Positions 1 to 64,000 of a DNA stretch of 64,000 nucleotides are shown one piece after another. Below the pieces are notes generated by a model that was not told where the DNA came from, searched no databases, and saw only the letters and a list, made by a program, of their open reading frames with translations. Every line of letters begins with the position of its first letter. Positions within the stretch are counted from its first letter, which is position 1. Source of the DNA: a virus. A program made the position numbers and the translations under genes. The stretch lies in the IMG/VR virus record IMGVR_UViG_3300028837_004134, positions 19,417-83,416 of that record. One strand, 5' to 3'.

Positions 1-3000
1 AAAGGGGTTCAATTGAAGTCCCAAGGCAACGAACGAACCCTGTAATAGCCGCAAGTTCGCGTTTGTGATAGCTGTGTCGGCTTGTTCGAGAGCGGCGTCG
101 AAATCAGGTATGGTTGCTCGCCCACTATCAGCTTTCGATGTAAGGACTCCCGATGACTGCGAGAAGACGGCCATGACTAAATCCGCACTTACAATTAGGC
201 TCTCGGCGGCAGTCCATGTTTCAAGTGAATCTCCAGATAGAGCAGCAGCGGTTACGCTGTCACACCAGTCGGAGTAGGCTGAGATTTCTTGGGGAAGTGG
301 CGCCTTTGAAGCCGAGCTGCTTCTGGTATTGCCGGCTGCCAACACCATTCCTGGTGTGTGCATTGGATACATCGGGGGGGCCGTGCCATGATAGACAAAG
401 AATGCGCCGAGAGTTATTTCAGTCTGAATGGAGATAGCTGTCTCAAGTGCCTCTCCGGCTGCCATTATTGAATGACCAGACTTGTTTACTCCGACCAGAT
501 CGCCAAAAAGCTCCACCGCCTTCTTAACCCACTTAAGCTTGAAAAAACCTTCGTCCATCGCATCAGACAACTCTTGAAGCCTTTCTGCCACACCCATTCC
601 ACCAGCATCTTCTTCGTGCTGGGCTATGACAGCTGCCGACTGATCGGTCATGTCTTTGATATTAGACCACCTATCCTGGAAGTTATCGGTGGCTTCCTCA
701 AGAGTATTGGAGTAGTTGTAGACTGTCGACCAGCTACCGGCGTCATCAAGAGCATCCTGTGTGGAGGGAACATGTATCAGGCTGAGTGCGGCTTCATCAA
801 ACACAATCCGAACGGCTGCATTGTTTATAAGGCAATCCGAGACGTGTTCGCTTGCGAGACAGTTTATTAACCCAGCCTTGACCTGATCGAACAGCATACC
901 CCACGTTCGACGTACATCCTCATCAGGAATGAACCTCCTGATCTCTCCAAAAATGTCGAGAATATATCCAAGGACTGTCTTCAGCACTTTCTTCAGCAGC
1001 TTGGCAATCATCCCACCTTTCTCTCCAAGCGCCAAGAAAGCTAAAGCCGGCGTTATGGCCGATATGGTGTTCTTGACTGCTGAATCCCACATCTCCTCCG
1101 CACCCCTTACTGTCTCTGTTTCCGGTGGTGGGTCTGCTGCATCAGGAATGTAACGGTAACCGGCGTTCACCAACTTAGCTACCATCAAAAGCCTTTGGAA
1201 AGTCTCCAGTTGCACTTCCGTCGGATAGCCGGGTCGGATTACATTATCCACAAACGAATTGGCATCCTGCATTTCATAACTGTTCACGACCGGGATAGGG
1301 ATAATTGTGCCCACAAATAGGTCGATTTCAAGATTCTCCAGGCGATCTTTAATAAAGTCATACTGCGCCAACTCCACCGGCGTTCCATCAGGATTGTGGA
1401 CCTGGTAAGTCACAGAAACTACTTCTGGGCTGTTATCGGCGTTGCTGCTCGTGACGGTCATAACTTCGTTGTACGTACCAGGATTCAGATCAGTGGTGTT
1501 GATGGTAACGGTGATCTCCTGGTAGTTACTCGTACCGTAGTACAGGTCGATATCCAACCAGGGAATCTGCTCATCTATGTACCAGTCCAGCGTACCGCCG
1601 CCCGTATTCGTTATAGTCAAAGTTTGATTATCAGGTAAGACATCATTCTGAGCTGCAGCAAAGTGAAGACTGGAGGGACTTAATTGGATGTGCGGACCAG
1701 ACGAGATCGCATACTCAATGGCCAAGTATTCTGGGCTGTTGTCGGCATTGGTGCTCGTAACCGTCATGACTTCGTTGTAAGTCGCCGGCGCTAAACCCGT
1801 GGTGTTTACGGTTACAGTGATCTCAGCGTAGTTGGATGTGCCGGAAAACGGGGTTATGTCCAGCCAGTCGATTTGTTCGTCTATGTGCCAGTCCAGCGTT
1901 CCGCCACCGGTATTGGATATCTCAAACGTCTGCGGGGTGGGTGTAGGATCATCTTGGACCGCCAAGAAGCTGAGATTAGTTGGCGTCAGTGAAATGTGCG
2001 GACCGGCAGATACAGTATATTCGACCGTCACAAATTGCGGGCTGTTATCGGCGTTGGAGCTGGTCACGGTCATCACTTCATTGTAGGTGCCTGGTGCCAA
2101 ACCGGTGGTATTTATCGTAACCGTTATTTCCTGGCTGTTGCCCGGTCCTTGCCGTATATCAAGATCCAGCCACTCAATCTGCTCATCCACGTACCAGTCA
2201 AGCGTTCCGCCGCCGGTATTTGATATCTCAAACGTCTGCGGGGTGGGTGTAGGATCATCTTGGACCGCCAAGAAGCTGAGATTAGTTGGCGTCAGTGAAA
2301 TGTGCGGACCGGCAGATACAGTATATTCGACCGTCACAAATTGCGGGCTGTTGTCGGCGTTGGAACTGGTAACGGTCATAACTTCATTATATGTCCCCGG
2401 AGCAAGCGATGTTGTGTTGATTGTAGCCGTAATCTCCTGGCTGTTGCTCGTGCCGAAGTAAGGGGTAATATCTAACCAGGAAATCTGCTCGTCAATGTAC
2501 CAGTCCAGTGTACCGCCGCCCGTATTTGATACGGAAAATGTCTGTTCGGTTGGAGCCACACTGTTTTCTGCGCCTTGAAAGATCAAATTCTCTGTCGACA
2601 GTGCGATATGGGGAAGGTCCTGTGATTGATATGCCCAGGGAATCCAATTGACAGGTCCACTGATTCCTGCAGCAATCGTAGCTGAGTCAGTTGTACCCCA
2701 GTAGTTATACTGGGCGTTGGTTGAAGTACCAGATGAATTGACAATATTAAAATCAGTGTTGTCATATATATCACAACTGTAGTCTAAAGAACCACCAATG
2801 ATAAGCGGTCTTGAAGCATTAATATTATAGAGTCCATCTCCCACATTACCGATAATGTGACAGTTTTCAAAAATAATTTCAGAAGCAATTGAACAATACA
2901 CACCACAGTTTAAGTTATTGGCGATTAGACAATGTCTAAAAATCTTGGGATAGTCAGCATCCTTTGACCGAGCATATACACCAGCCTGAGCGACACCGAA

Positions 3001-3171
3001 TAAAGTATCCACTGCCCCGGCATACTTGATATCACAGTAAAGTAAACTATCGGAAAGCGTGTAACTGTGATATTTTATCCCAACCCAGTCACCTGGCTGG
3101 GGGACAGGTGCATTGGAAGTGAAAACTATCCGGTTATCAGGAGTCCCGTTGGCCTCAGCGATAAACCACAT
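1..3171 (-). CDS. Secreted beta-helix / BACON-repeat protein, 3' end outside window
   Basis: This reading frame stays open from about 3192 to the left edge with no stop, so the protein continues beyond the window. The first part is rich in short beta-helix-like turns and includes GTPDNRIVF and an NYWGTTD element typical of right-handed parallel beta-helices. It is followed by four repeats of roughly 100 residues with the pattern GGGTLDWYIDEQ...WLDI...GTSNSQEIT...TYNEVMTVTS, which matches BACON-type Ig-like domains. The remaining 450 or so residues are helical and unfamiliar. The family is extracellular and binding-related. The signal peptide is not in this frame: it lies upstream at 3734 in another frame, so the 5' end is broken or misassembled. 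The start at 3171 is nominal. Confidence 0.75.
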   Translation of the reverse strand, partial: MWFIAEANGTPDNRIVFTSNAPVPQPGDWVGIKYHSYTLSDSLLYCDIKYAGAVDTLFGVAQAGVYARSKDADYPKIFRHCLIANNLNCGVYCSIASEIIFENCHIIGNVGDGLYNINASRPLIIGGSLDYSCDIYDNTDFNIVNSSGTSTNAQYNYWGTTDSATIAAGISGPVNWIPWAYQSQDLPHIALSTENLIFQGAENSVAPTEQTFSVSNTGGGTLDWYIDEQISWLDITPYFGTSNSQEITATINTTSLAPGTYNEVMTVTSSNADNSPQFVTVEYTVSAGPHISLTPTNLSFLAVQDDPTPTPQTFEISNTGGGTLDWYVDEQIEWLDLDIRQGPGNSQEITVTINTTGLAPGTYNEVMTVTSSNADNSPQFVTVEYTVSAGPHISLTPTNLSFLAVQDDPTPTPQTFEISNTGGGTLDWHIDEQIDWLDITPFSGTSNYAEITVTVNTTGLAPATYNEVMTVTSTNADNSPEYLAIEYAISSGPHIQLSPSSLHFAAAQNDVLPDNQTLTITNTGGGTLDWYIDEQIPWLDIDLYYGTSNYQEITVTINTTDLNPGTYNEVMTVTSSNADNSPEVVSVTYQVHNPDGTPVELAQYDFIKDRLENLEIDLFVGTIIPIPVVNSYEMQDANSFVDNVIRPGYPTEVQLETFQRLLMVAKLVNAGYRYIPDAADPPPETETVRGAEEMWDSAVKNTISAITPALAFLALGEKGGMIAKLLKKVLKTVLGYILDIFGEIRRFIPDEDVRRTWGMLFDQVKAGLINCLASEHVSDCLINNAAVRIVFDEAALSLIHVPSTQDALDDAGSWSTVYNYSNTLEEATDNFQDRWSNIKDMTDQSAAVIAQHEEDAGGMGVAERLQELSDAMDEGFFKLKWVKKAVELFGDLVGVNKSGHSIMAAGEALETAISIQTEITLGAFFVYHGTAPPMYPMHTPGMVLAAGNTRSSSASKAPLPQEISAYSDWCDSVTAAALSGDSLETWTAAESLIVSADLVMAVFSQSSGVLTSKADSGRATIPDFDAALEQADTAITNANLRLLQGSFVALGLQLNPF
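1410..2610 (-). repeat. Four tandem BACON-like coding repeats
   Basis: Four in-frame units of about 300 bp encode the GGGTLDW...EQI.WLD...NNT...TYNEVMTVTSSNADNSP pattern. Two neighbouring units share a nearly exact stretch of more than 110 bp with an offset of 306 bp (1921 and 2227), so the repeats were recently homogenised. The plus-strand frames across this stretch are only mirror images of the repeats. Confidence 0.8.
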
Positions 3172-3597
3172 CGTCAAAGTAGTTGCTAACTAAATGGATG
3201 CCCCCACTGTCATTGGAAGAAATTGTGCAATTTTCAATTGAACTGTAAGCAGATCGACCGTAATCATAAATACCATAACCGGTGCAATTAGTAATGGAAC
3301 AATCGACTAATTCCAGAGTGTCAGTACTCGCACCCATAAACACGCCTGATCCAAGAATGGAATCAATCGTGCAGCTCTTAATCTGTTTTAGCTTGTCGGC
3401 CTGACCACGGAAATATACACCAGCCTGAGCGACACCGAACAAGGTATCCACCGCCCCGGCATACTTGATATCACAGTAAAGTAAACTATCGGAAAGCGTG
3501 TAACTGTGATATTTTATCCCAACCCAGTCACCTGGCTGGGGGACAGGTGCATTGGAAGTGAAAACTATCCGGTTATCAGGAGTCCCGTTGGCCTCAG
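2974..3597. repeat. 185-bp direct repeat, two copies 439 bp apart
   Basis: Positions 2974-3158 and 3413-3597 match with three differences by my count. The flanks differ on both sides. The 439-bp offset is not a multiple of three, so the two copies are read in different frames. Confidence 0.85.
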
Positions 3598-3734
3598 ACA
3601 ATGTAAGGACTGCCATCTATGCTTAGTGTAGTATTCGTAGTTATGGCTCCACCAATATAGGTTTGAGCCGTAGAAACATCACTCACAAACAATATTATTG
3701 TTACAACGGATAAAATACAGATAAATACCTTCAT
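3155..3734 (-). pseudogene. Out-of-frame 5' part of the secreted beta-helix gene
   Basis: An ATG at 3734 follows a strong GGGGGA ribosome site and opens a classic signal peptide (MKVFICILSVVTIILFV...STA), but the frame stops after about 45 codons. A second frame, open from 3616 to 3155, carries beta-helix-like sequence (GTPDNRIVF, repeated SIENCTISSN-style turns) and stops just before the main frame begins. Three successive frames are therefore needed to read one protein. A 185-bp direct repeat lies at both breaks, which suggests recombination or an assembly error rather than three genes. Confidence 0.6.
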
Positions 3735-3779
3735 AGCTTCCCCCTGTATCCTAAATGTTTAGATTGATTTCTCAGAAAC

Positions 3780-3820
3780 ATCAAAAAAGCCCGTGTTTTG
3801 AAAACCAACGGGCTGCAGTG
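3780..3820 (-). terminator. Rho-independent terminator
   Basis: Read on the minus strand, a stem AGCCCGT...ACGGGCT with an inner GTTTT/AAAAC pairing is followed by a run of six T. It lies downstream of the gene fragment ending at 3892 and would end that transcript. Confidence 0.7.
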
Positions 3821-3891
3821 CTCTATTGATATATGATTTTGAATTTGACTAACTTCTGGATCGTCGAGTAAGCCCATATAAATAACTCCAA

Positions 3892-4123
3892 TTACGGTTT
3901 ATTCTCAGGAGTGATGGACCAAGATGCATATCTTCCCAATAAAAGAAATATACTCAAACTTTCATGCTTGTCAATCCCGAAAGCCCTTATTGACGAGGGT
4001 TTCCGGACCTTAACTAACTCCTCGTCCTTGACTCCGTCATATGATAAATAGTCACATTCTATGTCTTTTGCAGAAAAAACATCCCTTTGAGTGCGAAATT
4101 TCAAATGTATAACAATATTGTAA
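3892..4123 (-). pseudogene. 3' stump of a resident gene
   Basis: The last 75 or so codons (from about VYNIVIHLKFRTQ to the stop) read as ordinary AT-richer coding sequence with its own terminator downstream. Upstream of about 4123 the frame enters the IS-like end, and the predicted residues become low-complexity junction sequence. I do not recognise the family. The likeliest reading is the surviving C-terminus of a resident gene interrupted by the incoming element. Confidence 0.45.
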
Positions 4124-4131
4124 ACGCCGGA

Positions 4132-4175
4132 GTAAAAGTGTCCCAAGGGGCGGTCGAAAAGTGTGCCACCCAGGC
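4132..4175 (+). mobile_element. IS-like end sequence at the left break of element 1
   Basis: This stretch, with core GGGCGGTCGAAAAGTGTGCC, is about 78% identical over 45 nt to the inverse-oriented sequence at 30923-30967. It resembles end sequences of IS21-type elements as I remember them, but no transposase remains nearby. It sits where element 1 is cut off. Confidence 0.4.
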
Positions 4176-4252
4176 TTCGCCCGAACAGTAAGGACAAGAG
4201 GCCAGCACTACTCGGCACCGGCCCCTTGTTTCATGATGATCTGCGCAGCAAC

Positions 4253-4816
4253 CTACCCCACCTTGCCTTTCTTCGGACAAAGCTTCAACTGGTCGATGGC
4301 GTGTGACCCACCCGCAATGGGAATCTTGCCGGTCTTCGCCTTGTGATCGAACAGTTTCTGTATCTCCAGCTCCAGCTCGATCGGCACTTCCCGCTGGTCA
4401 CACAGCGTGCGAATGTACTGCTCCTGAGTCATCTTGGGCTTCTTGGAGCCGTTTGACACCGCAGAAGCACCTACAGAGCCGTTGCCTGTGCTGTCACGAC
4501 CAAGCTCTTCATAGGCCGTCATGCTGACGTTGGTGGCGAACCTGAACGCTCTGGCCACGGCCCTGGTCTCAGCCATGCGGATCAAGTGCGGCGCGATCCA
4601 CTCGTTCACGTTGTCAGGGCTGGCGTCGCCCAGACCGTGGAAAGTGCCCTTGCTGGTTGTGACTTCGGCCGAGACAACTGCCAGCGGCTGGTCTTTTGTC
4701 GGCATGTGCAACAGGCAGGTTTTGACCGCGTTCAGCCCCTGTCGGTGGGCCTCGTCGAGCAGACCAGCGAACAGGATGTACTCCTTGCCGTTGGTAGGTG
4801 GTGATCGTCGCCGCAC
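4253..4816 (-). CDS. Putative single-strand-annealing/recombination protein of element 1
   Basis: This 187-aa protein has a conserved core GDASPDNV...HLIRMAETRAVARAFR...TAYEELG. That pattern is shared by phage and plasmid proteins loosely related to Rad52-like annealing proteins, so a role in homologous recombination of element DNA is inferred, not proven. The C-terminal third is a variable linker plus a short helical tail. The GTG at 4816 is 4 nt beyond the stop of the preceding gene. An ATG in another frame overlaps that stop, so a start-region frame problem is possible. It is the last intact gene before the truncated left end; element 2 has a DUF669-like gene plus a nuclease at the equivalent place. 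Confidence 0.6.
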   Translation of the reverse strand: MRRRSPPTNGKEYILFAGLLDEAHRQGLNAVKTCLLHMPTKDQPLAVVSAEVTTSKGTFHGLGDASPDNVNEWIAPHLIRMAETRAVARAFRFATNVSMTAYEELGRDSTGNGSVGASAVSNGSKKPKMTQEQYIRTLCDQREVPIELELEIQKLFDHKAKTGKIPIAGGSHAIDQLKLCPKKGKVG

Positions 4817-4819
4817 CCA

Positions 4820-5134
4820 TCACGCGGCCCCCGTGGCTTTCAGCTCCGGAGAAACCGGATGCGCGTCTCCGACCCTTTCGACCTTGAACGCCTCTTCACC
4901 GAACTCACGGGAGAGGAACCCGGTGAAAATCCGGGCGATGGCGCGTCCGACATCAGTCGCCGCGTCCACCACGCAGGAACGCTTTTTCGAGTCCAGGCAG
5001 AAGGACGCATCAAGTCGTACCAAAGCTCGACCGTGCAGGCTCTCGGCGGCGAGCACGGCAAGGAGCAGAGACTCCTCGACGTCCCGGAATGGGACCTTGG
5101 TGTTGAAGTTGTATCTGTAGAGTTCGCGGTTCAT
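4820..5134 (-). CDS. Conserved element protein of unknown function (copy 1)
   Basis: This 104-aa protein (MNRELYRYNF...) is strongly similar to the protein at 54801-55127 in element 2. It has no motif I can tie to a function. The conserved core is EESLLLAVLAAESLHGR, a patch with LDSKKRSCVVDA, then TGFLSREFGEEAF. The start at 5134 is chosen because GGAGG lies 7 nt upstream; an upstream ATG at 5152 lacks a good site. A sigma-type promoter motif lies about 100 nt upstream, between it and the sigma factor gene. The position before a recombination gene in both elements suggests an early-function protein, which is inference. Confidence 0.7.
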   Translation of the reverse strand: MNRELYRYNFNTKVPFRDVEESLLLAVLAAESLHGRALVRLDASFCLDSKKRSCVVDAATDVGRAIARIFTGFLSREFGEEAFKVERVGDAHPVSPELKATGAA

Positions 5135-5230
5135 TGTCTTTCCTCCGTTCATTGCGGTCCGTTTGGAGGGCGCGTCCGGGCCGGATACCGTTGGAGTTTC
5201 TCGAACGCCTTGCCGGCATCCGACCCGGTC

Positions 5231-5261
5231 AATACCTACCGGAAGCGACTCCGGACCGTCG
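5231..5261 (-). promoter_or_regulatory. Putative element sigma promoter, site 1
   Basis: In the minus direction CGACG is followed by 13 nt and then TTCCGGTAGGTATT. The same two blocks with the same 13-nt gap precede seven other minus-strand units in this window. It drives the gene starting at 5134. Confidence 0.6.
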
Positions 5262-5266
5262 GGCGG

Positions 5267-5851
5267 TCAGAGGTAGTCCCTCAGTCCGGCGTCCTCGAAG
5301 ATTGCACACAGCTTTTTGCGGGACTCATAGATCGTTCCCCTCGGAATCCCTGTATCGCGGGAGATCTCGGTGATGCTTTCCGTTTTGAGGCGCTTGCACA
5401 GTTCGCGCAGTTCGGGCGGGAGCTTCTCGATTGTTCTCTGGACATCAAGGGAAAGATCGCGCAACTCCCACGCGGGTCGTGCAAGCTTGCTGGTGCGGCG
5501 CAGGTAGTCCTCCTGGTCGATGGTCTCCATGCGCTCCACAGAGCTGCCTTCTTCGTCCTCGAACCGGTCGTTCAGGGAGCAGCGGAGGCGATAATCCCGC
5601 ATACCGGCTTTCTGCGATTCGATAATGGTGGCGGTTTTGTGCTCTACCACCCGGGTGATGAAGGTGTTGCGCTGAGCACGTCTGGGATCGTATTTCGGCA
5701 GTCGTCGGAGCAAGTCCAGCATCATATCCTGCTCCAGGTCCTCGCGGTCGGACTCGGTGAATCCGACCCTCCCGACCAATTGTCTGGCCTTGTACTTGAT
5801 TAGTCGAACGGCATATTCGTCGACTGCTTCCGGGTGATTGTCGAAACCCAT
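5267..5851 (-). CDS. Element-encoded small sigma factor (copy 1)
   Basis: This 194-aa protein has the two-part layout of an ECF-like sigma-70 factor. Residues about 10-95 match region 2 (YAVRLIKYKARQLV...DREDLEQDMMLDLLRRLP) and the last 60 match region 4 (IEKLPPELRELCKRL...EISRDTGIPRGTIYESRKKL). It should direct RNA polymerase to promoters of the element. GGAGG lies just upstream of the ATG, and the messenger begins with a conserved structured leader. The element 2 copy at 55265-55852 is nearly identical. An eight-member promoter-like motif in the window is a candidate target. It could also be a transcription regulator that lost polymerase binding, but both regions look intact. Confidence 0.8.
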   Translation of the reverse strand: MGFDNHPEAVDEYAVRLIKYKARQLVGRVGFTESDREDLEQDMMLDLLRRLPKYDPRRAQRNTFITRVVEHKTATIIESQKAGMRDYRLRCSLNDRFEDEEGSSVERMETIDQEDYLRRTSKLARPAWELRDLSLDVQRTIEKLPPELRELCKRLKTESITEISRDTGIPRGTIYESRKKLCAIFEDAGLRDYL

Positions 5852-5860
5852 TTGGACCTC

Positions 5861-5970
5861 CTCGTGGCCGAGGGGGCGTGGGTGCCGACGGAAGCAGTGA
5901 CCACTATGAGAAGAGGCGTCGCAGGTTCACCGCGTCAGCGGCACCCACAACGCCTCCACTTCGTGGCCGG
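5861..5970 (-). promoter_or_regulatory. Conserved structured leader of the sigma gene (copy 1)
   Basis: The 5' leader can form a 9-bp stem GTGGGTGCC/GGCACCCAC (5878-5886 with 5940-5948). A competing small hairpin CCGC/GCGG (5930-5933 with 5938-5941) overlaps its right arm. The same arms occur in element 2, while the small loop differs (GTCA versus ATCT). GGCCACGA occurs on both sides of the structure, one copy next to the ribosome site. A switch-like control of sigma translation is inferred. Confidence 0.5.
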
Positions 5971-6026
5971 TTAGTTGTCAGGTAGCGAAAAGCTCATTTC
6001 ACAATTGGGGAGCCAACCCCCCGTTC

Positions 6027-6365
6027 TCAGGCAGTGTTCTCCTCGACATTCATTTTGAATGGGAGGCCGTGTTTGATCTCGAGCGAGTGGATGACTCCGT
6101 TACCCAATGCTTCAACCTGTGTGAAAAAATCGCACACTTGAGCCTTGAGCACGAAATCCTGCTTGGTGGCCTCCGGTCGTGGGCCGTTTTCCGCGCAGAA
6201 CTTTATCTCCCTGACCACACGCGGCGGCGGATCAAGGACTAACTCGCCCTCACGGATGACGATCCCCTCGATGCAACCAAAGTTGATGTGCTGCATCAAC
6301 TCGATTAGCTGCGTCTTCGGTTGCGAGAGGGAAGACTTCGTAGCGTCACGTTCGGTCTCCTGCAT
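6027..6365 (-). CDS. Conserved element protein of unknown function (copy 1)
   Basis: This 112-aa protein starts at an ATG with AAGGAG 4 nt upstream. It is closely similar to 56027-56365 in element 2, which confirms it is a real gene. Recognisable pieces are HINFGCIEGIVIREGELV, a beta-strand-like segment, and VREIKFCAENGPRPEA. No catalytic motif is visible and I do not recognise the family. It lies between the HTH protein (6558-7541) and the sigma gene in both elements, so it is probably part of the same leftward early transcript. Confidence 0.7.
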   Translation of the reverse strand: MQETERDATKSSLSQPKTQLIELMQHINFGCIEGIVIREGELVLDPPPRVVREIKFCAENGPRPEATKQDFVLKAQVCDFFTQVEALGNGVIHSLEIKHGLPFKMNVEENTA

Positions 6366-6557
6366 ATGACTCCTTCAATCCGAGGGTCTTCTGAATGAGC
6401 AGCGCACCGTGCGCTAGCCCGTCACCCTTCGGAGGAATTGCAGGAAACGATTGCAGGAGGTGTGGAGGCGTCCGCAACCTCGTTAGCTAAAAGGACTACG
6501 GCGCGTGGATATGATAATTGCAGTTGCAGGAAGTCGTGCAAACTGCAATGAGGAAGG

Positions 6558-7541
6558 TTACCCCTTGAACCTCATAACTTGTTGAAGATCGTTGGCGGTT
6601 TCCCAGAGAATGCCGATCTCCCTGTCTAAAGGATCGTTAATTGCTCTGGATATGGAAGATATGCTGACATTCAGTTGAGCGGCAAGTTGCTTCTGGGTAG
6701 GTCGAAGCAGCAGTAGAGGACTAATCCCGCGATCGCGTGATTTGTATGCGTGATCGCGTGCTGCCCGCAGGTGTTCTCTTAGTGCCTGCTTAAGACCATC
6801 GATGGTAGCAGTCCGTGTGGCACGCTTCTTGGGTTTCTTCTTGGCCGCTTTGCGTGTAGCCCGGTTCCCAGTTGCCTCGGCCTTGACGAGCCCCGTATTG
6901 CGCTTTCTGCGAAGTTCATCCAGACGTTTCACAACCTCTTGACCGGGAATGAGCTTCTTCTTGATCTCGTCATACTCATTGAGTGGTATGGCAGGCAAGT
7001 CCGAAACATCGAGAGTGAGAAGAGCTAACTCACGAAGCCTCGCTTCCGTCTCCTCCCCGAAGACTGTAGAATCGGGCCTGATGATAACACACGGTACGGA
7101 CATAATCTGATCACCGTCGAGATCCTTGCCGCCAGGGTAGGGAATCACATGTCTCACTACAGTAGTTGCAGGCAGTGCTGGCGAGTACTCGGCAATGAGA
7201 GGGAAAGACGAGAAAGCCTCCACGATGGCGCACGCTGGACAGGCGCCGATCAGAGTGTTCAACTCATGTAGATGCGCCAGTGCCTCGTGTATATCTCTTT
7301 GTACATCGTTCCATCGCTTCTCCCTCTTTCGCTTAGAGGCAGTCCTTAGTTGAAACAGGGATAACTCAACGCGGCCGCGGAACTCGCTGCACGAGAACCC
7401 TTTGCAGTGATACTCGCAGAAGACCCATGCCAGATTCTCAAGACATTTCCAAGCCCATCGCGCTGCGGCGCGTCGGTCTGAATGCTCTTGGAAGTTAACG
7501 TCGAAGTGGGATTTGGCGCAACGGTTCTTAGTCATGGCCAT
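6558..7541 (-). CDS. Element protein with C-terminal helix-turn-helix (copy 1)
   Basis: This 327-aa protein has a counterpart at 56557-57540 in element 2. The middle holds a Cys-containing patch (GACPACAIVEAFSS). A basic lysine/arginine-rich linker follows, and the last 50 residues form a helix-turn-helix (PTQKQLAAQLNVSISSISRAI). DNA binding through the C-terminus is well supported; the role of the N-terminal 200 residues is unknown. It follows the LexA-type repressor by 7 nt and may be its partner in control of the element. Confidence 0.65.
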   Translation of the reverse strand: MAMTKNRCAKSHFDVNFQEHSDRRAAARWAWKCLENLAWVFCEYHCKGFSCSEFRGRVELSLFQLRTASKRKREKRWNDVQRDIHEALAHLHELNTLIGACPACAIVEAFSSFPLIAEYSPALPATTVVRHVIPYPGGKDLDGDQIMSVPCVIIRPDSTVFGEETEARLRELALLTLDVSDLPAIPLNEYDEIKKKLIPGQEVVKRLDELRRKRNTGLVKAEATGNRATRKAAKKKPKKRATRTATIDGLKQALREHLRAARDHAYKSRDRGISPLLLLRPTQKQLAAQLNVSISSISRAINDPLDREIGILWETANDLQQVMRFKG

Positions 7542-7548
7542 TTTGATT

Positions 7549-8199
7549 TCACTTTTTTCGGATTGGCCGCCTCACTCCGATGACCTTTCCAAGGATGCAA
7601 AATCCGTCGTCAGGCCCAATCGGAATGGGTTGGTGTTTCAGATTCTCCGGCCTAAGTTCGATCTTCTCGTCACGAATGTAAAGCCGCTTCACAGTCGCCT
7701 CGTCGCCAAGCAAGGCCACCACGATATCTCCGCTCTCAGCCACTGGCTGCTGGCGGACCACTACGAAGTCCTGGTCGTTGATACCAGCGTCGACCATACT
7801 GTCACCGGCGATTTCCAACGCGAAACAACGCCCCGACTGTGCGATTCTATCTTCGACCAAGATCTCGCCGATGATGTTCTCCTCAGCGAGAATCGGTTGT
7901 CCTGCAGCTACCTGGCCGACAATAGGCACGGGCAATAAATTCGAGGTTTCATCCTCCGGTTCGCAAATGACAGCAAGCCCCCGCGCCTTGCGTGGTTCTC
8001 TCCGCAGAAAGCCCTTCCGCACGAGTTGGTTCACTTGGTCATGGGCGCTGGCGTGCGATATCCCGAGGATGTCTGCGAGTTCCTTGATCGTTGGAGGAAA
8101 TCCTCGCTGGTGTAAGAATCGACGGATATCCTTCAATGTCCTACGCTGTGGGTCGGTTATTTCCTGAACGGGGCGTCTGCCTCTTGGTTTGCTATTCAT
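7549..8199 (-). CDS. lexA: LexA-family repressor
   Basis: This 216-aa protein has an N-terminal winged helix (LKDIRRFLHQRGFPPTIKEL...ISHASAHDQVNQLVRKGF) and a C-terminal S24 self-cleavage domain. The Ala-Gly cleavage site is at about residues 99-100 (QVAAGQP), the catalytic serine at about 134 (AGDSM) and the catalytic lysine at about 171 (EATVKRL). LexA-type repressors cleave themselves with activated RecA after DNA damage. As the repressor of a mobile element this would make element 1 damage-inducible. The ATG at 8199 with AAGGG upstream is preferred over the GTG at 8208. The upstream gene ends at 8205, so the two are co-transcribed. Only its 3' end survives in element 2. Confidence 0.85.
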   Translation of the reverse strand: MNSKPRGRRPVQEITDPQRRTLKDIRRFLHQRGFPPTIKELADILGISHASAHDQVNQLVRKGFLRREPRKARGLAVICEPEDETSNLLPVPIVGQVAAGQPILAEENIIGEILVEDRIAQSGRCFALEIAGDSMVDAGINDQDFVVVRQQPVAESGDIVVALLGDEATVKRLYIRDEKIELRPENLKHQPIPIGPDDGFCILGKVIGVRRPIRKK

Positions 8200-8204
8200 G
8201 AGAG

Positions 8205-8735
8205 TCACCCTTCGTAGTCTCTCAGAAGATTGAAATTGTCTTGGTACTTCTCAAAGCGGGGGCGAGGCGTAACCTGGCCGGTCTTCCGGCTGACATTCGT
8301 GAACATTATCCGATACTTCCCTGCGTTCTTCCCTGTCTTGTTCTGATTTGCCTCCTTCACAAGGTCGAGGGAGGGGACGACCCAATAGTGATCGGCTTGT
8401 TCAGAGTAGAAGATGAAGAAGAAGTTCGACCTCGGGTTTCGAACTTCCATAGCAGCGAACGTTCCGGCACTTCTTGGATTGCAGTCTTTCGAACGCGCCT
8501 TGATCTGGATATCCAGGTATGTCGGATCGCCATCCACTTCCTTGCGAACCACGCAATCAATCTGTTGGTCATCCACCAGCGTGAGGTAAACGTCAAAACC
8601 ACGACGCAGCAGTTCTGCGATTGCAACGAACTCCTGGCGTTTGCCGAACGATGCTGAACTCCTAAACGACACTTCCGTTCTCCACCAACAATTCGAGCCG
8701 AGGTGTGCCGTCGGCGCATACCACGGCGAATTCAT
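8205..8735 (-). CDS. PD-(D/E)XK-like protein beside the LexA repressor
   Basis: The core reads GKRQEFVAIAELLRRGFDVY...QQIDCVVRKE...YLDIQIKAR. The spacing of the aspartate in QQID and the QIK motif fits PD-(D/E)XK nuclease-fold proteins such as the DUF4365 type, with glutamine in place of the usual glutamate. A nuclease or DNA-binding function is inferred. Two starts are possible: ATG at 8735, about one base from the predicted transcription start (leaderless), or GTG at 8672, which has GGAG 7 nt upstream. It is followed directly by lexA, so both share one promoter. It is absent from element 2. Confidence 0.65.
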   Translation of the reverse strand: MNSPWYAPTAHLGSNCWWRTEVSFRSSASFGKRQEFVAIAELLRRGFDVYLTLVDDQQIDCVVRKEVDGDPTYLDIQIKARSKDCNPRSAGTFAAMEVRNPRSNFFFIFYSEQADHYWVVPSLDLVKEANQNKTGKNAGKYRIMFTNVSRKTGQVTPRPRFEKYQDNFNLLRDYEG

Positions 8736-8743
8736 AAGGTAGT

Positions 8744-8771
8744 ATTATAAGACCTGATAAACGTCAGGGCA
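8744..8771 (-). promoter_or_regulatory. Sigma-70-type promoter of the nuclease-lexA pair
   Basis: On the minus strand TTGCCC, a 17-nt spacer and a perfect TATAAT precede the gene at 8735. I do not see a clear LexA operator palindrome here. Confidence 0.5.
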
Positions 8772-8888
8772 ATAGGAAAATGTACATAAAACCACAAATA
8801 ACGATTTTAGGGCATGGTGGAGAGATAAAGACCGCTGGCGGATAGGGGGAAGTTGGAGAAAAGAGACTCGCGGATGTGATGGTCGTGA

Positions 8889-9338
8889 TCAGTCCGTTTG
8901 ATCTTGGACCAGCTTCTCCCACATCCTGCGCTGGCGGTGCCAGTGAGGAACGGCGGCTACGGGGCGGACGTCTTTCTCCATGATCGGATCACGACCCGTA
9001 GTAGTGCGGGGAAGGAACAGGATTTCTTCTTGGATGTCCGGAGCAAGATTCAAGAGACTCATGATTTGCGTGATGCGGGCGCGCGTCACGTAACCCAGGC
9101 GGGCAAGGTCGGCATAGTCACTCACTTCGCTGTTTTGGATCAAGCCGGCGAACCGAATGGCGAGCGCCATCAACCGGGAGATACGAGGCATGTTGCCAGC
9201 TTCGACGTTTCGCTTTTCAGGGTTTGGCTCTAATGCCCGTTTCACTCTGCCTCGGTGCCTGCTCTTGGGTCGAAAGGTCCAGGTAACCTCCAGGGCGCTT
9301 GAACCAGGATCGACCTTTGTCGGATCATCTTGTTTCAT
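8889..9338 (-). CDS. Recombinase-partner HTH protein (copy 1)
   Basis: This 149-aa protein has a helix-turn-helix segment of the type DYADLARLGYVTRARITQIMSLLNLAPDIQEEILFL, which often follows large serine recombinase genes in mobile elements. It overlaps the recombinase stop by ATGA, so translation is coupled. It probably binds element DNA as a regulator or directionality partner, which is inference. The counterpart in element 2 is at 59884-60342. Confidence 0.75.
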   Translation of the reverse strand: MKQDDPTKVDPGSSALEVTWTFRPKSRHRGRVKRALEPNPEKRNVEAGNMPRISRLMALAIRFAGLIQNSEVSDYADLARLGYVTRARITQIMSLLNLAPDIQEEILFLPRTTTGRDPIMEKDVRPVAAVPHWHRQRRMWEKLVQDQTD

Positions 9339-10942
9339 TGCGATTCCTTTTCATTGGACGGGCTCTTTTCCGCGCAAAGCGCCTTGATGCCAAGCGACCG
9401 GAATGTCACCTTTATGCTTTCGTCTCTGCCGTCGTAGCCGATGCGCTCGATTAAGAGCTTGATGATCCGGGATTGCTCCCGAGAGTTAAGTGACTTCCAA
9501 ACCGGCGTGAAGGCCGACAAGGACCGCGCTATTTCCTCTTCGTCTACCGCTTCCCTCTGCAGGGTGATGATCTCATCTTCGATCTCCGTCATACGCTGCT
9601 CGGCGTTACGAATCTGATCCTGGAGATCGGCCAGTTGGTCAATAGTGGAACTGTCGATTGAAATGCCCGATGGTTCCCCGATGAGCTTCCGCAGTCTTAT
9701 GTGCAAACGCCTGAGTTGCTTTTTCTGGACTCGTTGTTCACGGTTCAGTTCCGCAAGGCGGGTTTCACTCTTTGCCTGAACCCGCCTCACCGTCTCTGCG
9801 ATGATCTCCTGGTTGGAGCCGATCCCATGGATATGTTCCACTATAAAGGACTCGATATCATGGGCGTTGATAGATTTCGTTGGGCACGCCGACCACCCTC
9901 GTTGCTGAGCATTCAAGCAGACATAATAGCGGTAGCGTCTGTTCTTCTTAACGGTATAAGTGTGCATCATGGCAGTGCCGCAGGGGACGCAATAGAGTAG
10001 CCCTCTTAGAAGCGCTCCGTACTTGCTGCGCACGTCTATTCCGCCACTGCGTGCGTTCTGCCTTAGCAGATCCCGGCCCTGCTGCCACAGGTCCTCGCTA
10101 ATAATCTGTTCGTGTTCCCCAGGATAAATCGAATCCTTGTATCTTACTTTTCCAGTGTAGATTACATTGGTAAGCAAACGGAAAAGGCTATTCTTGGTGA
10201 ACTGCTTACCTCCGCGCTCCCGTCCCTTTTTGGTGACCCAGTGTTTCGTATGCCAGTTTCGTCGATTGAGTTCCTGCACGACGGTGAGCAGCCTCTGGCG
10301 GTCGAGATACAGGTCGAAAATCGCACGAACCTGTTCAGCTTCCTCCTGGTTGACGACGAGTCGGCCAGCCTGTGAATCAATGTCATAACCCAACACCGGC
10401 ATCCCACCGGTCCATTTGCCCTTTTTTCTCGCTGCCGATATCTTGTCCCGCGTGCGCTCGGAGATGATCTCCCGCTCGAACTGGGCGAAGGAGAGCAGGA
10501 TGTTCAGGGTAAGGCGGCCCATTGAACTGGTCGTGTTGAACTGCTGGGTAACCGAAACGAAACTCACACCGTGCTTGTCAAAAAGCCCGATGATGCGAGA
10601 AAAGTCGAGCAGCGAGCGACTCAAGCGATCTACCTTGTAGACCACCACACAATCGATCTCACCATTCTCGATGTCCGAGATAAGGCGTCTGAGTGCGGGG
10701 CGTTCCATGTTACCACCAGTGAAGCCGCCGTCGTTATAAGCATCGGGTTGGCAGACCCAACCCTCATGCTGCTGACTTCTGATGAATGACTCGGCCGACT
10801 CCCGCTGGGCGTCCAGACTGTTGAACTCCTGGTCGAGCCCTTCGTCTGTGGATTTGCGGGTGTATATTGCACAGCGGATGGTTCCATTGTGATTCGGGCA
10901 TATATCTCCTGGCGTAGTGTAAGCCCGACTTCCGGAATTCAT
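9335..10942 (-). CDS. Large serine recombinase (copy 1)
   Basis: This 535-aa enzyme has the resolvase catalytic domain first, with the nucleophile Ser31 in IYTRKSTDEG and the VVYKVDRLSRSLLDF and FAQFEREIISERT signatures. It continues with a recombinase domain (MPVLGYDIDSQAGRLVVN) and a zinc-ribbon/coiled-coil tail (LLYCVPCGTAMMHTY...ARRYYVC-like cysteines, then a long coiled coil). Enzymes of this kind integrate and excise phages at short attachment sites. It overlaps DUF2924 upstream and the HTH gene downstream by ATGA. The attachment region is expected at the nearby right end (12.08 kb). The length is normal, so it may be active even though the left end of the element is lost. Confidence 0.9.
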   Translation of the reverse strand: MNSGSRAYTTPGDICPNHNGTIRCAIYTRKSTDEGLDQEFNSLDAQRESAESFIRSQQHEGWVCQPDAYNDGGFTGGNMERPALRRLISDIENGEIDCVVVYKVDRLSRSLLDFSRIIGLFDKHGVSFVSVTQQFNTTSSMGRLTLNILLSFAQFEREIISERTRDKISAARKKGKWTGGMPVLGYDIDSQAGRLVVNQEEAEQVRAIFDLYLDRQRLLTVVQELNRRNWHTKHWVTKKGRERGGKQFTKNSLFRLLTNVIYTGKVRYKDSIYPGEHEQIISEDLWQQGRDLLRQNARSGGIDVRSKYGALLRGLLYCVPCGTAMMHTYTVKKNRRYRYYVCLNAQQRGWSACPTKSINAHDIESFIVEHIHGIGSNQEIIAETVRRVQAKSETRLAELNREQRVQKKQLRRLHIRLRKLIGEPSGISIDSSTIDQLADLQDQIRNAEQRMTEIEDEIITLQREAVDEEEIARSLSAFTPVWKSLNSREQSRIIKLLIERIGYDGRDESIKVTFRSLGIKALCAEKSPSNEKESQ

Positions 10943-11484
10943 TCTCGTTCATCCCTCCTCTCGGTTTCATGGTTTCCATTGCTACGTACTTTGCTTCCGG
11001 TGAGACCGAAGAAAAGAAAGCCGTTCCATTTATTCCCAGTCACTTCACGTGCGATGGCGCTGAGTGATTTGTAGCGGCGATCTTCGTACTCGAACCCCTC
11101 GTCAAGAACCTTGACCACGACGGTCTTGTCACGGAACTCCCGCACAAGAAGCGTGCCCGGCAGAGGAAGACGGGAATCACGGGAGGTACTGACTCTTCCG
11201 CTTATCGTCCTACTGCGCATCTCGGCCGATCCGTACTTGTATGGATCGCGGGGAGTACGGATTCTCAGGTCAGCGTCGTTGGCTAATTCTTCAGCCCGGC
11301 GGCGGGCCCGTTGGGAAAGATCACCTTCAGCCAGAGACTGCAGTCGCCAGGCGATACGTTTGCGTAGGAACTCCTTGTGGTGGGAGCGAGTCTCCTCACC
11401 GAAGACGTCGAGGTATTTCTCCCGCAGCTCCCCGACAGTTATCCTGCCTAATTCCTGGACTTCCTTGTACGTCTCTGCGTTCAT
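10939..11484 (-). CDS. DUF2924 family protein (copy 1)
   Basis: This 181-aa protein matches the DUF2924 family that travels with serine recombinases in many phages. Signatures are LREKYLDVFGEETRS.HKEFLRKRIAWRLQ early, then LPLPGTLLVREFRDKTVVVKVLDEGFEYEDRRYKSLSAIAREVTG (two adjoining stretches). Its function is unknown, and a role with the recombinase is inferred from constant linkage. The ATG at 11484 is chosen because GGAGG lies 7 nt upstream. Its stop overlaps the recombinase start. Element 2 has the same gene at 61943-62488. Confidence 0.8.
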   Translation of the reverse strand: MNAETYKEVQELGRITVGELREKYLDVFGEETRSHHKEFLRKRIAWRLQSLAEGDLSQRARRRAEELANDADLRIRTPRDPYKYGSAEMRSRTISGRVSTSRDSRLPLPGTLLVREFRDKTVVVKVLDEGFEYEDRRYKSLSAIAREVTGNKWNGFLFFGLTGSKVRSNGNHETERRDERE

Positions 11485-11538
11485 CTCCAAACCTCCATTC
11501 TTCTCTTCGCAGCGTTAAGTTACCTATGAATGAAGGCC

Positions 11539-11742
11539 TTAGCGGCTCGAACTATCAAGGTGATTCTCCGTAAACGGCTCAGATTCTACGACTTGCGCCA
11601 CATCGGTAGGGATTGATGGGTACTCGGGCGATGGTGAAAGACGTCTTGACTTGAGATGTCTGAAGCAGCCTCCAGCCAGGATTGAAGCAATCTCTGTTGC
11701 GACCTCGTCCGGTTCCGTTGGGAGGTGATCATCGTTATCCAT
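11539..11742 (-). CDS. Small element protein, first gene of the recombinase operon (copy 1)
   Basis: This 67-aa acidic protein begins MDNDDHLPTEPDEVATEIASILA. AAGGAG lies upstream of the ATG. The same small gene sits in element 2 (62514-62741) with conserved termini, so it is real. No known family is visible. It is the leading gene of the operon with DUF2924 and the recombinase, about 40 nt downstream of a predicted element promoter. Confidence 0.6.
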   Translation of the reverse strand: MDNDDHLPTEPDEVATEIASILAGGCFRHLKSRRLSPSPEYPSIPTDVAQVVESEPFTENHLDSSSR

Positions 11743-11780
11743 GTGTTTCTCCTTCGCAGTAAAAGCGCCAGCATACGATA

Positions 11781-11811
11781 GATACCTACCGGAGGTGTTC
11801 TTGAATCGTCG
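11781..11811 (-). promoter_or_regulatory. Putative element sigma promoter, site 2 (recombinase operon, copy 1)
   Basis: In the minus direction CGACG, 13 nt, then CTCCGGTAGGTATC. It lies about 40 nt upstream of the first gene of the recombinase operon. Confidence 0.6.
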
Positions 11812-12013
11812 AACCGGGTTCGTCAGAAACCACCGGGCTGTTAACCAGCGGGAATCTGGAAATGGAGAAACGGAGAATCAGGAGGAGATATTCGCGGGCA
11901 TCGGGTGCATATCGTCCGGTTTGTTTTTCACCCCGGAGGGAACGTCTCGGAACGGAGAATCAGGGATGATGTACGGATGCGCTTAACCCCGCGCAACTCA
12001 AACAGAAACGACA

Positions 12014-12074
12014 AAACCCCGACCGGTTGTCCCGTCGGGGTTTCGCGTTAAACAAAAACCGCCAGAGTTGGCGG
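12014..12074 (-). terminator. Two stacked hairpin terminators at the right end of element 1
   Basis: The stem AAACCCCGAC/GTCGGGGTTT (12014-12043) works in both directions. The stem CCGCCA/TGGCGG (12059-12074) is followed on the minus strand by TTTTTG. The second looks like the natural terminator of a tRNA gene, because it directly follows the CCA end that defines the attachment core. Confidence 0.65.
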
Positions 12075-12075
12075 C

Positions 12076-12093
12076 TATAATTTTGGCTCCCCG
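12076..12093 (-). other. Attachment-core remnant with tRNA 3' end (element 1)
   Basis: On the minus strand CGGGGAGCCAAA ends in a tRNA-like CCA and is followed by the terminator. The same block, with one extra G, sits in the tRNA fragment at the right end of element 2. Similarity between the two elements stops here, which marks the element edge. The rest of the tRNA is absent at this copy. Confidence 0.45.
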
Positions 12094-12128
12094 AACGCAA
12101 CGACCAACATAACCGCTTCCGATCATTC

Positions 12129-12284
12129 TCACTCTCCCGCCGCTAACCGTAAGTCTTCTAATATCAATAGGATGTCAGCAGGATGTGGGGAGAGCGCCGC
12201 TCGAAGAGGGCAAGAAACGACATCAATTCCAGTTCCCTCAACATCCTTTATCCCGCCAAGACGTGCAATCTCAGTGGTCTTCAT
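12129..12284 (-). CDS. Possible 51-aa protein of unknown function
   Basis: A short frame (MKTTEIARLGGIKDVEG...PADILLILEDLRLAAGE) begins at an ATG that overlaps by ATGA the stop of another short frame (12281-12346, MTWEEEDWVDEDTTSHRGPDE). Stop-start overlap of two small acidic proteins is typical of phage gene runs. I recognise neither. The pair lies just outside the element 1 end, so it could be a leftover of an earlier phage. The rest of 12094-12529 holds only a perfect GGCCCAGAG/CTCTGGGCC hairpin near 12419-12445 and no other gene I can defend. Confidence 0.3.
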   Translation of the reverse strand: MKTTEIARLGGIKDVEGTGIDVVSCPLRAALSPHPADILLILEDLRLAAGE

Positions 12285-12529
12285 TCGTCCGGCCCCCTGT
12301 GCGATGTGGTATCCTCGTCAACCCAGTCTTCCTCTTCCCAGGTCATGCCACGGCGGCCGGGTACTTTGCGTGTGGCACCAGCTCGGTAGAACGGGCAGCT
12401 TTTCGGGCCGCGTAGCTTAGGCCCAGAGCGTTGCCACTCTGGGCCCAATCCCCCTCGCTGTGGGCTGGCGCGTCTTGTTCGACCAGCGTCCTGCAACGGG
12501 CTAAAATGAACGCGCGCCAGCCAGAGCAC

Positions 12530-15199
12530 TCATTTGAGCAGCACCATCTTCCGGCTTTCGACGAATTCACCGGCTTCAAGACGGTAGAAGTAAACACCGC
12601 TGGCGACGTCGCTGCCATCCCAGGTACATGAGTATTCTCCCGGGCTGAGGTATTTATCTGCCAGAGTTGTTATCCTCTGCCCCATGACGTTGTAGATTTC
12701 GAGCTTTGCGTGGGATCCCCGAGGCAAGGAGAACCTGATCTCAGTAATCGGGTTGAACGGGTTCGGGCGGTTTTGCGACAAGAAGAACGATCCTGGTAAC
12801 TCTCTCTCGCTTGGATTCTCTGCATCATTGTAATCCCCTGGTGCAGGCCGAGGCTGATCATCCATGCAACCTTGCACAATATTGAAGCCCTTCTCGTTCT
12901 CCTTCACGTCTAAATTCTCATAGAGCGGAACACTTGGCCAATTACGGACAAAGATTCTGTAGCTACCTGCAAGAACGTCCTCAAACGAGTATACACCAGC
13001 AGCATTAGTCGTGACAGTATCTATGCTATCCGTCAGCGTGTTCACGAGGCACACATACAGACCGTTAATAGGGGTAGCATCGTCAAGGGTAGGGTCACAG
13101 TAATGTTTTGCCCAGCCCTTGATCTCAAACCCAGGCGTGCAGAAGTTCCTGTAGGGCGAACTCCAATCACCCCAGCCGCAATCATTATGAGCACGAACAC
13201 GCCAGTAGTACCTGGTGCCTTGAGCGAGACCGGAGGCGTTGTAGTAAGACGGTTGGGCATCTATCACCGGCAAACTGAAATCGGGGTTGGTGTCCACCTG
13301 GATCTGGTACTTGTCCGCACCACTGACATCACTCCAATCAAGATGGACCGGCTGAGACTGCTTCCTTGCCTCACTATCCGGACTCACATACAACGGTGCA
13401 GGCGGCGCCGATATGACCGTCACTGTCCTGTCCGGACTATCACCGCTGCAACCACAATCGTTACATGCCCGGACATCGTAGGTGTAATCACCTATGACAT
13501 TCTTGGTATAGCACTTCTGACTCACGTTGCCCACGTTGTCCCAGGAACCACCATTCTCCCGAATCTCATAGAATGTGGCGCCAGACACAGGTGACCAACT
13601 CACACAAAACTCGTTATCCACGCACACCGGGTTCGGCGACGCTGTGGGCTGAGGAGGTGGAGGGGGGGGACCATTCACCGTCACACATCGCTGAGGACTA
13701 TTACCGCTGGTCCCACACTGGTTCTTTGCCTTTACTGTGTAGCAGTATTCGCCCGGGGACGGCTTCGACGTGCACCAGCTTGTTGTATTGCCGACATTCT
13801 GACAACTGCTTCCCACACAGACCTCATACGAAGTCGCACCCGACACCGAACCCCATGTCAGGCAGTATTGTGAATTCACGCATACCGGATTGGGCGAAGC
13901 CGACGGTGTGCCCGGTGTACCGGGAACATCGACTGCGTAAAAGTTACGAGTTGAACACCAGTAGCCACAACCGCAATCATCATTGCATCCCGCCACCCGC
14001 CAATAATACGTCTTCCAGGGATCAAGGCCGCTTGCATAATAATGTGATGTGGATGTATAGACGTCTATCACCGGGCTGGAAAAATCTGAATTGTCATCTA
14101 CCTGCAAATGATATTCTGTCGCATCCCCGACGTCCGACCAGTCGATAGGTACCGACGGATTAACACAAACCGTTGTGTTATGTGGTACCAATGGCACCGG
14201 TGCGCCGGGAACATCGACTGCGTAAAAGTTACGAGTTGAACACCAGTAGCCACAACCGCAATCATCATTGCATCCCGCCACCCGCCAATAATACGTCTTC
14301 CAGGGATCAAGGCCGCTTGCATAATAATGTGATGCGGATGTATAGACATCTATCACCGGGCTGGAAAAATCTGAATTGTCATCTACCTGCAAATGATATT
14401 CTGTCGCATCCCCGACATCCGTCCAGTCGATAGGTACCGACGGATTAACACAAGCCGTTGTGTTATGTGGTACCAATGGCACCGGTGCGCCGGGGGTTTC
14501 GCAGTTTATATCCAAAAAGTATTCACCGCTTGCCGTATTATTGCACCATACTACCAAACCATACCAGTCAGTCGACTGCACTGTATAAGTAAAGGTCTCA
14601 TCCCCCGATATGCCATTAACATCTGACTTCCTGATTTGTGCAGAGCGGGTGGCGTAGTATGCGCTGTTCTCTGATTTAAATAATGCCACCCCTAAATCAA
14701 TTGTTCCATTTGTTATATCCAATGTAAAGGTAAATGTCTCCCCTGCTTCTAAATAAACATCCCAGATTTTGACCACATGATATGAGTCCCAATTATAGGC
14801 TCCAAATCTTCCGGGTGGGTCTAGATATTCGCTTCCGTTTTCGTATTCAACGTAACACCCGACTGATCCACTGTATTTCTTAATCTTTATCCCCTCCCAT
14901 CCGGTTGGTGAATGATTGTAATCAGTCACAACATAATCCACTGCATCGCCTGACCATTCAGACGATGCCACCAAGTTGCTAAATGAAGTTTCAGTATATA
15001 ATTGAATATCCCAATCATCGCCACTCATTGGCCTAACCCCTACAACAGCCCAGAAATAATCACCTTGATTGTATTTGAAATACCACGGCGTAGTGTATCC
15101 CAAGATGTTAATAACCTCTCCATCGGAAAGTACCTGCGCTGGAAATACAGGGGAAGCCATTATCACATAAAACAGGGAAATCAATATCAACGTTCTCAT
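12530..15199 (-). CDS. Secreted fibronectin-III-like repeat protein with C-terminal sorting tail
   Basis: This 889-aa exported protein starts at the ATG at 15199 (GGAGGG 5 nt upstream), giving the signal peptide MRTLILISLFYVIMASPVFP. A beta-rich domain of about 210 residues resembles bacterial pre-peptidase C-terminal domains (PSGTYTFTLD-like features). It is followed by about six FN3-like domains with the pattern P.LVPHNTT....P.F.W.DV.DATEYHLQVDDN...YYWRV, then a carboxypeptidase-regulatory-like domain (LVNTLTDSIDTVTTNAAGVYSFEDV). The last 85 residues (FFLSQNRPNPFNP...GVYFYRLEAGEFVESRKMVLLK) are a FlgD-like/type IX sorting tail, common in Zixibacteria and relatives. It is probably surface-bound or released. 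Its promoter and partners are unclear. Confidence 0.8.
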   Translation of the reverse strand: MRTLILISLFYVIMASPVFPAQVLSDGEVINILGYTTPWYFKYNQGDYFWAVVGVRPMSGDDWDIQLYTETSFSNLVASSEWSGDAVDYVVTDYNHSPTGWEGIKIKKYSGSVGCYVEYENGSEYLDPPGRFGAYNWDSYHVVKIWDVYLEAGETFTFTLDITNGTIDLGVALFKSENSAYYATRSAQIRKSDVNGISGDETFTYTVQSTDWYGLVVWCNNTASGEYFLDINCETPGAPVPLVPHNTTACVNPSVPIDWTDVGDATEYHLQVDDNSDFSSPVIDVYTSASHYYASGLDPWKTYYWRVAGCNDDCGCGYWCSTRNFYAVDVPGAPVPLVPHNTTVCVNPSVPIDWSDVGDATEYHLQVDDNSDFSSPVIDVYTSTSHYYASGLDPWKTYYWRVAGCNDDCGCGYWCSTRNFYAVDVPGTPGTPSASPNPVCVNSQYCLTWGSVSGATSYEVCVGSSCQNVGNTTSWCTSKPSPGEYCYTVKAKNQCGTSGNSPQRCVTVNGPPPPPPQPTASPNPVCVDNEFCVSWSPVSGATFYEIRENGGSWDNVGNVSQKCYTKNVIGDYTYDVRACNDCGCSGDSPDRTVTVISAPPAPLYVSPDSEARKQSQPVHLDWSDVSGADKYQIQVDTNPDFSLPVIDAQPSYYNASGLAQGTRYYWRVRAHNDCGWGDWSSPYRNFCTPGFEIKGWAKHYCDPTLDDATPINGLYVCLVNTLTDSIDTVTTNAAGVYSFEDVLAGSYRIFVRNWPSVPLYENLDVKENEKGFNIVQGCMDDQPRPAPGDYNDAENPSERELPGSFFLSQNRPNPFNPITEIRFSLPRGSHAKLEIYNVMGQRITTLADKYLSPGEYSCTWDGSDVASGVYFYRLEAGEFVESRKMVLLK
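13921..14490 (-). repeat. 285-bp tandem coding repeat
   Basis: Two adjacent copies (offset 285 bp, 95 codons) encode almost identical FN3-like domains, which indicates a recent internal duplication. Confidence 0.85.
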
Positions 15200-15332
15200 T
15201 GTACCCTCCAAGACTTGTGTTTCACTTCTTACTCGGATTCCTTCGTTGTCCATTCAACCCTCTATAGCTGCATCGTGGTGCAGTTGCAGAGAATCAGACA
15301 GGAGAAATCGGCAGTTTTGTTGAGAAATGCGG

Positions 15333-17495
15333 CTATTCTCGGCCTTCGACCATGCGAAGCTGGCCTTCGGTGACCCAACCGGAGTCGGTCCAGTAGGTTA
15401 CGGCGTCGCGGAGAGAGCCGTAATACGCCCGTGCGTCCTCAATCGGTGGCAGTTTGCCTTCTGCGACCAGGTGCCGGCGGTGGGTTATCAGGAAATCGTT
15501 CATGGCAACTTTGATGACTCGCAGGCGGTGATCAATGGTATAGATCAGCGAAGGCGTGTACTCGAATTTGACGGATTCGGAGATATGGACCTGAATTTGG
15601 CCGTCGTCAGCCAATCGTATGCCGTTGGGGCCGGGGGAGTTGTACCCCATAGGTAGCTCGCCGGGAAGGCAACCAATGTCTGATTTGGGAAAGAGAATGT
15701 AGCCCACTTGATTTCCTGGAATCCACCAGGGGTATTCGTTTTCTATACCAGGTTCGATGGGCGAGAAACCCTGAATGGAATCAGGTCTCAGTACTAGCAA
15801 GGCAACGCATTTCTTCCTGTTATAGAATCCTGTAAATAGAATCTCCTGCTGGCCGTCGCGGTCTATGTCTATCATCTTCTGGACGACCCCGTGCCCCCAG
15901 TGAATATACCATCCCAGCGAGTCGCCGTTCGGATTCCACAGTCGAAGATGTGCGCGAGCCGGTAGCTCCTGGTAAACCGTGGAGATGATTATTGGTCCGT
16001 TCCTCGTCTCCGCAATCCCTAGATAGCCCGCATCATATTGCACTCCTGTGGTGTCTTTCGGATATCTTCCCAGAATGGCTGCGTTTCGCATCCACCGAAG
16101 CTGCCCGTCATGCGAATAGAACCGGAGGAGCGCCCTGTCGTTACATACTTCATCGATTCTCGGCAGGAAGACGACCTCGTTCTTGCCATCGCTGTCGAAA
16201 TCATACAACCGGCCAAAACATGTGGCCCAGAGATTATCGCTGGTGATCTTGGAAATAGGACACGACAGCACGTCAGCCCATAACAAAGTACTGTCCCGGT
16301 TGTAGACTTCAAGTCCGTTAGTTGCTGGGTTGGCGATGGCATAGACAGGATTATCGTCAAACCAGGGCATGTAACTGGCCGGAGCCACCAGGTAGTACAA
16401 CACAGCCAGCATGACCAGCAGTGCCGGAACCTCTACCCAAACCGACCGCTTTGCTTTCCATGCCCTGCGTGCGACATAAGCGGCTGCTGAAGACCGCTCA
16501 GCCAATATCAAACGGGGATCGTTGACCACGGCCCCGATGGTCTCCACTCCGGCCAGATCGAGCCTTCGGCCAGGATCCTTCTTTTCCAGCTCCAATACCT
16601 GTGTCTGTGCGTCGGCCAGGTGCTTGCGGGGAATCACCAGGAGACTCAGATACGAATGGAAGGCCCGATAGATCTTGAGTTTGAGAGCATCGCTATCTAC
16701 CGGACTGAGTCTGCCATCGGCTGACAGGGCTCCGCTGAACGCCACCGAAGGCGAAACCGAAAGTTTGTCGCGGAATACCTCTGTTCTAGTCATGGCAGCG
16801 ATGGCACCAACCGCAAAAGCCACGCCCAGGGAATCACCTGTAAATCTAGCACCGGAAGAGTCAACGGCATAATCAAATCGGTAGCGCTTCTTGTGTGGCA
16901 ACCCGTATCGAGTTTCGAGGAATGCCCGTGCGGCCTTGATGGAATCGCGAGCCTGGGCAAGGAATCGATCATCGGGTTCACTCACCGGATTGCGAACAAC
17001 GACGTCATCGTCTTCTGCTTGTGAGGATATCCTGGAGGCGGTGACGATCAGATTCAATATGCGGCCTCTTGGGAGCAGATCCAAATCCGGATAATGTTCC
17101 ACGAAAAGGCAGGTGATGCGCACAGAACTTCCCGGCGACGAATGTAAAAGCGGAGATTTTTCCGCACCCATATCGATCTTGCCAGCCAGGCACGAAAAGG
17201 CATCGATATCATCCGGAGACACGACGACAGTTGGCTGTGTCTTCAGAAGATCAACCAGTCTCTCAACAGATTCAGTTTCCTCAGGTAGGAATTCCTGGGG
17301 ATCACTCTTGCCGGCTGCGATGGCGAGAGTCGGGATAAACTCACGGAAGTAGGACTCAATCCCTGCACCTTGATGGGACGCAACGGGATCAAAGAACCGC
17401 AGCCCGCACAGTAACCTCAGTTCAGGCATCTGTGCCAGCTTCAGGTCGTGGCGAAGTCGTGATGCCGCCCTTTCGATTTCTAATATGGAATTCAA
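15333..17495 (-). CDS. Membrane-anchored Lon-like (S16) protease with FG-GAP-like outer domain
   Basis: This 720-aa protein has an N-terminal cytoplasmic part containing a Lon-type proteolytic fold. GDSLGVAFAVGA places a candidate nucleophile at Ser222, and FSGALSADGRLSPVD about 30 residues later is followed by lysines at about 272-274 that could complete a Ser-Lys dyad. One transmembrane segment follows at about 350-372. The outer part has integrin-like calcium motifs (DFDSDGKNEVVFLPR, DIDRDGQQEILFTGF). No ATPase domain is present, so substrate delivery must differ from classic Lon. It lies 18 nt downstream of an anti-sigma-like gene, suggesting regulated proteolysis across the membrane. That link is inference. 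Confidence 0.65.
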   Translation of the reverse strand: MNSILEIERAASRLRHDLKLAQMPELRLLCGLRFFDPVASHQGAGIESYFREFIPTLAIAAGKSDPQEFLPEETESVERLVDLLKTQPTVVVSPDDIDAFSCLAGKIDMGAEKSPLLHSSPGSSVRITCLFVEHYPDLDLLPRGRILNLIVTASRISSQAEDDDVVVRNPVSEPDDRFLAQARDSIKAARAFLETRYGLPHKKRYRFDYAVDSSGARFTGDSLGVAFAVGAIAAMTRTEVFRDKLSVSPSVAFSGALSADGRLSPVDSDALKLKIYRAFHSYLSLLVIPRKHLADAQTQVLELEKKDPGRRLDLAGVETIGAVVNDPRLILAERSSAAAYVARRAWKAKRSVWVEVPALLVMLAVLYYLVAPASYMPWFDDNPVYAIANPATNGLEVYNRDSTLLWADVLSCPISKITSDNLWATCFGRLYDFDSDGKNEVVFLPRIDEVCNDRALLRFYSHDGQLRWMRNAAILGRYPKDTTGVQYDAGYLGIAETRNGPIIISTVYQELPARAHLRLWNPNGDSLGWYIHWGHGVVQKMIDIDRDGQQEILFTGFYNRKKCVALLVLRPDSIQGFSPIEPGIENEYPWWIPGNQVGYILFPKSDIGCLPGELPMGYNSPGPNGIRLADDGQIQVHISESVKFEYTPSLIYTIDHRLRVIKVAMNDFLITHRRHLVAEGKLPPIEDARAYYGSLRDAVTYWTDSGWVTEGQLRMVEGRE

Positions 17496-17513
17496 CTCCC
17501 CATGCCCCCCATC

Positions 17514-18326
17514 TTATTGATAGAAATACATTTCCAGCTTCTCGACGGCATCAATATCGCCAAAAGATGCCTGGTCGGAGACCACTGGCTGTATCTGAAC
17601 TAATTGCTCTGTTCCAGCCACACGAACTGCTACCTTCAGAGTCGCCTTCATGTGCACTTTCGACAACTCAAGAATCTGGATGTCAAGACGGTAGTTATGA
17701 CCTTCACCGGTCAACGCTACTTTGACGCGGTCACCACTGGTCGACTTGAGTTCGGCAGTGTCCCCCGTCTCGTCGGCTCCGAATGGGCTCAAGATAAAAG
17801 TGGCCTTTGGCGGTCTCACTTCGGCGGCAGACAGCTCCTTCTCAGGCCAATCAACGACACCCAGATTCACGCGGCCTTGAGTGTCAGTTACGAATTCCTG
17901 ATTCCCCAAGGGCAATTTCACCAGGACGTTCTCATACAGAGTAGGATCATCAGCCACGACATACAGCCATGTTTCCTTGGTATGAGCGTCTCGAACGGCT
18001 CGAAGCAGGACCTGTTGATCTTCCGAGGCAAGCGTGATTGCATCTTTCTCGGTGTCTCGTTGCGCACCCTGTGCGGCCAGTTTCAGCGGTGTCGGTCCGC
18101 CCGGGGTAGCGTCCAGTGGCAAGGGCATCAGGCGTATAATATCTGGCGTCGCCGAAGCATCCCAAACGGCCTGAAGGCGCTCCAGCTCCTTGTTCAGCTG
18201 AGTCAACGTGAACCGGCACTGGGGACAGTCCTCCAGATGGCGCTCCAGACTTACCTGGTTTGGGGCGTCTTCCTCCAGCAGATACCTCTCCCACTGCTCG
18301 CTGGTTGGGCATTCCCATTTCTGCAT
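17514..18326 (-). CDS. Zinc-finger anti-sigma-like protein
   Basis: This 270-aa protein begins with a zf-HC2-type module (RHLEDCPQCRF, the HxxxCxxC arrangement) typical of anti-sigma factors. The remainder is beta-rich and has no clear transmembrane helix, so it may act in the cytoplasm. The family binds and silences sigma factors. Upstream is the 342-aa protein at 18425-19453, a possible partner, and downstream is the Lon-like membrane protease. The zinc site is visible; the regulatory pairing is inferred. Confidence 0.6.
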   Translation of the reverse strand: MQKWECPTSEQWERYLLEEDAPNQVSLERHLEDCPQCRFTLTQLNKELERLQAVWDASATPDIIRLMPLPLDATPGGPTPLKLAAQGAQRDTEKDAITLASEDQQVLLRAVRDAHTKETWLYVVADDPTLYENVLVKLPLGNQEFVTDTQGRVNLGVVDWPEKELSAAEVRPPKATFILSPFGADETGDTAELKSTSGDRVKVALTGEGHNYRLDIQILELSKVHMKATLKVAVRVAGTEQLVQIQPVVSDQASFGDIDAVEKLEMYFYQ

Positions 18327-18424
18327 ACTACTATCTTTCCCGCTTCCTCAACAAAACACGGAATTACTTCCTCCAACCTGTCACAATGTAATAGGTGCAG
18401 GGCACCACGCCTGCAGATTTCTAT

Positions 18425-19453
18425 TCATAAGTATTGTTTCCTCATGGCTTCAATGAAGCCCTTTTGGACTGACTCAGCCAGGTATTCGAATCTGGTTCGC
18501 AGGGTCTGCCTGTAGTCTTCAAGGGTCAGGCTTGGTTTGTGCACGTGAAGATACTCATAGTAACTCTGTGCCGGGCCACCATCAGCACAATCGGCTACCA
18601 GATCGGAAAGAGCTAGCCTAAACACTTCGACGACATCTGGATGTAGCTTTCCTGTATCCTGATATCGAGCGAGCTTGATCTCCACATTCTGAAAAGCCTG
18701 ATCGGTCGCACGGTCAATGGCCACCGACAGAAGAGGGTCATCGCGATTGCGGGGAACCTCATTCGCCAATTGTTGGGCCTTGATCTCAGAAGTGGTTTCA
18801 CGCAGGGCAGAGAACAGTATCTCGACCTGAACAGGTTTTTGGAGGCCAGCAGTACGAGCGACCTGCAAGAGAATTGCATGGACCAAATCCGTGAGATTCC
18901 CGTAATGCGCACCTTGCTCGTTGATGATCCTGACCAACTCGTCATGGCTTAGAGGAGTCTCATTCGCTCTGAAGTCGGCTATATTTGTCAGGGTGACCCA
19001 TTCGGGTTTATCAACGGGAAAAACCACCACGCGCTCATCCTGGCGAATTACTCGATGAAGATTCCTCCAGAGGCGAGCGCTCAGAGCATCGTTCTCCCCC
19101 CACCGGTGGAACAACTCCTGTGATGCGGCTCTGACCACCACGGACTTGAATTTCAGGAACAGGGGGGTATCATCGTACTGAAGCATGTTCGCCAGTGCCT
19201 TTACCAAAGGCGAATCTGGCGCGTCCTTACTGAACAAACCTGAAAGGACGGATGTCGCCATTTGCTCAACCGATGTCTCCTGAGCTTGAGACGCTGCATG
19301 TAGCCGCCCCCAGAGCTTTTCCCGGACAATAGACGCTGCCAGTCTAACTAATCGGCCAACCGGCATGGCGTTGGAGGTCCCTCCGCAGTACTGACGGAGA
19401 CATCCAGCGACCTCAGCAATGAGATTATTGTCGGAGGCCGCTTGGTATCTCAT
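18425..19453 (-). CDS. Unknown 342-aa protein translationally coupled to hsdR
   Basis: The start codon overlaps the hsdR stop (ATGA), so it is translated with the restriction operon. The sequence is helical with no obvious catalytic motif. The middle (LFLKFKSVVVRAASQELFHRWG) and the C-terminal helix (LRTRFEYLAESVQKGFIEAMRK) resemble nucleic-acid-binding helical proteins, and a distant sigma-like identity is possible because an anti-sigma-like gene follows. I do not recognise a family. It may be an accessory of the defence operon or the first gene of the protease module. Confidence 0.5.
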   Translation of the reverse strand: MRYQAASDNNLIAEVAGCLRQYCGGTSNAMPVGRLVRLAASIVREKLWGRLHAASQAQETSVEQMATSVLSGLFSKDAPDSPLVKALANMLQYDDTPLFLKFKSVVVRAASQELFHRWGENDALSARLWRNLHRVIRQDERVVVFPVDKPEWVTLTNIADFRANETPLSHDELVRIINEQGAHYGNLTDLVHAILLQVARTAGLQKPVQVEILFSALRETTSEIKAQQLANEVPRNRDDPLLSVAIDRATDQAFQNVEIKLARYQDTGKLHPDVVEVFRLALSDLVADCADGGPAQSYYEYLHVHKPSLTLEDYRQTLRTRFEYLAESVQKGFIEAMRKQYL

Positions 19454-22452
19454 TCTTGTTGACTCTCCTCATCCCGAATCTGTTCGTAGACCTGTTTGAG
19501 CAGGTGCTGGCCGACGATGTCCTGAAATTTCTTTTCGTTCATGAACTTTGCGGTTATCTCCTCGTTCTGTTCCATCCGGTCGATAAAGAGGCCCTCCAGC
19601 GCCTTCAGGAACACGTAACCGAAGTTCTCCATCGTGTTGGCGAGCGCCGCTTGGCGCAGGTCGGTGTCGGCCACAGCATCTCCCAGGATGGAATCAAGGA
19701 AGAGCTGGTCAGCAGGTTTGAACTCGGTGCCGAATCTCTCATTGAGGATATCAATCAGTTTGGACAGTTCGATCTCATCTCCCCGGGCGATGCCTGTACC
19801 TACGGAAGTTGGCCCGGATACTGGTTCCTGCTTGCCGGTTTCCAACTTGATTAATCCCTCGCCAATCTTCTGGAGGCGGTAGTACTTAAGCGCCACCTCG
19901 TCGTCGAAATTGTAGACCGGCCCTCGGTCACCTCTCGGTAATTTAGTGAGCAAGAATCGAATGTAGGAGTATAGTTTTTCCAAGTCCGAGTCCTGGAAGG
20001 GGATTACCTGCGCCATAAACGAGTACAGATTCCGGAAGGCGACAAGCGTCTTGCGGAATTCCTCCCGGACCTCCTCTTCAAGCTCGTTGTATCGACCCAC
20101 AGCCGGATCGATGCAGGCATTCATCCGGGCGTGATCTGCGGTTGTTTGGCTGCGTTTCGGCTTATAGAAGACCTTGCAGAATTCCTCGACCTCGGCCTTG
20201 TAGTAGACCTGGTGTGCGTCTAACTTAGCCTGGAGTTCGTAGAGTTGTCTTGCGTCGGCCCGCTCGCCGATGAGTGTCTGCTCGTAGTAGGGCTGGAACG
20301 CCGCCAGGATTTCATCCGGTTCGTTGACGAAATCTAGGACGAACGTGTTTTCTTTGCCGGGATGGGTGCGGTTCAGGCGCGAGAGTGTCTGCACGGCCTG
20401 AATGCCTGCCAGCCGCTTGTCTACATACATAGTATGAAGAAGCGGCTGGTCAAAGCCTGTCTGATACTTCTCGGCCACGAGAAGCACCTGATATTCGTCC
20501 GTGCCGAACCGCTCCGGCAGCTCCTTCTCTCGAATGCCCTTGTTCATTCCGACTTCGGTGTATTCGACATTCGGCGCGTCCGGGTCAATAACCCTACCGG
20601 AGAAAGCAACCAGCGTCTTAATTCCTGTGTAACCTTTTTCGGCGATGTACTTGTCAAATGCCTGCTTATACCGGACAGCATGGAGGCGACTGGAGGTGAC
20701 CACCATCGCCTTGGCTTTTCCGCCAATCTTGTGCATGGTGAAGTGGCGGAAATGTTCGACCATTACCTCGGTCTTTTGCGCGATGTTGTGAGGGTGCAAG
20801 CTCATGAACCGTGCAAGCGCCCGGGCAGCCTTACGCTTGTCCACCCTGGGATCATTCTCAATAGATTTGATCAGCCGGTAGTAGGTTTTGTACGTAGTGT
20901 AGTTATTGAGCACGTCGAGGATGAAGCCTTCTTCGATGGCTTGCCGCATGCTATAAAGGTGAAAGGGAAGAGGCTTGCCGTCCGCGCCAGGAGTGCCGAA
21001 CACCTCCAACGTCTTGTACTTGGGTGTCGCGGTGAAGGCGAAGAAGCTGATATTGGACTGGTGGCCGCGCTTGGCCATGGTCTTGAGGATTTCCTCTTCG
21101 TAGTCGGGCAGCCCTTCCTCCTCGGCCTTCGCCCTGGCCTCTTCTTTGATTGCCGCTCCTGCGAGCACACCCTTGAGTTCGGTCGCCGTCTCGCCGCCCT
21201 GGGAGCTGTGCGCCTCATCAACCAGCACCGCATATCGGCGCGTGGGTAAATCGCCCATTTTCTCGGTGACGAAGGGAAACTTCTGTAACGTCGTGATCAC
21301 GATCGGCACCCCGGACCCAAGGGCCTCGGCCAATTGGGTCGAGTTTATGTCAATCTTCTGAACAACACCCTGTTTGTGTTCAAACTGATAGATTGTGTTT
21401 TGAAGCTGTTGGTCAAGTACGACCCTATCGGTCACCACGATGATCGAGTCGTAGATCTTCTCATCCTGGTCATCATAGAGACTCGCCAACCTGTGAGCCA
21501 ACCACGCGATTGAGTTCGACTTCCCGCTGCCAGCTGAGTGCTGGACAAGGTAATTGGTTCCGGTGCCGCGTTCGCGCGCATCAGCCACGAGTTCCCTTAC
21601 GCAATCAAGCTGGTGATAGCGCGGAAAGATCATCGTCTCACGCTTAACATTCTTGCTTCCGAGTCTCTTCTCGTCGGTCTGGAGATGAATGAACCGCGCA
21701 AGAATATCGAGGAAACTGTGCCGTTCTAACACATCTTCCCACAGATAAGCTGTCTTGCAACCATGCGGATTCTCGGGATTGCCGGCTCCGCCACCGTAGC
21801 CCCTGTTGAAGGGCAGGAATCTCGTGTTCCGGCCAGAAAGACGCGTGGTCATGTAGACCTCGTCAGTGTCCACGGCGAAATGAACGAGGGAACGTTTCTT
21901 GAACTGGAAGATCAGATCAGACGGATCACGGTCGTTCTTGTACTGCGTCACCGCATGCCGCCAGGTCTGGGCGGTCATGGGATTCTTGAGTTCCAGCGTG
22001 GCGACAGGAATGCCGTTCAGGGCGAGGGTCACATCGAGAGTGTTGCCATGCTTGGCCGAGTAGCGCAGCTGGCGTGTGATCGTGAGCCGGTTGGCCACAT
22101 AGAGTTTCTGGGTGTCTGGGTTCATCCCGCTTGCAGGTGCGAAGTAGGCCACGCGGAACAGCTTGCCAAAGCACTTGAATCCGTGTCGCAGGACGGAGAG
22201 ACAGCCTTCGTGCTCGGAGTTGAGTGCCCGGCATAGGTCGTCAAGCAGAGTCTCTTCAGCATTCTCCTTTTGAAGGTCGGCGAGGTACTCCCACTCCTTG
22301 GGTTGAGTCTCCCGGATAAAAGCCAGCACCTCCTGCGGGAACAGGCAACGCTCCGGGTCGAAAGTGTCGTGATCGCATCTCACGTAACCACCTGTTGTCG
22401 TCAGGTGGTGTTCAATGGCAGTCTCGAATGCCCTCTCGTTTGTCTGCGTCAT
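19450..22452 (-). CDS. hsdR: Type I restriction enzyme, R subunit
   Basis: This 1000-aa motor-nuclease has, in order, the endonuclease core with the LELKN motif at about residue 152, the helicase P-loop AGSGKS at about 306, the DEAH box (LVDEAHSS) at about 410, SF2 motif VI (QTLSRLNRTHPGKENTFV) in the second half, and a helical C-terminus that binds the methylase core. HsdR translocates and cuts unmethylated DNA together with HsdM and HsdS. It overlaps the PIN gene upstream and the 342-aa gene downstream by ATGA. The length is normal for the family and all expected motifs are visible. It is separated from hsdM/hsdS by toxin-type genes, an unusual order. Confidence 0.93.
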   Translation of the reverse strand: MTQTNERAFETAIEHHLTTTGGYVRCDHDTFDPERCLFPQEVLAFIRETQPKEWEYLADLQKENAEETLLDDLCRALNSEHEGCLSVLRHGFKCFGKLFRVAYFAPASGMNPDTQKLYVANRLTITRQLRYSAKHGNTLDVTLALNGIPVATLELKNPMTAQTWRHAVTQYKNDRDPSDLIFQFKKRSLVHFAVDTDEVYMTTRLSGRNTRFLPFNRGYGGGAGNPENPHGCKTAYLWEDVLERHSFLDILARFIHLQTDEKRLGSKNVKRETMIFPRYHQLDCVRELVADARERGTGTNYLVQHSAGSGKSNSIAWLAHRLASLYDDQDEKIYDSIIVVTDRVVLDQQLQNTIYQFEHKQGVVQKIDINSTQLAEALGSGVPIVITTLQKFPFVTEKMGDLPTRRYAVLVDEAHSSQGGETATELKGVLAGAAIKEEARAKAEEEGLPDYEEEILKTMAKRGHQSNISFFAFTATPKYKTLEVFGTPGADGKPLPFHLYSMRQAIEEGFILDVLNNYTTYKTYYRLIKSIENDPRVDKRKAARALARFMSLHPHNIAQKTEVMVEHFRHFTMHKIGGKAKAMVVTSSRLHAVRYKQAFDKYIAEKGYTGIKTLVAFSGRVIDPDAPNVEYTEVGMNKGIREKELPERFGTDEYQVLLVAEKYQTGFDQPLLHTMYVDKRLAGIQAVQTLSRLNRTHPGKENTFVLDFVNEPDEILAAFQPYYEQTLIGERADARQLYELQAKLDAHQVYYKAEVEEFCKVFYKPKRSQTTADHARMNACIDPAVGRYNELEEEVREEFRKTLVAFRNLYSFMAQVIPFQDSDLEKLYSYIRFLLTKLPRGDRGPVYNFDDEVALKYYRLQKIGEGLIKLETGKQEPVSGPTSVGTGIARGDEIELSKLIDILNERFGTEFKPADQLFLDSILGDAVADTDLRQAALANTMENFGYVFLKALEGLFIDRMEQNEEITAKFMNEKKFQDIVGQHLLKQVYEQIRDEESQQE

Positions 22453-22943
22453 TTGCTTGGTCCCAAGACGAAGCGGGCTCGCTCGTGTCGGAGCATCTCA
22501 TAGGGTGTCATGACCTTTATTCCAAGGCCAATGCAAACATTCGGGATTTTGATCTTCTTTGTTGAAGGCGATGCAATCTCGTGGGTCACGACAGTGTCTC
22601 CGTGAGCCAGGGCGTGGGCCACCAGGTAGTAGTCGGCAACCTGAAGGAATGTACTCACAGCAACAGGTTCGTAGTTTTGGCTCGTCGCCCATTCACTGGC
22701 TGAACCAAGGGCAGGCAAAATTGCAGAATCGGGTTTCAGGAAGAAACTCGAACCGCGTTGCACAGCCCAAATTGCAAGATCATCCTCGCCCGCCTCTATC
22801 TCATCACCAACCTTTTCGATACTAAAAACCCGTTTCGCTGTGTTGTTCACGGCAAGCCATTCCCAAAAAGCCGGACAGAAATCGAGGCCATAATGGAGGT
22901 TCTTTGCCTGAATAAACACATTGGCATCAAGTAGGTAAGCCAT
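22449..22943 (-). CDS. PIN-domain protein, DUF4411 type
   Basis: This 164-aa protein begins MAYLLDANVFIQAKN, with the first PIN acidic residue at Asp7, and continues with a conserved internal acidic pattern (VADYYLVAHALAHGDTVVTHE). The DUF4411 branch of PIN ribonucleases is usually paired with an XRE/ImmA-type protein, exactly as here. It probably cleaves RNA as a toxin. Its start overlaps the upstream ImmA-type gene as TGATG and its stop overlaps hsdR, so the pair is embedded in the restriction operon. Confidence 0.8.
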   Translation of the reverse strand: MAYLLDANVFIQAKNLHYGLDFCPAFWEWLAVNNTAKRVFSIEKVGDEIEAGEDDLAIWAVQRGSSFFLKPDSAILPALGSASEWATSQNYEPVAVSTFLQVADYYLVAHALAHGDTVVTHEIASPSTKKIKIPNVCIGLGIKVMTPYEMLRHERARFVLGPSK

Positions 22944-24085
22944 CAGAGCACCCCCAGGCTATGGCCAAGTTCGTGGAACGTCGCAAGTTTTGAGAAGCCG
23001 AGCAAACGGAAGGCGTCGCGATGTAATGTCTGACCCTCCAGTGTGCTGATGACAAGTGCGCGGGCAAATCGCTTGCTCACTCGAGCAGCTTGTGTCCAAT
23101 AGAAGTTGCCGCCGCTACCTTTTGGAATCGCCCGCAGCCGTTCCACTTCCGCGAAGAAGGCATCCCAGAGTACCTCGCGGGTGATGCCGCCTACGTCATG
23201 GATACGCCGTAGAATGACGAGCGTGCTCACCTTGAAAAGCCGCGCCAGACGGCTGACCTCGTCATCTAACTCATCACTCTGTCGATACTCCTGCCTAATC
23301 ACCGAAAGGGGCACCAAGAGCTCTGCGGCAACCTGGTCGCACCACTTCTCGACATGATGTGACGGTGAAGTAACAGGCCCCACGTCGGAGAGCGCGGATT
23401 CACCGACCCAAAGATGAGCCAGTTCATGCGCGAGTGTGAACATTTGAGCGGATTTCGTGTCAGAACCATTTATGAACACGAGCGGTGCAAACTCATCCAC
23501 AAGCGCAAAACCTCTGAATTCTTCCGGGTCCAGTTTGCGCCGATTGTTGCTTCCTACAACTCCGCTTACCATCACCATCACGCCAAAGTTGTCCGTCTGC
23601 TCAACGAAGCGGCGCAGAGCTTCGGTCCACGTGGGTAGTCGTCGTCTCTCTTCAATATCAAACCTCAATGAATGCCGAATGGCTGCGGCAACTGTGACAA
23701 TGTCACTTGACGGATCAGCGGACCCGACGAATGAAAGCGGCTCTTCTCCTACGGATCGAGCGAAATCGTGATACCACTCCTGACGCTGTTGGCAGATGTA
23801 AATAGTGTCAAGCAGATCCGGGCTGGGGTGGCCAATATACTCGTTACCGATGGTACGGAAGTCGGGAATAGGGACGGTCTCGACTGGCGGTTCCGGGAGA
23901 AACAGGTAACCGACAGGCAAACGAGTGGCCTTGGCAAAGCTTTCGAGTTGTTTGAGAGTCGGATTAACCTCACCTCGCTCCCAGAGTTCAAGTTTAGGAA
24001 ACTTCTTGGCAAGGCCACCTATGGTTTGTCTGGAACGTTCGCATGCCCAGCGCAGCAATTCAGGTTTGACATCGACACGTATCAC
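22943..24085 (-). CDS. XRE-ImmA/IrrE-type metallopeptidase, partner of the PIN protein
   Basis: This 380-aa protein combines an N-terminal HTH-like region (ERSRQTIGGLAKKFPKLELWERGEVNPTLKQLESFAKATRLP, read as adjoining pieces) with a zinc-peptidase domain carrying HELAH (TLAHELAHLW) near residue 220. Such proteins act as antitoxin/regulator for PIN toxins of the DUF4411 type. The GTG at 24085 is supported by AAGGAGA 4 nt upstream. It begins about 97 nt after darG, the longest gap in the operon, and overlaps the PIN gene at its end. Confidence 0.82.
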   Translation of the reverse strand: MIRVDVKPELLRWACERSRQTIGGLAKKFPKLELWERGEVNPTLKQLESFAKATRLPVGYLFLPEPPVETVPIPDFRTIGNEYIGHPSPDLLDTIYICQQRQEWYHDFARSVGEEPLSFVGSADPSSDIVTVAAAIRHSLRFDIEERRRLPTWTEALRRFVEQTDNFGVMVMVSGVVGSNNRRKLDPEEFRGFALVDEFAPLVFINGSDTKSAQMFTLAHELAHLWVGESALSDVGPVTSPSHHVEKWCDQVAAELLVPLSVIRQEYRQSDELDDEVSRLARLFKVSTLVILRRIHDVGGITREVLWDAFFAEVERLRAIPKGSGGNFYWTQAARVSKRFARALVISTLEGQTLHRDAFRLLGFSKLATFHELGHSLGVL

Positions 24086-24181
24086 GTGGTCTCCTTTTTC
24101 ACGCCGATCTCGCCTGCCACAGCCGCCGTATTGGGGTGGTGCGCAATCACCGTCGCGATCCCCGTTCTACAATAGCCTCCG

Positions 24182-25234
24182 TCATCGACCCTTTTCCGAT
24201 TCTGATACCCAGCCTTTGTCGGCCAGACGCCTCCATGCGACGTGGATATGTTCTTGACGAAACATCCGCTTTCGGTCATTCCAACTGTGAACCTGTCGCA
24301 CCGCCTCATCAGACGTCCGCGCAGGGTTGTCCGTGTGCTTTGCGACCCAATGAACTGACGATAGAAGCTCCATGCCATAAGGCGTTTCAAAGCCTTCAAT
24401 CAATTCTGCCACTTGTCCCAGACGTGTTCGACTCTCTTGTTGTGTTTCCAGAAATTCGCCGGCTTTTTGGGAAGCACCGGGAAGCAGCTCGATCTCCACG
24501 TCCGGTTTCTGTGTGTCGCCGTAACCTTGGGTGAAATGCCCTTCCATTATTTCCAGAACCTTGTTCAAGTTGTGCGCATAGGGTCCATAAAGGCCCGGCT
24601 CGTACTTCAGCCGCAGATTTTCACCCGCCTCCTGAAGGAAGTACCCGAGCTTCTGAATCTCGAGCAGTGTCAGACGATAGGCCATTTCCTTGTACTGCGC
24701 TATGAGTGTGATGAACAGCGCTCGGGCCACGGTCATCTTAGGGCGTTGCGTCCGTATCGGCATGGCTTTGGCTTCCGGCGCTCCGTGAGGCTCAAATAGC
24801 AGCACCCTAACTTCGGGAAGCGATGAAAAGGCCTTCTCGATCATTGGACGGACAACGCTCCAACTCAGACCACCAAGACCGCAGCCCAGCGGTGGGATAG
24901 CGACGGACGACACCTTCAACTTCCCAACCTCTTCAATTAGTGCTCTTAACCCTGATTCAATATCCTCCAACCGCGATTTGCCGCGCCAATGCCGTTTGGT
25001 GGGGAAGTTGATAATGTATTTGGGGTTTAGCATGGCGCCGGTTTCGAATACGAACATCTTTCCGGGGTGCACTTCTTCCGCTCGGCACGCGCGTTCATAC
25101 ACCTTGAAGTTGTCGGGGAAGGCCTTCTTGAACTGAAGGGCGATGCCCTTGCCCATATAACCGAGACAATTCACCGTGTTGACCAATGCCTCTGCTTCGG
25201 CTCTGAGAATGTTGCCTTTGGCAATCTCTATCAT
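24182..25234 (-). CDS. darG: DarG-type macrodomain antitoxin
   Basis: The N-terminal 155 residues form a macrodomain with NTVNCLGYMGKGIALQFKKA and IPPLGCGLGGL, the ADP-ribose-binding loops that remove ADP-ribose from DNA. The C-terminal 190 residues are the helical DarT-binding domain found in DarG (ALFITLIAQYKEMAY...LGYFLQEAGE...YGPYA). DarG neutralises DarT by repairing and binding it. It lies 13 nt downstream of darT. The length of 350 aa fits the family. Confidence 0.9.
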   Translation of the reverse strand: MIEIAKGNILRAEAEALVNTVNCLGYMGKGIALQFKKAFPDNFKVYERACRAEEVHPGKMFVFETGAMLNPKYIINFPTKRHWRGKSRLEDIESGLRALIEEVGKLKVSSVAIPPLGCGLGGLSWSVVRPMIEKAFSSLPEVRVLLFEPHGAPEAKAMPIRTQRPKMTVARALFITLIAQYKEMAYRLTLLEIQKLGYFLQEAGENLRLKYEPGLYGPYAHNLNKVLEIMEGHFTQGYGDTQKPDVEIELLPGASQKAGEFLETQQESRTRLGQVAELIEGFETPYGMELLSSVHWVAKHTDNPARTSDEAVRQVHSWNDRKRMFRQEHIHVAWRRLADKGWVSESEKGR

Positions 25235-25247
25235 GGTGACGCCTCCT

Positions 25248-25898
25248 CTATGAATAATAATACCATTCCGGCCTTACCCGCACAGGGCGGTGCAAGCTAG
25301 GCGGGAACTGGCTCATAATAGCTTCAACGTTTATTTTCATCCGGTCGGAGACAGTAGCGATCTCCTCAATCAGTTCCCAATCACAAGACCGGTGCACAAG
25401 GAATTCGGCCTGTTTGCGACGCTGGCGGTCCATGTCATTCACGTTGTCAGCCCAGTACCGCTCGTAGACCATATCCCAATCGACCTTGTCCAGGTCAGCT
25501 AGGTCATCATACCAATCCGTATATGCTGCAATGCCGTGCCCATCCGAGAATACAAAGCCGGCTCCGCTGTTCGCTACGGCCTGGGCCGTGGACACTACGT
25601 AGATCAATGGCTCCTGGCCCTCATTGTAGCCAGCAACCTGTCCGGTCTTGAGTTGAAGGAGCATCGGCGAAAGATACCCAAAGTAGAACGCTACGTAATC
25701 GTGAACAACCCCACACGGCCCGCACCCGATTTCTCTGATGTGGCGTTCTGATTGTATGTCCACGTTGTGAATCCTCTTGTACTGCAGCCCGTCATCGGGT
25801 GTGTGGATCGGTGCGTGCAAGCCGCCGCGCTGGAGGCACACGGGGAGGCTGTCCACGTGCATAAAGCGGAATATCGGCGTTGGATTCGGCACCGCCAT
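25248..25898 (-). CDS. darT: DarT DNA ADP-ribosyltransferase toxin
   Basis: This 216-aa toxin of the DUF4433 family opens PNPTPIFRFMHVDSLP and shows the conserved NVDIQSERHIREI segment and the catalytic glutamate at about 165 in RKQAEFLVH. DarT transfers ADP-ribose from NAD to thymidine in single-stranded DNA, blocking replication of phage or host. The ATG at 25898 overlaps the hsdS stop as TGATG, which ties toxin synthesis to the specificity subunit. A GTG one codon upstream is an alternative start. Confidence 0.9.
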   Translation of the reverse strand: MAVPNPTPIFRFMHVDSLPVCLQRGGLHAPIHTPDDGLQYKRIHNVDIQSERHIREIGCGPCGVVHDYVAFYFGYLSPMLLQLKTGQVAGYNEGQEPLIYVVSTAQAVANSGAGFVFSDGHGIAAYTDWYDDLADLDKVDWDMVYERYWADNVNDMDRQRRKQAEFLVHRSCDWELIEEIATVSDRMKINVEAIMSQFPPSLHRPVRVRPEWYYYS

Positions 25899-27190
25899 CA
25901 CGCGACCTCCTTGCGAACGTCGATCTTGCCTGTCACCGCCGCCGAGATCAGCGCCGTGCGGTATTCACGCAGCTTCTCGATGCTGACACCGACCATCGCA
26001 ATCAGCGCGTCAATCTGGCGAGTCTCGCAGTCGAGATGTTCGACTATTCTGTCTTGCTCGTCGCGTGGTGGGAATCCGAAGCGGTAGACGCGCAGCTTCT
26101 CAGCTGTCAAGTGCGGAATCGTGTTGGGGTTACCATAGGCCAGGAACACACCACTGTGGGCAGCTGCTCGCATGACGTAGTAGAAGAAACGCGGCAGGTC
26201 TCGCCCGCTCCGAGGCCGAACGCGGTGAATCGCCTTCTGAAAGGCACACACCGGCAGTTCGCCACGCCAGATTGCTGCTCGGCCGACTTCGCCGCCCTCG
26301 CAAACAAGCAGGTCTCCCGCCGCCAACGTGAAGCGGCTGTACTCGCCTGGGGCAATATCCATCTCCGGCAAGTTCTCTATATTCACGCGGTTCCACTGGA
26401 CATCGACATTCCGCAGGTACGGTAAGAGGTGCTCGCCCGTGATACGCTTCGCATCGAGCATCTTTCCCAACTCGACGCTGTATCTCGCGTAAAGCGGAGG
26501 AGTATCCCAATGCTTCGGTATCTGGCCCAGCCATTCGATGCCGGAGTCCTTCATCGGGGCGTTGGGATTGAGGCCCTTGGTGACGGCGTGGTTGATGAGG
26601 GCGGATCGCTTCTCCTGGAGTAACTCGATCTGCCGCTGTTTCTTCTCGATCAGCGTATCGATTCGCCCCGTCTCGCGGTCGAGGAATGCAGCAATGGCGT
26701 GTTGTTCAGCCTTAGGGGGAAGGAGCACTGCCAGATTACCAATGAAATCCCAGTTGGCGCGAGGCATCTTTGCCCCATAGGTGGACGAATCAACGACAGT
26801 GATAACGTCTGGATTGAGGAGGTAATTGAGGAGAAACCGCTGCTGAACGGCTTTCGGGCGAAGGACGAGTAGTTCTCCCGTGCAGATGCCGTCTGCGTTT
26901 GCGGCATGGACTTTCGCCAAGTACGGCCGGAGTTTGCCGAAGAGCACATCACCACGTCTGTGGAGGTTCGCCTGCCCCTCGCTTGACATCTCACCGTTTG
27001 GGGCGGTTCGCTTCCCCGTCCAGGACTCAATGTGTTCCAGGCCGGTGTACGGCAGATCGGACTCGCAACCGTCGACTTTTTGATTGATAAGCACGGAACT
27101 GTACTTCAAGCGATGTACGTCCCAATCCTCTGGCACATCGCCCAACCATTCCACGCCGGAAGGCTTGTATTTCGGATACGGTCGCCTCAT
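25898..27190 (-). CDS. hsdS: Type I restriction enzyme, S subunit
   Basis: This 430-aa specificity subunit has two target-recognition halves, each followed by a conserved helical region. Typical signatures are GVEWLGDVPEDWDVHRLKY at the start, LLPPKAEQHAIAAFLDRETGRIDTLIEK midway, the second GIEWLGQIPKHW start, and PPRDEQDRIVEHLDCETRQIDALI near the end. It picks the bipartite DNA site for HsdM and HsdR. Its start overlaps the HEPN gene stop (ATGA) and its stop overlaps darT. Confidence 0.93.
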   Translation of the reverse strand: MRRPYPKYKPSGVEWLGDVPEDWDVHRLKYSSVLINQKVDGCESDLPYTGLEHIESWTGKRTAPNGEMSSEGQANLHRRGDVLFGKLRPYLAKVHAANADGICTGELLVLRPKAVQQRFLLNYLLNPDVITVVDSSTYGAKMPRANWDFIGNLAVLLPPKAEQHAIAAFLDRETGRIDTLIEKKQRQIELLQEKRSALINHAVTKGLNPNAPMKDSGIEWLGQIPKHWDTPPLYARYSVELGKMLDAKRITGEHLLPYLRNVDVQWNRVNIENLPEMDIAPGEYSRFTLAAGDLLVCEGGEVGRAAIWRGELPVCAFQKAIHRVRPRSGRDLPRFFYYVMRAAAHSGVFLAYGNPNTIPHLTAEKLRVYRFGFPPRDEQDRIVEHLDCETRQIDALIAMVGVSIEKLREYRTALISAAVTGKIDVRKEVA

Positions 27191-28041
27191 TTGTCGCTTC
27201 TCCTGCGTGGCTTAGCCTTGGCCTTGTCCTTCTTTACGGCCTTCACTTTCCGAGTGCCCTTTTTCGAGTGTTGTTTCTTTGTGCCTTCTTTGATTGACTT
27301 GTTGATGATCAGATCAGCAGCAGAAACCACATTAGAAACCAGTTCAATTGCTTCATTCACATCTTTATGACTGATACTTCTTGACTTGTTGCGAGCTTTC
27401 TTGCTTTGGGATAAATCACCTTCGTGGGCTATTTGATTGCGTCGCTTGGCTATTATTGTTACCTGACTCTTGAGCTTCTTAGGATCAGTCTTCATCTGTT
27501 TAGCAATAGAATCCCAGAACGAATTGACTCCAATAAGCTGAAGTGAATCAGCTATCTTATCTGGGGTTTGAAGGGACTGATAAGAAAGCTTGCGATCTAT
27601 GGCAATTCTCAACGCCTGATTTGTGCGTTTATACTTTTGTCCTGCCATGAAATCGGATACAAGAATTTTTTCGTTGAGTAAGCGATTGGAGGGATCGCAG
27701 GCTTTTGAGTGTTGAACAACATGACGAATGATCTTAGCGTGAAAATATGCATCCATTGCTGATAGCGTCATAACGAATGAAGCTCGCAATAGGTCATCAA
27801 GAGCCTCAGATGAGAAATATTCACTATCGAGTTTACTGTCATCTCGAAGAACGAGGATCATGTCTTTACTATCAATTCGTTCGATTTTGTGTCTTATAGG
27901 CCAGTGCATGAGCTTCTTGAAACTGTTACCCCAGTCTTGTCGAGTTCTTCGTTTCCTATGGTCAGTGAGCCCCCTGGCAAGTATCTGGATGTACTTAGCC
28001 CGTTCGATAGCTCTGTGAAAAGTTTCCTTAGCGCCGTTCAT
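27187..28041 (-). CDS. HEPN-domain protein inside the hsd operon
   Basis: This 284-aa protein has a helical core ending in KRRNQIAHEGDLS near residue 200, the R-N-x3-H signature of HEPN ribonucleases of the RiboL-PSP group, and then a very basic lysine-rich tail. HEPN proteins in defence loci cleave RNA as toxins or effectors. It overlaps hsdM upstream and hsdS downstream by ATGA, so it is made in step with the methylase. Here it probably acts as an abortive backup when restriction fails; that role is inferred. Confidence 0.8.
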   Translation of the reverse strand: MNGAKETFHRAIERAKYIQILARGLTDHRKRRTRQDWGNSFKKLMHWPIRHKIERIDSKDMILVLRDDSKLDSEYFSSEALDDLLRASFVMTLSAMDAYFHAKIIRHVVQHSKACDPSNRLLNEKILVSDFMAGQKYKRTNQALRIAIDRKLSYQSLQTPDKIADSLQLIGVNSFWDSIAKQMKTDPKKLKSQVTIIAKRRNQIAHEGDLSQSKKARNKSRSISHKDVNEAIELVSNVVSAADLIINKSIKEGTKKQHSKKGTRKVKAVKKDKAKAKPRRRSDK

Positions 28042-30059
28042 TCCGTCACCTCCGCGAGCATGTCCGCGATTTCGTTTTCGATCTTCTTGAGATCGGCCTC
28101 GATCTCCTCCAGCGGTCTGGGCGGCGTGTACTTATAGAAATAGTGATTGAAATTGATCTCGTATCCGATCCTGGTCTTTGACTCGTCAATCCATGCATCC
28201 GGAACGTGCGGCAGCACCTCGCGTTTCATGTACTCTTCGACGTCTTCTTTGAGAGGTACGTTTTCGTAGTCACGCAGCTCTGGATCAGGCTCCGGATTGC
28301 CCTTGGCGTCGGTGCAGACATCCGCCGTCTCGTCCCGCTCAGCCAGGGATATGAGCATTACTTTGAAAAGAGCCGCCGGAACATTGATCTCCGTATCCTT
28401 GAACAACGCCTTCATCATGGCCGCGAACTCGCTGCGGTTTTTCACCACGCCCTTAGGAGTGAGACCTTGGAGCACCGAGAGGATGGACTTCTGGAGTTTC
28501 AAGCCCTCCTCAATCTCGGCCTGTGCTGCCTTCGTATCCTTGCGCTTCTTGCTGGTAGCGAGGTTGGCGAAGGGCGCGGTCTCCTTGAGGCGTGTGATTC
28601 GAGCCTCGTCCACCGCGAAGTTGAGTCGCAAAGGTCGTTCGACGGTGATGCGCCGGTAGCCGAAGTCCTCGTTGTCGAAGACACGGATATGCTCTCCTTC
28701 CTTGAGAGTCCCGTAGCGCCGTGTGATGTCGTCGCGTTGGTCTTCGCAAACTTCGTGGCGTTTGTTACCGAGGGACTTGCGCATTTTCTTGAAGAAGCCG
28801 GTTCCGTCCACCAGTTGAATCTTACCCCGCCGCTGCTTGACTTTGCGGTTCGTAACGATCCAGAGATACGTATAGATGCCGGTGTTGTAGAAAAGCTGAT
28901 CGGGCAGGGCGACGATGGCCTCAAGCCAATCATTCTCGATGATCCAACGACGGATTTCGCTCTCTCCCGATCCTGCCGAGCCAGTGAAAAGTGGCGAACC
29001 ATTGAAGACGATGGCCAGGCGCGTTCCGCCCTCCTTCGGGTCCTTCATTTTGCTGATCATGTGTTGCAGGAACAGGAGAGACCCGTCGTTTATGCGCGGT
29101 AGCCCAGCACCAAACCGACCTCCGAAGCCCTGCTCTTCGTGTTCTCGCTTGATGAAATCGGCTTCAGGCTTCCATTCCACGCCAAAAGGTGGATTGGCCA
29201 GCATGTAATCGAACTTCTTACCGGCCATGTAGTCATTTGTGAAACTGTCGCCGAACCGGATGTGGTCTATGTTCTGGCCCTTGATCATCATGTCCGACCC
29301 GCAGATAGCATATGCTTGGGCGTTATAGTCCTGACCGAAGACTTCCAGACGGGCATCTGGGTTAAGCTCGCGGACGTAATCCTCGGCAACGGATAACATA
29401 CCTCCGGTTCCGCAGGCCGGATCGTAGAGTGTCTTGACTATGCCCTTGGTAGTGAGAATATCGTTGTCCGGCAGGAAGAGAAGATCGACCATCAAACGAA
29501 TGACCTCACGAGGCGTGAAGTGATCGCCGGCTTCCTCGTTCGACGCTTCGTTGAATCTCCTGATGAGTTCCTCGAAGATGTAACCCATTTCCAAATTGGA
29601 CACCTTGTCGGGGTGTAGGTCGATCTTGTCGATATCGCAGAATTTCGAGACCACAAGATATAGGCGGTCAGCCTTGTCGAGCTTGGCGATGTGTTCCTCG
29701 AAACCGAAGTGCTCGATGATCTCTCGGGCACGGGTGGAGAAACTCTTTATGTAATGCGTTAGATTCCTGACTATATTGTCGGGATCGCCTTTGAGCTTCT
29801 CGAAGGTGTAGCGGCTGGTGTTGTAAAATGGCACTCCCGTGACCCGGCAGAGAATAGGGTCAACCCTCTTGACCTTGCCGCCTGAGAGTTTTTTCTGTCT
29901 TTCGAGTACCTTCTCCTTGGTAGGTTCCAACACGCAGTCGAGCCGACGCAGGACGGTCAGGGGAAGCATGACGTCCTTGTACTGGTTGGGCCGGTATGGC
30001 CCGCGCAGGAGGTCAGCCACAGACCAAATGAAGCTAACCTTATCGCCGAAGTTATTCAC
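28038..30059 (-). CDS. hsdM: Type I restriction enzyme, M subunit
   Basis: This 673-aa N6-adenine DNA methyltransferase has the HsdM N-terminal bundle, then the SAM-binding motif I (DPACGTGGML, about residue 213) and the catalytic NPPFG (about residue 287). A helical C-terminal region (YTPPRPLEEIEADLKKIENEI) contacts HsdS. It protects host sites and forms the complex with HsdS. It is 61 nt downstream of a small XRE gene, probably its regulator, and overlaps the HEPN gene. Confidence 0.93.
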   Translation of the reverse strand: MNNFGDKVSFIWSVADLLRGPYRPNQYKDVMLPLTVLRRLDCVLEPTKEKVLERQKKLSGGKVKRVDPILCRVTGVPFYNTSRYTFEKLKGDPDNIVRNLTHYIKSFSTRAREIIEHFGFEEHIAKLDKADRLYLVVSKFCDIDKIDLHPDKVSNLEMGYIFEELIRRFNEASNEEAGDHFTPREVIRLMVDLLFLPDNDILTTKGIVKTLYDPACGTGGMLSVAEDYVRELNPDARLEVFGQDYNAQAYAICGSDMMIKGQNIDHIRFGDSFTNDYMAGKKFDYMLANPPFGVEWKPEADFIKREHEEQGFGGRFGAGLPRINDGSLLFLQHMISKMKDPKEGGTRLAIVFNGSPLFTGSAGSGESEIRRWIIENDWLEAIVALPDQLFYNTGIYTYLWIVTNRKVKQRRGKIQLVDGTGFFKKMRKSLGNKRHEVCEDQRDDITRRYGTLKEGEHIRVFDNEDFGYRRITVERPLRLNFAVDEARITRLKETAPFANLATSKKRKDTKAAQAEIEEGLKLQKSILSVLQGLTPKGVVKNRSEFAAMMKALFKDTEINVPAALFKVMLISLAERDETADVCTDAKGNPEPDPELRDYENVPLKEDVEEYMKREVLPHVPDAWIDESKTRIGYEINFNHYFYKYTPPRPLEEIEADLKKIENEIADMLAEVTE

Positions 30060-30120
30060 GACCGCTCCTCATTCTCTCTCCGCATCTTCCGCCGATACCT
30101 CTTCCTTCCCACCTGATCCC

Positions 30121-30336
30121 TTAGGGCAGCTTCAGGCTGCCTTGCTTGGTCCTCTTGGCGCAAAAGGCGTCAAGTTGGGCCTTCGCCAGTTTCGATGGTT
30201 TAGCCTGGCCGTTTTCCCATCGATTTACAGTGGCGAAGCTTACGCCCAATTCACGTGCAAGGTCTTCCTGGCTGAGGCCGAGTTGATTGCGAACCTCTTT
30301 TACCAGCGTGGGATAATCTCTCTCTTTAGGAGCCAT
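30121..30336 (-). CDS. Small XRE-family regulator of the restriction operon
   Basis: This 71-aa protein consists of one helix-turn-helix (LVKEVRNQLGLSQEDLARELGVSFATVNRWENGQ) and a short basic tail. The ATG at 30336 is chosen for AGAGGAAGA upstream; an ATG 11 codons earlier is weaker. It is the first gene of the defence operon and probably a C-protein-like or repressor control of hsdM. A weak promoter-like pair (TTGATT, about 15 nt, TATAAC) lies at 30396-30422. Confidence 0.75.
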   Translation of the reverse strand: MAPKERDYPTLVKEVRNQLGLSQEDLARELGVSFATVNRWENGQAKPSKLAKAQLDAFCAKRTKQGSLKLP

Positions 30337-30542
30337 CGACTCTTCCTCTGCATAGTGGGCATAGAGCACCGAGGTTACCAGTCAACATTGCATACGTTAT
30401 AACACTTGAAAACGAAAATCAAGGGAAATCTCAGGGTCGTGTGAGAACCCGCCCTTGCGGTCACTTCAGCTATATCTCTTCTGAAAGTGACACTGCTTTG
30501 TGAGAAGCGTGTCTTGAGATTGTCAACAGCGAGGTTTCGCGG

Positions 30543-30773
30543 TCAACTCTTTTTCCACTCAGTTCCGGCATATTTCTCCCACTTGCCGCCGCCGGAGAGC
30601 TCGGTGTTGAACCACTCGTCGCCGAGGGCCGGGTTGGGGATAGCCGCGTCCCGTTCGGCCTCGGTGCCGATGCCCCGCCGGATGCCCGTTAGCGGTATCA
30701 ATCCCTGGCCGAGGCGGTCCGCCGCCTGAAGAAAAAGACGGTTGGTTCCGCCGCGCCGCTGCCTCCGTCGCCG
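30543..30773 (-). pseudogene. 3' fragment of a phage structural gene
   Basis: A frame of 77 codons without a start reads ...GGTNRLFLQAADRLGQG...AAIPNPALGDEWFNTELSGGGKWEKYAGTEWKKS, then stop. The LGDEWFNTE...KWEKYAG style is typical of C-termini of phage tail or late proteins. It is the only late-gene trace left beside element 2. The flanks 30370-30542 and 30774-30922 show nothing else. Confidence 0.45.
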
Positions 30774-30922
30774 CTACCTCGGCCTGAGCATGAACAACAA
30801 TAAAAAACCAGGGATCAGAGGAAAGTACCAGGAGAGCAACCAATGGAAGAACGAGGTCAAGAAGTGAGGAGCGAGGAATCGTAGAATGCGATTGACAGTC
30901 TCTGATTAGACCGTTAACTTAG

Positions 30923-31295
30923 AGCCAGGGTGCTACACCTTTCGACCGCCCTTTAGGATGCTTTTGCTCCGCCGATTGTAGCGGAATGAAATCACGGAGA
31001 GAAATAGAAGCCACAGGGGCATTCCGGAGGTAGGAAAACCGGCTGATCTTACCCGTTCTGTAGGTTTCCAATCTGTGCGGATTCGCGTAAACACTACTAC
31101 GGCGTACGGTATAATCAGATCTAACTACTTCCAACCCAGTGCCGACTTGCTGTCTCCTGACAATGTCGATGCCGCGTTTTCGGCACTTCCGGAAAGGCCG
31201 ATGCCGCAAGACAAGCACTTCCGAAACAGGGGGTGCCGCGAAATCGCGCGTTTCCAAAATGGAGATGCCGCAAAATCGCACTTAGCCAAGCGTCG
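30923..31295. mobile_element. IS-like scar with 32-bp tandem repeats
   Basis: The minus-strand core GGGCGGTCGAAAGGTGTAGC at 30923-30967 matches, inverted, the sequence at 4132-4175. From 31168 four units spaced exactly 32 bp (31168, 31200, 31232, 31264) begin GATGCCGC and share a loose AAATCGCACTTCC consensus; a degenerate fifth starts near 31138. No transposase remains. The scar abuts the terminase gene and replaces the late region. Confidence 0.5.
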
Positions 31296-32853
31296 ATCGC
31301 CTATCGCCTCCAATGACCGTCACCCTCACCGAGCTCATGGCCAACCTGACACGATGTACTGACGCTACCAACCAGGCGTACGTGAACGCCATGCTGAAAT
31401 GATCGACTCCCGTGCGGATATACCTGTACCTCTTCTCTCCGGTCTCCTCGTTCTCGTTCAGCATCCGGGCGTCCGCCGCCATGTGCTGCGCGAACTCCTC
31501 GACGATCGGCTGGCGGCGCGGCAGAATCACCTGTTTGTCACGAATTGCCGCCCTGGATGCGTCCAGCGCCTCCGTGCGATTCACCTGGACTGTATAGGAT
31601 TTGCTGTCCCACATGGGCCTCCCGCGTTGGTTCTCGTTGAAGAAGCAGAGGAAGACCTGCCTCGGATGCCGACGCGCGAAGTCGCGAGTGGCATGAGTCT
31701 CTGGTAGGCCGTCGATCACACACCGCCGAACGTCAAACCGCTTCATCAAGATATCGAGTTCCGAGAAATCGCGACATGTAGCCAGGTGTATCAGATGCTG
31801 CTTTTTGCTATCATTGCGCTCCTCGTTCTCTTCCCTCCGCAGGATCACCGCGTGTAGGTACTTGCCGGTATCGACCCCCATAAAGCACGTGCCATCGTCG
31901 TTGCTTTCTTGCATCGGAGTGTCGGTGCACAGGGACAGCACGGACATGACGTCCAGCTGCCTCTCAATATCAGCCCAGGGAACACCTATCTTGAGATTGT
32001 AGAACCGATCGGGAAACCGTGTTGTCCGATACTCCTCGAGGATTTCACCGGGATCGATCTTGGACGAGAACAGTTGCGAGATGCGATATCCGTGAATCGT
32101 TCGACCTGGCAGATCAGCAACCCATTCACCGACTGCGATATCAAGTTCGCGGTTGCATTTCAGACATGCAAGGTAATGCGTGCCATCCCGCCGAGGACGG
32201 ATGATCCTGACCTCCTCGCCCAACTTAGTCGGGAACTCCTTAGCGGGAGCCGTCCATTGCCGACAGCGCGGGCAGCGCAGTGTCCAGTGCCGCTGATCCG
32301 ATTTCTGATACTGTTCATCGATGCCATAATCGGGAAGTGAGGGATTCGAGAGTTCGACAATACGCTTGTAATCCGAGTGAGCAAGGCGTTCCTTGGCCAT
32401 CGCCTTGGCTGCCGGAGATGTCTCATCCAGCTCGTCGAAGACGATCATGTCCGCAGGTACTGACTTCATTCCGACAGTTGACTGCATGCCGCGGAGGTAC
32501 AGGTAGGATTCTCCAATTCTCTTCAAGCCGGCCGTATCGGTGTCAGTCATCATCCGAGAGAGGAAGGGATTGTCTTCGAGAAGCGGGCTCACGCGCGATT
32601 TCGAAAACTCAATCACATCGGTCCTGGTGGGAAAGAAGTAGACAACATTGAGTCCGGTAAGACAAGCGTGCAGACTTCTGAGAATCGCCCAGGTTGTGCC
32701 ACCGATCTGTGCCGCCTTGCTCAGGATCACGTGAGGAGATGTGTCGTCATAGATTGCCCGCAGGTATTCGTGCCCCTCGAACCGCAACGGTCGGCCTTCC
32801 AAACGGATACGTGCCACAGCCCACTCGGCAAGCGGATCACTGATTGCCCGCAT
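31282..32853 (-). CDS. terL: Phage terminase large subunit, GpA-like
   Basis: This 523-aa protein has the terminase ATPase with SKAAQIGGTT at residues 45-54 and Walker B IVFDELDE near 140, followed by the nuclease domain (GVDTGK near 324, then CVIDGLPETH). GpA-like terminases cut and package DNA into capsids. The ATG at 32853 overlaps the small-subunit stop by 17 nt. The end looks nearly complete (GVDHFSMAFTYAWLVAS), but the last 15-20 residues run into the IS-like scar and are probably not native. No portal or capsid gene follows, so the element cannot package on its own. Confidence 0.85.
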   Translation of the reverse strand: MRAISDPLAEWAVARIRLEGRPLRFEGHEYLRAIYDDTSPHVILSKAAQIGGTTWAILRSLHACLTGLNVVYFFPTRTDVIEFSKSRVSPLLEDNPFLSRMMTDTDTAGLKRIGESYLYLRGMQSTVGMKSVPADMIVFDELDETSPAAKAMAKERLAHSDYKRIVELSNPSLPDYGIDEQYQKSDQRHWTLRCPRCRQWTAPAKEFPTKLGEEVRIIRPRRDGTHYLACLKCNRELDIAVGEWVADLPGRTIHGYRISQLFSSKIDPGEILEEYRTTRFPDRFYNLKIGVPWADIERQLDVMSVLSLCTDTPMQESNDDGTCFMGVDTGKYLHAVILRREENEERNDSKKQHLIHLATCRDFSELDILMKRFDVRRCVIDGLPETHATRDFARRHPRQVFLCFFNENQRGRPMWDSKSYTVQVNRTEALDASRAAIRDKQVILPRRQPIVEEFAQHMAADARMLNENEETGEKRYRYIRTGVDHFSMAFTYAWLVASVHRVRLAMSSVRVTVIGGDRRSTLG

Positions 32854-33409
32854 CGCTGGACTTGCCAGTTCCGGTACCCTCCTCCTCAGGTAGAGCTGCG
32901 AGAATCTGGCGACGGATGCGGTCGCGTGTCTTCTCATCTGGTACATTCTCCTTGACTGCGTCGATAAACGTATCGATCACGCGCCTGATCTCAGCCTGAG
33001 ACTGGGCGCGGATCGTCTCCTCGGTTTCGCCTGTCGTTGAAAGGCCCTTCGCAAGACGTTGTCCCTTCTGCGATCGCTCCAGGATGCCTGCGATGCGTTC
33101 CAACTCTCGGATGTCGCTTATCTGCCGACCTTTGAGGTCTTCGGCGAGCTTGGCCAGCAGCAGTTCCCACAGTCGGTAGTGACGAACGTTGAGCGTAACT
33201 CGATCGTCGGCAATCTTCTCGACGAACATCTCGGCTGCTCGTCGGTCGACCTTGAATCTCAGGTTATCCCAGTCTTCGTCCTTGCGCCATTTACCTATTG
33301 TGTGGGGCTTAACGTGCAGCTGTCGGGCTATATCCGCATTGGTATCCCACTCTCCAGTGAGGAACATCTGGCGGGCCCGCTCGCACAGCTTCCTATGGTT
33401 CTTTTTCAT
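32837..33409 (-). CDS. terS: Phage terminase small subunit
   Basis: This 190-aa protein starts with an HTH of the terminase type (MFLTGEWDTNADIARQLHVKPHTIGKWRKDEDWDNLR), followed by a helical oligomerisation region and an acidic tail. Small subunits bind the packaging site and recruit TerL. It overlaps the ParB-like gene upstream and TerL downstream, the standard phage gene order. Confidence 0.75.
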   Translation of the reverse strand: MKKNHRKLCERARQMFLTGEWDTNADIARQLHVKPHTIGKWRKDEDWDNLRFKVDRRAAEMFVEKIADDRVTLNVRHYRLWELLLAKLAEDLKGRQISDIRELERIAGILERSQKGQRLAKGLSTTGETEETIRAQSQAEIRRVIDTFIDAVKENVPDEKTRDRIRRQILAALPEEEGTGTGKSSDAGNQ

Positions 33410-34091
33410 GATGCCCCTTCATGAAATACGCCGCCAGGTTGGTCAGACCTCTGGCCTTACGATCCCTGCCGGGCGTGCCGTCGCTCGCGAGATCCACAGC
33501 TTCTTCGATGAGTTGTTCCTGATCCGGAGTTACTACGAACGACAGGACACGCGGCAGTACCTTTTCCTCCTCCTCGGCTTGCTCATCCAGCAGGGCCGCT
33601 ACTTCCTCGGCCGGGAACTCCAGCAAGGTGTGCAGGTCCTGCAGTTGTCCATCCGTCTCAGGTAGCAGGCCAGCCAGGTCACTCATGCTCATATCACCCA
33701 GCAGCTCATGGATAAGCTGAGCGCGGCGGATCGGGACGTCCTGTCCCTCGAGTCGGTTCAGGGTGGCCAAGAGCACATTTGCCTCTCTGTCGTCAACCTC
33801 CCAGATATCGCATAGAGCCTCGGTATGACCCAACTCCTTGAGGACCGCAATGCGATGATGGCCGTCCAATACCTGATACTTGTCCGACTGCTCAGGTTGC
33901 GGCCGGACGATAAGATACGGGTAACGCCCGGTGCGCTTGATGTGGACTTTCAGTTTCTCCCGCATCTCGTCGGACATGACATTAGCGTTGAAAGGGTGCG
34001 GCACGAGGTCGCATAATCGAATCTGCCTTGGGCCGACCCGCGTTGCCATGTGTTGCGCTGGTGTCGAAGCGATATCTCTGTTTTCAGGCAA
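33393..34091 (-). CDS. ParB-like nuclease-domain protein
   Basis: This 232-aa protein has an N-terminal ParB/Srx fold (IRLCDLVPHPFNAN...YPYLIVRPQPE...YQVLDGHHRIAVLKELG), followed by a helical region and an acidic segment. Phage versions sit next to terminases and act in DNA binding or nucleotide hydrolysis. It overlaps both neighbours by a few bases. Partition is unlikely because there is no ParA gene nearby. Confidence 0.75.
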   Translation of the reverse strand: MPENRDIASTPAQHMATRVGPRQIRLCDLVPHPFNANVMSDEMREKLKVHIKRTGRYPYLIVRPQPEQSDKYQVLDGHHRIAVLKELGHTEALCDIWEVDDREANVLLATLNRLEGQDVPIRRAQLIHELLGDMSMSDLAGLLPETDGQLQDLHTLLEFPAEEVAALLDEQAEEEEKVLPRVLSFVVTPDQEQLIEEAVDLASDGTPGRDRKARGLTNLAAYFMKGHHEKEP

Positions 34092-35184
34092 TTCTCATTC
34101 CTCCTTCTGCCTTCACAGATTCCAGCAGGAGCTTGGCAGCCGGGTTCCATGCAACCAGGATGAACTCCCGGTTCTGCCGCCTCTTCTCTTCGCTCGCCAC
34201 GGAGGCTTTGTGCATATACTTGACTGCGGTGGAACGAACCTCTCGCCCATGCCTTCGCATTCGCTGCTCTAACTCCTCGAGCGTCACCTCGGCATTGCCA
34301 AGACTCAGAATCCAAACCGGGATGTGCTTCGCATGGTCGAAGAGTGAATCGAGCATGGCGGCGCCGCCTTTGGCACTGAACGGACTTTTCTCAAGAGATG
34401 AACCTTCCAGGATTTCGTCGATGATCTTGTATTCTTTCTCGTATGAAGCAACTCCAGGATACGGCGGATCGAAGTAGGCGATGTCAGCGTAAATCGTCGG
34501 CAGGGTCTGGACGATGTCAGCCTTCACAACCTTCGCTTCTCCCTGAAAGACTCCACCGTTAATCTGCTCAGCCAGCCTCCACAACCGCTCGGGACGGCCA
34601 AGGCGAAGTCCGTTCACATAGTCACCAACGCAGCTCGGAGTGATTGATTCGAACTCGCCTGTTGTCAAACGGTGGATCGTGCCGCGACGTACCGAGGACA
34701 TTGAGTGTGCCAGCAAAGCCACGCGGATCGCAAGGAGTTGCAGGAGTGCGCCTTTGACCGCGTCCCGGGCCTCTGCTGCAGTTGCCAGAATGCGGTCGAG
34801 CAGTCGCGCCTGTGATTGTGTGAATACGGCCGGGACGTATCTCTGTTGAATCGGCCCTGGTGGATTGCCGTTCCCGGCTGCGACCCGTAGAATGTCCTCG
34901 CGGGCGAACCGAACGCTGCTGTTCTCTATCAGTGCCCGGCCAACAACGATCGAACGTTCGGCGATGTCTGTTGCCACCACCCTCAGGCCCTGGGCTTTGG
35001 CATACAGACTGATCGACCCGCCGCCAAGGAAGCCATCCAGAAAGGTCAGGTTCGGCCATGTCCGCCTCGGCAGGATACGATCCAGCTCCCTGAAGATCAG
35101 CGGACAAAGACGCCGCTTCCCTCCTAGATAGGGCGGCAATGCGCTCCAAATTGATAGCCTTCTGCGGCCCGAAGTCCTTTTCAC
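34084..35184 (-). CDS. D12-class DNA adenine methyltransferase
   Basis: This 366-aa enzyme shows the D12-type signatures PPYLGGKRRL near the N-terminus (SAM binding) and the catalytic DPPYPGVASYE near residue 238. It would methylate adenine in element DNA, likely for protection against host restriction. The GTG at 35184 has GGAGG 7 nt upstream, and longer versions of the frame lack a ribosome site. It overlaps the ParB-like gene. Confidence 0.8.
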   Translation of the reverse strand: MKRTSGRRRLSIWSALPPYLGGKRRLCPLIFRELDRILPRRTWPNLTFLDGFLGGGSISLYAKAQGLRVVATDIAERSIVVGRALIENSSVRFAREDILRVAAGNGNPPGPIQQRYVPAVFTQSQARLLDRILATAAEARDAVKGALLQLLAIRVALLAHSMSSVRRGTIHRLTTGEFESITPSCVGDYVNGLRLGRPERLWRLAEQINGGVFQGEAKVVKADIVQTLPTIYADIAYFDPPYPGVASYEKEYKIIDEILEGSSLEKSPFSAKGGAAMLDSLFDHAKHIPVWILSLGNAEVTLEELEQRMRRHGREVRSTAVKYMHKASVASEEKRRQNREFILVAWNPAAKLLLESVKAEGGMRIA

Positions 35185-35356
35185 TTCACTACCTCCAGCC
35201 CTGCAACGCGTCCGCCTCAGGACGACCATGAAAGCCCTTCTTTCTCGCGAAACATGTATCGAATGACTTGACTTCCAGCGCATTAAAGGCCTGTGTGTAG
35301 ATGTGCGTAACGCTATGATATACAATAAGTTGAATCTCCTGAAAGGAGGAAACTCT

Positions 35357-35716
35357 ATGAGTGAAACACTGCATGATGCCGCTCAGGCCTACCTGGAACA
35401 CCTTCGGGGTCAGGGCAAAAAGGAGCGGACGCTCTACACCTACGGGAAGGACTTCGAGCAGATCGAGTCCTTCTTCGGGGCGGAGCGGAAGCTCGCTGCC
35501 ATTCTCACACAGCATGTCGGGAAATTCTTCAAATCGGATGCGCTCCTGAAACTGCCCAGCGGCAAGAAGCGGGCGAAGCCCACCGTGGAGAAGACCAGGC
35601 GGGTGTTCAGGATGTTCCTGATCTGGGCCAAAGAAACTGGCCGTATCGACAAGCTGCCGCTGCCCAAGGACACGCCCATGGGCCGAAGTCAGAAGGAAGG
35701 CGAGGACAATGAATAG
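35357..35716 (+). CDS. Stand-alone core-binding (SAM-like) domain protein paired with a tyrosine recombinase
   Basis: This 119-aa protein (MSETLHDAAQAYLEHLRGQGK...RRVFRMFLIWAKETGRID) has the arm/core-binding fold of Xer-type recombinases but no catalytic domain. The ATG at 35357 has AAGGAGG upstream. It overlaps the next gene, a full recombinase, by 8 nt. It may act as a DNA-binding partner. This pair is transcribed opposite to the flanking phage genes. Confidence 0.65.
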   Translation: MSETLHDAAQAYLEHLRGQGKKERTLYTYGKDFEQIESFFGAERKLAAILTQHVGKFFKSDALLKLPSGKKRAKPTVEKTRRVFRMFLIWAKETGRIDKLPLPKDTPMGRSQKEGEDNE

Positions 35717-36647
35717 TATCGCTGCTCGTGCGGTACGGTTGATGCCTGCGCCCGATCTTGTCGAAGAGGCCATCCAGACCTTCGGCCGCAGACTCGAAGC
35801 GCACGGGCGCTCACCGAACACAGTGAGCGCGTATCTGCAAGACCTGCGCACGCTCGCCAAAGTTCTGACCTCGATTTGTCCTGACCTCTCCATGGACCAG
35901 GTGACCCCTGGAATACTCGACAAGGTCCTTACCGATCCGACCGTGACCGAGACAGCGGGCGGTGCGCCGCGTTCAGCCGCGTCACGGCACCGATTCAAGG
36001 CCGCTGTGCGGTCCTTCTTTGCCTGGGCCGAGGAGACAGGGCTTGTTCCGGAAAACCCGGCCCGGTCGGTCACTATGCGCAGACTGCCGCGTACGCTCCC
36101 GGTGTTTCTCACTGAGGCTGAGAAGCGCCGGTTGCTCAAGGAACTCCGCGGACGGTCATCGATACTGGCACGACGGGATCGGGTCATCGTCGAGCTATTC
36201 CTGGGAACCGGCATCCGGCTCCAGGAGCTTGTCTCTCTGGACATCGACGACGTTGACCTCGACGCCAAGCATATGCGCATCCGCGCCAAGGGTAACGTGC
36301 CGCAGGTGAAGTTCCTCAAGTCCAACCTTCGTTCCCTCCTACGCCGATACCTCGCGGAGCGCCGAAAGCAGGGCACCGCCAGCGTTGCGCTCTTCCTCTC
36401 CAACCGTACATCGCGTCTCTCGTCGAGGCAGGTGGCCAACCGCGTCAAGTTCTGGCTGGCCGAGGCGGGTATTGAAAAGAGTCTCGGGCCTCACGGGCTG
36501 CGACACAGCTTCGCCACTCACCTGTATGCCGCCACGTGCGACCTGCTCGTGGTCAAACGAGCGCTTGGCCACCGGGACATCTCGACCACGGAGATCTATA
36601 CCCACCTGGTGGACGGAGCCCTTGAAGAGGCCCTCGAACGGCTCTGA
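35709..36647 (+). CDS. XerC/D-like tyrosine recombinase
   Basis: This 312-aa recombinase has a SAM-like N-terminal domain (FGRRLEAHGRSPNTVSAYLQDLRTL) and a catalytic domain with the R...K...HxxR...H...Y set: GTGIRLQELVSL, GLRHSFATHL, LGHRDISTTEIYTHL. It lacks the extra helix of integron integrases, so it is not IntI. It could move this two-gene unit or resolve multimers. Its plus-strand position inside a minus-strand phage suggests a later insertion. Confidence 0.85.
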   Translation: MNSIAARAVRLMPAPDLVEEAIQTFGRRLEAHGRSPNTVSAYLQDLRTLAKVLTSICPDLSMDQVTPGILDKVLTDPTVTETAGGAPRSAASRHRFKAAVRSFFAWAEETGLVPENPARSVTMRRLPRTLPVFLTEAEKRRLLKELRGRSSILARRDRVIVELFLGTGIRLQELVSLDIDDVDLDAKHMRIRAKGNVPQVKFLKSNLRSLLRRYLAERRKQGTASVALFLSNRTSRLSSRQVANRVKFWLAEAGIEKSLGPHGLRHSFATHLYAATCDLLVVKRALGHRDISTTEIYTHLVDGALEEALERL

Positions 36648-36659
36648 CCCGCAGACGGG

Positions 36660-36697
36660 CACGAGAGCCTTGCGGTCCCTTGGGACCGCGTTCTCGT
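36660..36697. terminator. Strong hairpin after the tyrosine recombinase
   Basis: ACGAGA...GCGGTCCC/GGGACCGC...TCTCGT forms a long stem 13 nt after the recombinase stop. There is no T run, so it may be a terminator without U tract or part of an attachment site. The remaining 36698-36952 holds no gene I can support. Confidence 0.45.
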
Positions 36698-36952
36698 TCG
36701 GGGCGGTGGATACTCTTCCGATAGTGATCCCACAGTCCCCGTGTCCGAACACATTCCCGAAGCCTTCCGGTGCTTCCTCTTTGGGGCGGGCCTGCTGTAC
36801 GGAAGAAACGGTTGATTGAAACTTCCTGGAACAGGGGTTATAGGAACTTCCTACGGCTGGCAGCGCCGTAAGTCCCGGTGGTTCCGAGGTCGTTCCGCAG
36901 GCCGTCCTGGTGTTATCGGCAATCATTTTCGCGTTTTCGTTCCCTTGGCCGT

Positions 36953-37429
36953 CTACTTGGCCGGTTTCTTCTTTGATTCGGTCAGCTTTTCCAGCAGCGC
37001 CGTGGCCCATTCCGCCGGGGTAGTCTCCGGTCCCTTGGCCGCCTCGCCCTCCCGGGCGATCTTCGTTGCCTTCAAGTCCTTAAGGTGACAGCGGATCATG
37101 CGATCCAGTTTCTCGGCGGCGTCCCAGTCGCCGGCCTCCTGGGCTCGGCCCAGCTTGAGAAAATAGACCGCCACCAATTCGACCTGCATGAAGTCCGAAC
37201 TCTTGTTGAACACGAAGTCCTGATAGAGCTGGCCGATGGTGGTCTCGAAAAGGGGCTTCTCGTCGTCGGCGAGGAACCGGTTGGCATAAATGCCGTGGCG
37301 CATTGAGTTCAGGTTCCCTTCCGGAGCGCCGTGTTTCCGTTCGGCTCCCGAGTTCCGTTGCCAGCGATCCAGGTGCATCTCGTCCTTCTTGTTGAGATGT
37401 CCGTCGTTCTGTTTCGCTGTATCTACCAT
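36953..37429 (-). CDS. Phage-type protein with HGAPxGN motif
   Basis: This 158-aa protein has KHGAPEGNLNSMRHGIYANRF, a motif found in many phage and mobile-element proteins near terminases, then a helical region and a lysine-rich C-terminus. Its function is unknown, possibly a small-terminase relative. The ATG at 37429 is chosen, with GAGAGG upstream; the longer frame to 37507 crosses a predicted promoter. It should belong to the sigma regulon. Confidence 0.6.
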   Translation of the reverse strand: MVDTAKQNDGHLNKKDEMHLDRWQRNSGAERKHGAPEGNLNSMRHGIYANRFLADDEKPLFETTIGQLYQDFVFNKSSDFMQVELVAVYFLKLGRAQEAGDWDAAEKLDRMIRCHLKDLKATKIAREGEAAKGPETTPAEWATALLEKLTESKKKPAK

Positions 37430-37511
37430 GGTCCTCTCGCTCGTGGTCCCAAACCGGGGTTCGGGGCGGAAGGCGAATTTCGCCACCCGTGGGGAGAACC
37501 CCACCATTACC

Positions 37512-37536
37512 TACCGGCGGGAGTCGTGATATGTCG
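37512..37536 (-). promoter_or_regulatory. Putative element sigma promoter, site 3
   Basis: In the minus direction CGACA, 13 nt, then GCCGGTAGGTAA. It lies about 80 nt upstream of the gene starting at 37429. Confidence 0.5.
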
Positions 37537-37740
37537 AAAAAGCGGTGTGACATTTGCCGTAGGGATAATATATTACTCGAGTGTAGTTTGTACGACCAGT
37601 GTGGAACAAATCGCCTTCGCGGGATGGAGGGAGATAAGCCGTTGAAGGCGAAAAGCGTTACATCGACAGTCAAGAACGCGCGATGGCGGTTTATGTGGAA
37701 AAGAACAGTCTATGGTTGCCGTATTATACAGACTGTATAA
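37531..37740 (+). CDS. Small cysteine-rich protein, probably truncated
   Basis: An ATG with GGGAG 7 nt upstream opens MSKKRCDICRRDNILLECSLYDQCGTNRLRG, a possible four-cysteine zinc site (CxxC, C, C). After about 40 residues the frame runs into the following cassette region and the sequence changes character, so the native end is probably lost. I do not recognise a family. Confidence 0.4.
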   Translation: MSKKRCDICRRDNILLECSLYDQCGTNRLRGMEGDKPLKAKSVTSTVKNARWRFMWKRTVYGCRIIQTV

Positions 37741-37741
37741 T
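37723..37741 (+). promoter_or_regulatory. Perfect 19-nt palindrome overlapping a -10 box
   Basis: ATTATACAGACTGTATAAT is a 9-1-9 perfect inverted repeat whose right half is a TATAAT box 40 nt upstream of the GTG at 37782. It looks like a repressor site on the promoter of the cassette gene. Confidence 0.5.
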
Positions 37742-37781
37742 CATTGTTAGCTTCATAGATGAATATTCAGGGAGAACAATC

Positions 37782-38390
37782 GTGACAAGCCAAATTGGAC
37801 AGAAAGCACACCGACTGGGAATTCTGTTTCAGATGTTCGCGGGACGCTTGGTCAATTTCGCCATAGAAAAGGATACATCCGCCGTCAGCAAACTTGACGA
37901 AACGAAGTCAATCCTTCAAGACGCAATTCGATCATTGGATATTTCTGTTTCCTTACCAGATCTACATTCCGAGGAGGAAATTGTGGAGTTCTTCCAGCAG
38001 GGCTTCCCGAAACTAATTATGGAGATTGGCAAAAGGCTTGCAGTATTACACGGTACTGACGCAAGCAATATCTTTCACTTCAGCACTGATGCTGCAGGAT
38101 ATCTTCAAACACATAGGCAGGCAAACATGGCGGCCGACCAGTTCGAAGTGTTACGCGGGTCCTTGGAACAGCAAGCACAGGACTTAAGGGTTGATTCAAA
38201 GCGAATGCAGAGATTCTTCCTGAATCCAGAGGACGAGTGGGATGGGCTTTTCCAGGATTTACTTGTAGACAAGAAAGAAGGTTGGACTGACCTTGTCGAG
38301 GTCAAGCCAGGAATTGCTGGGTTAAGTTTCGATCTAAAGAAAGCGGTTTCTCTAATATCAGCCTGGATAAGCAAAAAAGACAGAAGCTAA
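37782..38390 (+). CDS. Gene-cassette protein of unknown function
   Basis: This 202-aa protein starts at GTG 37782 (AGGGAGAA upstream): TSQIGQKAHRLGILFQMFAG... It is helical, with a C-terminal patch WTDLVEVKPGIAGLSFDLKKAVSLISAW. I know no homologue. Its stop codon lies inside an attC-like site, the usual layout of an integron gene cassette. It is on the plus strand between minus-strand phage genes, so it is a passenger. A longer frame to 37683 is less likely, as it has no ribosome site. Confidence 0.55.
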   Translation: MTSQIGQKAHRLGILFQMFAGRLVNFAIEKDTSAVSKLDETKSILQDAIRSLDISVSLPDLHSEEEIVEFFQQGFPKLIMEIGKRLAVLHGTDASNIFHFSTDAAGYLQTHRQANMAADQFEVLRGSLEQQAQDLRVDSKRMQRFFLNPEDEWDGLFQDLLVDKKEGWTDLVEVKPGIAGLSFDLKKAVSLISAWISKKDRS

Positions 38391-38443
38391 CAAGGAGCTG
38401 AAGACGACACAGTAAACCGCGCCCCTCAGCTCCCGCGTTAGGC
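38386..38443 (+). other. attC-like recombination site 1
   Basis: The site begins GCTAAC and ends GTTAGGC, the inverse and direct core sites. GGAGCTGA and TCAGCTCC are perfectly complementary arms just inside. Its length is 58 bp, close to the shortest known attC sites. Confidence 0.75.
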
Positions 38444-38456
38444 GAAAGGGGATATC

Positions 38457-38546
38457 ATGTCTTGGTTTTCACGATTGTTTGGGGAAAAGCAAGAAGTAAT
38501 GCTCTTCCTTGCAGGTAGTGAGAAGATATTGGAAAAACGGACCTAG
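38457..38546 (+). CDS. Short second cassette frame
   Basis: ATG after AAGGGGATATC opens MSWFSRLFGEKQEV..., 29 residues to the stop. The amphipathic start resembles beginnings of many cassette proteins, but the frame ends early, perhaps through a frameshift. It lies between the two attC-like sites. Confidence 0.4.
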   Translation: MSWFSRLFGEKQEVMLFLAGSEKILEKRT

Positions 38547-38604
38547 GAGAAAAAGTAAGAGGCTCATCGAAGTGCTGAGTATGGAGGGAATGTGCAATGG
38601 AGAC

Positions 38605-38673
38605 GGCTAACAAAGCGCTGTACCTGACCGCTATTTCGCTACGCTCCATAGCGGCAGGTGAGCTTTTATGGGC
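38605..38673 (+). other. attC-like recombination site 2, degenerate right core
   Basis: It starts GGCTAACAAAGCGCTG and forms arms ACCTG.CCGCTAT / ATAGCGGCAGGT. The right core reads TTATGGGC instead of GTTRGGC, so recombination at this site may be lost. Confidence 0.65.
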
Positions 38674-38714
38674 TAATCCCATCTGATGACCAATTAATAT
38701 TCCATCCTCTTCCT

Positions 38715-38981
38715 TCAATTAGAAGTAGAAGCTCCCGCCACGATCTGACGCACGCGACGCGGAGTCACGCCGGAAAGTCTGGCGATCTCACGTGTGGAGA
38801 TTCCTTGGTCTTTCAGGGCAAGCACCAGTTTGCGACGCTCGTGGTAGAAGCAGGTATCGCTCGGCACCCACAGAAGGCCGGTGAAGTGCTCTTGGATAGC
38901 ACGCAGCAGTTCGGGCGGCAGAACGTCTTTGGCATTCGCATAGTCTCGTTTCACTTTTCGTTCCTCATTCTTCTCAGCCAT
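38715..38981 (-). CDS. Small HTH protein, CD3324-like N-terminus
   Basis: This 88-aa protein has YANAKDVLPPELLRAIQEHF, similar to the start of CD3324-family proteins, then a C-terminal helix-turn-helix (LALKDQGISTREIARLSGVTPRRVRQIV). It is probably a small DNA-binding regulator. It overlaps the upstream 277-aa gene by 31 nt and belongs to the same transcript. Confidence 0.7.
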   Translation of the reverse strand: MAEKNEERKVKRDYANAKDVLPPELLRAIQEHFTGLLWVPSDTCFYHERRKLVLALKDQGISTREIARLSGVTPRRVRQIVAGASTSN

Positions 38982-39784
38982 GGTTGATCCACATCTGGGT
39001 TATAGAACCTCAGACGGTTTTCCTTCGATGTCGTTCCGTCAATCTCGATTGACTGCCTGGTGACTTCGCCGATACGTACATTGCCATCCACAAAACACAC
39101 CAGACCGTAGTCCTGACCATAAGGGAAACGAAGACATCCTCGGTTCTGGTAGAGACTGGCTTCGCTCCATCCGAGGGAAAGAGCTTTATCACGTATGGCG
39201 TCCACCTTGGCAATGGCCCGTGTAGAAACCTCCTGCGTGAATTGCCACTCGCCGTTCTTCGGATAGAGAAATCGTGAGCCCGGCAGGGGCCTCTCCTCCG
39301 GTGCAACTTGTTTGAGTGCATATTGAATACCCTGTCCAAATGTCTCGAGCACCGGCGGAGAATATGTCTTCGGGTCCAGCGACTGGATCGCAGAACGAAG
39401 TGTGTCCTCACCAAAACGATTCACTGCCCAGGTGTGGATATCATCAAACCGGGTACGCAGCTTGTCGAAAGCAGGTGATGAGATTCGTCCCAAGTCCGCT
39501 GCCTTCCTGGCCAATGCCATCTTATGCTTGAGCCAAGCGTAGTAGTCCGGATCGAGCCGACGGAAACAGGTGTCATCAATGCTGACGTCCCGGGCGTAGT
39601 ACTTCGGCGTCAACGTCTCCCATGATTCAAGGTTCGTGGCCACATAGAGTGCCGCCTCCTGCGTGGTTTCATCACCAGCCGTGACGTCCTCCGCGCAGGA
39701 CTGGTTCTCTGACTCGGTTTCAGAGACATCAATCGGTATCGTGGCCCCCGCCGTCTGTTCCATCATGAGTTTGAGAAGGCTCAC
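38951..39784 (-). CDS. Phage protein of unknown function near the putative origin
   Basis: This 277-aa protein begins at GTG 39784 with GGAG 8 nt upstream. The N-terminal 60 residues are acidic and variable. The rest holds a conserved-looking tail (GQDYGLVCFVDGNVRIGEVTRQSIEIDG...RLRFYNPDVDQPW). I know no family. It is directly downstream of a predicted element promoter and of the iteron array, so an origin-linked role is possible. Confidence 0.6.
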   Translation of the reverse strand: MSLLKLMMEQTAGATIPIDVSETESENQSCAEDVTAGDETTQEAALYVATNLESWETLTPKYYARDVSIDDTCFRRLDPDYYAWLKHKMALARKAADLGRISSPAFDKLRTRFDDIHTWAVNRFGEDTLRSAIQSLDPKTYSPPVLETFGQGIQYALKQVAPEERPLPGSRFLYPKNGEWQFTQEVSTRAIAKVDAIRDKALSLGWSEASLYQNRGCLRFPYGQDYGLVCFVDGNVRIGEVTRQSIEIDGTTSKENRLRFYNPDVDQPWLRRMRNEK

Positions 39785-39824
39785 TTTCGGTACTCCACTT
39801 AGTAGAATTTCCTCCCGAGATACT

Positions 39825-39849
39825 TACCGGAACGAACCGGATAGTGCCG
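39825..39849 (-). promoter_or_regulatory. Putative element sigma promoter, site 4
   Basis: In the minus direction CGGCA, 13 nt, then TTCCGGTAAGTATC, about 40 nt upstream of the start at 39784. Confidence 0.55.
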
Positions 39850-39852
39850 AAT

Positions 39853-40172
39853 TGCGAAGGTGCGAAGGGTCAAGAACATGAAAAGAACCTTCGCAGGAGC
39901 CTTCGCATTGCTGTAACTGATTGATAAGAAAGATAGATATGATAAAGAGAAGGTGAAGGTGCGAAGGTAGTAGGTAGAGTTACTCACGTGTGAGCAGAGA
40001 AACACAAGGGGATTAGTCAGGCGGCGGCCATGACATGTGAGTTTTTTTTCTCAGGTAAGGGGGGTGGACCCCCGAAACCCTTCGCGCCTTCGCGCGATCA
40101 GCATAATGGCTTGCTATGGAGGGGCTTACGGGCGTGAAGGTCCTTCGCCGTTTGCGAAGGGTACCCTTCGCA
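39853..40172. repeat. Iteron-like array, candidate replication origin
   Basis: The 8-mer TGCGAAGG or its complement occurs exactly at 39853, 39861, 39888, 39900, 39960, 40153 and 40165. Near matches (CCTTCGCG, CCTTCGCC) lie at 40079, 40087 and 40142. A purine-rich, AT-richer stretch (39908-39959) lies in the middle. The array fills the gap between the primase-helicase gene and the 277-aa gene. Confidence 0.6.
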
Positions 40173-40198
40173 TCGTCCCGGTAGAGACATGGGTTTCT

Positions 40199-43100
40199 TC
40201 AGATGAGGAAGGTAATGTCGTAGGTGGCAGTGCGACGGACCGAGTGCGAAGAACGGTTGACCGTAATCTCGAACCCCACTTCCCTGATCGTCTCCAGGTC
40301 ATTCGAGAACCGTTGGGCAAACTGCTGGACGGAGTTCATGTGGAATGAAAGGCCGAAGTCCTTGGATAGACGCTTGATGGCCACGAAGAGGTCACGGGCA
40401 AGAGCGCCCTTGATGGTAGTCTCGTCCTGGAAGTCAATCTGGTAACGTTCGAGAAACGCCGCCTTGTTCGTCTTGGCGACATTGACGGTGGTGCACTCTA
40501 AATCAGCTTCAAGCGCATGGCGGTAGGCCTTGAAGAGCGCCGCCAGGCAGGTGGCAATGGGGTTGGATTCCCGCGCGGTCTCCATACTGACGCTGTTGAG
40601 CGAGGCGATCCGGTCCAGGAACTGCGGGTGGAGTTCATCAAGGGCCTGGTCGATCACTTCCGGCAGTTCGCCGGCCAGCATCATCAGGTACATCAGGCTG
40701 AGGTAGTCGTTGCAACGGCGCTTGCCGTGGTTGCCCAGGGTCCTATGGAGCAGGCGCATCACCTTCTCCTGCGCGCCGTCCCGCAGCATGGCCAACACCT
40801 GACAGGTGCGTTTCATCATGGCGGAGACGATGAGGTCGCGGTGCTCCCGAATGGCGGCCAGTATTTTCGCTTCGAGGAAGCAATCGCTGGCCTGCTCGTC
40901 CATTTCAAAGCGGATGATGAACGAGCGCGACAGGATTTCCGCGAGTTCCCCACCCAGCGGCTCAATGCCGGTGGTGTTCAGCAGACACTTGGTGCGCTCG
41001 ATGACAGTCTCGGTATCGGTGCCGCTCTTGCGCTTCTCCTTGGCGATGCCGGTGATGCTGGTCAGGATGAAAGTAGTTAGGTCCTCGGTCATCTGCTTGA
41101 CCTCGATGTTGTCGAGGACGATGAGCGGGTTCTGGGAGCCGTCGGTGTAGTTGGCCGCGTCAGTGCTCTTCTTCTGCTGGGGCTCGCCGTAGAGCAGGGC
41201 AGAGATCAGTTTGCTGGCCGTGGTTTTACCCGAGCCGGCTGGACCTTCGAAACGTGTCATCGGTCGCGTCCCGGCGAAATCGATCAGCAAAAAACAGGAC
41301 AGCCACGAGAGGATCAGAGACCTTTCGCCCGGAGCGCAGGTCATGTTGTCCAGGATCAACCCCACCAGGAGGCGGTCGGCTTCGTCTGGATCGGCGTCCG
41401 GCAGAAAGCGGATCGGAGCCATCTTGCGTGAGCCGTCCAAAATAATGCCATCCGCATTACCGCCGTTCTTGAGAACTTCGATTTCATCCGCCGTGATTCT
41501 GACGATCTCGTGATCGGTGTTGTTTAGGTTGAAGTAGATGGTGTTCCGCGCCACGTCCGTGTGAAGCCATGAAAAGTGATCCCGCACCTGCCCGCGTTCA
41601 ACGGCAAGGTTCGCCAGCACCTCGTAGAAGGTCCGACCGCCCCCGGTGGTCTGAACGAGCCCTGTATGTTTGTAGATGACCGAGGAGTAGAGCCTCTTGC
41701 GTCCGCGGTCCGAGGTGTCCATCCAAAATATGGCGTCCTCAAAAAACATGAACGGCTCGCCCTGTGGCGTGCGAAAGAAACGAGCTCCATTGGCGGCAAA
41801 CCAATCGTAAGCGGCCTCGGCCACACGGGGATAGTCCGGTGATCCGGATTCCTCCTCCGTTTCAAACATGATCTGTTCTATTCGGGCCCGGCAGGAGCCG
41901 GCTGGGGCGCTTGGCGTTCGTTTCTCCCGTTTCTTCTCCTGCTTGGTCTGAGCGCGTCTTTCCTTTTGCAATACGCGAATCTGGTCGCGCAGGATGGCGA
42001 GGGAAAGATTGGATTTCCCGAAGTGCTCCTGGATGAGTTTCAGATGCCGGTTCTGTTCAAGAGGAACAAGCTGGGCCACCTCGCGCAACACCGGCCCAAG
42101 TGACCGGTTCCTTTCCTCCTCGGACACGTCGGCGGGCAGGCGTGAAATCCCGAACTCCAGTGGCATCTTCGCCTCGGCGATCAGTCCCTCGAAATCCGCC
42201 GCGGTGTGCCCGGCGGCGAAAAAATCGTTGACATCGATCTTGGCCGCGGCCAGAAGTTCTTCGGCTTCCTTGATCTCTTTTTCCGAACGTCCGTCAAGGC
42301 GCTGGGTGAGATCCCGCGGACCTAGCGCGGTATCCAGGCCAAAACGCTCTTTGAGCTCTTGACGGGCGTTTTCCCGATGCTCGTCGAGGGGAAGGACCAC
42401 CAGTCTGGTTTGAATCTTGTGCCCGGCGAGAACGGACGCGGTTTTAAGCGCACCGTGCAATCCGGCCTGGGAAATCTCGTTGTCCTGGCAGATGTAGACG
42501 GTCTTGACGCTGCGCAGACGCGGCAGCAGCCGTTCCCAGTCAGCGCCGCGGATACGGACCGTGACCGGCGACACCGCTACGAACCCGTGCTCCATGAGTG
42601 AAATGCAATCGGTGACGCCCTCGGTGATGATCAACCGCTCAGGATTTGCCAGCAGACAATCCTCGTTGAATAGATAGCCGTTGTTGATACAGGGGGCGAT
42701 GTGCTTGTTCGAACTGTCGTTGTGGACCGGGAGCTTCTTGTATTTGCCATGCTCCCAGTTCCGGTCCGGAGTCCACGGCGTTTTGCGGCCGATCATGAAG
42801 ACCACGCGACCGCGGCTCCAATAAGGGAAAACGATCCGTTTTTCAAAGAATGGGAAAAGGCCGTCCTGGCCGGTCGGGCGGAACGCTCCAGTCGCGGATA
42901 GCTCCCGCAAGCTGAAGCCGTGTTTCTTATTGGTCAGTGTGGCGATGACACCTACACGGCTTTCCGTATCCCCATTGTTATCCGCATAGCCGATAAGCAT
43001 GTTTTCAATGGTCTCATCCGTGATCCCGTACTGAGAATGAAGCCATTGGAACACTTCGGGTGCTTCCTTGAGCCGTTGGTGATAGAACGAAGCAAGTTCA

Positions 43101-43531
43101 GTCAGTGCAGCTTGGACACGCAGCTCCAGACTCCGAGCAGCTTCAGCTTCCGCCATTTGCTCCGGAGACAACCCATAGCTGGATAACGAGGGAAGACCCG
43201 CCTTGGCGGCCAGGAAATCGCGGGCACCTTGGTGACTCTCCGGCATGGGACCGGATTGACCCCGCGTTACGACACCAGAATGGATGAACTCCACCAAATG
43301 CAGCACATCGCCGCCCACGCCGCAGCCGAAACAGTACCATCCCTGCTTGTCCAGCATGACATGAAGCGACCGGTGAGACTGGCTCTTGTGGTTCGGGCAA
43401 TCGCATTGGAGCAGACGGTCGGATTCATGCAGGACGCGAGCGCCGAGCAGTTCCCTGGCGATTCCGCCGATATCCACCTCGGTAATCCGCCGGTAATAGT
43501 CCTTCACGTTGTTGGGCTGCTCCGATGCCAT
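40199..43531 (-). CDS. Phage primase-helicase
   Basis: This 1110-aa replication protein starts with a CHC2-type zinc finger (Cys45, His48, Cys67, Cys70 in CDCPNH...WYCFGCGVGGD) and has a TOPRIM-like domain near residues 290-370 (RLIITEGVTDCISLMEHG, then ICQDNE in place of the usual DxD). A P-loop ATPase follows (FEGPAGSGKTT near 763, LIVLDNIE as Walker B). It should prime and unwind element DNA. The ATG at 43531 has GGAG 5 nt upstream. A sigma-type promoter precedes it and an iteron array follows, consistent with an autonomous replication unit. Confidence 0.8.
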   Translation of the reverse strand: MASEQPNNVKDYYRRITEVDIGGIARELLGARVLHESDRLLQCDCPNHKSQSHRSLHVMLDKQGWYCFGCGVGGDVLHLVEFIHSGVVTRGQSGPMPESHQGARDFLAAKAGLPSLSSYGLSPEQMAEAEAARSLELRVQAALTELASFYHQRLKEAPEVFQWLHSQYGITDETIENMLIGYADNNGDTESRVGVIATLTNKKHGFSLRELSATGAFRPTGQDGLFPFFEKRIVFPYWSRGRVVFMIGRKTPWTPDRNWEHGKYKKLPVHNDSSNKHIAPCINNGYLFNEDCLLANPERLIITEGVTDCISLMEHGFVAVSPVTVRIRGADWERLLPRLRSVKTVYICQDNEISQAGLHGALKTASVLAGHKIQTRLVVLPLDEHRENARQELKERFGLDTALGPRDLTQRLDGRSEKEIKEAEELLAAAKIDVNDFFAAGHTAADFEGLIAEAKMPLEFGISRLPADVSEEERNRSLGPVLREVAQLVPLEQNRHLKLIQEHFGKSNLSLAILRDQIRVLQKERRAQTKQEKKREKRTPSAPAGSCRARIEQIMFETEEESGSPDYPRVAEAAYDWFAANGARFFRTPQGEPFMFFEDAIFWMDTSDRGRKRLYSSVIYKHTGLVQTTGGGRTFYEVLANLAVERGQVRDHFSWLHTDVARNTIYFNLNNTDHEIVRITADEIEVLKNGGNADGIILDGSRKMAPIRFLPDADPDEADRLLVGLILDNMTCAPGERSLILSWLSCFLLIDFAGTRPMTRFEGPAGSGKTTASKLISALLYGEPQQKKSTDAANYTDGSQNPLIVLDNIEVKQMTEDLTTFILTSITGIAKEKRKSGTDTETVIERTKCLLNTTGIEPLGGELAEILSRSFIIRFEMDEQASDCFLEAKILAAIREHRDLIVSAMMKRTCQVLAMLRDGAQEKVMRLLHRTLGNHGKRRCNDYLSLMYLMMLAGELPEVIDQALDELHPQFLDRIASLNSVSMETARESNPIATCLAALFKAYRHALEADLECTTVNVAKTNKAAFLERYQIDFQDETTIKGALARDLFVAIKRLSKDFGLSFHMNSVQQFAQRFSNDLETIREVGFEITVNRSSHSVRRTATYDITFLI

Positions 43532-43571
43532 TTCGGCTCCGCCTTCACTGATTTCCACGCTGATTCATACT

Positions 43572-43596
43572 TACCGAACCGAAACGAGTTTTGACG
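43572..43596 (-). promoter_or_regulatory. Putative element sigma promoter, site 5 (primase)
   Basis: In the minus direction CGTCA, 13 nt, then TTCGGTAAGTAT, about 40 nt upstream of the primase start. Confidence 0.55.
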
Positions 43597-43673
43597 GGGA
43601 TCGGATATTGTGTTTGATCTCGTGCTCTGAAGTGTTATCATATATTTTGGTATGGAGATTAAGGGAAGAGACT

Positions 43674-43898
43674 ATGAGTTTCTATATCTATGAAAACTGG
43701 ACTGCAGAAAACAAAGCAGTTATTCATCAGGGAAGTTGTGGTAACTGCAACCACGGACAAGGCTGTCACCCAAATCCCCTGGGTAAGAAAAATGGTCAAT
43801 GGCTCGGTCCATGTAATTCCCTGGCTGATGCACGAAGAGAAGCAAGAGCCACTGGAAGGCCGGTTCGAGAACATCGTTGCGTACGGAAAAGAGTATAG
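43674..43898 (+). CDS. Small conserved cysteine/histidine protein
   Basis: This 74-aa protein opens MSFYIYENWTAENKAVIHQGSCGNCNHGQGCH and ends ...LADARREARATGRPVREHRC. The pattern of a short FY.YENW start, a GxCGxCN.GxG motif and a TGRPV..HRC end matches a widespread small uncharacterised family often found near mobile DNA. Paired Cys and His suggest metal binding. AAGGGAAGAG precedes the ATG. It is a single plus-strand gene between phage genes. Confidence 0.7.
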   Translation: MSFYIYENWTAENKAVIHQGSCGNCNHGQGCHPNPLGKKNGQWLGPCNSLADARREARATGRPVREHRCVRKRV

Positions 43899-43966
43899 TG
43901 GCTCAATACCAAGACAAAGCCACGGACATTCTTTCCAGTGCCGCGAACGCCCCTGGCGTGACGCCG

Positions 43967-44103
43967 GCATGGCCATCGAAAGCGAAACCACCCTCTCCGA
44001 TCAGGAACGCGGCAAGGAATGGGAATACCGCGTCATCGCTGTCAATCCGCCACGGCGGACCGGCGAAGGCGAACCCAACAACACCGTCATGGCGGTGCTG
44101 TAA
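43967..44103 (+). pseudogene. 3' fragment of a fibronectin-III-like gene
   Basis: An open segment without a start reads GMAIESETTLSDQERGKEWEYRVIAVN...GEGEPNNTVMAVL, then stop: the last half of an FN3 domain. The rest of the gene is missing, so it is a relic left by insertion or deletion. The surrounding 43899-44205 has no other gene. Confidence 0.5.
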
Positions 44104-44205
44104 TGAAACAGAAGTTGGCCGGATGGACGATCTGGGAAGACTCCGAGACTTCCTGAATCGAATAACGGGCGTCTCCATACCTAAAGGTTAGCGGAGTAAC
44201 TCCAC

Positions 44206-47187
44206 ATGAGGCTGACTCGTTCTCAGTTTTACGTGTTGCTGCTTGCGATTCTGACTGTGGCTGTTGGGGCCATGACCAACGTCGCCACAGGTCAGATGCC
44301 AACTTGGCTTCAGCCTTACCTGTGGCTATCGTGGCCCATTTTGGGCGTGCTTGTTGTCCTCTTCATTATTCTTAGTGTACACCAGATCCATCAAAAGGAA
44401 CCCGAGCCCCCGCACCCCTCCGAGCCAGAACCGCTAATCCGAGAGCGCAGAAACGAAAGGAGGGCGCTGCGCAACTACCTTGAGCAACTCATTGAAGAGC
44501 ACAAGTATTTTACTTTTCTTAGACGAGCGAAACCCCTTGATCTTGAGAGAATCTACATCGCCTTGAGGGTTGGAGAATACGTGCCACGGCAACTTCAACC
44601 AGATGAACCCATGCAGACTGTGTCGGGGAAATTGCCTTGCCAGCGCTCAGGCACAGTGGAGGTGCCTGAGGCGCTTCGGCTGCACCGTCGTTTGGCAGTG
44701 CTCGGTGAGCCAGGCGGCGGCAAGACGACGCTGCTAAAATATCTCGCCCTACGCGTCGCTAGGCGAGACCCTGCCTTAAGTGAGTACGCCCGTGAGAGAG
44801 TGTTCAACTGGCTCCCCCGTTTGGCAGATCGCATTCACGGGCGTTTAGCCATAGTAAATGTCGGTTGCGTCGTTGAGTTGTGTGGTCCTGTTGCCCTGGG
44901 TTTCTGGATCTGGGGGCTGTTCCATTCTCCGCATCCACTGTTCGCGGTGCTGTTAGGACTCGTTCTGCTCGTCATGCCGCTGCTTATTTTCCTCAGGGCC
45001 TCAAGAATTCTCACGGCGCTGAGCATTGGGCTGTTAATGTATTACTCTTTGGCAGGGCTTGTGCCGTTATTGGCCGTCGGGGCGATGGCGGTCCCCCTGA
45101 TAATGGCGTTCTATCCCTTCTGGATTCAGCCCCCTCTGGCAGTGCTGAAGTGGCTTCGAGAGCGTTCGACACGCTATCCGCTGCCATTGCATCTGACTCT
45201 GAATGACCTAGCCGAGAGTGATGAACTCCTAGAAGTGCACCTAACAAGGACGCTACTGGAAGCGGGGTTCGCTCGTCCCCAGCGGTTTCTCCAGCGAAAG
45301 TTGGATAGGGGAGAGTGCCTTATCCTCTTGGATGCTCTGGACGAAGTGGTGGACGAAGCGGCCTATCGCCGGGTCGCAAAGGAAATCAACCGCTTCGCCC
45401 TTGCCTATCACCGCAACCAGATTATCGTGACCTGTAGGATTGCCAGTTTTCGGGGTTTGCTTCAGGGCTTTCTTCAGTTAGAGGTGCAGGAGTTAAACGA
45501 GAAGCAGGTGGCACTCTTTACTAGGAACTGGTTCGCCGATAGCCCACCCGAGGAGCAGGAAACCAGAGTGGACGGACTGTTGCGCTGTCTGGGGCGCAGC
45601 CCTCGGATGCGGGTGCTGACGAGTAATCCTCTTCTCCTATCCATCATAGCCCTGCTCTACGAGAATAAACTCACCCTGCCCGAGAGGCGTGTGGAACTAT
45701 ACGAGGAGTGCGCGCAAGTCCTGCTGAAGGAATTAGAACGTCTGAAGGGACTGGATACCGAGGCGCGTTTTCCCCCAGAGAAGAAGAGGAGTACGCTTCA
45801 GTCTGTTGCCACCCACTTCCACGAAAAAGGTGTTCGCATCTTCACCGAAGAGGCGCTCCTGACTGCCCTTGCAGAGGTGCTGCCCAGCCTTGGTTATCCC
45901 GGCACGCACAAAAGGGAGTTCCTCAAGGAGATTATGGGGCGCAGCGGCTTGCTTAGGCAGAAGTCCCGAACCTCCTACGACTTCGCCCATCTGACTTTTC
46001 AGGAGTTTTTCACGGCCGCTGCCTTCAACGAGAAGGGAGATGCTGAGTCGCTTCTCACACATTTGAATGACCCCTGGTGGCGTGAGGTTATCTTGTTGTT
46101 CGTGGGGCTTCTGGGCGATGCCACTCAACTCCTTGAGAGGTTGAAAAGGCACGACGTCCTGCTGGGGGCTGCTGCCCTTGCCGATGCCCGCCCTGTGCAT
46201 ACAGAGCCCTTTGAGAGGGTTGCTGGCAAGATTATCGCTGAGCTAACGCACTTAATGGAGGAGGATTCACAGCGCTGCCAAGAGGCTGCCGATGCCCTTG
46301 CCGAAATAGCCCGATGGGGCGCGACTGAATATCTGGTTCAGAAAGTACGTGCCGAGGGACAGCCGCCCATCGCGCTGGCAGCCGTTATAGGACTAACACG
46401 GGCAGCGGATAGAGAAGTGCTCGACCATCTTTTAGACCCACTGGGACCCATCCTGCGCCTGCTTAATGGCAGTCTGGGGCGATTCAATGCTGCGATGGAC
46501 GAGCGCATCCTGTTACCCTTAGAGACCATTGATTTCCCTATGATCTTTGTTTCAGCAGGAGAGTTCTTGATAGACTTCCAAGCATCCAATAAGCGACAGG
46601 TACATTTGGATGATTACTGGATTGATAAGTATCCAGTAACCAATGCCCAGTTTCAGCGGTTTGTGAGCGAGTCAGGTTATCAAGCACAAGGGGACTGGCG
46701 AAAAGCGTCCATCCCAGGCAAGGAAAATCATCCGGTCGTCAATGTGAGCTGGCATGATGCTGTCGCATTCTGCAAGTGGGCAGGCAAGAGCCTTCCGACC
46801 GAGGCACAGTGGGAGAAGGCTGCTCATGGCACCGATGGTCGACACTACCCATGGGGAAATCAAGAGGATAGAACCCGATGCAACTTGTCGTTGCGGGGCA
46901 CGACCCCAGTTGATCAGTATCCTAGCGGCGTTAGCCCCTGCGGGTGCCACGATATAGAAGGTAATGTCCGGGAATGGTGTGCTATGAATTCTTACCATTA
47001 CTCGTCTGATTCCGACCGTGCCGGACCTACCCAAGAGACAAAGCGTGTGTTGCGTAGTGGGTCGTGGGACTACAGGCGCGAGGCGGCTTTATGCCCCACC
47101 CTCTATGCGCGGGCAGACCCTGAGACTTGGAACCGTGATTGGGGTTTTCGGTGTGCAGTGTCGCATGTTCCTCAGGCAGGAAGTTGA
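44206..47187 (+). CDS. Membrane NACHT NTPase with C-terminal FGE-sulfatase domain
   Basis: This 993-aa protein has two N-terminal transmembrane helices (about 8-28 and 38-58), a charged linker, and a NACHT NTPase with Walker A GEPGGGKTTLLKYL (167-180) and Walker B LILLDALDEV (372-381). Between these motifs about 90 hydrophobic residues (213-306) form three to five likely transmembrane helices, a very unusual insertion. Winged-helix and helical regions follow (SYDFAHLTFQEFFTAAAF), then an FGE/SUMF1-like domain from about 780 (MIFVSAGEFLIDF...YPVTNAQFQRFV...VSWHDAVAFCKWAGKSLPTEAQWEKAA...GNVREWC). NACHT proteins are ATP-driven sensors in antiviral immunity, and FGE-like domains here often serve as sensor or carbohydrate-binding modules. 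A defence role is inferred from this and the mobile context. It is a lone plus-strand gene. Confidence 0.8.
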   Translation: MRLTRSQFYVLLLAILTVAVGAMTNVATGQMPTWLQPYLWLSWPILGVLVVLFIILSVHQIHQKEPEPPHPSEPEPLIRERRNERRALRNYLEQLIEEHKYFTFLRRAKPLDLERIYIALRVGEYVPRQLQPDEPMQTVSGKLPCQRSGTVEVPEALRLHRRLAVLGEPGGGKTTLLKYLALRVARRDPALSEYARERVFNWLPRLADRIHGRLAIVNVGCVVELCGPVALGFWIWGLFHSPHPLFAVLLGLVLLVMPLLIFLRASRILTALSIGLLMYYSLAGLVPLLAVGAMAVPLIMAFYPFWIQPPLAVLKWLRERSTRYPLPLHLTLNDLAESDELLEVHLTRTLLEAGFARPQRFLQRKLDRGECLILLDALDEVVDEAAYRRVAKEINRFALAYHRNQIIVTCRIASFRGLLQGFLQLEVQELNEKQVALFTRNWFADSPPEEQETRVDGLLRCLGRSPRMRVLTSNPLLLSIIALLYENKLTLPERRVELYEECAQVLLKELERLKGLDTEARFPPEKKRSTLQSVATHFHEKGVRIFTEEALLTALAEVLPSLGYPGTHKREFLKEIMGRSGLLRQKSRTSYDFAHLTFQEFFTAAAFNEKGDAESLLTHLNDPWWREVILLFVGLLGDATQLLERLKRHDVLLGAAALADARPVHTEPFERVAGKIIAELTHLMEEDSQRCQEAADALAEIARWGATEYLVQKVRAEGQPPIALAAVIGLTRAADREVLDHLLDPLGPILRLLNGSLGRFNAAMDERILLPLETIDFPMIFVSAGEFLIDFQASNKRQVHLDDYWIDKYPVTNAQFQRFVSESGYQAQGDWRKASIPGKENHPVVNVSWHDAVAFCKWAGKSLPTEAQWEKAAHGTDGRHYPWGNQEDRTRCNLSLRGTTPVDQYPSGVSPCGCHDIEGNVREWCAMNSYHYSSDSDRAGPTQETKRVLRSGSWDYRREAALCPTLYARADPETWNRDWGFRCAVSHVPQAGS

Positions 47188-47236
47188 GTTTATGAGTATG
47201 TGATCTCATGGGGAAAGATCGAATACTGTGCGCGGT

Positions 47237-49426
47237 CTACCATCTCGCTCCAGCCGGTTCGAGGAGCAGCGAGAGGAACGTCTTTCGTTCATCCTGTTTC
47301 CGCTTTCTGGCACAGTTCTGTATACCCCATTGATCGCCAATGACCACGGCGGTCTTCTTGGCCCGGGTGACACCGGTGTAAAGCAGGTTGCGGTGGTGCA
47401 TGAAGGCATGGGCCTTGTGGATCATCACCACGGCGCAGGGAAACTCTGAGCCCTGGGCCTTGTGTATCGTGAGCGCGTAAGCCAACTGCAAGTCCTGCAT
47501 GTTCGGCGAGCCCGATTCGATATCTACCGGCACGCCATCGAATTCGATGGCAATTGAACCGTCGCGGTCTATACGGATCACATTACCCATCGCGCCGTTC
47601 ATCACGCCGAGATCGTAATTGTTCCGGGTTTGGATCACCTTGTCGTGGAGCAGGAACTTCGGTCTTCGGCCCGGTTTCGGAACCGGTGCTTCAATGTCCC
47701 AGAGCTTCTTTTGGATCAATCGCTGAAGTTCTGTGTTGAGCGTTTTGGTCCCGAGCGGTCCTTTGTGGGTCGGTGTCAATACCTGGACGTCTTCTCGAAG
47801 GTCGTAACTCAGCCGTTCATTAAGTACATTTTCGAACAGCTCGAGGAGGAAGCGTTGCGCGTCCGTCTGGTCTGTGAACTGATCCACCACGTACCACGCC
47901 CGGCGGCCCGGGCCTTCTGGCTCGCTGGTCTTTCGCACCTCGCCATTCAGAATCGCGATGCTGTTTTCCTTGAGTACGCCGGCTTGCCTGACAACTTTGT
48001 CGAGAATGACCGCCGGCGCAACTCGCGATTGGACGAGGTCCCGCAGCAGGTTGCCGGGGCCTATCGGAGGGAGCTGGTTGTGGTCGCCGACCAGGACGAC
48101 AGCGGTTTTGTCCAGATTGATCGCTTGGAACAGACGCCAAGCCAAGGGGATGTCCACCATGGAGACCTCGTCAACGATAATGACATCGGCGTCGATAGGG
48201 TCTTCGGGACCTCGCGCGTACGTCTTGCCGTTGAATCCCAGGAGTCGGTGGATGGTGCTCGCGGAATATCCGACGACCTGTTCAAGTCGCTTGGCCGCCT
48301 TTCCTGTCGGGGCTGCCAGGACCACTCGAAGCTCGTGTTCCTCGAATATGTTCGTTACGGCTGAAACGGTGAAGGTCTTGCCGCTGCCGGCACCGCCGGA
48401 AACGAGGGAGATTGAGTGTCGCAACACTGTGAGCGCTGCTTCCCGCTGACCGTTGTTCAGTTGGGGAGCAGTCTTCTGCACCAGGGATTCGAGATCGTAG
48501 GTGTTGCTGAAATGAGGATTAGGTCGAGGAGCCTGCCGAAACAGAGCCGCCAAGTTCTCCTCCATCCTGCGGATGTCCGGTCTGGCGACAAAGAATCGTC
48601 CATCGTGTGCGGAGCAAGAAAGAGTGTCTTCATCGATGAGCTTACTCAATGCTTCTTCGATCCGGTCGCGGCGGTCAAGGACGTCCATGACAAGCAACGT
48701 GTTGGCCTGATCGATCAGCTCCTCGAACTCGATCCAGCAATCGCCTTGCTCCAGCGCCGTCGACACGCAATGGATGATGCCGGCGCGGATGCGGGCCGGG
48801 TCATCCTTAGCCGTTCCCATCTTGCGGGCAATCTTGTCAACCCGTTTAAACCCGAAACCGCGCACCTCGCGGACGATGATGTATGGGTCGGTCTTGAGCA
48901 GACTCAGTGCGTCATTGCCGAACTTCTTGACCAGCGTCGTCACCTGGTGATGTGTGAGCCCGTAAGCGGCCGGCCATGTGATTGCCTTGTTCGTCCGCCG
49001 CGTCTTGAGCCATTCCGCTCGGAGATTCTGTACGGCTTGGGCCGGCAACTTTGCAGCCTCGGCGATTCGTTCCGGCTCATCGGTGATTATCCGGTCGAAG
49101 TCGTGCCCGAAGTGTTCGGCGATAAGGCGCGCCTTGACCGGTCCGATGCTCCTTATTTCCGGGTGATTGGCCAGGTAGTTTGCCAGGCCGTCGGTATCCA
49201 GTTCGAGGTCATACTCCATGGCCTTGACATCGAACTGGCGACCGTACTTGGGATGCGTGGACCAACGTCCGTTTAGTACGACCTGGTCCTGCTCGCGGGC
49301 GTAGAGCCTGCCAGCGAATTGAATCTCGTCACCAGAAGGTGTTACCAGCCGACCCGCTGAGAACCGTGGGCCCGCATAGAAGACTGCATTGATCCGTCCC
49401 CGAATTGTCGTTTGAGCGTGCTTCAA
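47237..49426 (-). CDS. recD2: RecD2-like helicase
   Basis: This superfamily 1B helicase has tandem helix-hairpin-helix motifs (LANYLANHPEIRSIGPVKARLIAEHFG, YGLTHHQVTTLVKKFG), the P-loop GGAGSGKTFTV near residue 342, Walker B VIIVDEVSM and the C-terminal motif VI region (LAYALTIHKAQGSEFPCAV...LLYTGVTRAKK). It unwinds DNA 5' to 3' in repair or replication. The frame can be extended to 49720, but a predicted element promoter lies inside that extension. I therefore prefer the in-frame TTG at 49426 preceded by GAGAGGCGG, giving 729 aa, close to the usual size. Confidence 0.8.
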   Translation of the reverse strand: MKHAQTTIRGRINAVFYAGPRFSAGRLVTPSGDEIQFAGRLYAREQDQVVLNGRWSTHPKYGRQFDVKAMEYDLELDTDGLANYLANHPEIRSIGPVKARLIAEHFGHDFDRIITDEPERIAEAAKLPAQAVQNLRAEWLKTRRTNKAITWPAAYGLTHHQVTTLVKKFGNDALSLLKTDPYIIVREVRGFGFKRVDKIARKMGTAKDDPARIRAGIIHCVSTALEQGDCWIEFEELIDQANTLLVMDVLDRRDRIEEALSKLIDEDTLSCSAHDGRFFVARPDIRRMEENLAALFRQAPRPNPHFSNTYDLESLVQKTAPQLNNGQREAALTVLRHSISLVSGGAGSGKTFTVSAVTNIFEEHELRVVLAAPTGKAAKRLEQVVGYSASTIHRLLGFNGKTYARGPEDPIDADVIIVDEVSMVDIPLAWRLFQAINLDKTAVVLVGDHNQLPPIGPGNLLRDLVQSRVAPAVILDKVVRQAGVLKENSIAILNGEVRKTSEPEGPGRRAWYVVDQFTDQTDAQRFLLELFENVLNERLSYDLREDVQVLTPTHKGPLGTKTLNTELQRLIQKKLWDIEAPVPKPGRRPKFLLHDKVIQTRNNYDLGVMNGAMGNVIRIDRDGSIAIEFDGVPVDIESGSPNMQDLQLAYALTIHKAQGSEFPCAVVMIHKAHAFMHHRNLLYTGVTRAKKTAVVIGDQWGIQNCARKRKQDERKTFLSLLLEPAGARW

Positions 49427-49490
49427 ATAACCGCCTCTCAGCAAATCGCACAGCACAGCGCGACTCCGTGCCCATCCTTCAGTGTTCACA

Positions 49491-49515
49491 TACCGGAATG
49501 ATTTGCGGACTGTCG
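49491..49515 (-). promoter_or_regulatory. Putative element sigma promoter, site 6 (RecD2-like helicase)
   Basis: In the minus direction CGACA, 13 nt, then TTCCGGTATGTG. It lies about 60 nt upstream of the preferred TTG start and inside the apparent N-terminal extension. Confidence 0.5.
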
Positions 49516-50016
49516 GAAGGCTAGTCGGTTGGGAGAATTGGAATTGGCTTTGACTTTGAGGGACTCGAGAAGTTATATTGTTCTGAGAGAATGTGGCACG
49601 GGAATTGGAGGAGGAGTTTTGTGCCGATTCGCGTAAGACCCCATGGTGAATTGGGGGATGGAACGAAAGTGTCTGAGTGTGCATGCGTTGGCTTGCTTCT
49701 GAAGCGTTGTCGAACGGCATGTTGTGTCAGCGGGAAATGTGGGTTCTGCGTCTCATTCGGATCAATGTAGTGGTTATCGGGCTCCAGAATGGGCGCCGAA
49801 TGAACACGGTGAATGAGAGTTAACCAGGCAAAGCGTTTTGTGTATTAATGGAACAAAGAGAATCCACCTTAAATCAGCCGCAAGACTGTCCAACAAACCG
49901 GGACCACGTCTCGTGAGGATAGGAGAAACCTGACTAACGCCTTCAGCCAACCCTACAGTTGAGGCTGGAGGTGGACGGAGGTTGCTGACCACAGACCTAT
50001 GGACTTGGAGTGATCT

Positions 50017-53000
50017 ATGGAGGACGCTACAATTCTCCTTGCAGACCTTGTGGGGAGTGAGCAAGCCACTTTGAAGCGGATAGACGACGTCTTGCAGGAA
50101 TGCGGCGCATTGCCTTCGGGCGAACGATACAAGAACAGTTGGGGAGATGCCCTAGTTGCCGTGTTTGAGTCTGCATCCCAGGCACTAGACTACGCTCTCA
50201 CTATTCGAGACCGATTGCGGCAGCACGATTGGCGCCAATTGGGTATCTGTCGGCCGCCCTCAGTACGAATGGGTCTCGCCTCGGGCCCCTTGACGTGGAG
50301 ACCTGACTCCCTCCGCGACTGCCATGTGCCGGAAGGAGGGGCCTTGGTCTTAGCTGCCAGGATAGAGCCAACTGCGAGCCCAGGTGCTGTCACAGTGACC
50401 GAGACAGTCAAGGGACTCGCTGGCGAAACTGACTATTCGTACTTCGATCTCGGACAGCGTAAACTGCCCAAGCAATCTGGAACGATAAGCCTTTTCAGCG
50501 CATCTCATAGAGGAGAAGGCTTCAGTGTGGATAATCTACCTGGCTACCCACTCCAGGATGAGCAGTATTACCGTCGCCTTGAGGCGTTCCAGCGCTTCGT
50601 TTATATGTGGCTGATGTTTGACCAACTCCCTCGGGGGAGCTGGGGTCGTTCAACTCCGGGCTGGATGAACGCAGTATGGCAGGACGTACCTCATATCGTA
50701 CCGAACCCAGTGATGGATCACGAGGGCGGATTTGAAACGACAATCTTTAATCTGGAGATCCTTAGCAGGCTTCTAGGACCTGAGCGTCTCTATCAAATGC
50801 AAGGATCCAGAGCCTTCCAATACCTCCGAGAACGACATACTCCCCGGGGTTTCGGGACCCTCAGCCTTTCACGCAACGGCTATGCCGTGGAGCCTCACCC
50901 GCGCCATACGGCCCTGGTTGGATGGCTCATTGGAACCGTTCTAGGCCAGGTCGGCCATGATGTTCCGGAACTCCGCGAGTTGTTTCAGACTAGCGTCGCA
51001 GCGCTGTTCCTGGAGGCGCCCGGTGGCAGGCCCACCGCTTTGCATCTGGATCGAAACCCTCTGCTGCTATACCTGTGTGCGTGGCATGTAACCCGGGCTA
51101 TTGAGACCGCACTTTGGGAAGGTTGTTTCACGCCTGAGCAGCGCTCTCACGTGTGCGACGCATGGGAGGGGATGCGCTCGGCACTGCTTGACAGGGCATT
51201 AACCGGCCAGTATTCACGACCGGAACCTTCCCAACTACCAAGAGGTCGTTTGTCTCTGTTCCCGCTCACGATTCCGTACGGGCAATTCGTCAGGATGGAG
51301 GCCTACTCGTTGCTAACGGCAGCTCCTCTTTTGCATCAGACAATGCCAGCGAATCTCCTAGATCGCGTGCGAAAGGCAATCGAGTTCATAGTTGAAGATT
51401 ACCTATCGACTTGGTCGAAGGCGATTCGATGTGCTCACAAGGACGCGCTCCAGCCCATACATGCGAGCCCCAGTGCGTTCCTCTCAGATGACGGGAATCC
51501 CCATCCAGACCTGGGTATAGCTGCATTGCTGCTTCGTACGCTGAGGGATGCGAACCTATGTGCCTGTTTGTGGAACGATGCGCCGGCCGAAAAGGTGCTC
51601 ATCGCGCGACAGCATCTGATCGAGGATCTAACCCTACTGTTTGATCGATGGCTCGTTGCACCAGAGCTCTTTGACCTAACCCATCCAGGCATGCTTGCCT
51701 CTGCGCTTGTGCATGATCACCCAGATCTGCATGAGAAACTGATTAGCAGTTGCCGGCAGGCCGTTACGCCCCACCCTCCAACACGTCTCGCAGACAACTC
51801 CATTGAAGCAGTTCTGTCCGAACACAGGATTGCGAGAGCCATACGTGAAGTCGTTGCGAGTGACGGACTGAGTCCTGCCATTCAGATCTCTGAGTACTCC
51901 CTGCAGCGCCTCCTCTTAGATAGGTTGCGCCCAGGATTATACGTCGAGGAGCGGCTTGGCACCAATGGCACAATGACCGTGGCGCGCAAGACTCTGGACG
52001 TATATCAGAGGGCATCGTTTGTGCGAAGGTACAAGCACGTCTGGGAAGACAGGGCAGATCGGACTACTCTCGCACTCTTCATGAGCCTATTGCCTTCCGC
52101 TGGATGCATACTGGATGTCGGTTGTGGTGTGGGACAATACGCGGCTGAGATGGTCCGCGATGGTCATCGAGTGGATCTTCTCGATGGTTCTTCTCCTCTG
52201 CTGTCGATTGCGCGTGATCGAGTACGAGCTGCTTCTGGGGCTAGCTTCGAGTGTTTTAATGTAGACATCCTAAATGAAACCTCGCGAAGTCACGTGCCGG
52301 CGTCGCCTAAATACGATGCCATCTGGTGCAGTGGTACCCTTGCACACGTTCCACAAAACGTACAGAAAACGGTGCTGCTGTGGCTAAAGGACCTAGTCAA
52401 GGATGGCGGAAAGTTGTTCCTCAGTACACCCATACGGGATTCACGGGTTATTGCACGTGACGGTCGGTTCTATGCATACATCGAGTCAACTGATCGGCTA
52501 CGAGAACTGGCAGTCGAGAGTGGATTTCGCGTTGACTACGCACTTGAGAAGGAGGAGTTCACCAACACATACGGTGAACCGAAACTCACTTCCAAGTGGG
52601 CCAACCTCTACTGCACCAAGAAGGCGGTTGAGGCAGCGGGAGGTCGCGCTGAGCTTGAAGTCGCGCTGACGCGCCAAGCATATGGTCAGTCTGCTTCCGA
52701 TTTCTTTGAAGTGCACGTCAGGCGTGCAGGGGACTCAAGGCGTCAGCGAGTCCTGGACTCTTACATAGACAAGACGTTGTCTCTGATTCCATCAGTGAAG
52801 AGGCCGACGATTCTCGATGCTGGTTGTGGTGCAGGTGACTATCTCTTCGAAATGGCTCGGCGCGGTTGCTCAGTAGTTGGCATAGACCTAGCTGAGGAAA
52901 TGCTTGAGTTGGCGAACGAGCGATGTGCAGAATCGATTGAGAAAGGGGATGTAGAATTACGTATGCGAGACATCCGTAACTTGCCGAATGAATGGGATGG

Positions 53001-53328
53001 GAGGTTTCAGGGCGTTCTGTGCGTCACAGCATTTCAGCATATCCCGTTGGCCAAAGATTCAGCTTTGGACGTTCTACGTGGCTTTCACAGGGTTCTGGTG
53101 CCGAGAGGAGTATTGCTCGTGGATGCACAGCTAGGTCGGGGAACGGGATTCGATCCAGATCTCCGGTTCATTCAAGGGTACGAAACACCAGGCCAACTGG
53201 AGGAGGTTTTGAAGCAGGGCGGGTTCCAGGTTATCGAGATGCCCAGATGGTCGCTAAAACGTGCCCACAATACTTACCAACGAGATACTCGTCTTGACTT
53301 TGTGCAGGCCTGGGCGAGGCGTGCTTGA
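50017..53328 (+). CDS. Nucleotide-cyclase-like domain fused to a helical domain and two methyltransferases
   Basis: This 1103-aa protein is a rare fusion. Residues 1-165 match class III nucleotide cyclases: Asp10 in LLADLVGSE and Asp44 in WGDALVAVF could bind the metals, and Lys39 sits where adenine-specifying lysine is expected. Residues about 170-620 are helical and Trp/His-rich and resemble alpha/alpha-barrel enzymes, but I cannot name the family. Two class I SAM methyltransferase domains follow, motif I LDVGCGVGQ near 699 and LDAGCGAGD near 931, each with an acidic loop (VDLLDGS, VVGIDLAEE). GGAG precedes the ATG. It is a single plus-strand passenger. It could make or sense a signal and methylate a product. 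Confidence 0.7.
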   Translation: MEDATILLADLVGSEQATLKRIDDVLQECGALPSGERYKNSWGDALVAVFESASQALDYALTIRDRLRQHDWRQLGICRPPSVRMGLASGPLTWRPDSLRDCHVPEGGALVLAARIEPTASPGAVTVTETVKGLAGETDYSYFDLGQRKLPKQSGTISLFSASHRGEGFSVDNLPGYPLQDEQYYRRLEAFQRFVYMWLMFDQLPRGSWGRSTPGWMNAVWQDVPHIVPNPVMDHEGGFETTIFNLEILSRLLGPERLYQMQGSRAFQYLRERHTPRGFGTLSLSRNGYAVEPHPRHTALVGWLIGTVLGQVGHDVPELRELFQTSVAALFLEAPGGRPTALHLDRNPLLLYLCAWHVTRAIETALWEGCFTPEQRSHVCDAWEGMRSALLDRALTGQYSRPEPSQLPRGRLSLFPLTIPYGQFVRMEAYSLLTAAPLLHQTMPANLLDRVRKAIEFIVEDYLSTWSKAIRCAHKDALQPIHASPSAFLSDDGNPHPDLGIAALLLRTLRDANLCACLWNDAPAEKVLIARQHLIEDLTLLFDRWLVAPELFDLTHPGMLASALVHDHPDLHEKLISSCRQAVTPHPPTRLADNSIEAVLSEHRIARAIREVVASDGLSPAIQISEYSLQRLLLDRLRPGLYVEERLGTNGTMTVARKTLDVYQRASFVRRYKHVWEDRADRTTLALFMSLLPSAGCILDVGCGVGQYAAEMVRDGHRVDLLDGSSPLLSIARDRVRAASGASFECFNVDILNETSRSHVPASPKYDAIWCSGTLAHVPQNVQKTVLLWLKDLVKDGGKLFLSTPIRDSRVIARDGRFYAYIESTDRLRELAVESGFRVDYALEKEEFTNTYGEPKLTSKWANLYCTKKAVEAAGGRAELEVALTRQAYGQSASDFFEVHVRRAGDSRRQRVLDSYIDKTLSLIPSVKRPTILDAGCGAGDYLFEMARRGCSVVGIDLAEEMLELANERCAESIEKGDVELRMRDIRNLPNEWDGRFQGVLCVTAFQHIPLAKDSALDVLRGFHRVLVPRGVLLVDAQLGRGTGFDPDLRFIQGYETPGQLEEVLKQGGFQVIEMPRWSLKRAHNTYQRDTRLDFVQAWARRA

Positions 53329-53799
53329 GGAAGCGTGGACACATCGATGACATGCTACGCAGGCCCACGTGACGAGTAAGTGGACCCAGCAATCGATAGG
53401 CCCTCAGAAGATCATGGCCGCCCCTGCATCGCGAGGGTTCGCAAGGTTGCAGTGTTCACGGGCTGTGGCAAGTGTTCAAGGAGGCTCGGTAGGCGAGCTG
53501 AAGCTGGTCATTTGTGAGTAATAGCAGGTAAACGGTTCCGGTTCGATCGTCAAGGAGGTTGTTGCTACGTAGCAATCTACCGGTCGTGCTGACCATCCCG
53601 CTAAGCCGGCCGTGGTGTAGGTTCGTGCGGATCAGTATAACAGGTCTATTGAAATGCCTTTGGGTCAGGCGTTCGCATGCGCCCTAGCCAATCGGAGACA
53701 GTCGGTGTTAGAATTCCACCTTACGACGGCATACCTGTGATTCATCACTCCTCATTTAAGTATCTGCCTTCACCCTAATACAATACTCAGTGATTGCAC
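53329..53799. other. Intergenic stretch without a supported gene
   Basis: About 470 bp separate the fusion gene from element 2 core genes. I see no convincing frame. The only notable item is the perfect palindrome TTGCTACGTAGCAA at 53562-53575, an operator-like site of unknown meaning. Confidence 0.5.
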
Positions 53800-54297
53800 T
53801 TAACTGGGCTCTTTTTTCGAGAGGCAATTAGCCGCGGCTGACGAGAGGTGTCTGCTCCGCTGACATCCTATCAAATAGCCCTCCATAAACCGACAGGCAG
53901 CCTGCCGGTCGGAGCAGAAGAAGACCGGAATGTCGAAGTCGACGACGATGGAAAGAACGGTTCCGAGAACGGCGTTGGGGTGCGCACCAGAACGGTAACG
54001 TCCGCCGAGGATGTCGCTGAGGTTGGCCTCAACCACAATGCATGCGGCCTCATACCCGGCAAGACGCTGAAGCTCCTTCTTGAACCGTTTCCGGGAACGG
54101 ATGACGGTGGAAACGAAGTCCTCGAGGGTCTTGCGCTCCACCGCCACCGAGTCCTCGCGTCCCTCGATGGAATAGTCCCCGGCGGGGAGAGCCTGGCGGA
54201 TGACCGCCACGCATTGGGGATCGAAGGCGTAAGGCTCCTGTTCCCGCGTGTCGACGACGACGGTGATCCGGTCCTCGTCAGAACGGCGCGAGAGCAT
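53800..54297 (-). CDS. ERCC4-family nuclease
   Basis: This 165-aa protein has the XPF/ERCC4 nuclease signature: VVVDTREQEPYAF with Asp16, then GDY (Asp41), then VERKTLEDF (Glu54, Arg55, Lys56). Phage versions cut branched or flap DNA in recombination and replication. The ATG at 54297 overlaps the end of the DUF669-like gene by 20 nt. It takes the place of nothing visible in element 1, which ends earlier. Confidence 0.8.
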   Translation of the reverse strand: MLSRRSDEDRITVVVDTREQEPYAFDPQCVAVIRQALPAGDYSIEGREDSVAVERKTLEDFVSTVIRSRKRFKKELQRLAGYEAACIVVEANLSDILGGRYRSGAHPNAVLGTVLSIVVDFDIPVFFCSDRQAACRFMEGYLIGCQRSRHLSSAAANCLSKKEPS

Positions 54298-54772
54298 CTT
54301 TAGCCGCCGTATCGTATTCGTCCCCGCTGTCTTCAAGCACGATGCGCCGGTTGAAGTAGACGTTTTCGTTTTCGCCCCGGGTGCGCTTGGTCACCTCGAT
54401 CTTGACGTTGAGCAACTTGTCCAGGTTGTCGGGAAGCTCGGAGAGCTTTTCGAGATCGAGCCCGCAGGTGTGCAGGTCCGTCTTGAGCCACTTGATGTTC
54501 TCGCGGGTGGCCATCACGTTGTTGCGCCACAGGAGCCTTCCCCGGAACCGTGGCGCAAGAATGCGCAGTGTCCACTTGAGCATTGGATTGCCCGAGGTCT
54601 GCGCCCGGGTCAGTTCCACTCGCTCGACGTTCACCTGGTACTTGCCGTCGGGAATCGGTTCGAACTCCCGATCTTCGACTTCAGCTTACGCGAAATCGTC
54701 GTCGAACTGCGCAAGGTCGATCTCGTTAGTACCGCGAGGTTTACCGAGATACTCATCGCTTTCATACGGCAA
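54278..54772 (-). pseudogene. DUF669-like phage gene with an in-frame stop
   Basis: A TTG at 54772 with GGAGG 8 nt upstream opens a frame (PYESDEYLGKPRGTNEIDLAQFDDDFA) that hits TAA at 54686-54688. The same frame then continues with EDREFEPIPDGKYQVNVERVELTRAQTSGNPMLKW...NVKIEVTKRTRG, the DUF669 core. DUF669 proteins accompany phage recombination systems. One base change (GAA to TAA) explains the break. Translation might restart at the ATG at 54634. Confidence 0.6.
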
Positions 54773-54800
54773 GCTCTACTCCTCCATCTAAGGAGTTTAC

Positions 54801-55127
54801 TTACTCGCAGGCACGGGCTTCTTCTTCTGTCCATCCCCCGGCACCGACCGCACGACCCTCTCCGATCCGTTCGACCTTGAATGCCTCTTCACCGAACTCA
54901 CGGGAGAGGAACCCGGTGAAAATCCTGGCGATAGCGCGTCCGACATCGGTCGCCGCGTCCACCACGCAGGAGCGCTTTTTCGAGTCCAGGCAGAAGGACG
55001 CATCAAGGCGCATCAGGGAGCGACCGTGCAGGCTTTCGGCGGCAAGTACCGCCAGTAGCAGGGATTCCTCGACGTCCTGGATCGGGACCTTGGAATCGAA
55101 GTTGTATCGGTAGAGTTCTCGCTTCAT
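54801..55127 (-). CDS. Conserved element protein of unknown function (copy 2)
   Basis: This 108-aa counterpart of 4820-5134 starts at an ATG with GGAGG 8 nt upstream. Nearly all substitutions are mild through ...GEEAFKVER. The C-terminal 15 residues (VGAGGWTEEEARACE) differ completely, as if the downstream recombination module was swapped right after the conserved core. Confidence 0.7.
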   Translation of the reverse strand: MKRELYRYNFDSKVPIQDVEESLLLAVLAAESLHGRSLMRLDASFCLDSKKRSCVVDAATDVGRAIARIFTGFLSREFGEEAFKVERIGEGRAVGAGGWTEEEARACE

Positions 55128-55228
55128 GATCTATGCCTCCATTCCGTTTAGTGCGGTCCGTTGGAGGGCGCGCCCGGGCCGGATGTCGTTGGGGCTTCTC
55201 AAACGCCTCGCTGGCATCCGACCCGGTC

Positions 55229-55259
55229 AATACCTACCGGAAGCGACCCTGGACCGTCG
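55229..55259 (-). promoter_or_regulatory. Putative element sigma promoter, site 7
   Basis: In the minus direction CGACG, 13 nt, then TTCCGGTAGGTATT; same place as site 1, about 100 nt upstream of 55127. Confidence 0.6.
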
Positions 55260-55264
55260 GACGG

Positions 55265-55852
55265 TCAGAGGTAGTCCCTCAGTCCGGCGTCCTCAAAGAT
55301 CGCGCGCAGCTTCTTGATGGATTCGTAGATCGTGCCCCGCGGAGTTCCGGTGTCGCGGGAAATCTCCGTGACGGTGTCGGTATCGAGACGCTTGCACAGC
55401 TCACGCAGCTCGGGCGGCAGTTTCTCAATTGTTTTCTGCACGTCAAGGGAAAGATCTCGCAACTCCCACGCGGGTCGTGCGAGCTTACCGGTGCGGCGCA
55501 GGTAATCTTCCTGGTCGATGGTCTCCATGCGTTCCACAGAGCCGCCTTCTTCGTCATCGAACCGGTCGTTCAGGGAGCACCGGCAGCGGCGATAGTCCCG
55601 CATGCCGGCTTTCTGTGATTCGATAATGGTGGCGATCTTGTGTTCTACCACACGGGCGATGAAGGTATTGCGCTGTGCACGCTTGGGATTGAATTTGGGC
55701 AGTCGGCGAAGCAGGTCCAGCAGCATTTCCTGCTCCAGGTCCTCGCGGTCGGACTCTGTGAATCCAACCCGTCCAACTAATTGCCTCGCCTTGTACTTGA
55801 TGAGTCGAACGGCATACTCGTCGACTGCTTCGGGGTGATTGTCGAAACCCAT
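55265..55852 (-). CDS. Element-encoded small sigma factor (copy 2)
   Basis: This 195-aa partner of 5267-5851 keeps region 2 (DREDLEQEMLLDLLRRLPKFNP) and region 4 (IEKLPPELRELCKRL...EISRDTGTPRGTIYESIKKL). The recognition helix differs only slightly between copies, which predicts overlapping promoter specificity, and the motif is indeed the same in both elements. It starts at an ATG with GGAGG upstream and a structured leader. In this element it has at least five candidate target promoters. Confidence 0.8.
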   Translation of the reverse strand: MGFDNHPEAVDEYAVRLIKYKARQLVGRVGFTESDREDLEQEMLLDLLRRLPKFNPKRAQRNTFIARVVEHKIATIIESQKAGMRDYRRCRCSLNDRFDDEEGGSVERMETIDQEDYLRRTGKLARPAWELRDLSLDVQKTIEKLPPELRELCKRLDTDTVTEISRDTGTPRGTIYESIKKLRAIFEDAGLRDYL

Positions 55853-55861
55853 CTGGACCTC

Positions 55862-55971
55862 CTCGTGGCCGAGGGGGCGTGGGTGCCGACGGAAGATGTG
55901 GCTACTATGAGAAGAGGCGTTGCAGGCTCACCGCATCTGCGGCACCCACAACGCCTCCACTTCGTGGCCGG
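55862..55971 (-). promoter_or_regulatory. Conserved structured leader of the sigma gene (copy 2)
   Basis: The arms GTGGGTGCC (55879-55887) and GGCACCCAC (55941-55949) are kept, as is the CCGC/GCGG competitor hairpin, here with loop ATCT. Confidence 0.5.
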
Positions 55972-56026
55972 TTAGTTGTCAGGTAGCGAAAAGCTTTGTT
56001 TACGATTGGGGAGCCGATCCCCGCTC

Positions 56027-56365
56027 TCAGGCAGTGTTCTCCTCAACGATCATCTTGAAAGGAAGGCCGCGCTTGACTTCAAGAGAGTGGATTACTCCGT
56101 TACCCAATGCTCCAACTTGCGTGAAGAAGTCGCGTACTTGAGCCTTGAGCAGAAAGTCCTGTTTGGTGGCCTCTGGTCGCGGACCGTTTTCCGCGCAGAA
56201 CTTAATCTCCCGGACCACCCGCGGCCGCGGATCAAGAACCAACTCGCCGTTCCGGATGACGATCCCTTCGATGCGACCGAAATTGATGTGTTGCATCATC
56301 TCTATGAACTCCATCTTCGGTTGCGAGAGGGAAGACTTCGTAGCGTTACGTCTGGTCTCCTGCAT
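56027..56365 (-). CDS. Conserved element protein of unknown function (copy 2)
   Basis: This 112-aa counterpart of 6027-6365 has exactly the same length. Differences cluster in the N-terminal 30 residues (MQETRRNATKSSLSQPKMEFIEMMQ). GAAGGAG precedes the ATG. Retention of length and core in a decaying element suggests selection, but no function is visible. Confidence 0.7.
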   Translation of the reverse strand: MQETRRNATKSSLSQPKMEFIEMMQHINFGRIEGIVIRNGELVLDPRPRVVREIKFCAENGPRPEATKQDFLLKAQVRDFFTQVGALGNGVIHSLEVKRGLPFKMIVEENTA

Positions 56366-56556
56366 GTCACTCCTTCGATATGAGGGTGGTCACAAGAGCG
56401 ACGCACTGTGCGCCAGCTCGCTGCCCTTCGGAGCAATTGCAGGAAATGATTGCAGGGGGTGTGGAGGTGTCCGTAACCTCGTCAGCGAAAAGAACTACGG
56501 CGTGTGAATGTGGGAATTGCAGTTGCAGGAAACCATGCAAACTGCAATGTGGAAGG

Positions 56557-57540
56557 TTATCCCTTGAAGCTCATGACTTGTTCAAGATCGTTGGCTGCTT
56601 CCCAGAGAATGCGGATCTCCGTGTCGGAAGGATCGTTAATCGCTCTGGATATGGAAGACACGCTGACACCCAATTGAGCTGCAAGTTGCTTCTGGGTTGG
56701 TCGAGGCAGCAGGGCGGGACCAGTCCCGTGATCGCGCGAACTGTAAGCATAATCGCGCGCTGCCCGGAGGTGCTCTCTTAGTGCCTTCTTAATAGCGTCA
56801 ATGATAGCGGTGCGTGGGGCACGCTTCATGCGTTTCCTCCTGGCCGGTTTGCAAGTAGGTCGATCTCCATGTGCCTCCGCCTTACCGAGTGCTGTCTTGT
56901 GTCTCTTGCGGAGTTCATCCAGGCGCTTCACGACCTTCTGACCGGGAATGAGCTTCTTCCTGATCTCGTCATACTCATTGGGTGGTATGGCAGGCAAGTC
57001 TGATACATCGAGAGTGAGAAGAGCTGACTCACGAAGCCTCTCTTCGGTCTCATCCCCAAAAAGAGTAATATCGGGCCTGATGATAACACACGGTACGGAC
57101 AAAACCTGATCACTGTCGATATCCTTACGATTAGGGTAGGAAATCACATGCCTCTCTACAATTGTTGCAGGCAGTACTGGTGAATACTCGGCAACACGAG
57201 GGTAAGACGAGAGAGCCTCCACGATGGCGCACGCTGGACAGGCGCCGATCAGGGTGTTCAACTCAGGTAGATGCGCCAGTGCCTCGTGTAGATCTCTTTG
57301 TACGTCGTTCCATCGCTTCTCCCTCTTTCGCTTAGAGGCAGTCCTTTGTTGAAACAGGGATAACTTGACGCAATCGCGGAACTCGCTGCACGAGAACCCT
57401 ATGCAGTGATACTCGCAGAAGACCGCTGCTAGATCCTTCAGGCGCTTCCAAGCCCATTTCGCTGCCGCGCGATGGTCCGAACACTCTCTGACACCAGACT
57501 CGAAATGGGTTATGGTGAGACCATCGTTTGTCTTGATCAT
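56557..57540 (-). CDS. Element protein with C-terminal helix-turn-helix (copy 2)
   Basis: This 327-aa counterpart of 6558-7541 has identical length. The HTH (PTQKQLAAQLGVSVSSISRAI) and the GACPACAIVEAL patch are conserved. The first 25 residues and the basic linker differ. It now follows a LexA remnant rather than a working lexA, so its function does not depend on that repressor. Confidence 0.65.
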   Translation of the reverse strand: MIKTNDGLTITHFESGVRECSDHRAAAKWAWKRLKDLAAVFCEYHCIGFSCSEFRDCVKLSLFQQRTASKRKREKRWNDVQRDLHEALAHLPELNTLIGACPACAIVEALSSYPRVAEYSPVLPATIVERHVISYPNRKDIDSDQVLSVPCVIIRPDITLFGDETEERLRESALLTLDVSDLPAIPPNEYDEIRKKLIPGQKVVKRLDELRKRHKTALGKAEAHGDRPTCKPARRKRMKRAPRTAIIDAIKKALREHLRAARDYAYSSRDHGTGPALLPRPTQKQLAAQLGVSVSSISRAINDPSDTEIRILWEAANDLEQVMSFKG

Positions 57541-57556
57541 CTTCGTCCTGCCTCAA

Positions 57557-57790
57557 TCACATTTGTCGCCTCACTGCGACGATCTTCCTAGGGACTCGAT
57601 GTCCGTCGTCGGGTCCATGCGGGATCGGTCCGTGATCTGGAATCCCCGGCCTTGGTGCGATTATCTCGTCACGGATGTAGAGCCGCTTCACTGCTGCCTC
57701 ATCGCCGAGCGATGCCACTACAACGCCTTTGCTTTCGGCCACTGGCAACCGGCGGACTACTACTCTGTCGCAAAACCAGCTCGGGATTGA
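57557..57790 (-). pseudogene. LexA C-terminal remnant
   Basis: VVVRRLPVAES...VVVASLGDEAAVKRLYIRDE...IPHGPDDG aligns with the last 70 residues of the LexA protein of element 1 and keeps the catalytic lysine region. The DNA-binding domain, cleavage site and serine are gone. An ATG at 57811 with GAGGAG nearby may still express a short protein. It marks the right edge of a module replacement. Confidence 0.65.
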
Positions 57791-57877
57791 ACTGTTGAGC
57801 CATCGTTTCATTCTCCTCTGCTAGCTGTAATCAATGGCCTAAACACTAAACGTCTAGGCCAAAAAAGAGAAACCAAC

Positions 57878-58174
57878 TTATGACCGCCGCCGCTTGGTCT
57901 TTGCCAGATTCGTTACGGTGACGTTCATGTTCTTCCGCCGGGCGCGTTCCACTGCCAGATCCATATCCGGTTGCGGGACTCGCAATATCTTCTGTTTGTT
58001 AGTCTGCGTCGCCAATCGAGACAGTGCCTTATCAATCTTTGTCGGAGTACCTCCGCGTTCGACTTCGATGGCGGTGTTCCCACGAATCGCATCAAGTCTG
58101 CGCCCACCGGAGATCGGCACTTCCTTTCGCGCGGCCTTTCCTTTGCCCTGTTTGTGTGATCTGCTTTCTGACAT
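57878..58174 (-). CDS. Small basic protein of unknown function in the immunity module
   Basis: This 98-aa protein starts at an ATG with GGAGG 8 nt upstream. It is rich in Lys and Arg, with the central patch GGRRLDAIRGNTAIEVERGG and the C-terminal NVTVTNLAKTKRR. The spacing of D and E-V-E might recall a tiny PD-(D/E)XK fold, but this is weak. It follows the ImmA-like protease gene and is absent from element 1. Confidence 0.55.
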   Translation of the reverse strand: MSESRSHKQGKGKAARKEVPISGGRRLDAIRGNTAIEVERGGTPTKIDKALSRLATQTNKQKILRVPQPDMDLAVERARRKNMNVTVTNLAKTKRRRS

Positions 58175-58201
58175 GACAATGTCCTCCTATAACCGTTGAG
58201 G

Positions 58202-58903
58202 TTAAGTGGTAAAGAGACTAGGCCCCGGCTGCTCGGTTTTAATCAGCTCGAGCCCGATCAAACGTATTTGCATAGCCTGCCCGGAAAGGTTGAATTCGCG
58301 GGCGAGCTCACGCGCGATTTCTACTGTCGGGCGTTCATCCTCCGCCAATCCCCACTTCGCCGAAAGGTCAGCCATCTCTTCCTCTGCGACATAAGGAGTC
58401 CTGCTGCCAAACTGTGACTCCCATGCCTGGAACACCATGTCCTTTGGCATTAACAGGAAACCGGCGAACGTGTCTGCCTGCCACTCAATCGGTTCCTTGC
58501 GAGAGCAGGTCCGACACACAACTGACGGTTCTTCTCGTTTGCCAAATAACGAAGTCTGGTCTTGGTTTTCCATGAAAAGGTGCCGGTGCAACTCCCAATG
58601 TCCAACTTCATGTGCGACCGTAAAGCGGTAGCGTCCCTCTTTTGTCGGATTGTCAGTGGGATCGAGTGACTGGTCAATTAGCACACGTCGGTCCTGGACC
58701 CACGTAGCGCCAAGCACATCCGAGAGGCCGAGCTGCTTGGCCAGATCGTCAAAACCCAGGCTAAGTTCCAGGTGTGCTTCAAGGATTTCCTCGACCGGGA
58801 TGGGCGGCCTCTCAACGACACCGTATTCCTGGCCATACTCGCCAAGCAGGCGCAGGCTTGCACCTTCGATTTTGTCTATGGGCAAAAACCTGACCCTAGT
58901 CAT
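58202..58903 (-). CDS. immA: ImmA/IrrE-type metallopeptidase of element 2
   Basis: This 233-aa protease has the zinc motif HEVGH at 98-102 (FTVAHEVGHWELH). A second CxxC pair (VVCRTCSRK) is followed by EWQADTFAGFLLMP, where the third metal ligand lies. In ICEBs1-like elements ImmA cleaves the XRE repressor to induce excision. The XRE gene lies 14 nt upstream, so the same switch is inferred here, replacing the LexA self-cleavage of element 1. Confidence 0.8.
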   Translation of the reverse strand: MTRVRFLPIDKIEGASLRLLGEYGQEYGVVERPPIPVEEILEAHLELSLGFDDLAKQLGLSDVLGATWVQDRRVLIDQSLDPTDNPTKEGRYRFTVAHEVGHWELHRHLFMENQDQTSLFGKREEPSVVCRTCSRKEPIEWQADTFAGFLLMPKDMVFQAWESQFGSRTPYVAEEEMADLSAKWGLAEDERPTVEIARELAREFNLSGQAMQIRLIGLELIKTEQPGPSLFTT

Positions 58904-58917
58904 TACCGCCTCACGTA

Positions 58918-59283
58918 CTACTTCTTTTTCTTCTTCTGTGCCTGCTTCGCAAGCTCGCGAAGCTGTTTGTCGGACATTACCTGCGTACTTCTGAGCAAAT
59001 CCGGTAGCACGGAGGGTCTCCTGCGGATAATCTCGCTCAGCTCAGGATCAACCCGCCCCGCAAGTGCGAGTAATTCGTCCGCGTCCACACCGAGGAGTTC
59101 AGCCATTTTCTTGATCTTCTCCGGCCTCGGCGGGTCGAACTCACCGCGCTCAACCTTGCTCAGAAACGTCGGACTGATGCCAACGGCATCGGCGAACTTC
59201 CTCAATGTGAAAGTCGAGTCTGTTTTGAGCTTCGCTTCTCGAAGTTCTCGGAGATGATCGCCAAATTTCTTGTTTCCTGCCAT
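58918..59283 (-). CDS. XRE-family repressor of element 2
   Basis: This 121-aa protein has an HTH at residues about 8-65 (FGDHLRELREAKLKTDSTFTLRKFADAVGISPTFLSKVERGEF, read as consecutive pieces) and a C-terminal helical tail ending in poly-lysine. It is the probable target of the downstream ImmA protease. The ATG at 59283 is chosen because GAGAG precedes it; the longer frame upstream has no site. Confidence 0.75.
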   Translation of the reverse strand: MAGNKKFGDHLRELREAKLKTDSTFTLRKFADAVGISPTFLSKVERGEFDPPRPEKIKKMAELLGVDADELLALAGRVDPELSEIIRRRPSVLPDLLRSTQVMSDKQLRELAKQAQKKKKK

Positions 59284-59302
59284 GACCGCACTCTCCGTTT
59301 GA

Positions 59303-59671
59303 TTAGCTTCCAATGCCAAGCAAGGGCAATCCCATGGGCGTTGCCGCGTCAAGGATCAAGTGGCTGACATAGGCCGCCGATGCCACTACCGTCGCCATCT
59401 TCTGCTTAGGAGTCATCTGCGTCGACTCCAGGGCTCTGTTGTTTGCGTACGCAATCCCCATCAGCAGAGCGACGCTATGAAAAGGACCTCGGTGATTAGG
59501 GGACAAAGCTGGTTCAAGGACGTCGGCGCTGATCCCGATAGCAGCTCCAAATCCCAATGCGGCGGTTGCTCCTCCCAGAGTCCATTCCTCATTCTGGAAC
59601 CGCTTTACCAAGCCGTACACGGCCAGCCCGGCAAGTGCTCCAGCTGCGGCGTGTGTACTACTATTCGCCAA
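59303..59671 (-). CDS. YdjM/DUF457-like membrane metal-dependent hydrolase
   Basis: This 122-aa membrane protein has several hydrophobic segments and the conserved polar set of the YdjM family: ADVLEPALSPNHRGPFHS with Asp and His residues, and later YVSHLILDAATPMGLPLLG. The family is an inner-membrane hydrolase of unknown substrate. The TTG at 59671 has AAGGAGA 7 nt upstream. A strong sigma-70 promoter lies 55-80 nt before it and probably also drives the XRE and ImmA genes. Confidence 0.7.
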   Translation of the reverse strand: MANSSTHAAAGALAGLAVYGLVKRFQNEEWTLGGATAALGFGAAIGISADVLEPALSPNHRGPFHSVALLMGIAYANNRALESTQMTPKQKMATVVASAAYVSHLILDAATPMGLPLLGIGS

Positions 59672-59724
59672 TACTGTTTCTCCTTCACATCGATACGCCA
59701 ACTGGCGCCATGTATTTTGTGGAC

Positions 59725-59753
59725 TTTATACTAAACACCAGAAGTCTTGTCAA
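59725..59753 (-). promoter_or_regulatory. Sigma-70 promoter of the immunity module
   Basis: On the minus strand TTGACA, exactly 17 nt, then TATAAA. This is a near-consensus housekeeping promoter, unlike the element-type promoters elsewhere. Confidence 0.65.
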
Positions 59754-59883
59754 CACGTTTTTCCGACAAAACACATTGGGAGATAGGTGATCGCGTAATC
59801 CATTGTGAATTGAGGGGTTACGGGTAGCCGTTCGACGAAATGACGGGTGTGCCGGGAAGCGGAGAGGCGTACAGTTAGACGAG

Positions 59884-60342
59884 CTATTGCTGAGACCGGG
59901 AGCGATCGAAGACCAGCTTTTCCCACTTCTTGCGCTGGCGGTGCCAGTGAGGGACGGCGGCGATGGGACGGACGTCTCTCTCCTTAATCGGATCACGGCC
60001 CGTGGTCGTCCGAGGGAGAAACAGGATTTCCTCTTGGATGTCCGGTGCGAGGTTCAAGAGACTCATGATTTGCGTGATGCGGGCACGTGTCACGTAACCC
60101 AGGCGGGCGAGATCGGCATAGTCACTCACCTCGTTGTTGCGGATCAGGCCGGCGAACCGAATCGCCAGTGCCATCAGTCTTGAGAGGCGAGGCACATTGC
60201 CGGCCTCGACCTTCCGCCTTTCAGAATCCGGCTCTAAGGCCCGTTTCACCCTGGACTGGTTCCCGCTCTTAGGTCGGAAGGTCCAGGTCACGTCCAGACC
60301 ATTGGAACCGGGATCGCTTTCTGTCAAGTCGTTATGTTTCAT
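59884..60342 (-). CDS. Recombinase-partner HTH protein (copy 2)
   Basis: This 152-aa counterpart of 8889-9338 has an HTH region almost unchanged (YADLARLGYVTRARITQIMS). The start overlaps the recombinase stop by ATGA as in element 1. Confidence 0.75.
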   Translation of the reverse strand: MKHNDLTESDPGSNGLDVTWTFRPKSGNQSRVKRALEPDSERRKVEAGNVPRLSRLMALAIRFAGLIRNNEVSDYADLARLGYVTRARITQIMSLLNLAPDIQEEILFLPRTTTGRDPIKERDVRPIAAVPHWHRQRKKWEKLVFDRSRSQQ

Positions 60343-61946
60343 CGTAGTTCCTCCCCGTTGGACTGGCCTTTCTTTTCGCAGAGTGCCTTGATACCTAGCG
60401 ACCGGAAAGTCACCTTGACGCTGCCGTCTCTGCCGTCATATCCGATCCGTTCGATAAGTAGTTTGATGATCCGTGATTGCTCCCGAGAGTTTAGGGACTC
60501 CCAAACCGGCTTGAAGGCCGACAAAGACTGGGCTATGTCCTCTTCGTCTACTGCCTCTCTCTGCAGTGTGATGATCTCCTCTTCGATCTCTGTCATCCGC
60601 TGTTCGGCGCTACGAATCTGGTCCTGGAGATCGGCCAGTTGGTCAATCGCGGGGCTATCGACTGAAATCCCCGCCGGTTCCCCGATAAGCTTCCGCAGTC
60701 TTAGATGTAGACGCCGAATTTGCGTCTTCTGGATACGTCGTTCTCGGTTCAGGTCCGCCAGGCGGCTTTCCGTCTTTGCTCGAACCCGCTTCACCGTCTC
60801 TGCAATGATCTCCTGGTTGGAGCCAATCCCCTGAATATGTTCCACGAGGAACGACTCAATATCCTGGGCGTTGATCGATTTCGATGGGCACGCCGACCAC
60901 CCTCGTTGTTGAGCATTCAGGCAAACATAGTAGCGGTAGCGCCTGTTCTTTTTGGCGGTGTAAGTGTGCATCATGGCGGTACCGCAGGGGGTGCAATAGA
61001 GTAGTCCTCTGAGAATCGCTCCGTGCTTGCTGGGCATATTCGTCCCGCCGTTGCGAGCATTCTTCCGCAACAGGTCCCGGACTTGCTGCCACCGGACCTC
61101 ACTGATAATCTGTTCATGCTCTCCGGGATAAACCGAATCCTTGTATCGCACCTTTCCAGTATAGACGACATTTGTGAGCAGACGGAAGAGGCTGTTCTTG
61201 GTAAACGGCTTGCCCCCGCGTTCATGTCCTTTCTTCGTGACCCAGTGTTTGGTACGCCAGTCACGTCGATTGAGTTCCTGCACGACTGCGAGTAGTCTCT
61301 CATGCTCAAGATACAAGTCGAAAATCGCACGAACCCGTTCCGCTTCCTCGAGGTTGACAACAAGTCGACCAGCTTGTGAGTCAACATCATAGCCCAACAC
61401 CGGCATTCCCCCGGTCCATTTGCCCTTCTTCCGCGATGCCGATATCTTGTCGCGCGTACGCTCGGAGATGATCTCCCGCTCGAACTGCGCGAAGGACAGC
61501 AGGATGTTGAGGGTTAGGCGTCCCATAGAACTGGTAGTGTTGAACTGCTGGGTGACCGAGACGAAACTCACATCGTGCTTGTCGAAAAGCTCCATGATAC
61601 GAGAGAAGTCGAGAAGCGAGCGACTCAGACGATCAACCTTGTAGACCACCACACAATCGATCTCTCCTCCCTCAATGTCGGAGATGAGTCGATTGAGCGC
61701 CGGGCGTTCCATATTGCCGCCGGTGAAGCCGCCGTCATTGTAAGCATCGGGTTGACAAACCCAACCTTCATGCTGTTGGCTCTTGATGAACGATTCGGCC
61801 GACTCCCGCTGGGCGTCCAAGCTGTTGAACTCCTGGTCGAGCCCTTCATCTGTGGATTTACGAGTATATATCGCGCAGCGCACGGTTCCGTTGTCGCTCC
61901 GGCACAAGTTTTCTGATAGGGTATAGGCCTTGCTTCCTGAATTCAT
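60339..61946 (-). CDS. Large serine recombinase (copy 2)
   Basis: This 535-aa enzyme is the same length as copy 1. The catalytic Ser31 (IYTRKSTDEG) and all catalytic-domain signatures are kept. Differences are spread through the recombinase and coiled-coil parts, so the two enzymes may recognise slightly different attachment sites. It is the likely integrase of element 2, whose right end carries the tRNA fragment at 63134-63175. It overlaps both neighbours by ATGA. Confidence 0.9.
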   Translation of the reverse strand: MNSGSKAYTLSENLCRSDNGTVRCAIYTRKSTDEGLDQEFNSLDAQRESAESFIKSQQHEGWVCQPDAYNDGGFTGGNMERPALNRLISDIEGGEIDCVVVYKVDRLSRSLLDFSRIMELFDKHDVSFVSVTQQFNTTSSMGRLTLNILLSFAQFEREIISERTRDKISASRKKGKWTGGMPVLGYDVDSQAGRLVVNLEEAERVRAIFDLYLEHERLLAVVQELNRRDWRTKHWVTKKGHERGGKPFTKNSLFRLLTNVVYTGKVRYKDSVYPGEHEQIISEVRWQQVRDLLRKNARNGGTNMPSKHGAILRGLLYCTPCGTAMMHTYTAKKNRRYRYYVCLNAQQRGWSACPSKSINAQDIESFLVEHIQGIGSNQEIIAETVKRVRAKTESRLADLNRERRIQKTQIRRLHLRLRKLIGEPAGISVDSPAIDQLADLQDQIRSAEQRMTEIEEEIITLQREAVDEEDIAQSLSAFKPVWESLNSREQSRIIKLLIERIGYDGRDGSVKVTFRSLGIKALCEKKGQSNGEELR

Positions 61947-62488
61947 TCTCGTTGATCCGCCCTCTTGGTTTCGCGGTTCGTGTTGTCAGATGCTTTCTGT
62001 CTGGTGAGCCCGAAGAAAACGAAACCATTCCACTTGTTTCCCGTTACCTCGCGTGCAATAGCACTGAGTGACCTGAAACGGCGATCTTCGTACTCGAAGC
62101 CTTCGTCAAGGACCTTGACCACGACCGTCTTATCCTTGAACTCCCGCACGAGAAGCGTGCCCGGTAAAGGCAGACGGGAATCGCGGGAGGGGTCGAGCCG
62201 TCCGCCTATCGTCCTGCTGCGCATCTCGGCAGATCCGTACTTGTATGGATCGCGCGGAGTGCGGATTCTCAGGTCAGCGTCATTGGCTAATTCTTCGGCC
62301 CGGCAGCGCGCCCGTTCGGAAAGGTCGCCTTCCGACAAGGATTGCAGTCGCCAGGCGATACGTTTCCGCAGGAATTCCTTGTGGTAGGAACGTGTTTCCT
62401 CGCCGAACACATCGAGGTACTTTTCCTTGAGTTCGCCAACGGTCATCCTGCCTAATGCCTGGATCTCCTTGTAAGTCTCAGCGTTCAT
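61943..62488 (-). CDS. DUF2924 family protein (copy 2)
   Basis: This 181-aa protein starts at an ATG with GGAGG 7 nt upstream. The conserved pieces GTLLVREFKDKTVVVKVLDEG and SAIAREVTGNKWNGFVFFGL are present. A longer upstream frame to 62608 is spurious, as it crosses the neighbouring small gene. Confidence 0.8.
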   Translation of the reverse strand: MNAETYKEIQALGRMTVGELKEKYLDVFGEETRSYHKEFLRKRIAWRLQSLSEGDLSERARCRAEELANDADLRIRTPRDPYKYGSAEMRSRTIGGRLDPSRDSRLPLPGTLLVREFKDKTVVVKVLDEGFEYEDRRFRSLSAIAREVTGNKWNGFVFFGLTRQKASDNTNRETKRADQRE

Positions 62489-62513
62489 ATTCAAACCTCC
62501 ATTCTTCGAAGCG

Positions 62514-62741
62514 TTAAGTTGCTTCTGAATGATGGCTTCGGCGGCCCGAACTATCAAGGCAATTCTCCGTAACCGGCTCAGATTCTTCGACTTGCGCCAC
62601 ATCGGCAACGCTCACTGAATGCTCAGATGATACCGACTGACGTTTCGACTTGAGATGTCTGAAACTACTTCTGGCTAGGATCGAAGCGATCTCTGTTACG
62701 ACCTCCTCGGGTTCCGTTGGTAGGTTATCATCATTGTCCAT
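62514..62741 (-). CDS. Small element protein, first gene of the recombinase operon (copy 2)
   Basis: This 75-aa protein begins MDNDDNLPTEPEEVVTEIASILA, matching 11539-11742 at its start and in DVAQV.ESEP.TEN.LDSS near the end; the middle varies. GGAG lies 6 nt upstream. Conservation of ends with a variable middle suggests a short linker-like or anti-repressor-like protein, without firm evidence. Confidence 0.6.
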   Translation of the reverse strand: MDNDDNLPTEPEEVVTEIASILARSSFRHLKSKRQSVSSEHSVSVADVAQVEESEPVTENCLDSSGRRSHHSEAT

Positions 62742-62830
62742 ATGCTACTCCGTCGCAGCGGATGCACGATCATCCCGCTGTCTGGTTGATCAAGTGTTGC
62801 CGGGGTTTTTGTCGGTCCCGGCATGCGATA

Positions 62831-62861
62831 GATACATACCGGAAGTATTCGAGAATCGTCG
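62831..62861 (-). promoter_or_regulatory. Putative element sigma promoter, site 8 (recombinase operon, copy 2)
   Basis: In the minus direction CGACG, 13 nt, then CTTCCGGTATGTATC. It is followed by CTATCG and the GCATGC block shared with site 2. Confidence 0.6.
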
Positions 62862-63064
62862 AGGCGGGTTCAGCTGAGGCCACTGGCCTGTTAACCAGCG
62901 GGAATCTGGAAATGGAGAAACGGAGAATTAGGAGGAGATCTTCGCGGGCATCGAACGCAAAGGGACCAGTTCGATTCTCGCCCCGGAAGGAACGTCTCGG
63001 AACGGAGAATCATAGATGATGTTCTTAAGAGGGTAACCCCGCGTCACTCAAACAGAAACAACAG

Positions 63065-63124
63065 AACCCCGACCGGTTGCTCCGTCGGGGTTTTGCGTTA
63101 AACAAAAACCGCCATGGTTGGCGG
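63065..63124 (-). terminator. Two stacked hairpin terminators at the right end of element 2
   Basis: The stem AACCCCGAC/GTCGGGGTT (63065-63092) has T runs on both sides. The second stem, CCGCCA/TGGCGG (63109-63124), is followed by TTTTTG on the minus strand. It directly follows the tRNA CCA end. The stretch 62862-63064 is conserved with element 1 but has no gene. Confidence 0.65.
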
Positions 63125-63133
63125 CTGTAAATT

Positions 63134-63175
63134 TGGCTCCCCCGGCTGGACTCGAACCAGCGACCCACTGAGTGA
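63134..63175 (-). tRNA. 3' fragment of a tRNA gene at the attachment end of element 2
   Basis: On the minus strand a T-arm GCTGG-TTCGAGT-CCAGC is followed by acceptor CGGGGGA, discriminator G and an encoded CCA. No matching 5' half (anticodon and D-arm) lies upstream, so only the 3' part is present. A G73 with A72 would fit tRNA-Gln, but this is not certain. Such fragments mark phage integration into a tRNA 3' end. Confidence 0.65.
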
Positions 63176-63247
63176 CAGGAGGGACGCTGCCTTTCACTAC
63201 TTAACAATCAAAAGGCGGAATTCTGCTGTCAGGTTTTTTCGATTCCC

Positions 63248-64000
63248 TCAACAGCCATGAATAAACAGATCGGCGACGAGCTTAACCAAATCGCCTGCGT
63301 CCGCTTCGCACGACAGGTACAAGGCGTAGTGTCGCCCCGCATAATGGTTGAGTATGTCCAGGAAGAGGTCTACCTGCCCGTCCCGATCAAGATCACCCGC
63401 CCAAATAATCGAGGGTGTGTCCTCGGCGCAAGCCCTGTCGTGTTCGACCAGAACTTGGCGCTGGCCATACCAGAGAGGATACTTGAAAAGCTTGACTTGA
63501 TAATCCAGGACAAGAGGTTCTCTTGGGCTTCGAAATCCCTCATCAGTCAGTTGGCCGAACGCTGACAGGCCGCATTCCCCCAGCATGATGAGCTGCCCAG
63601 GATTGATCCATTTGTCTCCAGAGAAATGAGTTGTTACCAAACCCGGTTCAAACTCGCGAGGGCACTGAACTAGAAACAGAGGCTTCAGGGGGTGGTCCAC
63701 AGTTATCGAAACTCCGGTTGTGTCACCGGGCTGGCTGCTGTAGGGTGCCGGGCATGATTTGGTCCTTATTTCAACCGATTCAAGTACATGACCACTGTCT
63801 GTCTTGAAGAGGCCATACCATCCCAGACTGTCAATGCTCCCAATGTTCGATCGATCGAAAACTCCAGGCAGGAGGATCTTATAGGTATTACCGAGATCAT
63901 TGCCGATAACAGCAGTAGCGCACATTAGGACGATAATGACAATAAGGCACATGGCCTTCAAGGCATTACTTTCAATTGCTGATTGAATTTGCACTCTCAT
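63248..64000 (-). CDS. Secreted FG-GAP-like protein, starts at the window edge
   Basis: This 250-aa protein begins at an ATG on the last base of the window, so the true start may lie outside. A hydrophobic export segment (ALKAMCLIVIIVLMCATAVIG) is followed by a beta-rich region. A calcium-binding-like motif AGDLDRDGQVDLFLDILNHYAG near the end resembles FG-GAP or dockerin-type loops of the resident Lon-like protease. It is probably a resident gene just outside element 2. A binding role is inferred. Confidence 0.6.
   Translation of the reverse strand: MRVQIQSAIESNALKAMCLIVIIVLMCATAVIGNDLGNTYKILLPGVFDRSNIGSIDSLGWYGLFKTDSGHVLESVEIRTKSCPAPYSSQPGDTTGVSITVDHPLKPLFLVQCPREFEPGLVTTHFSGDKWINPGQLIMLGECGLSAFGQLTDEGFRSPREPLVLDYQVKLFKYPLWYGQRQVLVEHDRACAEDTPSIIWAGDLDRDGQVDLFLDILNHYAGRHYALYLSCEADAGDLVKLVADLFIHGC

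Follow-up and report, generated by a model that had tools for sequence, protein, structure and literature searches.

A phage-borne fusion of a class III cyclase-homology domain, an orphan domain and two SAM methyltransferases lies in a likely defence cargo slot

Cyclase-based phage defences usually keep the signal maker and the effector apart. Pycsar pairs the PycC cyclase with a CNBD effector; P0001, the 1103-aa phage-encoded protein described here, resembles it in its class III cyclase fold and probable anti-phage setting but carries two additional methyltransferases, which Pycsar lacks. Rv1900c is an active adenylyl cyclase. Like P0001, non-canonical class III enzymes of the Rv1900c type have neither the Lys nor the Asn at the canonical positions while retaining the Asp pair and the Arg; unlike P0001, Rv1900c is fused to an alpha/beta-hydrolase rather than to methyltransferases, and it is not a defence protein. 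Kaur et al. (2020; PMC7159879) described cNMP cyclase domains in bacterial conflict systems, in which they serve as effectors or signal makers, and also found that some cyclase domains of conflict proteins are inactive and perhaps mere nucleotide binders. The TPR-S–class III cyclase proteins (PF20308 plus PF00211) share the N[ST]WGD motif and the paired metal Asp residues with P0001, at 30-38% identity. However, their TPR-S or other regions lie N-terminal to the cyclase domain, whereas the cyclase domain of P0001 begins at residue 1. UbiG/UbiE-like class I SAM methyltransferases have motif I and the Pfam families Methyltransf_25/11/12/23 in common with P0001, in which a tandem pair of such domains stands behind a cyclase domain.

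P0001 is encoded on an 83,416-bp IMG/VR virus contig, the final 64,000 bases of which constitute the window that we analysed; coordinates refer to this window unless another record is named. Its gene is present in a single copy in the record and occupies positions 50017..53328 (+), as judged from translation of the ORF, its opening after an in-frame stop and its GC3. The frame is closed upstream by an in-frame TGA (50011-50013) shortly before the ATG, and a GGAG sequence 6 nt ahead of the ATG (50007..50010, +) is a possible ribosome-binding site by consensus match. All 1103 codons are in one frame without an internal stop. Translation and domain searches agreed with an earlier note on this DNA that the ORF is intact and that its domains follow in the order cyclase homology, middle domain and two methyltransferases. 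The GC3 of the gene was 0.55 as compared with 0.65-0.73 in the phage core genes, in agreement with a separate origin of P0001. Because the record is metagenomic and a full-length relative was not found, we considered whether the ORF could be an accident, either a chimera of the assembly or unrelated genes joined in a degraded fusion. This is highly improbable, as the 1103 codons are open, the four parts are alike in codon-position GC (GC1 0.62-0.66 and GC3 0.52-0.58), and motif I is intact in both methyltransferases.

No homologue of the full P0001 architecture was found in the genome contigs, viral contigs, phages, plasmids and genome samples that were searched. Searches of the genome contigs with P0001 and its parts returned two cyclase-domain relatives only. 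Among phage records there was no match to the full protein or to residues 1-672, and the first methyltransferase matched generic methyltransferases; among plasmid records, P0001 and its parts matched only generic methyltransferases and distant cyclases. The viral-contig searches used exact peptide patterns, whose reach is limited to close relatives, and gave no match to P0001 or its parts. In the literature we found related conflict systems, but not a fusion of a cyclase, a middle domain and two methyltransferases. Thus, within the data searched, to which this statement is confined, P0001 stands alone in its architecture. We know of no described enzyme with this domain order.

Genomic context is the strongest evidence on P0001. 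The gene lies next to a RecD2-like helicase gene (47237..49720, −), a phage core gene that separates two cargo slots, and its own slot is bordered on the right by an ERCC4-type nuclease gene (53800..54336, −). The remainder of the conserved phage module follows at 54278..61946 (−) and encodes a DUF669 protein, a 108-aa protein, a sigma-like factor, an IrrE peptidase, an HTH protein and a serine integrase. On the other side of RecD2, the second slot extends to the phage DNA primase gene (40199..43558, −) and contains a gene for a 993-aa NACHT-FGE protein (44206..47187, +), which combines a STAND NTPase with an FGE-sulfatase/C-type-lectin domain. The earlier note had described P0001 as a lone passenger between phage genes; it is indeed inserted among phage genes, but it is not alone, given the NACHT-FGE cargo across RecD2. 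Both cargo genes run in the opposite direction to the phage operon.

A search with the primase yielded 47 related viral loci for gene-order comparison. The common order was integrase, sigma-like factor, 108-aa protein, DUF669, ERCC4 nuclease, RecD2 and primase. Where the gaps were measurable, ERCC4 and RecD2 were separated by ≤51 bp in 33 of 34 loci, and RecD2 and primase by ≤42 bp in 38 of 41. The corresponding ERCC4-RecD2 gap in the window is 4,080 bp and contains P0001. Genes in these slots were also seen among the loci most closely related to the window. In L060, the ERCC4|RecD2 slot holds a gene whose 464-aa product contains the caspase-like motifs YYSGHG and LLILDMCHS, a resemblance by motif only. 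Genes for SIR2_2, DeoRC, HNH and DnaJ proteins occupy the RecD2-primase interval of L016. In L017, SbcD/SMC-like (SbcCD-like) genes lie upstream of RecD2, while the RecD2-primase interval encodes a Type II DNA methylase together with a HEAT protein. All of these slot genes in L060, L016 and L017 are opposite in strand to the phage operon. The presence of conflict genes in the same or adjacent slots of relatives indicates that P0001 occupies a cargo hotspot. An insert in a conserved phage operon, together with defence genes in the slots of relatives, is the pattern of prophage defence cargo, and comparison of the loci supports the earlier suggestion well as far as defence cargo is concerned: P0001 interrupts an otherwise gapless operon, on the opposite strand, and the closest relatives carry defence-type genes there or in the adjacent slot. 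We also noted three features of related loci beside this pattern. The caspase-motif protein of L060 (5961-7355, −) matched nothing credibly in Pfam, PADLOC or PHROGs. A 345-aa ORF between RecD2 and primase in L049 (8949-9986, +) is on the operon strand, unlike the other cargo. Finally, RecD2 is split in frame by an insert of ~330 aa in L055 (6765-10016) and L062 (6644-9895); the insert starts with Cys, closes with IIVSNC and includes IGSLLGDGCMG, and probably represents an intein within the Walker B region.

A defence role for P0001 is likely, and its chemistry is speculative. Our best explanation, which we hold tentatively, is that P0001 is single-gene prophage defence (superinfection-exclusion) cargo in which a nucleotide-binding or nucleotide-cyclising domain controls two small-molecule methyltransferases. 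A phage-borne gene that joins a nucleotide-binding fold to methyltransferases could instead serve counter-defence, disarming a nucleotide-signalling defence of the host by binding or methylating its messenger; anti-CBASS and anti-Pycsar enzymes are known from phages (PMC9117128). However, the early/replication operon is encoded on the other strand from P0001, and relatives fill these slots with defence effectors, not with anti-defence genes. In addition, 1103 aa is a large size for an inhibitor. We regard counter-defence as quite unlikely. Because the slot-mates are conflict genes, both counter-defence and the metabolic role considered below become less likely.

The N-terminal domain (residues 1-165; 50017..50511, +) is assigned from sequence and a structural model. 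Although these residues alone gave no Pfam match, they share 30-38% identity with PF00211-bearing cyclase domains. An AF2 model built from a three-row alignment reached a pLDDT of 67 and a pTM of 0.68, and when this model was compared with the PDB by Foldseek the top 50 matches were all cyclases (best E 1.3e-6). Sequence relatives, model and fold search therefore agree on the class III cyclase fold that had been proposed. The roles of the canonical class III catalytic residues are established. In the family alignment the first metal Asp (D10) was invariant in 32 of 32 sequences, and the second (D44) was present in all 30 sequences that have a residue at this position. The earlier note had listed Asp10, Lys39 and Asp44 as kept. 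Both Asp residues are, but Lys39 is one residue off: alignment of VKTTGD of PDB 3mr7 with YKNSWGD of P0001 places Asn40 at the position of the canonical base-contact Lys (KxxGD). Similarly, in the NxxxR motif Arg115 is retained and the transition-state Asn is replaced by Val111. P0001 has replacements at half of the canonical catalytic residues.

Since the canonical Lys and Asn are replaced, the domain may not cyclise anything, and what had been called a signal-dependent cyclase could amount to nucleotide binding alone. The closest rival to our explanation differs from it in cyclase catalysis only: the domain would be catalytically dead, acting as a nucleotide-binding switch or dimerisation domain, and the methyltransferases would be the sole active part of the defence protein. 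Besides Asn40 and Val111, this reading is consistent with the drift of the Asn position among relatives with the N[ST]WGD motif, where the family alignment shows N, T, S, V or H, and with the inactive, perhaps nucleotide-binding cyclase domains of conflict proteins (Kaur et al., PMC7159879). On the other hand, both metal Asp residues and the Arg are retained, and alignment with the solved structure of the adenylyl cyclase Rv1900c (1ybt) places a His at the Asn position and a residue other than Lys at the Lys position. As Rv1900c has a His at the Asn position, P0001 may still be active as a cyclase, and we view a dead domain as a serious candidate that is nevertheless somewhat unlikely. By its predicted fold and metal site, P0001 is a class III cyclase homologue; because two defining catalytic residues are absent, it should not be named a nucleotide cyclase unless an assay supports the name.

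The nearest relatives of the cyclase domain are TPR-S-cyclase proteins. In most of the close relatives the cyclase domain is at the C-terminus of a protein of ~600-650 aa. Three relatives were scanned by Pfam for TPR-S, which was over the cut-off in one, weak in another and absent from the third. P0001 itself had no PF20308 match by Pfam, and we rejected its classification as a TPR-S-cyclase protein because it has no TPR-S domain N-terminal to the cyclase domain. In two relatives' loci that were read with long flanks (L002 and L003), inspection of translations showed that the cyclase-relative gene adjoins a TIR-domain gene; L002 further holds a caspase/FGE-like gene, and L003 a STAND-WD40-like gene. 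A fusion of the P0001 type was seen in none of the cyclase-domain relatives examined.

The C-terminal part of P0001 consists of two SAM methyltransferase domains, identified by Pfam and motif. The first spans residues 666-880 (52012..52656, +) with motif I, ILDVGCGVG, at 698, and the second spans residues 881-1103 (52657..53325, +) with motif I, ILDAGCGAG, at 932. They share 26% identity. Pfam placed two stretches of P0001 well over the cut-off (Methyltransf_25, 113.6 bits), so that the claim of two separate SAM-binding domains, both of class I with motif I intact, is well founded. Both scored below the cut-off of each NCBIfam model listed, and the solved and curated proteins nearest to them are UbiG/UbiE-type, sugar or antibiotic methyltransferases. 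A DNA amino-methyltransferase or R-M methylase was also considered. The [DNS]PP[YFW] motif is absent from P0001, which sets its methyltransferases apart from the usual DNA amino-methylases. PADLOC gave no cyclase-type profile match to P0001; its sole match was to the mad2 (MADS methylase) profile at residues 685-852 (E 3e-32). P0001 and mad2 have only the generic methyltransferase fold in common, as P0001 is without the DNA-methylase motif, and no other Mad protein was convincing among the proteins scanned. From the UbiG/UbiE-like rather than DNA-type character of both domains, modification of a nucleotide or small molecule by P0001 is plausible.

The region between the cyclase and methyltransferase domains (residues 171-665; 50527..52011, +) is an orphan, probably helical domain without a known family. 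Residues ~171-665 had no match among Pfam families, PDB sequences, or phage, plasmid or viral-contig records, or in genome samples of 399, 296 and 48, drawn without centring on the host phylum. The single-sequence AF2 model of the domain was of very low confidence (pLDDT 36). The earlier designation as a helical domain of unknown family is therefore upheld as to the family, while its helical character rests solely on this model. One QW-like motif, WLMFDQLPRGSW, occurs at residue 198; it arose in 6e-4 of shuffles, the motif having been picked after the fact, and it hints at a possible squalene-cyclase-like alpha-toroid. A self-repeat test of the domain was negative, and neither the Pfam Prenyltrans nor the SQHop cyclase profile matched it. 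A LanC-like cyclase was rejected as well, as both the LANC_like profile and the CHG zinc motif were missing. The region is best called an orphan domain on present sequence comparisons.

Together with methyltransferases that resemble small-molecule enzymes, the squalene-cyclase-like QW motif would suit a lysogenic-conversion or biosynthetic enzyme that makes or methylates a secondary metabolite of the host, apart from phage conflict. However, there is no biosynthetic cluster around P0001, none of the Prenyltrans, SQHop cyclase and LanC profiles matched, and the slot is otherwise occupied by conflict genes. Such an enzyme is an unlikely account of P0001.

We return to defence cargo in which a nucleotide event controls methylation. 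Besides the slot comparison, this explanation draws on the TIR genes next to two of the nearest cyclase-domain relatives, the part that cNMP cyclase domains play in conflict systems (PMC7159879), the GC3 difference from the core genes and the invariant metal Asp residues. From its position and orientation, P0001 would be transcribed on its own in lysogeny. The N-terminal cyclase-homology domains would pair in trans in class III fashion and, judging by the Asp pair and the Arg, would bind or cyclise a nucleotide upon infection by a competing phage. The orphan middle domain would couple this event to the C-terminal SAM methyltransferases, which would modify a small molecule or nucleotide, thereby producing a modified signal or disabling a metabolite that the infecting phage needs. 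The nature of the slot-mates suggests that the competing phage would be blocked as a result. The identity of the nucleotide, the occurrence of cyclisation and the methyl acceptor in this scheme are guesses. Against this explanation count the replaced Lys and Asn, the lack of a full-architecture homologue in the data searched and the PADLOC result, in which mad2 was the sole match. In addition, a search with PF00027 found no cyclic-nucleotide-binding (CNBD) effector in the 83,416-bp record, which is a fragment; the profile matched in 10 of 14 control genomes. P0001 was likewise rejected as a Pycsar system because an adjacent CNBD effector is missing from this fragment.

It is very unlikely, in our estimate, that P0001 first produces an immune signal and then methylates that signal, or that it joins nucleotide and SAM chemistry in one chain. 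If true, this would be a self-contained system based on a methylated nucleotide messenger or a SAM-nucleotide conjugate, of which we know no described counterpart. P0001 probably represents a new type of immune protein. As a cyclase-type domain, an orphan domain and two methyltransferases are encoded in one gene, the participation of methylation in nucleotide-linked immunity becomes directly testable, and the two adjacent cargo slots mark where this phage lineage may hold further defence genes.

Inspection of the remainder of the record revealed two related phage modules in the same orientation, with 76-89% DNA identity over long stretches (window 4866-12092 and 54859-63142; record 41-11511 and 50760-63054). 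Their primases are 87% and their integrases 86% identical, and by these comparisons the modules appear to be related prophages or elements in tandem. Between the primase and the early genes of the sister module, no alignment to a RecD2 or ERCC4 gene was obtained. That interval contains a gene for a 1185-aa metallophosphoesterase-NACHT-FGE protein (L004:12939-16496, +), whose NACHT-FGE part is 27% identical to the protein encoded at window 44206-47187 and whose N-terminal effector differs. Type I restriction-modification genes are present at 19450-30059 (−), with an insert between HsdS and HsdR that encodes DarT, DarG, a DUF4411 protein and an HTH/metalloprotease-like protein. A 907-aa protein with fibronectin III and Por_Secre_tail sorting domains is encoded at 12530-15253 (−) and may indicate that the host has type IX secretion. 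Internal direct repeats of up to 98% identity over 185-298 bp lie at 1423-3597 and 13912-14494, within large repetitive ORFs.
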